The notes under the pieces were generated by a model. The model saw only the letters and a program-made list of their open reading frames with translations. It was not told the origin of the DNA and searched no databases. Shown here one piece after another: positions 1 to 38,995 of a stretch of DNA of 38,995 bases (the first letter of the stretch is position 1; each line of letters opens with the position of its first letter). Position numbers and translations under genes: made by a program. Source of the stretch: Candidatus Uhrbacteria bacterium (lineage in GTDB: Bacteria; Patescibacteriota; Patescibacteriia; UBA9934); assembly GCA_943358395.1 (NCBI GenBank), contig CALRGY010000010.1, forward strand, positions 1 to 38,995. The letters run 5' to 3'.

Positions 1-113
1 CAACAACGACCGGATACACTCCGCTCACCGGATGCCGCCAGTGACGTTCCGTCACCGGGCGGACCAACACACCGTCACACACCAAATTCACTCACTTTTA
101 CAAAACGCTCTCC

Positions 114-1346
114 TTGGGAACAGTGTCTAAAAAATGGGGTCCTTGCCACCCTGAACGGCTCAGCCAATCTCAGAAGATCGTCGCATTCGGAAAAACACTT
201 CATGGTGAAATTGTATTTGCCGGTGATTTTAATCTACTTCCAGAAACCGAAAGCTTTAAGGCAATTACCCGTGAGCTAAAACTTCAAAATCTCAATGCAG
301 CATTTGATGTTACATCAACACGCACTTCTTTGTATGAGAAGCCCATAAAGTGTGCCGATTATGTACTCACCTCACCGGGCATTTCCGTTCTTGATTACCA
401 GGTATTACCAGACGAAGTTTCTGATCATGCTGCATTAATGCTTGATTTCGAAATACCACAAACCGCTTCACTATTCGCACAATTGCAGCGTGAGGTTGAC
501 TATGCAGAGGCGTCAGTCACCGGAAAGCGTGTTGCCTGTATTATTACAACAGATGTTGGGGAAGAATTCGCAGGGCACAACACGGAAGAACAAAATCCGA
601 CAACATTTCACCATGCAGAACATTCAGCACTCGCGCAGATGATACGCATTCAACCGGACGCGAAAATCGCTCGACTTACATTAACGGGTTCGGGCAGAGC
701 AAAAAAGTTTAAACACGTCGTCCCATGTATGTCCTGCTGGGAAAAGCTGATGCCCTTTTTCAAAAATACTAGCAAGATTGTACTTCTCCTTCCTCATACG
801 TTCGATCGTGTTATCACATTTCCAGCCTTGCAATTACAGGCATTGTATACGCCACTTTCGCCCTCAGTCATCGCCGCGAAAACCGAATTAGAGCTTGAAT
901 ACACACTCCTACAAAACACGCGCTTAAATGCGCGAGATGCGAGATATGTTGCACAAGTTGCTGAACACGTGCAGCAGCTAGGTGGTCGATGTTTTTTAAC
1001 GGGAAGCTCCAGCGGAAGAGGAGGTATTCATGAGTTTTTATTGTCATTGACCGGAGATGAATACGGCGACATTGATCTTATTGTAACGGGAGAGCATTTG
1101 TCGATTCGTTCAGTCGAAGAAGTCATTTTCCCACTCTTTGTTCGTACATACGGTTGCTCGACGATAGAACGAAGAAACGTATTCATCATCGGAACCACTG
1201 AGCAACGATTCATTAGTAGATTCCTGAGCGCCGATGGTTCAGCGATTATGGATTTGACCATTGGACCATCAATTGACATAGCGATGATGCGTAAAGAATA
1301 TCTTCGCTACCAATGGTTCCACGAAGTTATCTACGAACGATCGTGA
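114..1346 (+). CDS. Endonuclease/phosphatase (truncated) - cytidine deaminase - nucleotidyltransferase fusion
   Basis: Three domains can be read in one frame. Residues ~1-120 match the C-terminal half of the endonuclease/exonuclease/phosphatase (EEP) fold: GDFN at ~38-41 and SDHAAL near 105. Residues ~130-260 carry a zinc cytidine-deaminase signature, HAE near 168 and PCMSC near 205. Residues ~285-400 look like a minimal nucleotidyltransferase: GSS, then GDIDLIV, then a later Asp in IMDLTI. The EEP catalytic N-terminal half (first Asn and Glu) is absent. The frame opens only after a TGA at 42-44, and the start used here is TTG at 114 with no clear ribosome-binding site. The gene is therefore 5'-truncated, frameshifted, or begins in a way I cannot see. 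The deaminase and nucleotidyltransferase parts look intact. A nucleotide- or RNA-modifying role is inference. The first 113 bases hold only a short GC-rich hairpin (GTGACG/CGTCAC). Confidence 0.7.
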   Translation: MGTVSKKWGPCHPERLSQSQKIVAFGKTLHGEIVFAGDFNLLPETESFKAITRELKLQNLNAAFDVTSTRTSLYEKPIKCADYVLTSPGISVLDYQVLPDEVSDHAALMLDFEIPQTASLFAQLQREVDYAEASVTGKRVACIITTDVGEEFAGHNTEEQNPTTFHHAEHSALAQMIRIQPDAKIARLTLTGSGRAKKFKHVVPCMSCWEKLMPFFKNTSKIVLLLPHTFDRVITFPALQLQALYTPLSPSVIAAKTELELEYTLLQNTRLNARDARYVAQVAEHVQQLGGRCFLTGSSSGRGGIHEFLLSLTGDEYGDIDLIVTGEHLSIRSVEEVIFPLFVRTYGCSTIERRNVFIIGTTEQRFISRFLSADGSAIMDLTIGPSIDIAMMRKEYLRYQWFHEVIYERS

Positions 1347-1413
1347 ATGTATTGAAGTAAATATAAACCCCAGCAAGGCAGGTCAAGCGAAAAAAAGAGG
1401 ATGAACTTACAAG

Positions 1414-2388
1414 CTATTCCGTTCCAAACGATTCACACAACATGGTCGACGGTGTTTCCGTTGAATAATTACCGAGCTTCACCTCACTCAAAACATCGAT
1501 GAGATCTGTATAGTGATTACTGCGACAATGCTGCCCGGTACCGACCACATTTTCTTGTTCGACTCCATTAACAGTCTGTCGTAACGTTGTCCACGTCCAA
1601 GGATAGCGACTTGCGACACTCGTGGCACTGTATTCGAGCTTGCTCCAGACCTGAACCTGCTGACCGAACAGAGAAATATCACTCACCACCACACCTTCAA
1701 AATCCGTGAATACTTCAATTGATCCGATCATACAATCGATGCTTTGATCACACTGTAGAACACCATCATAAAGAGGAATTTGTGCAATATCATCATTAAT
1801 ACCAAGACTCTTAAGACGCATAATTTCATACGCCCAATCACCGTCTGCCATATAATAACGCTTGCCATCGGCTGGATTGACGTACCAAGCTTCACCACGG
1901 GATTCAACCTGGAGAAGGATGTAACCTTTGAGACGATCGACGAGTTCAGTATTTATGGTTAGCTTCGTCGAGTTAAGCGGATTATAACTATTGTTAAGCT
2001 CATCTAAATCGCTGTAACCATCATTATCAGAATCGGTATTTGTGTTGTTTGTGCCAAGTGCCTCTTCAAGCTTATCAGCCAGACCGTCCTGATCGTTATC
2101 CATTACTCCCGCTGGCTGCTGAATGCCGATGGGAATCTGCCATAAATCAGCGTCAGTTATCCCGAGACCGAAATTGCGAAGCGCAGAATACGCGGCATCA
2201 CCGTTTTTGATGTAGAAACGTTCTGTCTTTGTGGGCAAAACGTACCAAGCTGCACCGAGGCTATTCACGTGCAGAAGAATGTAGCCACGCGTGTGATCCA
2301 TTGATATTGCCGCCCGAACTGCCGATACGCCGCCTAAAGTTGAAAGAAATATCAGTAGGCATCCAGCGAGAAATATTCTTGATCGCAT
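1414..2388 (-). CDS. Secreted surface protein with two Trp-Tyr-Val repeats and a Ca-binding segment
   Basis: The protein starts with a signal peptide (basic MRSR, then a hydrophobic stretch ending near VRAA). Two ~55-residue repeats follow, each of the form GYILL-V-S-G-AWYV-P, a Tyr-rich turn, an Ala-Tyr helix and GI-D-IP. They flank a thrombospondin type 3/dockerin-like segment (DNDQDGLAD, DSDNDGYSD) that should bind calcium. The C-terminal ~110 residues have paired Cys (CDQSIDC, a lone C in GTGQHC, and C near the end) but no fold I recognise. Such repeats are common in CPR exported proteins, so an extracellular or envelope-attached role is likely; substrate unknown. An ATG at 2415 would add nine residues before the signal peptide; 2388 gives the more typical secretion signal. 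It is divergent from the gene at 2485. Confidence 0.75.
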   Translation of the reverse strand: MRSRIFLAGCLLIFLSTLGGVSAVRAAISMDHTRGYILLHVNSLGAAWYVLPTKTERFYIKNGDAAYSALRNFGLGITDADLWQIPIGIQQPAGVMDNDQDGLADKLEEALGTNNTNTDSDNDGYSDLDELNNSYNPLNSTKLTINTELVDRLKGYILLQVESRGEAWYVNPADGKRYYMADGDWAYEIMRLKSLGINDDIAQIPLYDGVLQCDQSIDCMIGSIEVFTDFEGVVVSDISLFGQQVQVWSKLEYSATSVASRYPWTWTTLRQTVNGVEQENVVGTGQHCRSNHYTDLIDVLSEVKLGNYSTETPSTMLCESFGTE

Positions 2389-2472
2389 AAAATTATATCG
2401 ATAAAAGCATAACATAAAATATGAACCTTTGCTTTTATGACATTGAAATGCTCCATGTCATTTCTAATTTGC

Positions 2473-2478
2473 TATACT
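2473..2478 (+). promoter_or_regulatory. Extended -10 box, leaderless start
   Basis: TATACT preceded by TGC (TGn extension) lies six bases before the ATG at 2485, so transcription should start at or next to the A of the start codon. No Shine-Dalgarno sequence is present. The -35 region is unclear. Confidence 0.5.
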
Positions 2479-2484
2479 GTACCC

Positions 2485-3009
2485 ATGCCTAAAGATACAA
2501 AAAATACTGAGGAAGAAATTGTTGGCAATGTGATTGATGCTGGGGAGCCGATGATGAGCTGGGAAAGCTGGGAGTTTCCTTTTGTTGAGCGTTCCAAACG
2601 ATGGTATGTGATTGCTTCGGTATTGGGACTGTTCCTCATTCTCTATGCTCTTTTTACCGCAAACTTTATCTTTGGCGTAATCGTGCTCATGTTTGCCGTG
2701 ATTACGCTTATTCGGGACATTAAGCGCCCTTCACGCGTTCCGGTGCATATTACGAACAAGGGATTTGTGTTTGGGGATAATTTCTTTGGCTTTGAAAACA
2801 TTCGAGATTTCTCCCTCACGTACGACCCACCAGACGTAAACAATCTTTACCTCACATTTCACGGCACACTGCAGCCCATGCTCTCTATTGCCCTCGAAGA
2901 CATGAACCCCAACCAGGTACGGGACACTCTTCTTCCCTTTGTATTCGAAAACCTTGAACGCGAAGGAGAAAGCTTGACCGATGTGCTCCGCAGAGTGTAT
3001 AAATTGTAA
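2485..3009 (+). CDS. Conserved hypothetical membrane protein (two TM segments, PH-like tail)
   Basis: The 174-residue protein has an acidic N-terminus (~1-35), two adjacent transmembrane segments (about 40-80: VIASVLGLFLILYALF and FGVIVLMFAVITLI), and a soluble C-terminal half rich in beta strands (RVPVHITNKGFVFGDNFFGFENIRDFSL). The layout of two TMs then a strand-rich domain with a Phe-Gly-Asp turn resembles small bacterial PH-domain membrane proteins; that assignment is inference. The start at 2485 is chosen because it sits just downstream of a -10 box; the ATG at 2437 would lie upstream of the promoter. The gene stands alone, before the tRNA-Arg cassette. Confidence 0.7.
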   Translation: MPKDTKNTEEEIVGNVIDAGEPMMSWESWEFPFVERSKRWYVIASVLGLFLILYALFTANFIFGVIVLMFAVITLIRDIKRPSRVPVHITNKGFVFGDNFFGFENIRDFSLTYDPPDVNNLYLTFHGTLQPMLSIALEDMNPNQVRDTLLPFVFENLEREGESLTDVLRRVYKL

Positions 3010-3075
3010 GCATTTTGTAAGATTCTTTAGGAATTTTACAGATTCGATGCTCCAAAATCGAATCATTCAGTTTCA

Positions 3076-3200
3076 GAGGACTGCACCAGTTTCGACCAGT
3101 TTCGGTGCGCCAGGAGCACACTTCGCAAGACGTACTTCCCGGTACGTTGCGCGAATGTGCGACGCAGCAAACCGAAAGTGGGCAAACTGGTGCGGTCCTC
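3076..3200. repeat. Long palindromic element, copy 1 (125 bp)
   Basis: Terminal arms GAGGACTGCACCAGTTT (3076-3092) and AAACTGGTGCGGTCCTC (3184-3200) are inverted copies with one mismatch. Inner paired blocks are TTTCGGT/ACCGAAA and GCACACTTCGC/GCGAATGTGC, and the centre is CGTAC-N6-GTACG (3131-3146). The transcript would fold into one long imperfect hairpin. It ends three bases before tRNA-Arg and shares its arm start and TTTCGACCAGTTTCG with copy 5. Confidence 0.85.
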
Positions 3201-3203
3201 CAT

Positions 3204-3280
3204 GCGCCCGTAGCTCAGTTGGATAGAGCATCAGATTGCGGATCTGAGGGTCGTACGTTCAAGTCGTGCCGGGCGCACCA
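3204..3280 (+). tRNA. tRNA-Arg (anticodon GCG)
   Basis: A full 77-base cloverleaf is present: acceptor GCGCCCG pairs with CGGGCGC, D-arm AGCTCAGTTGGATAGAGC, anticodon stem TCAGA/TCTGA with loop TTGCGGA (GCG in the centre, reading CGC/CGU), and a T-arm with GTTCAAG. ACCA at the 3' end is encoded. The gene is boxed in by two long palindromes, 3 bases upstream and 2 bases downstream. Confidence 0.96.
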
Positions 3281-3282
3281 TA

Positions 3283-3403
3283 CAAAACCCGTAAATTTCT
3301 CCAGGACGTTGTCAGAAAATTGCGCATCGCCTCAACGTACATCTGGGTACGTATCAACGATTGCTCATTTTCTTCCTAGTCCTGAAAAAATTTACGGGTT
3401 TTG
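3283..3403. repeat. Long palindromic element, copy 2 (121 bp)
   Basis: Arms CAAAACCCGTAAA (3283-3295) and TTTACGGGTTTTG (3391-3403) are exact inverted copies; CCAGGA and TCCTG continue the stem, and the centre is CGTAC-ATCTGG-GTACG (3336-3351). Arm sequences differ from the other copies, but length and centre are shared. T-runs at both outer ends mean it could also act as a two-way terminator for tRNA-Arg (plus) and the znu operon (minus). Confidence 0.8.
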
Positions 3404-3508
3404 TAACTCTTCACGTTCTCGTCGATTCCGAGTTCCTCTCTTTTCCCTTTCTTCAACACCATCATCTGAAGTGTGGCATAATAGGGGCATCATTCATTAA
3501 CTCTCTGT

Positions 3509-3577
3509 ATGGCGAAGGGAAACAATGCACAGAAGAAAGATAAGAAGAAACCAAAGGCTAGCGCAAAGAAGAAATAA
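3509..3577 (+). CDS. Tiny Lys-rich protein (22 aa)
   Basis: ATG at 3509, stop TAA at 3575-3577. The product starts MAKGNNAQKKDKKKPK and ends KKK; 10 of 22 residues are Lys, with no hydrophobic core. Such a peptide would be disordered and could bind nucleic acid, but no function can be assigned. A -10-like CATAAT lies ~22 bases upstream. The last 20 bases overlap the 3' end of znuB on the other strand, so the two genes converge. It may be a real small gene or a chance A-rich frame. Confidence 0.45.
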   Translation: MAKGNNAQKKDKKKPKASAKKK

Positions 3578-4361
3578 GGGTACTGATAATGAAGGCACCG
3601 ATGGCGCAGAGCACAATGGTGCCACCGGTGGCGAGGTTCAATGCATAGGAAAGGGCAAGGCCAACAATCACACTCGCCACAGAAATAACGATCGCAATGC
3701 CGATCGTTATTTTACATCCGCGTCGATACTGCATAGCTGCAAGAACGGGGATTACCATCAATGCGCCAACCAAGAGAATACCGACGACCCGCATAGAAAC
3801 AGCGGTGATTGCAGCAGTAAGCACTGCAAGGAGCACGCTTACCCATGTCACGTTCACTCCATTCGCTTTCGCGATGTCTTCGTCGAAGGAAAGAAGAAAA
3901 ATCTGTGGATACATTTTTATGATTATCCCCAGCGTTACCACAGATAATCCACCCATTATCCACAAATCATTCACAGTTACCGTGGTGATGCTTCCAAAAA
4001 GATAGGAAAGTATCCCTCCATTAAACTTCCCCACCGCGCTCATTGCTACCACGGCAAATGCCAAGCTTCCCGAAAGAAACAGTGCCAATATCGCCTCACC
4101 ACCAAATTTCCCAGACAATCGCAATCGCTCAATGCCGATTGCAACAAGAATCGAAACCACAACTGCCGCAAGAAGAGGGTCAATACCAAGCACAATACCC
4201 ACCGCAACGCCCGCTAATGCTGCATGCGAAAGCGTATCGGCAATCAGTGCATATCGGCGAACCGTTAAGAACATTCCCAACACCGGAGCAACGACGCCGA
4301 TGATGATGCCGGCAATAAGCGCTCGGGTGAGAAAATCGTACGCAAAAAAATCCATGATCAT
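3558..4361 (-). CDS. znuB: Metal ABC transporter permease (ZnuB/ABC-3 family)
   Basis: This is the membrane subunit of a zinc or manganese importer. The 267-residue product has about eight transmembrane segments and the family hallmarks: a proline/glycine-rich start (GIIIGVVAPVLGMFLTVRRYALIADTLSHAALAG) with the TLSHAALAG coupling helix facing the ATPase, and a C-terminal GALMVIPVLAA segment. The start is set at 4361, where ATG overlaps the TGA of the preceding gene (ATGA), a sign of translational coupling; an in-frame ATG upstream lies inside that gene. It is last in the fur-znuA-znuC-yibE/F-znuB operon. Which metal it carries is inferred from the Fur-family regulator and the binding protein, not from this subunit. 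Confidence 0.88.
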   Translation of the reverse strand: MIMDFFAYDFLTRALIAGIIIGVVAPVLGMFLTVRRYALIADTLSHAALAGVAVGIVLGIDPLLAAVVVSILVAIGIERLRLSGKFGGEAILALFLSGSLAFAVVAMSAVGKFNGGILSYLFGSITTVTVNDLWIMGGLSVVTLGIIIKMYPQIFLLSFDEDIAKANGVNVTWVSVLLAVLTAAITAVSMRVVGILLVGALMVIPVLAAMQYRRGCKITIGIAIVISVASVIVGLALSYALNLATGGTIVLCAIGAFIISTLISSLR

Positions 4362-5476
4362 AGTGTGTGTTTTTTTCCGTAATACCACGCCGCAGCAAGC
4401 GTTGAAATCGGAACCGCGATCACCAATGATGCACCGCCGACGATCGCGCGAACGACCTCTTCCATCACGTATTCCGCATTCAACACTACCCAGAGCGGTG
4501 GACCATTATGCGTTGCGAATAAAAGAAATAATGGAAATGAAGCACCGGCATATGCAAGTGCCAACGTATTGACTAACGATGCAATATGCTCGCGGCCGAC
4601 ACGAATACCCCGTCGATACAATTCCCTTCTTCCCAACGTAGGATCTGCAATCCCAATCTCTTCGACTGCCGCGACTTGCGCCGTGGTGACATCATCAAGC
4701 ACTCCGAGTGTTCCAATGATCATTCCTCCCAAAAGAAGACCTTGAAGATTCAACGACGGCAATGAACCGACCTGCAAATACACCGCCTCCTCTGTTCCGG
4801 AACCTGAAAGCTTCGCAAGAAACACGGCGAGCAATGAAAATGCAACCGCGCCAATCAATGTCACAAGCGTGGATCCTAAGGCAATACCGCTGCGCGTATT
4901 CACGCCGTGGGCAAGAAGAATCGATATGATCGCAATCGCAAATGCTCCAAGCACGCTCACGATTAATGCATCGTGACCGGATAAAATCGCTGGCACAACA
5001 CCGAATACCAAAATTGCTAAACTTGCCGCAAGGCCAAACAGTGACGTGAATCCACGAATCCCCGCAAAGACGATGGCGAGAATGAAAAAGATACAAAGAC
5101 CCATGAGTGCACCGGGGATCCGGAATTTATCTAAAATAATGTATCCAGCCTGCTCAATGACCGTATCTTTTGTGACAATTACCGTATCTCCAACTGCGAG
5201 CTTTTGCTGATCAAACGCATTCGGCGACATTGAATATTCTAAAAGCTGATCTGTTCCCGCGTCTGGTCCATTACTCAATTTCACATTCACACGCTGAAAT
5301 TTCTCGGGGAATCCAGGATCCGTACCTTCGTGTTCACTGAAAATAATCGTGACACGACCAAAGAAAAATTCTGAGGAATCTACAGACTGCGCAAAAGAAA
5401 CCATCGGTGCAGCGCAGAGAATAGTGATGACTACTGCCGCAAAAATCTTTGCCCACGAAAAATATTTAATGACCAT
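4358..5476 (-). CDS. YibE/F-like multi-pass membrane protein
   Basis: The protein has a signal peptide or first TM (~1-30, ending SFAQ), an extracytoplasmic beta-rich domain (~31-115), then about seven TM segments. The signature of the YibE/F family is present: GVLDDVTTAQVAAVEEI, and GREHIASLVNTLALAYAGASFPLFLLF. Biochemical function is not established for the family. Its place between znuC and znuB, with overlaps on both sides, suggests a part in metal uptake or export, which is inference. Start 5476 is preferred over ATG 5500 because it gives a canonical signal peptide and a short (11-base) overlap with znuC. Confidence 0.85.
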   Translation of the reverse strand: MVIKYFSWAKIFAAVVITILCAAPMVSFAQSVDSSEFFFGRVTIIFSEHEGTDPGFPEKFQRVNVKLSNGPDAGTDQLLEYSMSPNAFDQQKLAVGDTVIVTKDTVIEQAGYIILDKFRIPGALMGLCIFFILAIVFAGIRGFTSLFGLAASLAILVFGVVPAILSGHDALIVSVLGAFAIAIISILLAHGVNTRSGIALGSTLVTLIGAVAFSLLAVFLAKLSGSGTEEAVYLQVGSLPSLNLQGLLLGGMIIGTLGVLDDVTTAQVAAVEEIGIADPTLGRRELYRRGIRVGREHIASLVNTLALAYAGASFPLFLLFATHNGPPLWVVLNAEYVMEEVVRAIVGGASLVIAVPISTLAAAWYYGKKHTL

Positions 5477-6149
5477 AATGTTCGATGTGATGTTGAACAT
5501 CTTTTGGAGAACCGTGGCAAACCAAATGACGGTTTAAACAGATGACGCGCTGGACTTCGTGGGCGATAGCATCGGTATCATGGGACACCATCACAATGGT
5601 GAGATGATGTTTTATGTGGAGCTCACGAAGAAATGCATAAAATTCCTCCTGACTTCCTGGATCAATTGCTGCTGTAGGTTCGTCCAAAAAAAGCACGTCT
5701 GGGTTCCCTGCTAATGCCCTGGCGATCATAACCCGTTGACGTTCTCCGCCAGAAAGTGCGCCAATACGACGAGAAAAAAGATGATCCGTTCCAGTTGTTT
5801 TCAACGCGCGATGGATGCGACGATCGCGATCCTGCGCCGATGATGCATCGAAAATTCCACTTGCCGCAATTTCTGCAACCGATGCCGGGAATGTTGTATC
5901 TCCACCACTAGAACGCTGCGGAACGTACCCAATCTTTTTCTTGGAAAGATGCGAGGATATTGCGCCATGACTGGGCGAAGCAAGCCCGAGAAGCAATCGC
6001 AGTAACGTCGTCTTCCCTCCCCCGTTTGGCCCGATAATGCCAATGTATTCCCCACGATGAATCTCCAGAGAAATATGGGAAAGAATTTCTTTGCCGTCGA
6101 TGATATATGAAACATCGTTTAGCGAAAACAATGAATGGGCTATTGGCAT
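5466..6149 (-). CDS. znuC: Metal ABC transporter ATPase (ZnuC-like)
   Basis: The 227-residue cytoplasmic ATPase powers the importer. Walker A is GPNGGGKTT (~42-50), the signature is LSGGERQRV (~132-140), Walker B is VLFLDEPTAAID (~151-162), and the switch His is in MVSHD (~190). The Q-loop is in VPQRSS. The last residues are His-rich (HHIEHYGH). The start overlaps the end of znuA by 10 bases and the end overlaps the YibE/F-like gene, so translation is coupled along the operon. Confidence 0.92.
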   Translation of the reverse strand: MPIAHSLFSLNDVSYIIDGKEILSHISLEIHRGEYIGIIGPNGGGKTTLLRLLLGLASPSHGAISSHLSKKKIGYVPQRSSGGDTTFPASVAEIAASGIFDASSAQDRDRRIHRALKTTGTDHLFSRRIGALSGGERQRVMIARALAGNPDVLFLDEPTAAIDPGSQEEFYAFLRELHIKHHLTIVMVSHDTDAIAHEVQRVICLNRHLVCHGSPKDVQHHIEHYGH

Positions 6150-7045
6150 AGCATTGCGGTTCGCAGCTTCTCAAGATTCTTTTTCATGAGACCAGGATAC
6201 TCCAGTTGCATCTGCTCATCGGAAACAAGACTTTCAATAGGATCAAGAACATCGGTTTTCGCTCCCGTTTCTTGTGCCAATGTTTTTGAAAGTGCTGGAT
6301 TCACGAGCTCTTCGAAGAAGATAGTTGTGATGTGATGTGATCGAATGAGATTTGTGAGCTCAACAAGCTTCGATGGCGATGGTTCGTCTTCTGGGGAAAA
6401 CCCGGAAATAGCATGAACGGTAAAGCCGTAACGCTTTGCAAGGAATCCGAATGCATCATGCGCTGAGACAATTTCTGGGATCTGACACGTCGCAAGACCC
6501 GCACGATACTCATCATCGATCCCTTGAAGAATCGCGATCTTCTTTGAAACGTTTTCACGAATAATCTCTGCACGCGTTGAATCGGTGAGTTCGAGCTGAC
6601 CACCAATCGCGCGAACAATGTCTTGCATGAGCACGGGGTCGAGCCAGACGTGGGGATCGGTCTCTGGATACTGGAGACCACGAAGTACGAGAATTGTTGG
6701 AAAGTTCCGTTGAAGCGTTGCGTCGTCGATCCACGCATCAACGCCGCCGTTCACAATAAGAAGCTCGGCGTCGTGAATGGTTTTCACGTCATCAATGGTT
6801 GGTGAGAAATCGTGGGGTTCGACGCCTGGGGGAACAATGGTGGTGATGGTTGCAGCGGGGTCGAGATCAGATGCCATCCAGGCTAAGGGATAGATGGTGG
6901 CGACGATTGAGACGGTACCGTCGTCTTTGGAATAGTCGGGAAAGTTGTTTTCTGGGAGAAAAGAGATAAAAAAGAGGAGACCGGTCCAAGCACCGATGAT
7001 GCAAAGGGAAAGAATGAGTACTATGCGGAGGCGCAGGTTTTGCAT
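6140..7045 (-). CDS. znuA: Metal-binding substrate-binding protein (ZnuA-like)
   Basis: This extracytoplasmic protein captures the metal for the ZnuBC permease. An N-terminal hydrophobic segment (~7-30) anchors or exports it; no lipobox Cys is evident. Metal ligands typical of cluster A-I proteins are visible: His in VEPHDFSP, His in DPHVWLDP, His in SAHDAFGF and acidic residues in FFEELVNP and LDPIE. The His-rich loop of many zinc-specific ZnuA proteins is missing, so zinc versus manganese cannot be decided from sequence. It overlaps fur upstream by 25 bases and znuC downstream by 10. Confidence 0.92.
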   Translation of the reverse strand: MQNLRLRIVLILSLCIIGAWTGLLFFISFLPENNFPDYSKDDGTVSIVATIYPLAWMASDLDPAATITTIVPPGVEPHDFSPTIDDVKTIHDAELLIVNGGVDAWIDDATLQRNFPTILVLRGLQYPETDPHVWLDPVLMQDIVRAIGGQLELTDSTRAEIIRENVSKKIAILQGIDDEYRAGLATCQIPEIVSAHDAFGFLAKRYGFTVHAISGFSPEDEPSPSKLVELTNLIRSHHITTIFFEELVNPALSKTLAQETGAKTDVLDPIESLVSDEQMQLEYPGLMKKNLEKLRTAMLCQ

Positions 7046-7461
7046 AGGCCGAAGAATTCTAGGGAATGACGGAGAATTGTGAATTTAGACTTTTTATCAA
7101 CGCGATCTTCGAGTTCATTAAACGGATCATCGACGTGAATATCGGCAACGGCATCGCACTTTATGCAAACAATGTGATGGTGATGGTCTTGCTCGACGAA
7201 TTCGTACCGTTTGATGTGATCATGGAAGTAGATGGGAGTAATAACGTGAGCGTCGGTGAGAACCTCGAGTTCCCGGTAGAGTGAGGCGAGGTGGAAGACG
7301 ACATCATTTTCCCGAAGGTGACCTCGAATTTCATCAATTGTGAATGGCTTCACCTGCTTTGCCACAATCGCAATAATCGCTCGTCGAAGTGGTGTCATTC
7401 GAAAACCTTCAGCAGAAAGTTCATATGCGATCTCTGCGCCTGTATTCAAATCCTTTTTCAT
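7021..7461 (-). CDS. Fur-family metal-responsive repressor (Zur-like)
   Basis: The winged-helix domain (~18-85: MTPLRRAIIAIVAKQ, SLYRELEVL) is followed by the dimerisation/metal domain with HDH, a run of four His (DHHHHIVC), CIKC and the C-terminal CKTC pair that forms the structural zinc site. Position at the head of a znuACB operon argues for zinc (Zur) but this is inference. Start ATG 7461 is chosen over TTG 7500 and the ATGs at 7494 and 7488 because a 21-base operator and the -10 box occupy 7472-7496; the longer forms would place the operator inside the coding region. The mRNA then has almost no leader. Autoregulation is likely. Confidence 0.88.
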   Translation of the reverse strand: MKKDLNTGAEIAYELSAEGFRMTPLRRAIIAIVAKQVKPFTIDEIRGHLRENDVVFHLASLYRELEVLTDAHVITPIYFHDHIKRYEFVEQDHHHHIVCIKCDAVADIHVDDPFNELEDRVDKKSKFTILRHSLEFFGLCKTCASA

Positions 7462-7471
7462 AGGTACTGGA

Positions 7472-7496
7472 ATCTTAACGCGAATCATTCGCATTA
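7472..7496 (-). promoter_or_regulatory. Fur/Zur-type operator overlapping the -10 box of the fur-znu operon
   Basis: Reading on the minus strand, halves TAATGCGAAT and ATTCGCGTTA surround a single G (7496 to 7476), a near-perfect inverted repeat with the odd-centre spacing of Fur-family boxes. A -10 hexamer TAAGAT (7477 to 7472) overlaps its end, and ATG 7461 follows after 10 bases. Binding would block RNA polymerase directly. Near copies lie at 18060-18080 and, more diverged, at 17859-17879. Confidence 0.75.
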
Positions 7497-7500
7497 GCAA

Positions 7501-7661
7501 GATGCCCCTTTTGAAAACGCACCCCCTCCGACTCGCACCCCCTCCTAACTCCCCCTTGGCAGGGGGGAGGGTTCACATCCGGATTCCCAACCCCTTCAAA
7601 AGATCACTTCACATTCCCGTCACCACACTTCCCAACCCACTCAAAGACTCCCCTCACTTCA
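7501..7661. repeat. Repeat-bearing spacer between comF and fur
   Basis: No gene is visible. The spacer holds a C-rich hairpin (CTCCCCC-TTGGC-AGGGGGGAG, 7549-7569) of the same type as those at 18474-18493 and 31143-31162, the word ATCCGGAT also seen near 31129, and CAAAGACTCCC (7642-7652), a repeat word found four more times between dprA and topA. Confidence 0.65.
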
Positions 7662-8267
7662 CTACCCCCTCGCAATACTTATCCTCACAATCTCCTTCAC
7701 TCCCCCTTCCCGCAATATCGCCTCAGCCGCACTCATGGTTGCTCCTGTTGTTTCAACATCGTCAAACAGCATCACTCGCGTTGGCACTTCAATTCCCTGC
7801 CGCATCGAAAATGGATTCTTTTGAAACGCCTTCTCTCGCATACCATGCGACGCATTCGCCTGCGCAAACCATCGGTGCTTTCGTTCAAGGAGTTCTACAA
7901 CAGGCAACTGTAAGAATTCGCCTACACCGCGAGCGCCGTGCTTTGCTTGATTAAATCCCCTGTTCCTCTCTTTCCACGACGACAACGGAATTGGCACAAT
8001 CGCTTCGATGTTTTTTGTCTCAATCAGGCTCTTCCACGGCGCGATCCTTGATCGAATCAGCGCGACAAGACGAACGAGTCCATCTTCATCTCCATCATAT
8101 TTCCATGCACAAATCAGCTTCCGAATCACCGGATTCGCATATGCAAATGGCGGGCCATCAAAAGACGACTCCGCCATACATGTCATGCATAATAACGATC
8201 CTTCAGCCTTGCATCGTACGCAATACCGTGGAAACATCGCATCCCAAATCACACACCGTCTTTCCAT
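7662..8267 (-). CDS. comF: ComF-like phosphoribosyltransferase
   Basis: ComF-family proteins are needed for DNA uptake in naturally competent bacteria, probably on the cytoplasmic side. The 201-residue product has an N-terminal zinc module (CVRC and CMTC, ~17-31), the family motif RNRGFNQA (~104-111) and the PRPP-binding loop MLFDDVETTGAT (~170-181). It is the last gene of the type IV secretion cluster and its start overlaps the previous gene by 19 bases. Together with dprA at 16.6 kb this suggests the secretion genes may serve DNA uptake. Confidence 0.88.
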   Translation of the reverse strand: MERRCVIWDAMFPRYCVRCKAEGSLLCMTCMAESSFDGPPFAYANPVIRKLICAWKYDGDEDGLVRLVALIRSRIAPWKSLIETKNIEAIVPIPLSSWKERNRGFNQAKHGARGVGEFLQLPVVELLERKHRWFAQANASHGMREKAFQKNPFSMRQGIEVPTRVMLFDDVETTGATMSAAEAILREGGVKEIVRISIARG

Positions 8268-8836
8268 GTGTATCCATCAATCAACCACGTAGTTCCGGAC
8301 TTCACCAACGTCACCGTAATCGACTGATACTTCTTTGTGGTATTGGACGGATCGCCGTTTGTTTCTTCGCGTTGCGTTGTCATTGTTAGCACTGTTTGGG
8401 TTGCACTTGCGCTGACTGTTTTTGGCGCGGTCACTACCAATGTTGAAACGCCGTAATACGCACCCGTCGATGATGCGCGCACATCTTTCGCTAATGACGT
8501 GAGCTTCTTTTGAAATGCCACGGTCGCCATTGGCAGAACGTCATCAATGTTCTCTGCATCTGCTTCAGAAGAATAGCTTCCAAAGCGTTCCACGAACGTG
8601 CGTGCAACAGTGATCGCTGATGTTTCTTTGATGATCGGCGTTGCAACCTCAGGTGCAGTCGACGAGCCAGATGTCGATGCTCCAGGTTTATCCTTTGCTG
8701 TATTGATGGTTTGCGACGCAGGAATCGTCACCGCTGTTGGTGCGACCGTTCTATTCCTCCACATCAATCCCAGCGCAATACACAACATCAGTACCGCGAT
8801 CGCAAGCCCAATCTCAATTTTCGTCTTTCGTTCCAT
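8249..8836 (-). CDS. VirB8/TcpC-like inner-membrane protein of the T4SS
   Basis: The protein has one N-terminal TM segment (~9-26, IGLAIAVLMLCIALGLMW), a Ser/Thr/Pro/Ala linker (~30-70), and a ~120-residue soluble domain that looks NTF2-like: a helix with FVERFGSYSSEAD, then strands ending VTLVKSGTTWLIDGYTWKDG. This is the layout of VirB8 and TcpC proteins that bridge the membrane ATPase and the channel. The fold assignment is inferred from layout and position (four bases downstream of virB4), not from a strong motif. Confidence 0.6.
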   Translation of the reverse strand: MERKTKIEIGLAIAVLMLCIALGLMWRNRTVAPTAVTIPASQTINTAKDKPGASTSGSSTAPEVATPIIKETSAITVARTFVERFGSYSSEADAENIDDVLPMATVAFQKKLTSLAKDVRASSTGAYYGVSTLVVTAPKTVSASATQTVLTMTTQREETNGDPSNTTKKYQSITVTLVKSGTTWLIDGYTWKDGV

Positions 8837-8839
8837 AGA

Positions 8840-10756
8840 TTATGCATTACGTTCATCTGCTTGCTCTTGCGCAAGTCGTTTCTTTTCATTCTCAATATCG
8901 AGCAACTGCTGTGGATTCGTGGTTACAATCTGATCCTCTGTATACGACGCAACAATTTTGATTGCGGCATGCTTTTGCCCTGCAAAGAAAATTCCTTCCC
9001 CCACCGCAGATTCAAGGAGCAAATACTTTTCGCTTTGTGTAAGGTTGAATGTTTCCGCAATTCTATCCACTCCTGCTGGCGACTGCTTCAGCAAAAGCTG
9101 CAGTGATGAGTTCGTGACAATCGCTTGCCCGTATGACGATGTTAAGAAGTCGTTCACGTCTTGCGTAATGGTTGTTACACCAAGGAAATATTTTCGCGCA
9201 CGCTTCACAAGTGCAAAAATAAACTTCGCTGAGTCTTCATTTTGCATGAGCCACCACGCTTCGTCGATGACGAGCACACGCTTCTTACGCTCGCTGCGCA
9301 CCACATTCCAAATATAGTTCACGATGGTATAAATCGCCATTGCCCGAAGCTCGTCTTCCAGATCTCGCACAGAAAACACCACAAGCTGATTCCGCATCTC
9401 CACAGTGGTTGGTGAATTGAGCAGTCCAGAAAACGTACCAGCAGTAAACTTCTCCAAACGTGCCACCAAATTTTCCCCACCTTGCATGCCCTGGAGCACC
9501 TGCAACAAATCTTCCAAAATCGGGTAATCCGCAATGCCCTCTAATGTTGCCAAGTCTGGCGTAATGTCTCGCTTAGCATACGACTCTAACAGCGCACGAT
9601 CGAGCAAAGAATCTTCTTCTGGCGTAAAGCTGAGCGTTCCTTTTTCACCCATCGGCTTGCCGATCATGATGCGGAGCAATCCTTTCAACGTAATCACCGC
9701 ACTGCGCAAAATATCATCGACCGACGTTTCGTCGCCTTTTGCTCGCGGAAGATCGAACGGATTCACCTTACTCTCCGATGCAAGCGAAACATTGATATAC
9801 GTTCCACCAACAGCATCCGATAACTGCCTGTATTCCATTTCAGGATCGATAACAATCACATCGACCCCCATCATCATCGAACGCAAAATCTCCAGCTTCA
9901 CTGCATAACTTTTTCCAGCACCAGACGTTGCAAACACCACAGAATTCGCATTCTGTAAGCTGAACCTGTCAAAAAGAATGAGCGAATTATTGTGACGATT
10001 GATGCCGTACAGAATGCCATTATCACTGGTAACATCCGACGAAATAAACGGATACGAAGAAGCAATAGGCGATGTGTTCATGTTGAACGTAATCGCGAGC
10101 TCGTCGTTCAAGAGTGGTAACGTAGAATTGAAACCCTGTTCCGTTTGATAGAATCCGCGCTTCGAGTAAATAAGCTTCTGACCGAAGATTGATTCAATTT
10201 CTTCCGTGCGCTTATCTAATTCCTCTGTACTCTTGGCATAAATGGTGACGTAAAACGCGAATTGAAAAAAATGCTCAATGCCTTGAGTAAGGTCGTCGCG
10301 CAGCTGCTCAACGTCACGCAATGCCGTTTCACGAATAGGGTCGCGTGGCTTTCCATTCTCATTATCTGAAACAATCTGCGCCTCAAGCACACCCACTTTG
10401 TTGCGCAGCTGCTTCAAAATAACTGCTGGAGCAATGGGGTAAAAATACATCGCAATGTCAATGGTGCTGTTGTAATTAATAATGGGCGCGCCCCAGCCAA
10501 TCCCAACATATCGGGGATATGTTGTGACGAAAAGTGTACGAACAAACATGTCGCCCAAGTGCAAATGTGCCGACGTTACTTCAAACGACGACGGCGCAAT
10601 AAGGTCGCGAACACTTACCGTGCCACGGCGATACACGCGCTCTTCTTCCAGCGTGGTACGCTCGCTCATTGCTCGCTCTTGCGCTTCCGAGAGCTTCTTT
10701 GGCTCTGCTACGGAAGTGATGGCTGCTTTCTTGGGATCGTTTACATCGAATGCCAT
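8840..10756 (-). CDS. virB4: VirB4/TraC-type T4SS ATPase, catalytic part
   Basis: This cytoplasmic ATPase energises substrate transfer or assembly of a type IV secretion channel. Walker A ATSGAGKSY lies near residue 275-283 and Walker B VLVIDEAWW near 497-505, followed by a KRARKYFLGVTTITQDVNDF segment typical of VirB4. The first ~60 residues are charged and without family match, and the region 70-260 is the middle domain. The usual VirB4 N-terminal domain is encoded by the separate gene just upstream (one base gap), so VirB4 is split in two here, as in other CPR genomes. Confidence 0.9.
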   Translation of the reverse strand: MAFDVNDPKKAAITSVAEPKKLSEAQERAMSERTTLEEERVYRRGTVSVRDLIAPSSFEVTSAHLHLGDMFVRTLFVTTYPRYVGIGWGAPIINYNSTIDIAMYFYPIAPAVILKQLRNKVGVLEAQIVSDNENGKPRDPIRETALRDVEQLRDDLTQGIEHFFQFAFYVTIYAKSTEELDKRTEEIESIFGQKLIYSKRGFYQTEQGFNSTLPLLNDELAITFNMNTSPIASSYPFISSDVTSDNGILYGINRHNNSLILFDRFSLQNANSVVFATSGAGKSYAVKLEILRSMMMGVDVIVIDPEMEYRQLSDAVGGTYINVSLASESKVNPFDLPRAKGDETSVDDILRSAVITLKGLLRIMIGKPMGEKGTLSFTPEEDSLLDRALLESYAKRDITPDLATLEGIADYPILEDLLQVLQGMQGGENLVARLEKFTAGTFSGLLNSPTTVEMRNQLVVFSVRDLEDELRAMAIYTIVNYIWNVVRSERKKRVLVIDEAWWLMQNEDSAKFIFALVKRARKYFLGVTTITQDVNDFLTSSYGQAIVTNSSLQLLLKQSPAGVDRIAETFNLTQSEKYLLLESAVGEGIFFAGQKHAAIKIVASYTEDQIVTTNPQQLLDIENEKKRLAQEQADERNA

Positions 10757-10757
10757 A

Positions 10758-11441
10758 TTAGAAATGAGTTTCTACGCGCAGCTTTCCAACGTCTACCAAT
10801 TTCTCTGTGTCGTACACGTCTGGGTTATACGAAGAATAATACAGCTCAATAAGCCCCTGTGTATCGAGCAATGCCACCTGCAAGCTCATGCTCGAAAGTC
10901 CAGAAGCAACGGTGGACACTTGACGCATAAGGGTATCGCGCCGTAATTGAAAGTGCTTTTCGTTGAGTGTAATAATTTTTGCCGGGGAAAACGCGCTCGT
11001 AAGCTTTGTTATGAACCCCTTTCCTTTTTCGGCATCTTCCGAGGGGTCGTACGGCACCACCACAAAAAAACGCTTCTGCATAATTTGCCCCAGCTCCACC
11101 AGCTCTTGAATGAACGACGTATAATCACGAATCTGTGTTCGTAATAATTCATTGTGGATTGTTTCTTCTTGATGTTTCAATGCCGCAATATAGCCGTCAA
11201 CATTCATGCGCCGAGACTGAATGACGACTTGTAACGGATGTTCTAACCCATTCAAAAACTGCATGTACCCCTGAATAATCGCCTGTTGTTCATCTTCACT
11301 TTTGAGAGCGAAGTTCACGCTCGATACCATCAGTACCGCACGCAACGTCCCGTCTTTCATGACCACACAGTCCTCACGAATTTCTGCAATATCTAAAAAC
11401 CGCTGCGTGGGTTGCCCGGATTTTTGCTTTGTATTGGACAT
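10758..11441 (-). CDS. TraC/VirB4 N-terminal-domain protein
   Basis: The 227-residue protein has the features of the VirB4 N-terminal domain: FLDIAEIREDCVVMKDGTLRAVLMVSSVNFAL at ~15-46, a helix with MQFLNGLEHPLQVVIQSR, and a FFVVVPYDP strand (~122-130). There is no Walker motif, so it cannot hydrolyse ATP itself and likely pairs with the ATPase encoded next to it. The gene lies two bases after the PrgI gene and one base before virB4, pointing to co-translation. Confidence 0.85.
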   Translation of the reverse strand: MSNTKQKSGQPTQRFLDIAEIREDCVVMKDGTLRAVLMVSSVNFALKSEDEQQAIIQGYMQFLNGLEHPLQVVIQSRRMNVDGYIAALKHQEETIHNELLRTQIRDYTSFIQELVELGQIMQKRFFVVVPYDPSEDAEKGKGFITKLTSAFSPAKIITLNEKHFQLRRDTLMRQVSTVASGLSSMSLQVALLDTQGLIELYYSSYNPDVYDTEKLVDVGKLRVETHF

Positions 11442-11443
11442 AG

Positions 11444-11884
11444 TTATACGTCGTCTTCGGCGTGATACACACCACCAGTATTCACGACCAGCGTTAATTC
11501 ATTGAGCCGCGATCGTTCAAGCGGCGCCTTCCGCACTGGTGGTGGCGCCACGTCTTCGTCTACCTTTTTTAAAAAGAAGCGAATATCCGCATCGCTCAAT
11601 GTTTTGTCCCAAATACGCAAATGTGGTTTACGAAATGTTTGAATAAAATTCAGCACAATAAAATGAAACGGTTGACCGTTCACCTTAGCAAATGAAAACG
11701 CCAAACCAATGCACAGCACCGGAACGCCAAGAAGAATAACGTAAATCACATTAAGGAAAATGCGATAAATCACAAACTCCACCAACAGCACACCTAACAT
11801 AATCAAAAATTGCCGCGCAGTAATGGGGCCAATAATTTTGGATTCGACATCGAGGAATTGTGGAACCACGAATTGGTTGGGCAT
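11444..11884 (-). CDS. PrgI family protein (VirB3-like)
   Basis: This small inner-membrane component has the family start FVVPQFLDVESKIIGPITARQFL (~5-27), two close TM segments (~27-70), then a soluble tail with FHFIVLNFIQTFRKPHLRIW. PrgI proteins regularly precede VirB4 in Gram-positive and CPR type IV secretion loci, as here. The tail past residue 110 is variable and charged. Confidence 0.88.
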   Translation of the reverse strand: MPNQFVVPQFLDVESKIIGPITARQFLIMLGVLLVEFVIYRIFLNVIYVILLGVPVLCIGLAFSFAKVNGQPFHFIVLNFIQTFRKPHLRIWDKTLSDADIRFFLKKVDEDVAPPPVRKAPLERSRLNELTLVVNTGGVYHAEDDV

Positions 11885-11906
11885 GAAAAAGAGAGAATTC
11901 CTTCAG

Positions 11907-11912
11907 AGTATA
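11907..11912 (-). promoter_or_regulatory. Internal promoter -10 before the PrgI-VirB4 genes
   Basis: TATACT on the minus strand, 22 bases before the PrgI start. Unlike most -10 boxes here it leaves a short leader that carries GAAGGAATT, a fair ribosome-binding site. Confidence 0.4.
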
Positions 11913-11918
11913 TCACCT

Positions 11919-13307
11919 CTAGAATCGGATTCGATCGTTAAGTGAGGCAATCGCGCGAATCTCTGCCGGGCTTACACTCTCTTCACCGGCACCGCGGCGA
12001 CGCGTGGCGATTTCTGCCACACTCACGCCTTGGGCAAGTGCCGCAGACGTCATAGCAACATACAACTGATGCATAGGACTTTTTCGCCAAGCATTCACAC
12101 CCCTCACTCGCTCCTCGTATGAGGAATGCTCGATGGTCGCCAACATATCTTCAATTTTTTGTGCGGCATCTGCTGGCACTGTAGAAAGCCTACGGAATTC
12201 AACCGGGGTCATGCCTCCCAACTCATCAACAGGGCCGACTAATCGGCGGACTGGCTGAATATCGGTCACAGGAACCGATGCATCGTGCTGCGGCGCAACA
12301 GAACCAACGGTGAGCATTGGCATCACCGGCGTTGGCCTGTTTGCTAAGGCTGCCTGCACCCGTTTCTCTTGCGGAATTGCTGCCACCTGCTGTGCCGTTT
12401 CTTCATGCGATGTGCGCGCCATGCTTACGCGAGCACTTGGAAGCACTGGCTCGATATGCTCCACAGCCGCACGTTTGGTCAGCGCAGAAAAACGTTGGTC
12501 GAGAATGTCATTCTTTGGTGCATTCACCACCGGCACTTCTGCCGCAACTTCGTGCGACGGAGAAATTTCCAGCACACGTGACGTGCTCAACTCTTTCGTG
12601 CTTCCCTCATTCTCAGAAGAACCGCCTCCAGCAAACTGCGTTTTCATTTCACGTTCAATCTCTTGAATGGCAACGTCCCCACTGTTCACCATTTGTCCCG
12701 TTACTCCACCCACAATATCCACCATATCTCTCCGGCCATCAATCGTGGAAAGAAGCTTTTGTGCAGCATCGGGGCTTAGCCCAAGCCCGCCAATCGTTTG
12801 CGCACGAGAAAAAAACGTCAACGTCGATTCTTTCGTTTTTTCCCCCGTCCAGTATGCGTTCACTAAAAAAGCACAACGCTTAATGAGTACTTCCGAGAAA
12901 TTCATCTGCAACGTTTCATCCAGCTGGGTGGCAAATGTTTCCGCATTCATCTTCATTTTCCCCACCCGAGACTTTGGATACTTCTGTACGTCTCCGCCCC
13001 ATGCCCCAATAGACGTTGCAACACCAGGAACATGCTCTTCCAGCGGCAACAATCGAAAGCCCACCACATCACACGCCAGCCGCTTTGCACGCTCCTCCTC
13101 AATGCCGAATGCTTCCATGAGCATCGTTGGGAACACGTCGAGTGTGAGTGCTTCGTCCAGCACCGCATCTGTAAGGTCGAGCAATTCCACTGCCCGTTCC
13201 TTTGGCAACGCAAACTTTTCCAAAATCGTCTCAAACACCGTCATCACCGAACCATCCATCAAAAACGCCTGCACCGGTGGTATCTTGATTAATTCAGCAA
13301 TGGGCAT
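11919..13307 (-). CDS. Hypothetical protein of the T4SS cluster
   Basis: I do not recognise this 462-residue protein. The N-terminal half (~1-215) is mainly helical, with repeated Leu-rich helices (TVFETILEKFALPKERAVELLDLTDAVL) and a later conserved-looking part with FFSRAQTIGGLGLSP. Residues ~225-340 are Ser/Pro/Val-rich and likely disordered. The C-terminal ~100 residues (VGPVDELGGMTPVEFRRL, then SPMHQLYVAMTSAALAQGVSV) look folded. There is no signal peptide or TM segment, so it should be cytoplasmic. It lies between the VirB6-like gene and PrgI, so a role with the secretion machine is likely by context only. Confidence 0.75.
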   Translation of the reverse strand: MPIAELIKIPPVQAFLMDGSVMTVFETILEKFALPKERAVELLDLTDAVLDEALTLDVFPTMLMEAFGIEEERAKRLACDVVGFRLLPLEEHVPGVATSIGAWGGDVQKYPKSRVGKMKMNAETFATQLDETLQMNFSEVLIKRCAFLVNAYWTGEKTKESTLTFFSRAQTIGGLGLSPDAAQKLLSTIDGRRDMVDIVGGVTGQMVNSGDVAIQEIEREMKTQFAGGGSSENEGSTKELSTSRVLEISPSHEVAAEVPVVNAPKNDILDQRFSALTKRAAVEHIEPVLPSARVSMARTSHEETAQQVAAIPQEKRVQAALANRPTPVMPMLTVGSVAPQHDASVPVTDIQPVRRLVGPVDELGGMTPVEFRRLSTVPADAAQKIEDMLATIEHSSYEERVRGVNAWRKSPMHQLYVAMTSAALAQGVSVAEIATRRRGAGEESVSPAEIRAIASLNDRIRF

Positions 13308-13325
13308 AGAAAATATTGCTCACCA

Positions 13326-13353
13326 AACAAAAGAACCAGAAGGAATCTGGTTC
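13326..13353 (-). terminator. Terminator after the VirB6-like gene
   Basis: On the minus strand GAACCAGA-TTCCT-TCTGGTTC is followed by TTTTGTTT. It would partly separate the VirB6-like gene from the rest of the cluster. Confidence 0.55.
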
Positions 13354-13371
13354 AATTGTATCACGATCATA

Positions 13372-16300
13372 CTATCGGAACGGATCGCCTCCTCCTGCTC
13401 CTCCTGCTGGCGGATCATATCTGCCCCCTGTTGGATTTGGCACATCTGGTGCAGGCGTTGGTTCATCCTGGAATCGCAACGGTGGACGTGCCTTTGGCGT
13501 AAACGGCGCAGGCGCCGGAGCTGGTGCAGCCGATGGTGCAGGTGCCGGAGTACCAGAACCCCGAACCTGCCGAACCACCGGTTTTCGTCCTGCTGACGCT
13601 CCCGATCGATACTCATCCGGTGGACGAGGCGCTGCAGAATTCACTCGTGGCGTTGGAGCAGGACGTGCATTTCCTCTCCCATTCAAGAACTCCTCATCAG
13701 GACCCGATGATGCAGGAGCGGGCGCAGCCGGCGCTCCAGTTCCAGAGCTTCCGCTACCACCTCCTGATGAACCAGAACCTCCACTCCCACCGCCCGCACT
13801 TGACGTACGACGCTCTCCATATCTTCCACCGGTACTAATATCCTTTGACATTTCCTCAATTTCCTTCGCGCGCTTTGCATCCCCACCACTTACCGCTTTG
13901 GCATGTTCTGCAAGAAGTGCGCGCTTACGCACCGCCAAAGAAGCTTCTGCCTTCTTTCCGTCAGCACCCCCAGCCATGCGAGTATTCTCTAATTGACGGA
14001 TCATGTTTCTATTCGTTCGCTTCGCAACTAATTCCGTAAGAACACTTGCAGGTGCACCTTCAGGAATAAGAAGATCGACGTGACGAGCATTCGTTGCATC
14101 TCCTGCGAGCATGGCATCCATTTGTGCAGAAAGACGGGTATCCGCCGTATCTTCCTGCGCAAGCTCTCCAACATTGCTCCCAAAAACATCAGCCAAATTC
14201 TTTCCATTAGCAAGAAATGATGCCGAAGCTGCTCCGTGCACACCGGCTTCTAGATTTTCTGCTTTTGTGGTTTGAAGAACATCGAGTACAGCATCACTTC
14301 TCGTCGATCCCACTCCGTCTGCATCTTTCTGGAGCAACATTCCCGTACTCACCAAGGTTTTCACGCTCGCAGAAGATGTTGCGGTATCTCGCACATCATC
14401 AGCGGTAATGGTAGCCGCCATCGCTTTACGCTGATCATTCCTTCCAGCACCATCCGCGATATAATCCCACGCGTTCGTCTTTCCATCTTCTGTAATATAT
14501 TTTTTATTTGCTGCCTGAACTGCTTTATCCGCATATGCTGCCGCATTCTGAACTTTAAAGTCCACTTTTCCTCGCTTATCAGCCCTTGCTTTATAATGCG
14601 TCTCGATGCTATCTGCTTTCGCCTTGATATAAGCCTCCTCATCTCCATACGCCCCTCTTCCGCCCTCGGGCTCAATAAGATGAGGGTTCGCAGTGTACGT
14701 ATCCTGAATAAGTTCCTTCTCTTCCGCAGAGAGCTGCATAAATGCTGCGCCTTCCTTTGTGGAAGCGTACGCTAATTGATCGCCCAAAACCTTTCCGTAA
14801 TCTGCGGCAGCAAGTGCTTTATAATCAGAATTAGGATCTTTCTTCTTATAATTTTCTTCCAAATCTTTACGAAGCTTATCTTGTGCTGCCACCGTTGTCG
14901 CAAGTGCTTTCGACCGTGCGCCATGTACTTCTCCCTTATATTGAGCAAGTACACCGCGACCCGAACCAGCAAGTGACTCCCCCTGTTTGATCATTGCCTC
15001 TGCGCGCTGAATACCTTCGCGATCATTAGCATCTTTCGCGGTTTTTAATGCCGCTTTACCATTAGTGACCTTCTCATTTCCATTCACAACATCGGCACGT
15101 GCTAAATTGTATGCCGTCTTCTGATCGTCCGTCATGTGTTCTGCATCTTCAGCGCCACCTTTATTTCGCTTCTTCCGTTCTTCTTTTCCAATTCCAACAA
15201 TAGAAGCTCCCGCACCGGCCAATGAGCCACCGATCATCCCTGCAACCAATCCACCGCCCAATGCCTTGGTCATACCAGTTCCGATATTCGCCAAGCCTTT
15301 ACCAAACTTTTGAGAATAATTTGGTGCAATCTTTCCAATACCAGGAACTTCCATCCCTCCAATTTTTCCACCTTCAAATGCAGCTTTACCCAAACGCTTT
15401 CCAGAATTCAATGGGCGAGCAATTCCTTTCAATAATCCAATGCCGGCACCCTCACTCAACACCTTACTCGCAAAGCCACCCATGCCGGCGGCGCTGGCGG
15501 AGGCTTGTTGCATGCCGCCAAGAAGAATGGCGAGGGCGAGGAACATGCCAAGGAAATTGTCGAGTTCAAACATTGTTAATGGAATACCAGCATCGGTTTG
15601 GGATTCTGGCATGGGAAAATCCTCGGTTTGGGCGAGGTTGGATCCGGATGATGCCGCAAGGGCAAGCCACAGGAAAAAGACCATGATCGGGCCAAACATG
15701 AGGGCACTCGTAAATTTCTTCCACCATTCTTTGTAACTACTCTCTGCGGCATGAAAAATGTCCTTTACCCCAATCATGAAAAACGCCAATGGCGACATGA
15801 TAATGACAATCCAGAGAATGATAATGCGCCACACGAATGCTGCGGCAAGAAGGAAGATCACGCCAAGAATTCCTAAAAGGACAATAAATTGTAAATACGC
15901 ACCAACTAAAAATTGAAATGCCTCCACACCGGAACCATTTTTATTAATCTCTACAATAAAATCTTGAGCAAATTGCCCGTAGGTATTCAAACTAAGCATC
16001 GCGGCAAAGTTTCCGGCAGCAATCGAAACAATTGCATTCACAAAGGTGAACATGATCACTTGGCTGACGTCGATGAGGAATCCACAAATCAGCTTACTGA
16101 AGTTAACGAGCACAATGGAGATAAACAATTTTGGCAATTGCTGCGTCCAGTTTGCTTTTTCGTACCCAATCACCGTCATCATTGCAATAACGATTAATAT
16201 AATGACAACGAACATGTTCACCACGTCACGCACCAAGCTCCAGCCCAAGTTGGTAATGTGACTGTTGTAAAAACCGTTGTAGCCCAAAATCGGAATAACG

Positions 16301-16548
16301 ATGGATTGAATAAGGAGCAACGTGAGCTGCCCAAGGCCTCCCGTCAATACTTGAATGATCTTCGCCAACGTGAGCATGGTCGTGTCGATCGGGTTCATGG
16401 CGAAATCCGTCCAACTCGTATGCGAGCTCGCAAAAGAATACTGTAAAGGAATAATCACAAGAACCAACGCTATCGTGAGCGCGATGATTGCTTTATGTTT
16501 TGTGCACCACGCACCAATCCTCCCCACAGAATCCAAAAACTTTCGCAT
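13372..16548 (-). CDS. VirB6/TrbL-like T4SS membrane protein with long soluble tail
   Basis: The N-terminal ~370 residues hold about eight hydrophobic segments (including TIALVLVIIPLQYSF, MFVVIILIVIAMMTVIGY, FIVLLGILGVIFLLAAAFVW and FLGMFLALAILLGG), the layout of VirB6/TrbL channel proteins. The rest (~380-1058) is hydrophilic: Ala/Lys/Glu-rich helices likely to form coiled coil, then a Gly/Ser and Pro/Ala low-complexity tail (GGGSGGSGSSGGGSGSSG; repeated PAPAP). Extended VirB6 proteins are known; the tail's function is unknown. The start ATG follows a -10 box by nine bases. The GC-rich tail opens long spurious frames on the other strand. Confidence 0.85.
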   Translation of the reverse strand: MRKFLDSVGRIGAWCTKHKAIIALTIALVLVIIPLQYSFASSHTSWTDFAMNPIDTTMLTLAKIIQVLTGGLGQLTLLLIQSIVIPILGYNGFYNSHITNLGWSLVRDVVNMFVVIILIVIAMMTVIGYEKANWTQQLPKLFISIVLVNFSKLICGFLIDVSQVIMFTFVNAIVSIAAGNFAAMLSLNTYGQFAQDFIVEINKNGSGVEAFQFLVGAYLQFIVLLGILGVIFLLAAAFVWRIIILWIVIIMSPLAFFMIGVKDIFHAAESSYKEWWKKFTSALMFGPIMVFFLWLALAASSGSNLAQTEDFPMPESQTDAGIPLTMFELDNFLGMFLALAILLGGMQQASASAAGMGGFASKVLSEGAGIGLLKGIARPLNSGKRLGKAAFEGGKIGGMEVPGIGKIAPNYSQKFGKGLANIGTGMTKALGGGLVAGMIGGSLAGAGASIVGIGKEERKKRNKGGAEDAEHMTDDQKTAYNLARADVVNGNEKVTNGKAALKTAKDANDREGIQRAEAMIKQGESLAGSGRGVLAQYKGEVHGARSKALATTVAAQDKLRKDLEENYKKKDPNSDYKALAAADYGKVLGDQLAYASTKEGAAFMQLSAEEKELIQDTYTANPHLIEPEGGRGAYGDEEAYIKAKADSIETHYKARADKRGKVDFKVQNAAAYADKAVQAANKKYITEDGKTNAWDYIADGAGRNDQRKAMAATITADDVRDTATSSASVKTLVSTGMLLQKDADGVGSTRSDAVLDVLQTTKAENLEAGVHGAASASFLANGKNLADVFGSNVGELAQEDTADTRLSAQMDAMLAGDATNARHVDLLIPEGAPASVLTELVAKRTNRNMIRQLENTRMAGGADGKKAEASLAVRKRALLAEHAKAVSGGDAKRAKEIEEMSKDISTGGRYGERRTSSAGGGSGGSGSSGGGSGSSGTGAPAAPAPASSGPDEEFLNGRGNARPAPTPRVNSAAPRPPDEYRSGASAGRKPVVRQVRGSGTPAPAPSAAPAPAPAPFTPKARPPLRFQDEPTPAPDVPNPTGGRYDPPAGGAGGGDPFR

Positions 16549-16557
16549 ACTGGGTAG

Positions 16558-16575
16558 AGTATATCATGATAAGAT
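16558..16575. promoter_or_regulatory. Back-to-back divergent -10 boxes (T4SS cluster and dprA)
   Basis: TATACT on the minus strand (16563 to 16558) is nine bases from the VirB6-like start; TAAGAT on the plus strand (16570-16575) is ten bases from the dprA start. Only 37 bases separate the two ATGs, so the two promoters share DNA and may compete. Both mRNAs would be nearly leaderless. Confidence 0.55.
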
Positions 16576-16585
16576 TTGTCCGATT

Positions 16586-17674
16586 ATGATCCCTCACGAC
16601 CAATACACTATTACGCTTGCCAATGTACCGGGGTTTGGACCAAAAACGCTTGCATTACTGTTTTCAGCGTTTTCGAATCGGTCTGATGCATGGAATGCAT
16701 CTATTGATGACTTGCTTGCGCTAGGCATTCGTCAACAGGATCTGAAATATTTTCCTGCATTTCGTACAAAAAACGATCCGCAAGAATTTCTTGCCGCCAT
16801 GGAACAGCACGGCATTCATGCAGTAACAATCGATGATGACGAATATCCATCGATGCTCAAGACTATCCACACTCCACCAACACTCCTCTTTATTAAGGGC
16901 ACGTTGCCGCCCGTCACAAAGAAGCATTTAGCGATTGTTGGTTCACGGCATGCCACCGGTTACGGTCTTCGGGTTGCGCACAGACTCGCGAAAGAGTGTG
17001 CCAATGCCGGGATGGTGATTGTGAGTGGGTTGGCGTACGGCGTTGATCAGGCGGCGCATAAGGGCACACTTGAAGCAAACGGTATTACGCTTGCGGTGCT
17101 AGGCTCGGGATTTCTCGGCATCGACAATCCCCGTCACAACGAGCTTTGCGATGCCATTATTGCCGGAGGCGGTGCCATTATTTCGGAATTCGGCTTTACG
17201 ATGCCGCCGCTTGGGCAAAATTTTCCCATAAGAAATAGGATCGTTTCAGGCATGTGCCACGGCACGCTGGCAGTAGAAGCAGGAATACCATCGGGAACAC
17301 TGCTTACCACCACGTCGGCAACAGAAGAGAACAGAGAAGTATTCGCCGTGCCGGGGCAGATTGATTCAGCCATGAGCAAAGGAACCAATGCGCTTCTCAA
17401 GAATGGCGCGCACCTTGTTACAGAAGCCATGGATATTTTTAGCGTGTTTGGCATGGACATCGCACCAAATGCCAGCGCAACCACGTTCTTGCCCATCGGC
17501 AGATCCCCGGACGAAATTGCTCTCTTTGCACAGCTTGGTGCCGAACCTGTGCATATCGACGCCGCCATTGAACGCGCAAAGCTTTCCACTAGCGCAGGAT
17601 CTGTTGCGCTCACAGGTTTAGAATTACTGGGAGTTATCGAGGATACCGGAGGGAAACAGTTTGTGAGGAAATGA
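16586..17674 (+). CDS. dprA: DNA-processing protein DprA
   Basis: DprA binds incoming single-stranded DNA and loads RecA during transformation. The 362-residue product has an N-terminal helix-hairpin-helix region (LANVPGFGPKTLALLFSAF, ~9-27), the Rossmann-like core with IVGSRHATGYG (~113-123), VSGLAYGVDQAAH (~147-159), NFPIRNRIVSG and VFAVPG, and a C-terminal winged-helix (~305-360). The start at 16586 follows a -10 box by ten bases; the open frame upstream runs into the divergent gene's coding region and is discarded. With comF and the type IV genes it supports DNA uptake. Confidence 0.95.
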   Translation: MIPHDQYTITLANVPGFGPKTLALLFSAFSNRSDAWNASIDDLLALGIRQQDLKYFPAFRTKNDPQEFLAAMEQHGIHAVTIDDDEYPSMLKTIHTPPTLLFIKGTLPPVTKKHLAIVGSRHATGYGLRVAHRLAKECANAGMVIVSGLAYGVDQAAHKGTLEANGITLAVLGSGFLGIDNPRHNELCDAIIAGGGAIISEFGFTMPPLGQNFPIRNRIVSGMCHGTLAVEAGIPSGTLLTTTSATEENREVFAVPGQIDSAMSKGTNALLKNGAHLVTEAMDIFSVFGMDIAPNASATTFLPIGRSPDEIALFAQLGAEPVHIDAAIERAKLSTSAGSVALTGLELLGVIEDTGGKQFVRK

Positions 17675-17858
17675 GTCGGGAGTTATGAGGGATGGGAGTC
17701 TTTGGAAGGTGGTGGAGCGGATCAGTGATCGGCGCATCCTAGATCCTGAGGCTCCGCCGAAGGACCTCAAATGCGCCTACCGGGAGTCTTTGGAGTGGGT
17801 TGTGAATCGGAGGGGGCTGCGGTCGGGAGGGGGTGTTGTTTTGAAAATGGGGGTGCTG

Positions 17859-17879
17859 CTAATGCAACTGAGTTGCATG
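17859..17879 (+). promoter_or_regulatory. Fur-type palindrome (diverged copy)
   Basis: ATGCAACT-G-AGTTGCAT is a perfect 8-1-8 inverted repeat. Its context TGCTAATGC matches the fur-znu operator and the box at 18060, and the central TGA is shared. A GAGG-ATG follows at 17884-17893. It may bind the same or another Fur-family protein. Confidence 0.4.
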
Positions 17880-18059
17880 TAGAGGACGGAATGATAGTGG
17901 GACTTCGACGAGAATCGATTGTGGTTATCGAGAGTGATCGAGATTCTGATTGAGGCAACCAATTTCATGTTTCATCGGTTTTTCTGCGCACCGTCGATCA
18001 CGGTGATCGATTTTGAACATCAGAATCTGACCATGTACTTTTCCAAAGAGGCACTTTGC

Positions 18060-18080
18060 TAATGCGAATGATTCGCGATA
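18060..18080 (+). promoter_or_regulatory. Second close copy of the fur-znu operator
   Basis: TAATGCGAAT-G-ATTCGCGATA differs from the 7476-7496 operator at one base in 21, and the match extends outward (TTGC before, AG after). As at fur, a -10-like GATAAG overlaps the right end, so a plus-strand transcript starting near 18090 could be repressed. The target is unclear. Confidence 0.55.
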
Positions 18081-18549
18081 AGAAAACGCTGATCGATGCT
18101 GATGATGACGATCTAGGGCAGGTGATGACGTATACCGTCGATGATTTCCGCTCCTACCCGTCCAAGACACGTTTCATCGATTTCACGATCATGTCGAACG
18201 GAGACACACTGTTGAAAAACGTCGAAAATAGGGGGTGCCTTCGCAGATCGAGACCCCCTCCGGCTCAGTCCCCCCCTATTCACAATCCACTCCAAAGACT
18301 CCCGCTCCTCCTACCTCTAACTGTTTACCCGTAGTCCTCTTTGAGGCCCTTCCCACTTCGCTAAAGCTTCGTGGGACAGGTCGGCGTAGCCTCAGGATCT
18401 GGGATGCTCCGATTCCCGTTCTCCCCTACCAACCCATTCAAAGACTCCCCTCACATTCCCTCACCCCCTCCGACTCCCCCATAAATGGGGGAGAGGTCGC
18501 CCACACGTTCCCTTTACAACCCAGTTCGTGTTATCGTCACTGGCGAAAT

Positions 18550-20832
18550 ATGCCCAAACTTCTTATTGTTGAGAGCCCCACTAAGGCAAAAACCATTACA
18601 AAATTCTTAGGAAAAGACTACACCGTTATCTCTTCTTTTGGTCATATTCGCGACTTACCAAAGAAAAGCACTGCCGTAGATGTGCACAATGGCTTTACCC
18701 CCACCTACGAAATTCCAGACGATAAAAAAGATAAGGTACGCGCTCTCAAAGCTGCTGCAAAAGGCGTAAGTGACATTTACCTCGCAACCGACGAAGACCG
18801 CGAAGGAGAGGCAATTGCATGGCATATTGCAGAGGTTCTTGATCTTGACCCTGCCACTGCCAAGCGCATTACCTTTCATGAAATTACCAAAACTGCCATT
18901 ACCGCAGCCCTTGAGCATACCCGTCATATCGACATGCGCATGGTGAATGCTCAACAAACACGCCGCATTCTCGATCGACTCGTCGGCTACGAGCTCTCTC
19001 CCCTCTTGTGGAGCAAGGTACAACGCGGGCTTTCTGCCGGGCGCGTGCAGTCTGTTGCGGTTCGACTCGTGGTAGAACGCGAACGCGAGCGACTTGCCTT
19101 CAAAACCGACGAATACTGGAGCGTGGAGGCAATGCTCGCAAAAGGAGGATCGGAGTTCTCTACAAAGCTGATCGCAATTGGTGATCGAAAAATTGAAAAG
19201 CTCGACCTGAAAACTCAAACGGAATCCGATGCTGTCGTTGCGGCAGTACGTGGTGCAGATTTCGTCGTCAAAAGCATTGAAAAGAAGTCTGCAACTCGCA
19301 AAGCGCCAACGCCGCTTACCACGTCTACCATGCAGCAAGAGGCATACAATCGTCTGGGCATGAGTGCAAAACAAACCATGACGCTCGCGCAAAAACTCTA
19401 TGAAACCGGGCGTATTACCTACATGCGAACCGATTCCACCAACCTCGGTGAGCAATTTATGGCAGCAACGCAAGCATTCATCCAGGCGCAATGGGGTGCC
19501 ACATACCTCACCGGAGGCGTGCATTACCAAACCAAAAAGAAAGGCGCACAAGAAGCACACGAAGCCATTCGCCCAACTGATGTTACTGCCACACCGGAAA
19601 GCGTGCGCGCAGAGCTTGATCCAGGCATGTGGAAACTCTACGATCTTTTATGGCGACGTACCGTTGCCTCACAGCTCCCACCAGCAAAACTTGAGCGCAC
19701 GGCAATCGACTTTTCTGCAAACGATCACACGTTCCGTGGCAATGGCAGCATTGTTGTTTTCGAAGGATTCATGAAAGTGTGGCAAGCATCGGAAGACAAA
19801 CTTCTCCCCAATCTTTCCGAGGGCGAGAATATCGGCACAGCAATGAGCGTTACACCGGAACAACATTTTACCGAGCCGCCAGCCCGATACTCCGACGCTT
19901 CTCTGATTAAAATCATGGAAGAATACGGAATTGGCAGACCATCCACCTACGCCCCAACGCTGGCAACCATCGAGGCGCGTGGATACGTTCTTCGTGACGA
20001 TAATAAAAAGCTTTTTCCATCGGACATCGCTTTTGTGGTGATCGATCTTTTGAAAGAGCATTTTCCCCAAATTGTTGATTACGATTTTACTGCCACCATG
20101 GAGCAGAAGCTCGACCACATCGCGGAAGGCGACGAAAACTGGCAACTTGTTCTTGCCGGATTCTACGGCCCATTTCATGAAGCAATTGCTACGAAGGGTG
20201 CAGAACTGAGCCGAGAAGCCATCATGAAAGTGACGGAAATCGGCATCGATCCTGAATCTGGGCTGATGATTGTGGCGCGCACCGGGCGTTTTGGGCCATT
20301 TGTGCAAGTCGGCGAACTCCCTACAAACAAGAAAGCACCCAAACCAAAGCGTGCAAGTTTAGAAAAAAACCAAACGATCGACACACTAACCCTCGATCAA
20401 GCCCTCAGGCTTCTTTCCCTCCCCCGCGTGCTCGGCAATCACCCCAATGGCGACGAGATCGTTGCGAACGTGGGGCGTTTTGGTCCGTATCTCAAATGCG
20501 GCGCCATGAATATTACGCTCCCACCAGAGCATCACCCTGCCACCATCACTCTTGAACAGGCTGTACACATTTGCACAGAGGGTGTGGCGAAAAAGATCAA
20601 AGCCATGACTCCGCTTGCCGAGCTTGGCATCGAGCCAGACACCAAGGCGAATATCGTCATCAAAGACGGACGGTACGGCGCATACGTCACCGACAGCAAA
20701 ACAAACGCTACCATTCCAAAAGGCATCGATCCGCTTTCCGTTACACTGAACGATGCCATCGATCTTCTCGTCAAAAAACGCAAAGCTCCAAAAAAGATGT
20801 GGAAACGAAAGGAAAAAGCTAGTGACGAGTAG
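18550..20832 (+). CDS. topA: DNA topoisomerase I
   Basis: This type IA topoisomerase relaxes negative supercoils. The 760-residue product begins MPKLLIVESPTKAKTI (TOPRIM start, Glu in VESP), carries the acidic TOPRIM motif TDEDREGEAIAWH near residue 80-92, and the catalytic Tyr in RITYMRTDSTN (about Tyr291). GIGRPSTYAPTLATI (~458-472) is also diagnostic. The C-terminus has three Gly-Arg-[FY]-Gly repeats (TGRFGPFV, VGRFGPYL, DGRYGAYV) instead of Cys4 zinc fingers, as in many bacteria with small genomes. The open frame upstream of 18550 runs through repeats and is not coding. The 3' end overlaps the convergent gene by 14 bases. Confidence 0.96.
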   Translation: MPKLLIVESPTKAKTITKFLGKDYTVISSFGHIRDLPKKSTAVDVHNGFTPTYEIPDDKKDKVRALKAAAKGVSDIYLATDEDREGEAIAWHIAEVLDLDPATAKRITFHEITKTAITAALEHTRHIDMRMVNAQQTRRILDRLVGYELSPLLWSKVQRGLSAGRVQSVAVRLVVERERERLAFKTDEYWSVEAMLAKGGSEFSTKLIAIGDRKIEKLDLKTQTESDAVVAAVRGADFVVKSIEKKSATRKAPTPLTTSTMQQEAYNRLGMSAKQTMTLAQKLYETGRITYMRTDSTNLGEQFMAATQAFIQAQWGATYLTGGVHYQTKKKGAQEAHEAIRPTDVTATPESVRAELDPGMWKLYDLLWRRTVASQLPPAKLERTAIDFSANDHTFRGNGSIVVFEGFMKVWQASEDKLLPNLSEGENIGTAMSVTPEQHFTEPPARYSDASLIKIMEEYGIGRPSTYAPTLATIEARGYVLRDDNKKLFPSDIAFVVIDLLKEHFPQIVDYDFTATMEQKLDHIAEGDENWQLVLAGFYGPFHEAIATKGAELSREAIMKVTEIGIDPESGLMIVARTGRFGPFVQVGELPTNKKAPKPKRASLEKNQTIDTLTLDQALRLLSLPRVLGNHPNGDEIVANVGRFGPYLKCGAMNITLPPEHHPATITLEQAVHICTEGVAKKIKAMTPLAELGIEPDTKANIVIKDGRYGAYVTDSKTNATIPKGIDPLSVTLNDAIDLLVKKRKAPKKMWKRKEKASDE

Positions 20833-21739
20833 CACGGTTCTCTCGTAGTTTTCTGCGCAGCACCTCATCTGTTACAACTTGAAGCGCGGCTCGCCCCCGA
20901 GCAAGGAGCATCGGCGAAACGGGCTCGTCGTACAGCCCAGATAACAAACGCAATCGCGGCAGCGCATCGATGATCACTGCGTCTTCAGTATCGGAAACCG
21001 AACTCCCAAGAACCTCTAATGCTTCTTGCGCACCCATCGACGTATTCGCCGCTCCACTGCCCCATATCTCTTGCCACGTATTGCGAAACACCGTCGCAGC
21101 CTGCGCGATTTCCGCATCATTATTTCCTCGTTTTGCCACACCTTCACAATGCTCTTGTAGCTGCCTTGCTGCATCTTTCCGCTGCCCATCCACACAAAAA
21201 ACCGCTGCAGCAAGCGGCACCTGAATCCGATCATGAATCGCACGTTGCCGCGCATCGGCAAGCTCTTGCTGATGATGCGCGTACTCTGCCGCAAGCCTTT
21301 CACGATACGCATTTTCCAAATCATGTACACCATCGAGCAAGAATTCTCGCTGAGAATCAGAGAGATCCGAAGATGTCTTCACCGCACGTTCAACACGCCT
21401 TATCGCGAGAAGATTCGGAGCACCGTGATCGTCGACCACATCAGCAAATGCCTTAGCACCAAACACCTCTTCCAGCACCCGAGTTACACCCTCCGCAACA
21501 CGCTGAGACTGTGCAGTGTTGAGTGTTTCTTCTGTTTCCAAAGGAGCAGCATCCCGATCCATCGATTGCGCCACCGAACGCTCCCTCAGAATCGAGGGTT
21601 TCGTCATTTTCTTTGCTCGCTCCGAGCTTCGGCGTTGACCTTCTAAAAGAGGAGACGATTTATCGATATCAGCATCAATCACCTGCATCCCTACTTCTAG
21701 CGCATCAAGAACGGCTTTATCGATGGTACTTTTTGTCAT
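20819..21739 (-). CDS. Hypothetical helical protein
   Basis: I do not recognise this 306-residue protein. It is rich in Ala, Glu, Arg and Gln and predicted to be helical throughout, with a likely coiled coil near 150-185 (LENAYRERLAAEYAHHQQELADARQRAIHDR). There is no signal peptide, TM segment or enzyme motif, so it is probably cytoplasmic. It follows the gene at 21753-22094 by 13 bases, likely as an operon divergent from rel. Both products share the Ala/Glu-rich style, and both may belong to lineage-specific families. Confidence 0.65.
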   Translation of the reverse strand: MTKSTIDKAVLDALEVGMQVIDADIDKSSPLLEGQRRSSERAKKMTKPSILRERSVAQSMDRDAAPLETEETLNTAQSQRVAEGVTRVLEEVFGAKAFADVVDDHGAPNLLAIRRVERAVKTSSDLSDSQREFLLDGVHDLENAYRERLAAEYAHHQQELADARQRAIHDRIQVPLAAAVFCVDGQRKDAARQLQEHCEGVAKRGNNDAEIAQAATVFRNTWQEIWGSGAANTSMGAQEALEVLGSSVSDTEDAVIIDALPRLRLLSGLYDEPVSPMLLARGRAALQVVTDEVLRRKLRENRATRH

Positions 21740-21752
21740 ATCACTCTAAGGT

Positions 21753-22094
21753 TTATTGCCGACCAGATTCTGCGTCGCGAAGCTCTTGAACGATCGCACT
21801 CACGCCCATCACGCATTCGCTGTCGATCTGCGCCTGAATTGCGGCATGTTTTTCAAAGATCTTCCGCATCTTTGGCAGAACGTCGGCAAGATTCGCCTGT
21901 GCAGCATTCGCAACTGCGCCGTCCAATATTCCCGCAAGCTGCGACAATTGATCCAAACGCAATTCGGGCACAAGGGTTGCCCAGGCACGCTTTTCGTGTT
22001 CTGGTACACTCGACACAGCAAGAGCTTGTGCCAAAGACGTTGCAAGTGCTCGTGCTTCTTCGCACAGCGCGGAGGTGGAATGATGCTTATGCAC
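21753..22094 (-). CDS. Hypothetical small helical protein
   Basis: The 113-residue product is helical and Ala-rich (CEEARALATSLAQALAV; LRLDQLSQLAGILDGAVANA). No family is recognised. It starts with GTG at 22094 and an N-terminal MHKHH. It is the first gene of a two-gene minus-strand unit and divergent from rel, with 54 bases between the start codons. Confidence 0.6.
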   Translation of the reverse strand: MHKHHSTSALCEEARALATSLAQALAVSSVPEHEKRAWATLVPELRLDQLSQLAGILDGAVANAAQANLADVLPKMRKIFEKHAAIQAQIDSECVMGVSAIVQELRDAESGRQ

Positions 22095-22134
22095 AAAGAG
22101 ATTCAGAAGACGTGTAAAATGAGAGAGTCGTGAG

Positions 22135-22140
22135 TATTAT
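22135..22140 (+). promoter_or_regulatory. -10 box before rel, near-leaderless
   Basis: TATTAT ends eight bases before the rel ATG at 22149, leaving a leader of about two bases and no room for a Shine-Dalgarno sequence. Confidence 0.4.
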
Positions 22141-22148
22141 ACCTCAAT

Positions 22149-23627
22149 ATGGAAACAACCGATTTCTCGAATCTCGAACGTCGCCTCGATACGCATTACG
22201 GCGCAGAAGATTTCGCCATGATCCGTAAAGCGTACGATTTTGCCCTCATTGCCCACGAAGGCCAACAGCGCGCCACAGGTGAGCCATATTTTATTCACTG
22301 TTTCGCTGTTGGGCTGAAGCTTGCGGATCTAAAATTACCAAGCAATGTTATTGCTGCAGGCCTTTTGCACGATGTTCCCGAAGACACCACGTTTACCATT
22401 GAGGATATTACCAAAGAATTTGGAGAGGATATTGGAAGTATGGTTGGTGCGATTACGAAACTCGGGCACGTAAAATATCGGGGTGAGGAACGATACATCG
22501 AGAACTTGCGCAAAATGTTCGTGGCAATGGCAGAAGATGTGCGCGTGGTGTTTATTAAATTCGCCGACCGCATGCACAACATGGAGACGCTCTATGCACT
22601 CCCAGAACATAAGCGGCTGCGTATCGCAAAAGAAGTGCTCGAAATTTACGCCCCTATTGCGAATCGATTAGGGATGGGTGAATACCGAGGACTCTTCGAG
22701 GACTACGCGTTTAAATACTTGGAACCCAAAGAATACGGCTGGACAAAGCACCTTCTTGAGGAACGCGTGAAGAAATTCGGCCCATCACTCGATCACGCTA
22801 TGAAGCATGTGAGCGATGAACTTCATCGTCATACTGTTGGGTATGTGGATATTCATGGTCGTGTGAAGCATTGCTACAGCCTGTATCGCAAGCTGGAGAA
22901 ATACAAAAGTGACATGAGCAAGGTGTACGACATTGTTGCAATGCGGATTGTGGTGAAAGATATTACAGACTGTTATGCCGTACTTGGCATTTTGCACGGG
23001 CTGTACACACCACTCCCTGGACGCATTAAAGATTACATCGCCCAGCCGAAGCCTAACGGCTACCAATCCCTTCACACCACCGTGTTTGACGAAAGCGGAT
23101 CGGTGCTTGAGTTTCAAATTCGCACGCAAGCCATGCATGAAGAAAGTGAATACGGTGTGGCGGCGCACTGGCGATACAAACAAGGCGCAACCCGTGAAGA
23201 ACGAAATGTTGCGTGGATGGAAGAGCTTTCCCGCATTCAAAAAGAATTGAACGCAAACGACTTCATGGCGCACTTAAACGAGCTGAAACTCGACATGTTC
23301 CGGGATCGCATTTTTGTGTTCACGCCAAAAGGTGACGTGATCGACCTTCCGGAAGAATCCACACCAATCGATATGGCGTACGCGATTCATACCGAAATTG
23401 GAAACAAAGTCGCACAAGCCAAGGTGAACGGTGAAATTGCTGCACTGGATCGCTCTCTGCAAAGCGGAGATATGTGTGAGCTGATTATCGACAAAAATCG
23501 CAAAGCTCCAAACAAAGACTGGTTGAAATTCGTCAAAACTCGCCACGCAAGAAGCAAAATCCGCGCCGCACTTCATGGTGCACAACGCGGATTGCTGCAA
23601 TCACTCTGGGGAAAGGTCAAACGGTAA
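22149..23627 (+). CDS. rel: Bifunctional (p)ppGpp synthetase/hydrolase (Rel), no ACT domain
   Basis: The enzyme makes and breaks the alarmone (p)ppGpp. The HD hydrolase domain (~20-180) has FIHCFAVG, LLHDVPEDT and DRMHNMETL; all hydrolase residues I can check are kept. The synthetase domain (~225-355) has YDIVAMRI, GRIKDYIAQPKPNGYQSLHT and EFQIRT with both catalytic acids. A TGS domain follows (~385-455: FVFTPKGDVIDLPEESTPIDMAYAIH). At 492 residues it ends shortly after TGS, lacking the helical, zinc-finger and ACT parts of standard ~730-residue Rel, so ribosome and amino-acid sensing may differ. It converges on parB with adjacent stop codons. Confidence 0.95.
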   Translation: METTDFSNLERRLDTHYGAEDFAMIRKAYDFALIAHEGQQRATGEPYFIHCFAVGLKLADLKLPSNVIAAGLLHDVPEDTTFTIEDITKEFGEDIGSMVGAITKLGHVKYRGEERYIENLRKMFVAMAEDVRVVFIKFADRMHNMETLYALPEHKRLRIAKEVLEIYAPIANRLGMGEYRGLFEDYAFKYLEPKEYGWTKHLLEERVKKFGPSLDHAMKHVSDELHRHTVGYVDIHGRVKHCYSLYRKLEKYKSDMSKVYDIVAMRIVVKDITDCYAVLGILHGLYTPLPGRIKDYIAQPKPNGYQSLHTTVFDESGSVLEFQIRTQAMHEESEYGVAAHWRYKQGATREERNVAWMEELSRIQKELNANDFMAHLNELKLDMFRDRIFVFTPKGDVIDLPEESTPIDMAYAIHTEIGNKVAQAKVNGEIAALDRSLQSGDMCELIIDKNRKAPNKDWLKFVKTRHARSKIRAALHGAQRGLLQSLWGKVKR

Positions 23628-24536
23628 TTACTCATTCAATTTGTGGATCATGGCAGCGAGATCATCCTTCGAGTAGCAATGAATCGTAATTGTGCTCTTT
23701 GCGCCGTGGCTATCAATAGTGACTTTGGTGCCAAGCTTTTCGCGAAGTGCAGATTCCAGCGCAAGAACATTCGGATCTTTGGCGACAGATCGACGAGGCG
23801 ATGTTGATGCTTCCGCCGAACGTACCGTGACTCCCCCGCCAAGCATCTTCTCGAATAACGTTTGACGACGAGCAGCGTTCGATTCCGAGAGCAATGTTCG
23901 TGCGTGGCTTTTGGTGATTCTTCCCTCAATCACTGCCGCAAGCATTTCTGTGGGCAATTCCAGTAATCGTACAGTGTTCGCCACCTGTGAACGGCTCTTC
24001 CCCACCCGCCCTGCTACGTCTTCTTGCGTTAATCCAAAATCGTTCATGAGTGCCTGATATGCCCGGGCTTCTTCAACCGCATTCAGCTCGGCGCGTTGAA
24101 TATTCTCGATGAGCGCCAATTCAAGCTTCTGCTGATCATTCACTGTTCGCACAAGCACAGGCACTGATTCCAATCCCACTGCCCGCGCCGAGCGTAACCG
24201 GCGTTCACCGGCGATGAGTTCGTATTTCCCATCATCTCGCACCGAAACAACCAATGGCTGCAAAATGCCGTGTTCCTGGATGCTTGCCATCAAATCCGTT
24301 AAATCCTCTTCGGCGAAGTGGTGCCGGGGCTGCCGCGGATTCGCAATAATATCCTTCGGGGAAATATGTAAAAGCGTTGCATCGGAACGAACAGCATCGG
24401 GTAACACTTCCCGATGAACAGCACTTTCGATGCTCTGTGCACTCTCAGGAACCGGCACAGATACCGGAGCTACTGCAGCTCCTAACGGTAACAACGATCC
24501 GAGACCTCTACCCAACCCTCCTTGAATCTTTTGCAT
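23628..24536 (-). CDS. parB: Chromosome-partitioning protein ParB
   Basis: ParB binds centromere-like parS sites and slides on DNA as a CTP-dependent clamp. The 302-residue product has the standard start GGLGRGLGSLLP, the CTP/clamp motifs NPRQPR (~67-72) and GERRLRSAR (~111-119), ENIQR (~147-151), the helix-turn-helix with LTQEDVAGRVGKSRSQVANTVRLL (~172-195), and a C-terminal dimer domain. It lies two bases downstream of parA. No perfect parS palindrome was found in this window. Confidence 0.94.
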   Translation of the reverse strand: MQKIQGGLGRGLGSLLPLGAAVAPVSVPVPESAQSIESAVHREVLPDAVRSDATLLHISPKDIIANPRQPRHHFAEEDLTDLMASIQEHGILQPLVVSVRDDGKYELIAGERRLRSARAVGLESVPVLVRTVNDQQKLELALIENIQRAELNAVEEARAYQALMNDFGLTQEDVAGRVGKSRSQVANTVRLLELPTEMLAAVIEGRITKSHARTLLSESNAARRQTLFEKMLGGGVTVRSAEASTSPRRSVAKDPNVLALESALREKLGTKVTIDSHGAKSTITIHCYSKDDLAAMIHKLNE

Positions 24537-24538
24537 AT

Positions 24539-25324
24539 TTACAGTGTTACATTCGCGACCCCGGACTCTTCCCTCACGAGAAATTCTCGTGCCAATCGTT
24601 CGTACGCCTTTGCGGCCTTGGATTCAGGGTCGTAATGAAGGATGGTTTTCCCGAAGCTTGGTGCTTCTGCGAGCCGTACGCTTCGAGGAATAACGGATCG
24701 GAAAATCTTTCCTGGAAAGTGTTTATACAATTCTTGTAGCACCTGATTCGATAAATTCGTTCGCGGGTCAAACATGGTAATGACCGCACCCATAATGCCC
24801 AGGTTCGGCTTAATATGCTCACGCACCAAGTTCACCGTGTGCATAAGCTGACCAAGCCCTTCCAGCGCATAATATTCTGCTTGCACGGGGATAAGAACAC
24901 TGTCGCTCGCAACGAGTCCGTTAATCGTCAAAAGACCAAGTGATGGTGGATTGTCGATAAGGATGTAATCGTAATCATTGCGAATGGGCATGAGTGCTGC
25001 CTCCAGCTTACGTTCGCGATTAAACTCGGTGACAAGCTCCACCGCTGAACCAGCAAGATCGGGTCCGCCAGGGAGCAGAGCTAAGCCGGGGTGTGCTGTG
25101 CCGATGATGAGGTCTCGCACCTGATGGGTGCCAGCAAGCGCTTCGTACGTTCCCGAAAGCTCCGTCGGATTTTGACCAAACCCGCTCGTGGCATTGCCTT
25201 GCGGATCTAAATCCACCAACAGCACCGACTTTCCCAAATGCGACAAAAACGCCGCAAGATTCATAGAGGTGGTGGTCTTCCCTACTCCTCCCTTTTGATT
25301 TACGATCGAAACAATATGCGCCAT
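24539..25324 (-). CDS. parA: Chromosome-partitioning ATPase ParA
   Basis: The 261-residue deviant-Walker ATPase has KGGVGKTT at residues 11-18, LLVDLDPQGNATSGFG (~36-51) and LIDNPPSLGLLT (~122-133), as in chromosomal ParA/Soj. It forms an operon with parB. The ribosome-binding site AGGAGGT lies 10 bases upstream, within the first arm of the palindrome at 25330-25456; if the RNA folds, the site would be hidden. Confidence 0.95.
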   Translation of the reverse strand: MAHIVSIVNQKGGVGKTTTSMNLAAFLSHLGKSVLLVDLDPQGNATSGFGQNPTELSGTYEALAGTHQVRDLIIGTAHPGLALLPGGPDLAGSAVELVTEFNRERKLEAALMPIRNDYDYILIDNPPSLGLLTINGLVASDSVLIPVQAEYYALEGLGQLMHTVNLVREHIKPNLGIMGAVITMFDPRTNLSNQVLQELYKHFPGKIFRSVIPRSVRLAEAPSFGKTILHYDPESKAAKAYERLAREFLVREESGVANVTL

Positions 25325-25329
25325 AAGAA

Positions 25330-25456
25330 TTAGGACCTCCTCATTTGGTCTATTTTCGACTCAGATCATCGGAAACTTTCTCATCGTACCATGAAGTACG
25401 TTTCGAAAGATTTCCTTGATCTTCATCGAAACTAGCCTCAAATGAGAAAGTCCTAA
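25330..25456. repeat. Long palindromic element, copy 3 (127 bp), covering the parA ribosome-binding site
   Basis: Arms TTAGGACCTCCTCATTTG and CAAATGAGAAAGTCCTAA flank a long imperfect stem with centre CGTAC-CATGAA-GTACG (25385-25400). About 104 bases of its inverse are near-identical to copy 4 at 28281. The left arm includes CCTCCT, which is the parA Shine-Dalgarno sequence read on the minus strand. Confidence 0.85.
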
Positions 25457-25547
25457 GCACGCACAGTATAGCAAAAAATTCCCCGTCTTGCGACGAGGAA
25501 TTTTTGGTTGCGGGGGCTGGATTTGAACCAGCGACCTTCGGGTTATG

Positions 25548-26205
25548 CATACCACTATAGCTTTCGCTACTTCGACGGATCGAATTTGTTGGTCTGGACT
25601 TTCCCTTCACCCGTTCATCATCGATATTTCGACGTGAAAGAGGGTGTCTGCCATCAAGTCTCTACACCTTCCTCGATTTCTCGAGGCTTGGCTCGGGATT
25701 ACCATTACAGGCTTCCCCGAATTTGACAGAAGTTCACGCGCGATTTTCATTGCGCGCAGCCCTTTGCAAGATGAGTGCCCAAGCGTTGCGGTACGGAGCC
25801 GATACTGGCTTCCGTTGGCGCTTGGAAGATTCAACCATATGAATCTCACTCTTATACCCAATGAAGACCTCAACAGGAAAGATATAGAATATCTCACTGT
25901 CTTCCAGAAAAACTATCGCGAAGTCAAAGTCTTCTTTTTGATATACAGATCGCTTCATTACCCGTCGATTCGTCTTTGTCCGACGACTATCAACAACATA
26001 ATTTCCACTCTTTGCATGTCGCCAAGCCGATTTCACTTGAACACGAATCAACGTTCCCTCCACATCGAGCACCAAATCATATGGTAATCGATCCCCGATG
26101 GGTTGAAGAACGCTCCAGCCTTGCTTTAAAGAATAAAGCGCAACTGCGTGTTCTGCAATGTCGCCTTTCTGTTTGGTATCCATGGGATAGCAATTCTTGC
26201 GATTG
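25548..26205 (-). mobile_element. Group I intron in the tRNA-fMet anticodon loop (658 bases)
   Basis: The splice rules fit: exon 1 ends in U, the intron ends in G. The 3' part holds core motifs of tRNA-type (IC3-like) group I introns: GGTAATCCCGAGCCAAGCC (25703 to 25685), GTAGAGACTTGATGG (P7 region, about 25666 to 25652) and GGGAAAGTCCAGACC (25605 to 25591). A homing-endonuclease gene fills most of the 5' part. The intron looks complete and likely self-splicing. Confidence 0.92.
25734..26183 (-). CDS. PD-(D/E)XK homing endonuclease, I-Ssp6803I-like
   Basis: The endonuclease cuts intronless tRNA-fMet genes so that the intron copies itself in by repair. The 149-residue length and catalytic set match I-Ssp6803I, the Synechocystis tRNA-fMet intron enzyme (150 residues): Glu11 in GDIAEHAV, Asp36 in LPYDLVLD, Gln49 and Lys51 in RVQVKSAW, at the same residue numbers as I recall for that enzyme. 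A C-terminal basic part (RRTKTNRRVMKRSVY, ESSKRQRKPVSAPY) likely binds DNA. The start is 26183, inside the intron; the open frame upstream would read through the tRNA exon. No clear ribosome-binding site is seen. Confidence 0.9.
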   Translation of the reverse strand: MDTKQKGDIAEHAVALYSLKQGWSVLQPIGDRLPYDLVLDVEGTLIRVQVKSAWRHAKSGNYVVDSRRTKTNRRVMKRSVYQKEDFDFAIVFLEDSEIFYIFPVEVFIGYKSEIHMVESSKRQRKPVSAPYRNAWALILQRAARNENRA

Positions 26206-26270
26206 AGCCCGACGAGCTGCCTGGCTGCTCTACCCCGCAGAACGAGTATGGCAGAAAAGAGATGAAAACG

Positions 26271-26304
26271 CAAAACGGTGCCAATGAAGAATCATCGGCA
26301 CCGT
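26271..26304 (-). terminator. Terminator after the M23 lipoprotein gene
   Basis: ACGGTGCC (26275-26282) and GGCACCGT (26297-26304) pair, extended inward by TGA/TCA pairs. On the minus strand TTTTGCGTTTTC follows. It separates the lipoprotein gene from the tRNA-fMet transcript. Confidence 0.6.
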
Positions 26305-26329
26305 TCGTTCGTTGTGCGGGTTCCGTCGT

Positions 26330-28159
26330 TTACGGAATGCGTACTTCCAGGCCGCAACCGTCACTGCTTGGGTCTTCCACGATGTTCACCGTCAGGGCAG
26401 AACCGTTGTAGGTTGCCACAAACGTGCCCGTGGTATCACCCGGGGGAAACGGCCCGACGCATCCCCAACCATTCACTCCAGCCACGTTGTAGCCGTAGGA
26501 ATAGCGGAAGCTGTCACCGGGGCCGGCATCCACAATGGCGAAGTACAGCTCGTTGCTCCAGGTGCTCCAGGTAATGTTGCTGCTCCAGCCGTAGCCGTAG
26601 CTGCTTTCATTCGTGAATTCACCCGAAATCGTCATCCAGTCGGCAGAGGTGTCGAGCACCCACCACAGCTCCAGCCCAACACCCGTTTCCGGGGTCGTCG
26701 GTTCCGTGGCAGCCTCGCCTTCACTTTCCTCTTCGCCTTCACCCTCACCCTCTTCTGCTTCCGTGCCGCCCGTTCCCGTGCCTTCGCCCGGATAGGTTCC
26801 TGGCACATCTTCCGTGTCACCGCCGCAGGTGGTCACGTCGTTGTTCGCGATGCAGTACGAATCCGTAACGCAGTTCCCCACAATATCCACCAGCGTATCG
26901 AAGTCGCGCTTGGGAATTTCATGCACCGTACGGTTCTCGAAGCCCATCAGGAGGTAGGTGTCCCAATCCATGACGGGAATCGCCGCGCCGCCTTCCATTA
27001 CGTACACGTCGGATGCCTCGTTCGTTGAAACCAGGCTTCCGTCGCGGAAGGTTGCTGTTTCAACGCCCTTCGTGGGGTATGCCGATAGCGTCACGCCTGC
27101 TGCCGAAGGGCTCGGCAAGCTGGTAAGTGACGTGGCAGAAATGCCCCAGGTGGCAAGCACCGCTTCTACAGCCACAGATGTAAGCTGCGCACGATACCGG
27201 TTCGCATCACTCGCAGCGCCCACAATGAGCCACCCACCGGTATACGCCGTGGTGTCATACACCGCCGTCACCAGGCTGGCTCCGCTGATGGAGCTGCCTG
27301 CCATGTAGCAATTCTTCTCACTGCTATCTATGAGCACAATGTCATCCCAGTCGTAGTTCCGACTCGTAAATGCCTCTTCCGTCAGGAAAGGCTCCAACGT
27401 GAACCCGTTCAACAGGTACACCGTGCTGGAATCCGGCAGCTTCAGCAGGCTCCCCGAGGGGTGCCACTTTGGCGTAGGAAGAAGCGACGTGTAGGTGTGC
27501 CCGGTGCTCAAGTCACAGGTGAGCTCCGTCGTCATTTTCGTGACGGTGGTGCCCAGCGTTTTGTCCGTGGCGGTGAAGGCGAGGGCGTTCACGGATGTTC
27601 CGTACTCCCCCATCTTCTTCGCGTCCCCACTGTGCCTGCCAATATGCACGTGGTCACCGTCTGCCATGCCCGTGTGCCCCTCGTACCCCAGAATCTGCCC
27701 CGCTGCCACCTCGCTGCCGTTCCCGATGAGCACTTCATCCATGTGCGCGATGATGATGTACGTGCCGTCGTTCTGGTCGATGGTGACGTGATTGCCGTAG
27801 TTCTTCGTGCGGCTTTCGCTGTGCGCGTACGCGATGCCGCCCACGGGGGCATACACCACATCACGAGCATTGTTGGGCGTGTCGAAGTCCGCATCGTATC
27901 GGGTAGAACGCCCGTGATGCGAGTAGCTTCCGTTCGCGCCCTGCGTGCACAAAGAGTTGTACCCGTTCACGAACGGGAGCTGAATGGTGAGGAGATCGAC
28001 TCCGCCACCGTCCATGCCCGTATCCTCACTGCCCGCGTTCTCGATGCGCTCACCGTCCAGCCGCTCCATTTCACAGAGCTTGCCGCAGCAGCCGCTCAAA
28101 CCGAGCAGCACAATGACGATGAACGCGATGTTGACGAGCGTCACGACTCTCTTGATCAT
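26330..28159 (-). CDS. Lipoprotein with M23 (LytM-type) peptidase domain
   Basis: The 609-residue product has a lipoprotein signal (MIKRVVTLVNIAFIVIVLLG, LSGC lipobox at ~19-22). Residues ~60-200 form an M23 metallopeptidase domain of the HxG...YDxDF type: HHGRSTRYDADFD, AHMDEV and GDHVHIG provide the zinc and catalytic His/Asp residues, so it may cut peptidoglycan cross-links. Then come two short surface repeats (VYLLNGFTLEPFLTEEAF; VYVMEGGAAIPVMDWDTY), a Gly/Glu-rich spacer, and a C-terminal beta-rich domain (ELWWVLDTSADWMTISGEF). Start 28159 has a strong GGAGGG Shine-Dalgarno sequence. The gene is visibly richer in GC than its neighbours, which could mean transfer. Confidence 0.85.
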   Translation of the reverse strand: MIKRVVTLVNIAFIVIVLLGLSGCCGKLCEMERLDGERIENAGSEDTGMDGGGVDLLTIQLPFVNGYNSLCTQGANGSYSHHGRSTRYDADFDTPNNARDVVYAPVGGIAYAHSESRTKNYGNHVTIDQNDGTYIIIAHMDEVLIGNGSEVAAGQILGYEGHTGMADGDHVHIGRHSGDAKKMGEYGTSVNALAFTATDKTLGTTVTKMTTELTCDLSTGHTYTSLLPTPKWHPSGSLLKLPDSSTVYLLNGFTLEPFLTEEAFTSRNYDWDDIVLIDSSEKNCYMAGSSISGASLVTAVYDTTAYTGGWLIVGAASDANRYRAQLTSVAVEAVLATWGISATSLTSLPSPSAAGVTLSAYPTKGVETATFRDGSLVSTNEASDVYVMEGGAAIPVMDWDTYLLMGFENRTVHEIPKRDFDTLVDIVGNCVTDSYCIANNDVTTCGGDTEDVPGTYPGEGTGTGGTEAEEGEGEGEEESEGEAATEPTTPETGVGLELWWVLDTSADWMTISGEFTNESSYGYGWSSNITWSTWSNELYFAIVDAGPGDSFRYSYGYNVAGVNGWGCVGPFPPGDTTGTFVATYNGSALTVNIVEDPSSDGCGLEVRIP

Positions 28160-28280
28160 GGTATCCCTCCGAACCGAGTGGTATCGAGATATACGCAATC
28201 GAATCTGATCGCGCCACCCCTCTTTCCTGGAGAGTCGGAAAAAGTGATGGACGATTAAATCGAATATATGGAGCACACAG

Positions 28281-28384
28281 TCATTTGAGGCGAGTTTCGA
28301 TGAAGATCGAGGAAATCTTCTGAGACGTACTCATGGTACGTTGAAGAAGTTTCCGATGATCTGAGTCGAAAATAGACCAAATGA
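28281..28384. repeat. Long palindromic element, copy 4 (104 bp)
   Basis: TCATTTG/CAAATGA ends, centre CGTAC-TCATG-GTACG (28326-28340). Over its whole length it matches the inverse of copy 3 closely (shared blocks include GTTTCGATGAAGATC, AGTTTCCGATGATCTGAGT and CGAAAATAGACCAAATG), so the two come from one source. It lies ~120 bases upstream of the M23 lipoprotein start. Confidence 0.9.
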
Positions 28385-28400
28385 ATGTGCGCGATGCGCT

Positions 28401-28468
28401 GTGACGGCTCGGGATCAATCTTCCCCACTTGTGATCGAATCCCGAGCCGCGGAAGATGAAACCGTCAC
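28401..28468. other. Compact nested/interleaved helix region, possible RNA pseudoknot
   Basis: Three pairings can be seen: CGGCTCGGGAT (28405-28415) with ATCCCGAGCCG (28439-28449); ATCTTCC (28418-28424) with GGAAGAT (28451-28457), interleaved with the first; and GTGACGG (28401-28407) with CCGTCAC (28462-28468), enclosing both but competing for three bases. On either strand this could fold as an H-type pseudoknot or switch between forms. On the minus strand it lies ahead of copy 4 and the M23 lipoprotein. No known RNA family recognised. Confidence 0.45.
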
Positions 28469-28629
28469 GCCGGCAAAAAGTCCGAAGTACTCTTTTTGGA
28501 TCGTACGCAACCGATGCATCATTCCCTGAGTTTCTCTTGTGCCGACGGCCATCGGCAGTCACAGAACTGTTCTGCACACATCGTGCCGAATATCCTCCAC
28601 TCCCACAATCGCTTTTTCGCTCAAAATAC

Positions 28630-28657
28630 AAAAAACCGTCGGAACACATCCGACGGT
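28630..28657 (-). terminator. Terminator after hicA
   Basis: On the minus strand ACCGTCGGA-TGTGT-TCCGACGGT is followed by T6. It ends the glyS-hicBA transcript. Confidence 0.8.
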
Positions 28658-28700
28658 CTCTGTATTCTCTGCTTTTCTCCCCACTATTCCCTCCCTTCTC

Positions 28701-28719
28701 CGTCGGAACACGTCCGACG
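28701..28719. repeat. Twin of the hicA terminator hairpin, without T-run
   Basis: CGTCGGA-ACACG-TCCGACG repeats the stem of the terminator 45 bases away, with one loop change. It lies directly after the hicA stop and lacks a T-run on either side. Confidence 0.6.
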
Positions 28720-28733
28720 TTCACTGGGGATAG

Positions 28734-28958
28734 TTATTTCGATCCTAAAAAATGTTCAACACTCATCCCAGAATCTTTGATAATCTGCATCAGCAAACCC
28801 ACGCCAATCTCTTTATGCAATGGCACGGTAATTTTTCTTCGTGCAAAATCGGTGTGCACGAGTCGAGCATGACTCCCCTTTTGACGAACAACACGATACC
28901 CCTCGTGTTCCAAACGTCGAATCACGTCTTTACCCGAAAACCCCGCAAGGAGCGTCAT
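28734..28958 (-). CDS. hicA: HicA-like mRNA interferase toxin
   Basis: The 74-residue product has the HicA double-stranded-RNA-binding-like fold: FSGKDVIRRLEHEGYRVVRQKGSHARLVH, with the catalytic His in GSH (~29-31), then ITVPLHKEIGVGLLMQIIKDSGMS. Start 28958 overlaps the hicB stop (ATGA), so translation is coupled to the antitoxin. An in-frame start upstream would lie within hicB. Confidence 0.88.
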   Translation of the reverse strand: MTLLAGFSGKDVIRRLEHEGYRVVRQKGSHARLVHTDFARRKITVPLHKEIGVGLLMQIIKDSGMSVEHFLGSK

Positions 28959-29203
28959 ACGTGAACCATGTGCACACTCACACTCGGCATATAACGCTTC
29001 CGTACCTTCGGTGCATCTTCCGCGCACAGCGCGATAGCTTCTTGAATATTTTTTAACGCAGCGTCAATCGTTTTTCCTTGACTGTAGCACCCCTCAAACA
29101 CCGGACACGATACCCAATATCCTCCAGAAACCTCTTCCTGAACAATCACCGGATACCCCCGAGATTCTCCATGAACCATCGCAACCTTTTTTATCGATTT
29201 CAT
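28955..29203 (-). CDS. hicB: HicB-like antitoxin
   Basis: The 82-residue protein has the HicB partial RNase-H-like fold: YPVIVQEEVSGGYWVSCPVFEGCYSQGKTIDAALKNIQEAI. No DNA-binding C-terminal domain is present, so self-regulation through an operator is not obvious. Here the antitoxin gene comes before the toxin, eight bases after the glycyl-tRNA synthetase stop, so the pair probably depends on transcription from that housekeeping gene. Confidence 0.88.
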   Translation of the reverse strand: MKSIKKVAMVHGESRGYPVIVQEEVSGGYWVSCPVFEGCYSQGKTIDAALKNIQEAIALCAEDAPKVRKRYMPSVSVHMVHV

Positions 29204-29211
29204 AAAAAATG

Positions 29212-30618
29212 TTATTTCCCGAACTGTTCCTTACGCAAATACTTCTCGATATCTTCGATGCGGATCCTGCCCCCTTCACCAACTTGTTCCATCGAATCCC
29301 GATGACGAAGCGTGACGGTGCCGCTTTCCAACGTGTCGTAATCCACGGTTACGCACCATGGTGTTCCGACTTCATCTTGCCGACGATACCGCTTGCCGAT
29401 GGTTCCGCTTTCATCGTACTCCGCAGAAACACCCTGCTTGCGCAATGCTACGTAAATTTCCCGTGCCTTTTCCGCAAGACCATCCTTCTTCATCAACGGC
29501 AGGATCGCGATCTTCATCGGCGCCAAATCGTACGGCATGCCCAGCACTACGCGCGTTTCTTTCTCCCCCTTTGCTGTTACCACCTCTTCTTCACGATAAA
29601 ACTCAAACAACGTTAACAGGAATAATCGACTAAACCCACCAGAGCATTCCACGATCCATGGATTGTAGCGTTCATTCGTCTCCGAATCGAAATAGCTCAA
29701 GTCTTTTCCGCTAAATTTGGCGTGCTGATCAAGGTCGTAACTTCCGCGGTGGTGCACGCCCTCAACCTCTTTAAATCCAAGCTCACCGAACTGGTATTCA
29801 ATATCCCATGCGTCTTGCGCGTAAAATGCGCGTTCATCGAGCGCATGCTGCCTCCAACGCACATGCTCTTCTTTCAATCCCAACACCTTAGTATAAAACT
29901 CCCATCGATTCGCTTTCCACGCCTCGTACTGCGCATCGGCATCAGCGGGCTTGCAGAAGTACTGAATATCCATTTGTTCAAACTCACGAGTACGGAACAA
30001 AAATTGCTTCACCGTAATTTCGTTGCGGAACGCCTTACCAATCTGCGCAATGCCGAACGGAAGTTTTCGACGAGTCACCATCTGCGTCGCCTTCCAATCG
30101 AGATAAATGTTCTGACAGCTCTCGCCCTTTAAATAGACCAGTGATGATTCATCTTCCACGGGGCCAAGATGGGTTTTGACGAGTTGATTGAAGCGTTTTG
30201 CTTTCGAAAGTGCATTACCATCCGGACTTTTAAGATTATGCTTCACGACAAGCTCATCAACCTGCTCCGGCGTTAATCCTCCAGCATTTTCCATTACACC
30301 TGCGTCTTCAATGAGATGGTCAGCGCGGAATCGCTTATGTGAAACGAGATCCTCAATGAGAAGGTCGGCGAAGCCACTTACGTGCCCGGAAGCCTCCCAT
30401 ACCTTGGGATGCATAAAAATCGCGCCCTCAATTTCCACCATATCCGTACGGCTTGCCACATTCCAATATCGCCACGCCGCCTCCAAGTTTTTCTTGAGGA
30501 GCATACCCAACGGACCAAAATCGTACGTTGCCGCAAACCCGCCGTAGATATCCGACGACGGAAATACAAACCCTTTCTGTGTAGCAAAGTTCACGATCGT
30601 TTCAAGTTTTGTAGACAT
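29212..30618 (-). CDS. glyS: Glycyl-tRNA synthetase, dimeric type
   Basis: This class II synthetase attaches glycine to tRNA-Gly. The 468-residue product has YGGFAATYDFGPLG (~25-38), FRNEITVKQFLFRTREFEQMDIQYF (motif 2, ~213-237), the GSYDLDQHAKFSGKDL segment, motif 3 in PWIVECSGGFSRLFL (~325-339), and the anticodon-binding domain (~370-460: LGMPYDLAPMKIAILPL; GTPWCVTVDYDT). It is the archaeal/eukaryotic-like single-chain dimeric type, not alpha2beta2. It lies 11 bases after the Nudix gene, and an AATAAT ten bases before its ATG may give a separate near-leaderless mRNA. Confidence 0.96.
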   Translation of the reverse strand: MSTKLETIVNFATQKGFVFPSSDIYGGFAATYDFGPLGMLLKKNLEAAWRYWNVASRTDMVEIEGAIFMHPKVWEASGHVSGFADLLIEDLVSHKRFRADHLIEDAGVMENAGGLTPEQVDELVVKHNLKSPDGNALSKAKRFNQLVKTHLGPVEDESSLVYLKGESCQNIYLDWKATQMVTRRKLPFGIAQIGKAFRNEITVKQFLFRTREFEQMDIQYFCKPADADAQYEAWKANRWEFYTKVLGLKEEHVRWRQHALDERAFYAQDAWDIEYQFGELGFKEVEGVHHRGSYDLDQHAKFSGKDLSYFDSETNERYNPWIVECSGGFSRLFLLTLFEFYREEEVVTAKGEKETRVVLGMPYDLAPMKIAILPLMKKDGLAEKAREIYVALRKQGVSAEYDESGTIGKRYRRQDEVGTPWCVTVDYDTLESGTVTLRHRDSMEQVGEGGRIRIEDIEKYLRKEQFGK

Positions 30619-30629
30619 ACGGAGAGAAA

Positions 30630-31070
30630 TTATTTCAACAGACCCTGAGAACGAAGCACGTCATGAGCAATTGGAGCGATGGTGCTGGCAACAAGGGGGA
30701 GCGTGACCCATTGTGCACCTTGAGAATCATGTCCATCTGCTTCCTGCTTCACCGCACCAGATGCTAATTCTACCGCATTATACAAAGCGATGTGATGAAA
30801 ACCCTTTTCTTCACCCTCAAATTCCCACTGGCACTGATATTCACTCACGCAAAGCGGCTCATGGCTCAAAACATTCAAACCCGTTTCTTCATCAAATTCC
30901 CTCCGTAACGCTTCCTCAAATGCCTCACCCGGCTCTATTTTCCCACCAGGCAAATCCCATAAGCCCGTATACGGCCCTCTTCCCTTTTGGATCATGAGCA
31001 CTTTTCCATCCCGAACACCGATACCGTAAATGCCGAGATGAATTTTTTCAGGGATCGACTTCATAAACAT
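30630..31070 (-). CDS. Nudix hydrolase (MutT-like)
   Basis: The enzyme hydrolyses nucleoside diphosphates linked to another group; substrate unknown. The complete Nudix box GGKIEPGEAFEEALRREF with DEETGL follows (~42-65), after the strand KVLMIQKGRGPYTGLWDLPG. The 146-residue size is normal. Starts at 31070 and 31064 are both possible, with no Shine-Dalgarno sequence at either. Confidence 0.9.
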   Translation of the reverse strand: MFMKSIPEKIHLGIYGIGVRDGKVLMIQKGRGPYTGLWDLPGGKIEPGEAFEEALRREFDEETGLNVLSHEPLCVSEYQCQWEFEGEEKGFHHIALYNAVELASGAVKQEADGHDSQGAQWVTLPLVASTIAPIAHDVLRSQGLLK

Positions 31071-31097
31071 ACATCACGCATCAAAACCTCACCCATA

Positions 31098-31162
31098 CCC
31101 TCTCCTTTGTAAGGAGAGGGGTAACGAATCCGGATGCGGACTCTCCCCCTGCCAAGGGGGAG
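31098..31162. repeat. Two C/G-rich hairpin repeats
   Basis: CCCTCTCCTT-TGT-AAGGAGAGGG (31098-31120) and CTCCCCCT-GCCA-AGGGGGAG (31143-31162). They match the style of the hairpins at 7549 and 18474 and the linking word ATCCGGAT is shared with the 7.5-kb spacer. No T-run follows, so they are not typical terminators. Confidence 0.65.
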
Positions 31163-31187
31163 TAAGGAGGGGGTCTGAGCCGAGGAG

Positions 31188-31448
31188 TTATTTAATATTG
31201 ATCAAGTCTTTTTTTGGAATACGCAATACCTCTTCAGCTTCTGCTCGCATCTCATCTGTGATTTCATCCTCCCGCAATTCCCGAAAATCAATCTTTTTCA
31301 GCATTCGTGCGTGCCATCGAGACGTTGTCCACTCACGAAGCACACGCCATAATTCACGAAAAAGATCCCCAACACTGGGCGTATGATCAAAAAATACCGT
31401 GGTCATTTCTCGAGTATTCATATCCAAAACTGTAACACAAAACCGCAT
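31188..31448 (-). CDS. Small hypothetical protein
   Basis: The 86-residue product (MRFCVTVLDMNTREMTTVFFDH...) has a short strand region, a middle helix with DLFRELWRVLREWTTSRWHARML and an acidic helical end. No family is recognised. Start 31448 is chosen because a terminator hairpin (31457-31481) occupies the upstream end of the longer frame (31496). The gene stands alone, followed by the hairpin repeats at 31098-31162. Confidence 0.55.
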   Translation of the reverse strand: MRFCVTVLDMNTREMTTVFFDHTPSVGDLFRELWRVLREWTTSRWHARMLKKIDFRELREDEITDEMRAEAEEVLRIPKKDLINIK

Positions 31449-31456
31449 ACGCACCA

Positions 31457-31481
31457 AAAAGCCCCGGCAATCGGGGCTTTT
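31457..31481 (-). terminator. Intrinsic terminator
   Basis: AAAAGCCCCG (31457-31466) and CGGGGCTTTT (31472-31481) form a strong stem with loop GCAA; T5 follows on the minus strand, T4 on the plus. It lies just before the 31448 start. Confidence 0.7.
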
Positions 31482-31518
31482 AGTGGTATTTTCCACCCAT
31501 TTATTTTTTAGAATTTAG

Positions 31519-31573
31519 AGGACTTTCTCATTTTCGACCAGTTTCGCCGAAAATGGGCAAAATGAGGAAATCC
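31519..31573. repeat. Palindromic element, copy 5 (short form)
   Basis: AGGACTTTCTCATTTT and AAAATGAGGAAATCC are inverted copies with mismatches, and TTTCGACCAGTTTCG is identical to a block in copy 1. The CGTAC-GTACG centre is missing, so this is an internally deleted or minimal form. Confidence 0.65.
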
Positions 31574-31627
31574 CCCAACTTATCCCCTTGCTTTTTCCTG
31601 ATTCTTTACCTTTCCCCCCATTTCTGC

Positions 31628-31633
31628 TACACT
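31628..31633 (+). promoter_or_regulatory. -10 box of the Asp-rich lipoprotein gene
   Basis: TACACT with a TGC extension, giving a start near 31640 and a leader of about 190 bases. The -35 region is not clear. Confidence 0.4.
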
Positions 31634-31639
31634 ACATTC

Positions 31640-31830
31640 GTGACCAGTGCCTCTTGAGCCAGGGTCGAATCCCAATTCCCCCAGCCCGAGGCATACGCCC
31701 CTTCACAACTTCTTCCGCTCTAATTGAACAGAGAGCAAAAAACAAACCAGGCGGCATATCTCCTGTTGTGAGTCCTTCGCTTCATCCATAAAAATGATGA
31801 AACCAAAAACTCACAACAAGGAGGTGACCC
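31640..31830 (+). promoter_or_regulatory. Long structured 5' leader with hairpin next to the ribosome-binding site
   Basis: The leader has TGCCTC pairing with GAGGCA around GGGTCGAATCCC, and near its end GTTGTGAGT (31765-31773) pairs with ACTCACAAC (31809-31817) around a second stem TTCATC/GATGAA. AAGGAGGTGA (31818-31827) follows the hairpin directly. It could regulate translation; no known riboswitch class is recognised. Confidence 0.4.
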
Positions 31831-32262
31831 ATGAAGCAGTACCGCTTCTGGGCCGCCATCCCTTTCGCGGCGGCGTTCGCCGTCGCGTCGTGCGGGCCGA
31901 GCAATCGATCCGCATCAGATACCGGCGTTTATGACGCCGACGCTGATGCGGACACCGATTCCGACACCGACACCGACGCTGACGGCGACACCGACGCGGA
32001 TGCGGATGGCGACACCGACACCGAGAAACTCCCCGCGGAGTTGCTCGGTCGTTGGTGCCTCGAGGATGGCGTAACCTGCGCCACCCTTGGGGAAAACGGG
32101 GAGAGTACGCCATTCGGCGCGCTTTCCCCGTCCGTCCCGGGTAGCTGGTCGACCAGCTACCCCATCCAGTTCGTCGTTCGCGACGCGCTAGGTGAGTTTC
32201 ACTCAGCCGAAGAGGCTGAAGTGGAATGGGATGGTGACCTGTGGTTGCTCCTTAGGGAGTGA
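31831..32262 (+). CDS. Small Asp-rich lipoprotein
   Basis: The 143-residue product has a lipoprotein signal (MKQYRFWAAIPFAAAFAVAS then Cys21), a linker of alternating Asp with Ala, Thr, Ser or Gly (~36-68, DADADTDSDTDTDADGD), and a small C-terminal domain with one disulfide-like pair (RWCLEDGVTC) and several Trp. The acidic run could bind cations or act as a spacer. Shine-Dalgarno AAGGAGGTGA is ideal. GC content is high, as in the M23 lipoprotein gene. Function unknown. Confidence 0.8.
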   Translation: MKQYRFWAAIPFAAAFAVASCGPSNRSASDTGVYDADADADTDSDTDTDADGDTDADADGDTDTEKLPAELLGRWCLEDGVTCATLGENGESTPFGALSPSVPGSWSTSYPIQFVVRDALGEFHSAEEAEVEWDGDLWLLLRE

Positions 32263-32305
32263 CCGTGGGTCGCGCCTTCTCTCTGTCATGACGGAGCGGA
32301 GGCGT

Positions 32306-32338
32306 AAAAAACACTCGAGATTTTCTCGAGTGTTTTTT
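32306..32338. terminator. Bidirectional terminator
   Basis: AAAAAACACTCGAGA and TCTCGAGTGTTTTTT form a 15-pair stem with loop TTT and T6 on both strands. It lies between two convergent genes (lipoprotein on plus, giant surface protein on minus) and serves both. Confidence 0.9.
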
Positions 32339-32374
32339 CGTTTCGGAACTCCGAATGTCTAGGCACACTTCTCA

Positions 32375-35300
32375 TTATGGAGTGACAACGATCACCCCAT
32401 CATAACTCACAAACGGCACATTGTCTGTTTCCAACGCACTCGCATAGATACACTCATCATCTGGGGCCACTGAGTCTACAATCCCATCCTCATCAAAACA
32501 CCCATTCGTCCCATCTCCCCCAGCCGTACACACCCCAGTACACCAACCCCAATTATCGCGGATGTGGACGCGGGGGCGGAAGGTGCAGGAGGTGCCGTCG
32601 GTGGAGCAGGGGGCGTTGTCGGGAATGCCGTCGGATCCGCCGCTGTCGCAAGAAGGTAATCCGGAAGGGTTACAGGTGTAAATGTGGTTGTAGCTGAAGT
32701 AATTTGAGTCGCAGCTTTCGCTGTTCATGCCCCATTCATAATCGTAGTCCGCACTGCCGCTGGTGGTCATGTCGCAAATAGAGACTTCGGTATCGGATTG
32801 CAAACCACGATGGTTTTTGTAGAAGTTTTTGCCAGAAGATGAACCAGTCTGGTCGTCGCTACCCACTTTATCCCCCCAATCCACAATCACCCTGCGGATA
32901 GGAAGTTGGTTCTTATCTGCTGCCGCATAGAACTTAAGGTATGCCCGATAGAACCCATCTGCCTCAATATTCCCGTCATTCTGATCATTCACCGTGAGCG
33001 GATGTGCCTGATCTTCTTCGCACTTATCATTAAAACAGTTATCCATATCCACTGCCCACACAGAAGGAGGGTTGCCAAATTCTGATCGACGATCCCAATC
33101 ATATGATGAGTGATCATCATTCTCTCGTTCCGTTTTCTCAAACTCACCGTCTCCCCAAAGCTCCGTTTCCGTATCGTTATCCTTAGGATTGCCTGATCCC
33201 ACCGTAGTGCTTTCATCGTACACACCGTCTACGAACTTCCACACGTTCAAACTCTTCGCGAACAATCGATCAAAAATGTGGGAAGGTTCACCACCGGATG
33301 CGCTAACGTTATCGAAGGTGAACGACGTTCCATCGTCAAACTCATCACCGAAGAGTCCGGAAGAATCGATATAGAACTCGTACCCATCAAAGTACGTATA
33401 TGACGCTGCTTCTGCCGCATTAACATCGCCACCCACTTCGTCGCCCGAGGCACATGTCAAACTATTAGGATTACCTGTTGGATTATAGAACGTCCACGTC
33501 GATGACGACTCTTCTCGACACTGATTCACGTACGAAGGATTATTATCTCCCTTTTCCGTCTGCATATCATTCAGCACCTGCGCTGCGCCAAACGGTGAAT
33601 TCTGAGTACTTCTCAGATACGCAAACGCTTCGTAATCCGCCGATGTAAGTCCCATGGAGAGCAACGTCTGCGCCGAAGAGACGATGCTTCCGTTTTTCAA
33701 TATGTCCGTCCACGCCGCAGAGCCGTCTTCCGGATCCCCCGAAGCAACCTGTGTTACCTCCTTACATCCCATATACGGTGTAAAAGGAGAAGTACTACTA
33801 CCACCGTAGTCCTTCCAGCCACAGTCTCCACTCCCAGAAGCACAACTCACCTTCTGCTCTTCCAGCATAGTGCCCCACGATGTCTGCCAAAATGGCGTTC
33901 CTATATTGGTTGTTGTATAGAAATCGTGATACTCCACGCCATATGTCGTACAGTCAGTCACGTCGTTATACAGATCCTTAAAACCTTCTGCGGTATACAT
34001 CCAATATCTATCCAGATGATAACCATCGGGTTGATATTTTTCTATATATTTCCATGCCTTATCCTGAATGCGCTCGATACAATCCGTTCCATCGTTCGTT
34101 ACGCTGTTTATTGGCACGCATATAAATGGACAATCCGCATCACCAGATCCTGATGTGCATTGATCATTTCCGCCAGAACCAGTGACATTCGCTGCAGTTG
34201 CTGAGCCGCTTTCCGTTCCATCAATGTCTGCGCCATCGTACGGACCAGCAAGCATCACAAATCCTGCAGGACATGCCGTATTTTCATTCATACACGAATA
34301 CCATGGTTCCGGTTCTGACTTATCTCGCTCTAAACATCCCCACTGTGGATTCACACTCGCATACGGCGCTAGGTATGTGCAGTAGTTGGTTTCTTCGAAG
34401 TATCCTGCCTCCGTGTACTTTGCATACAAATCTGTACTACCAGAGAGTTGGTCGACGGGAAGCCAGGAGATACAGGCGTTGAGGTCGCGATCGCCAAGGA
34501 TATTGGTGGAGGAATCGCGTTCTAAGCAATAGCCGTCCATACCGAGCACGTCGTCAATTTTGGTACGGTAAATACAGGTACCAATGTCGTCAGCACTACA
34601 TGTTGCTTCTTCGATAACCACGCCATCGTACGTCTCTGCCCCGGCTCCTGCGCTGCCATCATCACTACAGAACGCCCCATTAAATTCACCGCCAGAACAG
34701 ATGCCGACTGAAGCATCTAATGGGAAGTCTGTGTCTTGACCGAAGTACTTCTGCTCCTCACCGTACGTAACTTTCTTATACGAACAATCACACTCTTCCC
34801 CGGCCACACACGTTTTCACGTTCTCAAAGTTCTCCCGATATGTTACCGGCGATTCACCATAATCCGGATTCGTCGTTTCGGTTTGGTCATACGGGTTGCG
34901 CCAGTTGGTCACAACATCCGTTGGGAATGGGCTGTTCACTTCTGGGTATCCACGGCATTCCTTCTCATCTGCTAACGTCACATCAAACGTGCTACCCGTT
35001 GGGGTAAGCGTACATTCATCGCGAATACAGGTACCCTGCTTGAAATTCACCGATGGGTAGAAGATTTCGCCACTGCTACACGATGCGTCAGAATCGGTGG
35101 CATCATAACCCTCGATAACTGGATCATTGCCTTCGGTGGCACAGAACGTGCCCACGCATTCTTGGGTTCCCGAACAATCATCCGAAGAAGCGCACGATGT
35201 GGTGGAGACGGTGTAACACGAACCGATAACGCATGATCCACCCGTTGCGCCGCAACTATCCGATGATGCGCACGGAGAACCGGTTTCTGCACAATACCCC

Positions 35301-38300
35301 ACCGTACACACGTCGCCGTAATCCCCTTCACACGCACCGGCAACGTACGCCAAACTATAATCTGCGTCGCTTTCTGAGGCGGGATTTGATATGTCTTTTT
35401 GCGTGAGCTGATCTACCGGCAACAAGTCTGGCAACGCAAAGCCGGAATACTCTTCGCCGTACCAAGAAACATCACGCTCGGCATATGTTTCCTCGTCGAG
35501 CACTACCGCAGGATCATCATTCTTCCACGCAGAGCAGAAGGAGGCGTTCCCATCGGAGGAGTACTCGGTACAGAGAGAAATATCGCCACAGATAGTTTTG
35601 TAGCTTCCGCTCTTTTCATCCCATGTGGTTTGCGCATCAGAGCAGCTCAGCCATTCACTGCACTGCCTATCGCGATTCACTTTAAGGATGACATTTGCAT
35701 CGTTTTCAAGACGAGGTGCGATCACTGACGTTGAGTTACAGCCTCCATTAACCGTCTCTCCCGATTCACTGGTTAATGGTCGGCAATCATCGTTTGTGTA
35801 ACAAGAGCCGTCGTACACATAAGCACCGGTACCCGATGGAGCGCCACTAATATCGTAGAACTTTTCCGCACCATACCGGCAGCGATTCTCACACAAATCC
35901 ACAACTTCCCCATCGGGGGTCGTAATCGTAGAGTCCTCAGCATCACAATCAATCGGCTCTACCATTCCGTTTGGCACATCGCCGAAGAGGTCATCGGCGT
36001 GGGTGCTTGCCACGTATGTCGCACTCATGTTCGCAGTTTTTTCTGGATCTGCGCTGTTGTTGAACAGTCCGCACCCTTCTTTTTGGCTTACTTCGCCATT
36101 GCACCGCTGACTATCTGGCAAACTGTTATCTGCCAACGCATTATTATCTAAATAGAAGTAACTTGTTCCATTGGCATCGCCGTACAACGCATCGGAACCG
36201 ATGTCTGTAAGGTCTTGGTATTCCGTACAGCTGTCATATTCGGAAGAACATGCTCCCACCCAGTTTGCGTAATCGGTATCCCCATTTCTCCAGATACCCG
36301 AAACATCACCACCAATAACGTATTGCGGCTCGCCGTCCCCATTCGTTGCACACAATTCATCCTTCCCTGTTTTGAACCAGCCGCTATACGTCACATTATC
36401 GACGGTAACGTTGGCGCGATACTCACAGGTTTGACTCTGTGGATCCTTGAAGTACGACGTGACATTATCTTTATCTGTCCACGCATTACAGAACAATTCG
36501 CCCACGGAACAGAGCGTGGTGGCGTAATCTGCTGGCGTGTTCATGAAATACTTTGCCGTCCAGCTTTCTACAGCAGTGTGGTCTTGGCTAAACACTGGCA
36601 ACCCTACTTCCGTACAGCCCGCAACATCACTTGAGCATTCCACACTGTCATTCAGCACGAGGAACACATCTTTATCTGCAGGGGAAATCACCGTCGATGC
36701 CACATAGGAAAGGTGCACCGGCAAACTGGTATCAGGCGCATACCAGTCCAGATTGAATTCACACGATGTTTTTCCAACACCAATGGTGCACAGGAACTGG
36801 CTCGTGCTGTCGTATGCCGTGCTCGTGCTGTCGAGTGCGTAATAGCATGACGTTGCTTCCGTCGCCTCTGCGCCGTCGACGGTGCTACATACTGCGCCGT
36901 ACACGGCTGCTGTGGTGGCGTCGGATTCGTGCGTCATGAAGTACGCAGAGCAACCCACTTGGGATTCTTCACACAACGAACTAAAGCTCTTCAAGAACGA
37001 CGTCTCGCTGTTCTGATCGGTATATTCCTGGCAACCAAGCATGTACTGCGGAGAAGATGCTCCTCCTTCGGTTTCGTCACATTCTGCTGGGGTTACCCAC
37101 GAATCCTTGATGACATCGATATTATCTTCCCCTTCACGCAAGATAACGTTATCAACGTACAGCGTGTCGGTATTCGATCCGAGCGTGAACACTAACGCCG
37201 ACGATCCGTTCCCGAAATCTGGGAATGCGGTGCTCGTCATGTCGAGTGGACCGTACGTGTATTGATGCCAGTCGGTATCCAATGTGATTGCGCCAGTTCC
37301 GCTCGCGAATGATGCATCGATCGCCGCTGTTCCCCCAGCAAAAGCAGTATCGAACCCGACGGATAATGTTCCGGTTCCTTTTGCCCAGAACGAGAGTGTG
37401 TATGTTTTGTCTGCGAAGAGATCGTTCGCTAACGTTCCGCAGTAATATTCGCCGTTGACGATGGTGCAATTTCCTCCGAGCGTTCCCGTGGTTGCGGCGC
37501 ATCCTTCATCGGTGACGGCTTCTGCACACACCGTGCTGCTGCCACCAACATACGTCCAAATTGGTTCACCAACTGATGACAATGAATGCCCATCCGTTGC
37601 GACCGATTCATTCGAAAGCGTTACTTTTGTTGCGCTCACGGAATCCCAGTTGGTCAAATCTCCGTCCTCGAAATACTCGATGAACGCCTGACGACTATTA
37701 CGGCTTCTACCGCCAGTGTATTCCCGGCAGCCAGATTCCGTTTCCGAACAGGTAAAGCTCTCGTCAGCATAACCATAGTACCGACATTCCGACGTGCTGG
37801 AATCGAAGAATCCACCGGATGCCTCACAGTTCGATTCCCCATCATCAGCGCCATCGCCGTTCAGATCCTCGCCGAGACCAACCAGGGTAGTTTTGCGATA
37901 ACTTACACACAGATCATCCACGGTGACGGTTAGCGACCATGCACGATAATGGATAATACCGTCGACATCGTAGAATTCACGACAGTCGGGGTTGAGAATC
38001 GTGTCATCGTGTTCATCGCACGATTCATCATCGCTATCGAGGGTGCCCGATGTGATCGAATCATCGTTACAGGTGATTCCCGTTGCGGTCGCTGTCCAGT
38101 TGGTACATGGTGCCGCATTCGGTGCGTCATCGGTTCCCAAGCTTGCAGCATACGTATACGCCGATGACCCCATGTCTGACTCTAAAAGATTCCATGTTTT
38201 CAATTGATAGCCCGCCGTGTCCGACCCTTCCCATGTATAAAACACCGCCGCGTCATCCAAACTCGACACGTTTAATGCCGCTTGATCGGTAGTGACGCAC

Positions 38301-38995
38301 GCACGAAGACTGGTGAAATACTCCGCTGCTTCGGTGGTGATATTCGTAAATTCGTCACAGCCGACCGCTTGTGCAGAACATGTTTCCGCACTATCGGGAA
38401 TGAAGTACACAGGGAAACTGCCGGTTGGCTCGTATTTCGTCGCCTCTTGTTTAAACGTGTCGTACCCCACACACGTTTCTGGGCAGACATCGAGCGCGTC
38501 GGTAATACCCGCCACTGAAGGATCGCCGTTCGTTGGCGTGTACAACGAGCAACCAACATCAGTTTCTGAGCACATCGTGGCGTAGTCGGCACAATCTGCT
38601 GGGTCGGTCGCTGGATCGCCAGTACAGCCCAAATATGCCGGTGCCACTTTCACATACGAAAGGTCGAGCGTGCTACTGCTATATCCCTCGTGATACTCCG
38701 ATGCCTCAGACTCTTGCTCGAGCTGTACTTCGTCAAACCATAAGTCACCACCCTTGAGATACGCATTTACTGCGATTTCCGCGGACGTATCTGCGAGCAC
38801 CGGAACGGTAAACGTACAAGTGAATCGCTCGTAGTTTGTATCGGTTGGCGTTCCCGTTACTTGAATAATGGCATAGCCGGTATACGTATAGAGCGCACAA
38901 TCACCGGAAAGAGCGTACCCACGCAAATCAATTGCCGTTGCGTCGCTCGAGAAGAAGGCGAGCAATGCGGATGTTGATGCACCGGTTCCAGAACC
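32375..38995 (-). CDS. Giant Cys-rich extracellular protein (partial, 5' end beyond window)
   Basis: The reading frame is open through the right edge, so at least 2,206 C-terminal residues are encoded here. Cys-rich units recur throughout, of the form C-x-n-GC-x-E/Y-Y/F (for example ESGCREYTG, MLGCQEYTD, VGCSAYF, AGCTEVG). Jelly-roll carbohydrate-binding-like domains appear at ~30-75 (LWFDEVQLEQ) and ~440-610 (TLSFWAKGTGTLSVGF, LYVDNVILREG). An EGF-like Cys cluster (CAETGSPCASSDSCG) lies in the middle. The C-terminus has a PKD-like domain (RRVIVDWGD, FSYNHIY, RVHIRDNWGWC). No TM anchor is seen at the C-terminus. Similar giant proteins occur in CPR genomes; surface adhesion or sugar binding is inferred. 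A bidirectional terminator follows. Confidence 0.85.
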   Translation of the reverse strand, partial: GSGTGASTSALLAFFSSDATAIDLRGYALSGDCALYTYTGYAIIQVTGTPTDTNYERFTCTFTVPVLADTSAEIAVNAYLKGGDLWFDEVQLEQESEASEYHEGYSSSTLDLSYVKVAPAYLGCTGDPATDPADCADYATMCSETDVGCSLYTPTNGDPSVAGITDALDVCPETCVGYDTFKQEATKYEPTGSFPVYFIPDSAETCSAQAVGCDEFTNITTEAAEYFTSLRACVTTDQAALNVSSLDDAAVFYTWEGSDTAGYQLKTWNLLESDMGSSAYTYAASLGTDDAPNAAPCTNWTATATGITCNDDSITSGTLDSDDESCDEHDDTILNPDCREFYDVDGIIHYRAWSLTVTVDDLCVSYRKTTLVGLGEDLNGDGADDGESNCEASGGFFDSSTSECRYYGYADESFTCSETESGCREYTGGRSRNSRQAFIEYFEDGDLTNWDSVSATKVTLSNESVATDGHSLSSVGEPIWTYVGGSSTVCAEAVTDEGCAATTGTLGGNCTIVNGEYYCGTLANDLFADKTYTLSFWAKGTGTLSVGFDTAFAGGTAAIDASFASGTGAITLDTDWHQYTYGPLDMTSTAFPDFGNGSSALVFTLGSNTDTLYVDNVILREGEDNIDVIKDSWVTPAECDETEGGASSPQYMLGCQEYTDQNSETSFLKSFSSLCEESQVGCSAYFMTHESDATTAAVYGAVCSTVDGAEATEATSCYYALDSTSTAYDSTSQFLCTIGVGKTSCEFNLDWYAPDTSLPVHLSYVASTVISPADKDVFLVLNDSVECSSDVAGCTEVGLPVFSQDHTAVESWTAKYFMNTPADYATTLCSVGELFCNAWTDKDNVTSYFKDPQSQTCEYRANVTVDNVTYSGWFKTGKDELCATNGDGEPQYVIGGDVSGIWRNGDTDYANWVGACSSEYDSCTEYQDLTDIGSDALYGDANGTSYFYLDNNALADNSLPDSQRCNGEVSQKEGCGLFNNSADPEKTANMSATYVASTHADDLFGDVPNGMVEPIDCDAEDSTITTPDGEVVDLCENRCRYGAEKFYDISGAPSGTGAYVYDGSCYTNDDCRPLTSESGETVNGGCNSTSVIAPRLENDANVILKVNRDRQCSEWLSCSDAQTTWDEKSGSYKTICGDISLCTEYSSDGNASFCSAWKNDDPAVVLDEETYAERDVSWYGEEYSGFALPDLLPVDQLTQKDISNPASESDADYSLAYVAGACEGDYGDVCTVGYCAETGSPCASSDSCGATGGSCVIGSCYTVSTTSCASSDDCSGTQECVGTFCATEGNDPVIEGYDATDSDASCSSGEIFYPSVNFKQGTCIRDECTLTPTGSTFDVTLADEKECRGYPEVNSPFPTDVVTNWRNPYDQTETTNPDYGESPVTYRENFENVKTCVAGEECDCSYKKVTYGEEQKYFGQDTDFPLDASVGICSGGEFNGAFCSDDGSAGAGAETYDGVVIEEATCSADDIGTCIYRTKIDDVLGMDGYCLERDSSTNILGDRDLNACISWLPVDQLSGSTDLYAKYTEAGYFEETNYCTYLAPYASVNPQWGCLERDKSEPEPWYSCMNENTACPAGFVMLAGPYDGADIDGTESGSATAANVTGSGGNDQCTSGSGDADCPFICVPINSVTNDGTDCIERIQDKAWKYIEKYQPDGYHLDRYWMYTAEGFKDLYNDVTDCTTYGVEYHDFYTTTNIGTPFWQTSWGTMLEEQKVSCASGSGDCGWKDYGGSSTSPFTPYMGCKEVTQVASGDPEDGSAAWTDILKNGSIVSSAQTLLSMGLTSADYEAFAYLRSTQNSPFGAAQVLNDMQTEKGDNNPSYVNQCREESSSTWTFYNPTGNPNSLTCASGDEVGGDVNAAEAASYTYFDGYEFYIDSSGLFGDEFDDGTSFTFDNVSASGGEPSHIFDRLFAKSLNVWKFVDGVYDESTTVGSGNPKDNDTETELWGDGEFEKTERENDDHSSYDWDRRSEFGNPPSVWAVDMDNCFNDKCEEDQAHPLTVNDQNDGNIEADGFYRAYLKFYAAADKNQLPIRRVIVDWGDKVGSDDQTGSSSGKNFYKNHRGLQSDTEVSICDMTTSGSADYDYEWGMNSESCDSNYFSYNHIYTCNPSGLPSCDSGGSDGIPDNAPCSTDGTSCTFRPRVHIRDNWGWCTGVCTAGGDGTNGCFDEDGIVDSVAPDDECIYASALETDNVPFVSYDGVIVVTP

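Follow-up and report, generated by a model that had tools for sequence, protein, structure and literature searches.

The giant gene and its neighbourhood

The window, by which we mean the whole stretch of 38,995 bp from a Candidatus Uhrbacteria genome, belongs to a class that we take to be ABY1 in GTDB. At one of its ends lies an open reading frame with an open 5′ end, which encodes 2,206 residues inside the window (Table 1). Searching the same genome (912,413 bases in 28 contigs) located the missing 5′ part on another contig, C13; the two contigs share 149 identical bases, at the start of C13 and at the end of the window. The joined gene runs in one frame through 2,942 codons without a stop and encodes 2,940 amino acids counted from the ATG, among them 123 Cys; it accounts for about 1% of the genome. 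Relatives with a single open reading frame, such as L037 (2,978 aa), back this join by showing an identical order over the junction. A preliminary description of the window had reported a protein of more than 2,200 residues with dozens of Cys and had called for its 5′ part; the protein is real and larger still. That description named neither a link to a type IV secretion system (T4SS) nor a hypervariable segment, and its repeat unit was not the exact one. Genes of this T4SS lie on the same strand, about 16 kb downstream of the giant gene.

Table 1. Coordinates of the giant gene, its segments and the T4SS genes in the window
Feature	Position	Strand	Basis or remark
Giant gene, 3′ three quarters (residues 735-2940)	32375..38995	-	5′ remainder on C13:3-2351
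CBM1, C-terminal part (CBM1 = residues 656-852; domain cut by contig end)	38642..38995	-	PDB and CBM2 profile matches
Cys region C (residues 853-1166), holds M2 (about 853-955)	37700..38641	-	internal repeat with region D
CBM2, CBM_4_9-type (residues 1167-1372)	37082..37699	-	PF02018, PDB 4xup
Cys region D (residues 1373-1900), holds M3 (about 1373-1533)	35498..37081	-	repeat profile; invariant Cys
Cys region E (residues 1901-2300)	34298..35497	-	alignment of 41 homologues
Hypervariable region (residues 2301-2705)	33083..34297	-	low identity within genus, variable length
Conserved Cys-rich C-terminal domain (residues 2706-2940)	32378..33082	-	63-69% identity within genus
VirB6/TrbL-like multi-membrane protein	13372..16548	-	operon position, hydrophobic N-terminal part, profiles built here; no Pfam match
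T4SS operon protein X, between VirB6 and PrgI	11919..13307	-	operon comparison
PrgI (VirB3-like)	11444..11884	-	PF12666, E 2.7e-8
VirB4 N-terminal/TrsD-like protein	10758..11441	-	operon position and homologues
VirB4/TraG-type ATPase	8840..10756	-	PF19044, E 9e-28

The protein begins with MKGSLQKIFAITLLLGTVCIPSSTFA-A, a Sec-type signal sequence to judge from its hydropathy and its A-x-A-type site, and sites of this type are present in many of its homologues. The full gene therefore carries, by hydropathy, the signal peptide whose absence would have spoken against the exported protein of the preliminary description. Hydropathy revealed no membrane segments beyond the signal sequence in the giant or its homologues. 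A hydrophobic C-terminus, as sought for an LPxTG or membrane anchor, occurs in none of the 40 homologues having a complete 3′ end, and Pfam scans of the giant gave no SLH or other envelope-binding domain. VKOR and DsbA-like genes adjoin each other on contig C13; they show only that the genome is able to make disulfides. The giant itself would presumably be exposed at the surface and disulfide-bonded.

Domain architecture

Residues 1-412 comprise the signal sequence and then an N-domain (about residues 30-412), for which neither Pfam nor PDB offered a credible match. After it come M1 (about 556-655), CBM1 (656-852), M2, CBM2 and M3, that is, three copies of a Cys module of about 100 residues (C-x5-GC) alternating with two CBM_4_9-type domains. 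Profile comparison relates M2 to M3 most clearly (90.6%, E 1.3e-6, from Cys regions C and D), followed by M1 to M3 (76.1%, E 2.3e-5) and M1 to M2 (60.1%, E 8.6e-5), and the M1 region does not resemble the CBM2 profile (0.4%). Given these figures, M1 is the least certain copy.

The two CBM-like domains match each other (96.5%, E 9e-10), and a PDB search with the CBM1 profile gave CBM structures (2zew, E 1.2e-6). CBM2 matches PF02018 in 33/41 homologues (best 2.6e-9; taken by itself, the copy in the window scores weakly, E 0.024) and 4xup with E 8e-14. The carbohydrate-binding-like domains of the preliminary description are thus borne out by Pfam and PDB profile matches, and the best structural matches of these domains include S-layer-associated endoglucanase modules. 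A CBM-like fold predicted in this way is not proof of sugar binding.

The preliminary description had also proposed a recurring GC-x-[EY]-Y unit. In its strict form this motif occurs only twice (mean 0.05 and maximum 2 in 2,000 shuffles), and we dropped it as a repeat unit; it is a fragment of the Cys module. The recurrence itself is real, since the pattern C-x(4-8)-GC-x-x-[YFLW] occurs seven times against 0.36 expected from shuffles, within the triple module. For the modules, sequence searches of Pfam, NCBIfam and PDB returned nothing, neither a name, in line with the earlier judgement that the repeat could not be named, nor a known unrelated domain; the Cys regions as a whole gave no credible match in Pfam or PDB. 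A PKD-like end had been suggested as well, and the stretch VDWGDG...DNWGW does look PKD-like, yet 0/35 homologues match PKD in Pfam and this assignment was dropped. The conserved C-terminal domain that contains the end of the protein has no match in Pfam or PDB. AlphaFold2 models of the N-domain and of region C with CBM2, for which two alignable sequences served as input, failed at a pLDDT of 35-36.

Between Cys region E and the C-terminal domain lies a hypervariable region. Three proteins of one genus share only 31-33% identity in it, compared with 60-76% in the upstream flank and the high identity of the C-terminal domain downstream. Its length varies from 220 to 1,118 residues across homologues (the shortest being that of the truncated homologue L039), and no Pfam domain was found in any of the 41 versions. 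A recognition segment would look like this; phage pressure or relaxed constraint would give an equal appearance.

Distribution within the class and the phylum

The preliminary description had proposed a search for homologues across the CPR. With the N-terminal part as query, the giant was found in 53/60 relatives of its own order, and a profile of this part found it, mostly with one match each, in 222 of the 238 class genomes searched, each at least 90% complete. An even sample of the phylum gave matches in 42/380 genomes, 38 of them in the same class and four outside, two of these four being marginal. The 40 homologues that were fetched have 2,359-3,841 aa and 68-167 Cys, and one of them runs off its contig. 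In the alignment of 41 proteins, 71 positions of the window's protein never vary, and 42 of these are Cys. A scan of IMG/VR with the window protein gave no match. The data support a protein that is exported, rich in Cys and near-universal in the class, with carbohydrate-binding-like domains.

Linkage with type IV secretion genes

Directly upstream of the giant (position -1), 37/41 loci encode a small protein that has TSP3-like repeats and a single membrane segment, and KsgA also lies upstream. In deeper branches (L091, L099, L101, L103 and L104), VirB6 follows the giant directly, with PrgI and VirB4 further downstream in those loci that are long enough to reach them. PrgI was found in 29 of 30 class genomes, mostly assemblies of few contigs, and phylum-wide in 136/144 genomes. 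Coordinates of the giant and PrgI, compared by reading them side by side, placed PrgI on one contig and strand with the giant, 13-32 kb after the start of the latter, in 22/29 of the class genomes, and apart from it in the other seven. At an assumed chance of 0.016 per genome the binomial P is 4e-34, with the proviso that the genomes are related and hence not independent events. The giant gene is thus conserved in or beside the VirB6-PrgI-VirB4 operon, which is the operon criterion for a component of an MPF_FATA-type T4SS. Two genes without a T4SS role, KsgA and PrfB, are just as constant in the neighbourhood; synteny alone is therefore no proof of function, and for a part in secretion the giant is a candidate.

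A second line of evidence comes from other classes. A similar N-domain occurs outside the class in a few proteins, which are short (286-1,112 aa, compared with 2,359-3,841 aa for the giants) and are encoded in the T4SS operon, in the order KsgA - TSP3 protein - short N-domain protein - VirB6 - PrgI - VirB4. The N-domain profile of 41 giants matches that of six short T4SS-operon proteins over 209 columns (98.9%, E 1e-17), where the short-form alignment includes one member, L149, picked by gene position and not by profile score. In the reverse direction, a search of genomes with the short-form profile recovered six of the giants, together with further short forms from other classes. Those further short forms that were fetched lie between KsgA and VirB6 in 8/8 cases, and so do the short forms of L136, L137, L138, L148 and L151. 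Short forms (e.g. L136 8882-10495, L137 9036-9980 and L174 7051-7908) resemble the giant in a homologous N-domain, a signal-like N-terminus and the same slot. Judging from these profiles, the N-domain of the giant is homologous to a T4SS-operon protein of other classes, and this homology is new here. Six short forms tested against NCBIfam had no match. Since body segments B to G of the giant were not found in the T4SS operons of other classes, the enlargement appears to be specific to its own class. Some short forms carry extensions that look like PKD or FnIII by eye.

Discussion

Our preferred explanation, which we hold to be somewhat likelier right than wrong, is that the giant is a Sec-exported, disulfide-clamped surface protein that belongs to the chromosomal T4SS of the class and touches a target cell or polysaccharide. 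According to this explanation, its N-domain would be the class version of the T4SS-operon protein encoded next to VirB6, and after export it would dock on the envelope complex of the T4SS. The three Cys modules alternating with two CBM-like domains may form a rigid rod. Target recognition would fall to the hypervariable segment ahead of the C-terminal domain, the target being either a host-cell glycan or an extracellular polysaccharide. An N-domain common to a T4SS-operon protein, together with near-universal occurrence in the class and export, makes the giant a strong candidate for the part touching the target surface, although docking and binding are proposed here from sequence features. Attachment to a host cell is made plausible by the operon linkage, the CBM-like domains and the hypervariable segment. 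By CARD-FISH, however, two ABY1 families were seen unattached or on lake-snow particles (PMC9166423); what the giant binds may therefore be polysaccharide or particles rather than a host cell.

The same lake-snow cells are consistent with an envelope scaffold that binds polysaccharide or particles, whose CBM-like domains would retain the capsule of the cell itself, extracellular polymer or lake snow while the T4SS locus is merely an old neighbour. Two CBM_4_9-type domains with S-layer-associated modules among their best structures fit such a scaffold, and KsgA and PrfB illustrate how neighbours persist without functional linkage. The scaffold does not account for an N-domain shared with short T4SS-operon proteins of other classes that are always found between KsgA and VirB6, and neither a C-terminal membrane anchor nor an SLH or comparable domain was seen that would hold it to the envelope; we regard it as unlikely, but as the rival to be taken most seriously. 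Alternatively, the giant may belong to the T4SS conduit as a structural element, a monoderm substitute for the outer-membrane core or the pilus tip that bridges the cell wall and has no role in recognition. Its single copy class-wide, dozens of invariant Cys and several conserved landmarks at constant spacing would suit a conduit, as would its slot just before VirB6, which is similar to that of VirB5/TrbJ in R388 and R751. However, a hypervariable segment of 400 residues and CBM-like domains are unexpected in a purely structural part, and similarity to VirB5/TrbJ is lacking at the sequence level. Homology of the N-domain to this minor pilin was rejected at hhalign probabilities of 1.8 (R751 TrbJ) and 0.7 (R388 TrwJ), a weak negative because the targets, the only use made of these two plasmids, are single sequences. 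A conduit is, in our estimate, quite improbable. An effector or toxin delivered into the host cell would also be large, secreted and T4SS-linked, but the giant has its own Sec-type signal sequence, a C-terminal domain that is conserved rather than swapped, and no consistently supported enzymatic or toxin domain in any region scanned against Pfam, all of which make this reading very improbable.

If the preferred T4SS-linked contact protein is extended to the entire class, the giant would be the device by which the T4SS recognises a host or target: a rod clamped by disulfides and studded with CBMs, added to a T4SS-operon domain that other classes share. Its hypervariable segment would bind the receptor and set host range. 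We put this forward tentatively, as an extension that may well fail. If true, the device would represent a T4SS contact organelle of a type without earlier description. On how ultra-small Patescibacteria find a partner and keep hold of it, genetic data are few and come from Saccharibacteria, in which the T4SS and adhesins are essential. The giant is a candidate that nearly all members of one class carry and that a common domain and gene order connect with the T4SS; the hypervariable segment provides a specific handle for fishing the target cell or glycan.

In Southlakia epibionticum, the T4SS is essential for epibiotic growth (PMC10633639). According to the available part of PMC12102498, the patescibacterial T4SS of MPF_FATA type has KsgA and ComF nearby, and the window agrees with that account in PrgI, VirB4, the KsgA neighbourhood and, by eye, a ComF-like gene; the giant protein is not described in that part of its text. 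The same part states that Gram-positive T4SSs use adhesins and that the PrgB type was not found in Patescibacteria. With PrgB-type adhesins the giant would share the role of a surface contact protein of a monoderm T4SS, but it differs in having neither a C-terminal membrane anchor nor a matching Pfam or NCBIfam family. In the literature outside preprints and subscription journals, we found no paper naming the family of the giant. Other giant secreted proteins are known from the same class, namely the FhaB-domain exoproteins of more than 5,000 aa of Patescibacterium danicum (ABY1), which are reported to be lineage-specific and without full-length homologues (PMC11809585), whereas the giant is conserved class-wide and has no haemagglutinin-type match in Pfam. 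Large Cys-rich extracellular proteins with a suggested role in attachment have been reported from Peribacteria (PMC4736985). Likened here by description, they resemble the giant in size, Cys content, predicted export and suggested attachment, but form a multi-gene set in another lineage.

Genes accompanying the giant protein and the secretion operon

The TSP3-like repeat protein adjoins the gene of the giant Cys-rich exported protein on its upstream side in 37 of the 41 loci (the giant and its fetched homologues), is also found in the type IV secretion system (T4SS) operon of other classes, and is likely a functional partner of the giant. The DsbA-like thioredoxin and VKOR, adjacent genes about 15 kb from the start of the giant gene, are oxidative folding machinery. 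In another class, the two L170 proteins represent the same operon slot, enlarged independently.

Gene neighbourhoods of giant loci in relatives repeatedly place the M23-peptidase protein near the giant and the T4SS, and this protein is a possible VirB1-like wall opener. The 195-aa ORF immediately follows VirB4, and its product may be VirB8-like. The lipoprotein-like ORF faces the 3′ end of the giant gene and has weak matches, only to Sdr/Clf repeats. Judged by eye, the HicA-like ORF and its overlapping neighbour are possibly a toxin–antitoxin pair.

Features in the window, at L003 (giant 5′ end, contig C13) and at L170 (another Patescibacteria class)
Location	Strand	Feature	Remark
L003 2358-3113	-	Membrane-anchored protein, TSP3-like calcium-binding repeats	
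L003 17576-18727	+	DsbA-like thioredoxin and VKOR	
L170 8577-11738		Protein with giant's N-terminal domain, 1,112 aa	Ahead of VirB6 in operon
L170 11755-15090		Separate protein, 1,054 aa, 34 Cys	Ahead of VirB6 in operon
Window 8249-8836	-	195-aa protein, single N-terminal membrane segment	
Window 26330-28276	-	Secreted M23-peptidase protein	PF01551
Window 28734-29203	-	HicA-like small ORF and second, overlapping ORF	By eye
Window 31831-32262	+	Small lipoprotein-like ORF	Asp-rich run DADADTDSD
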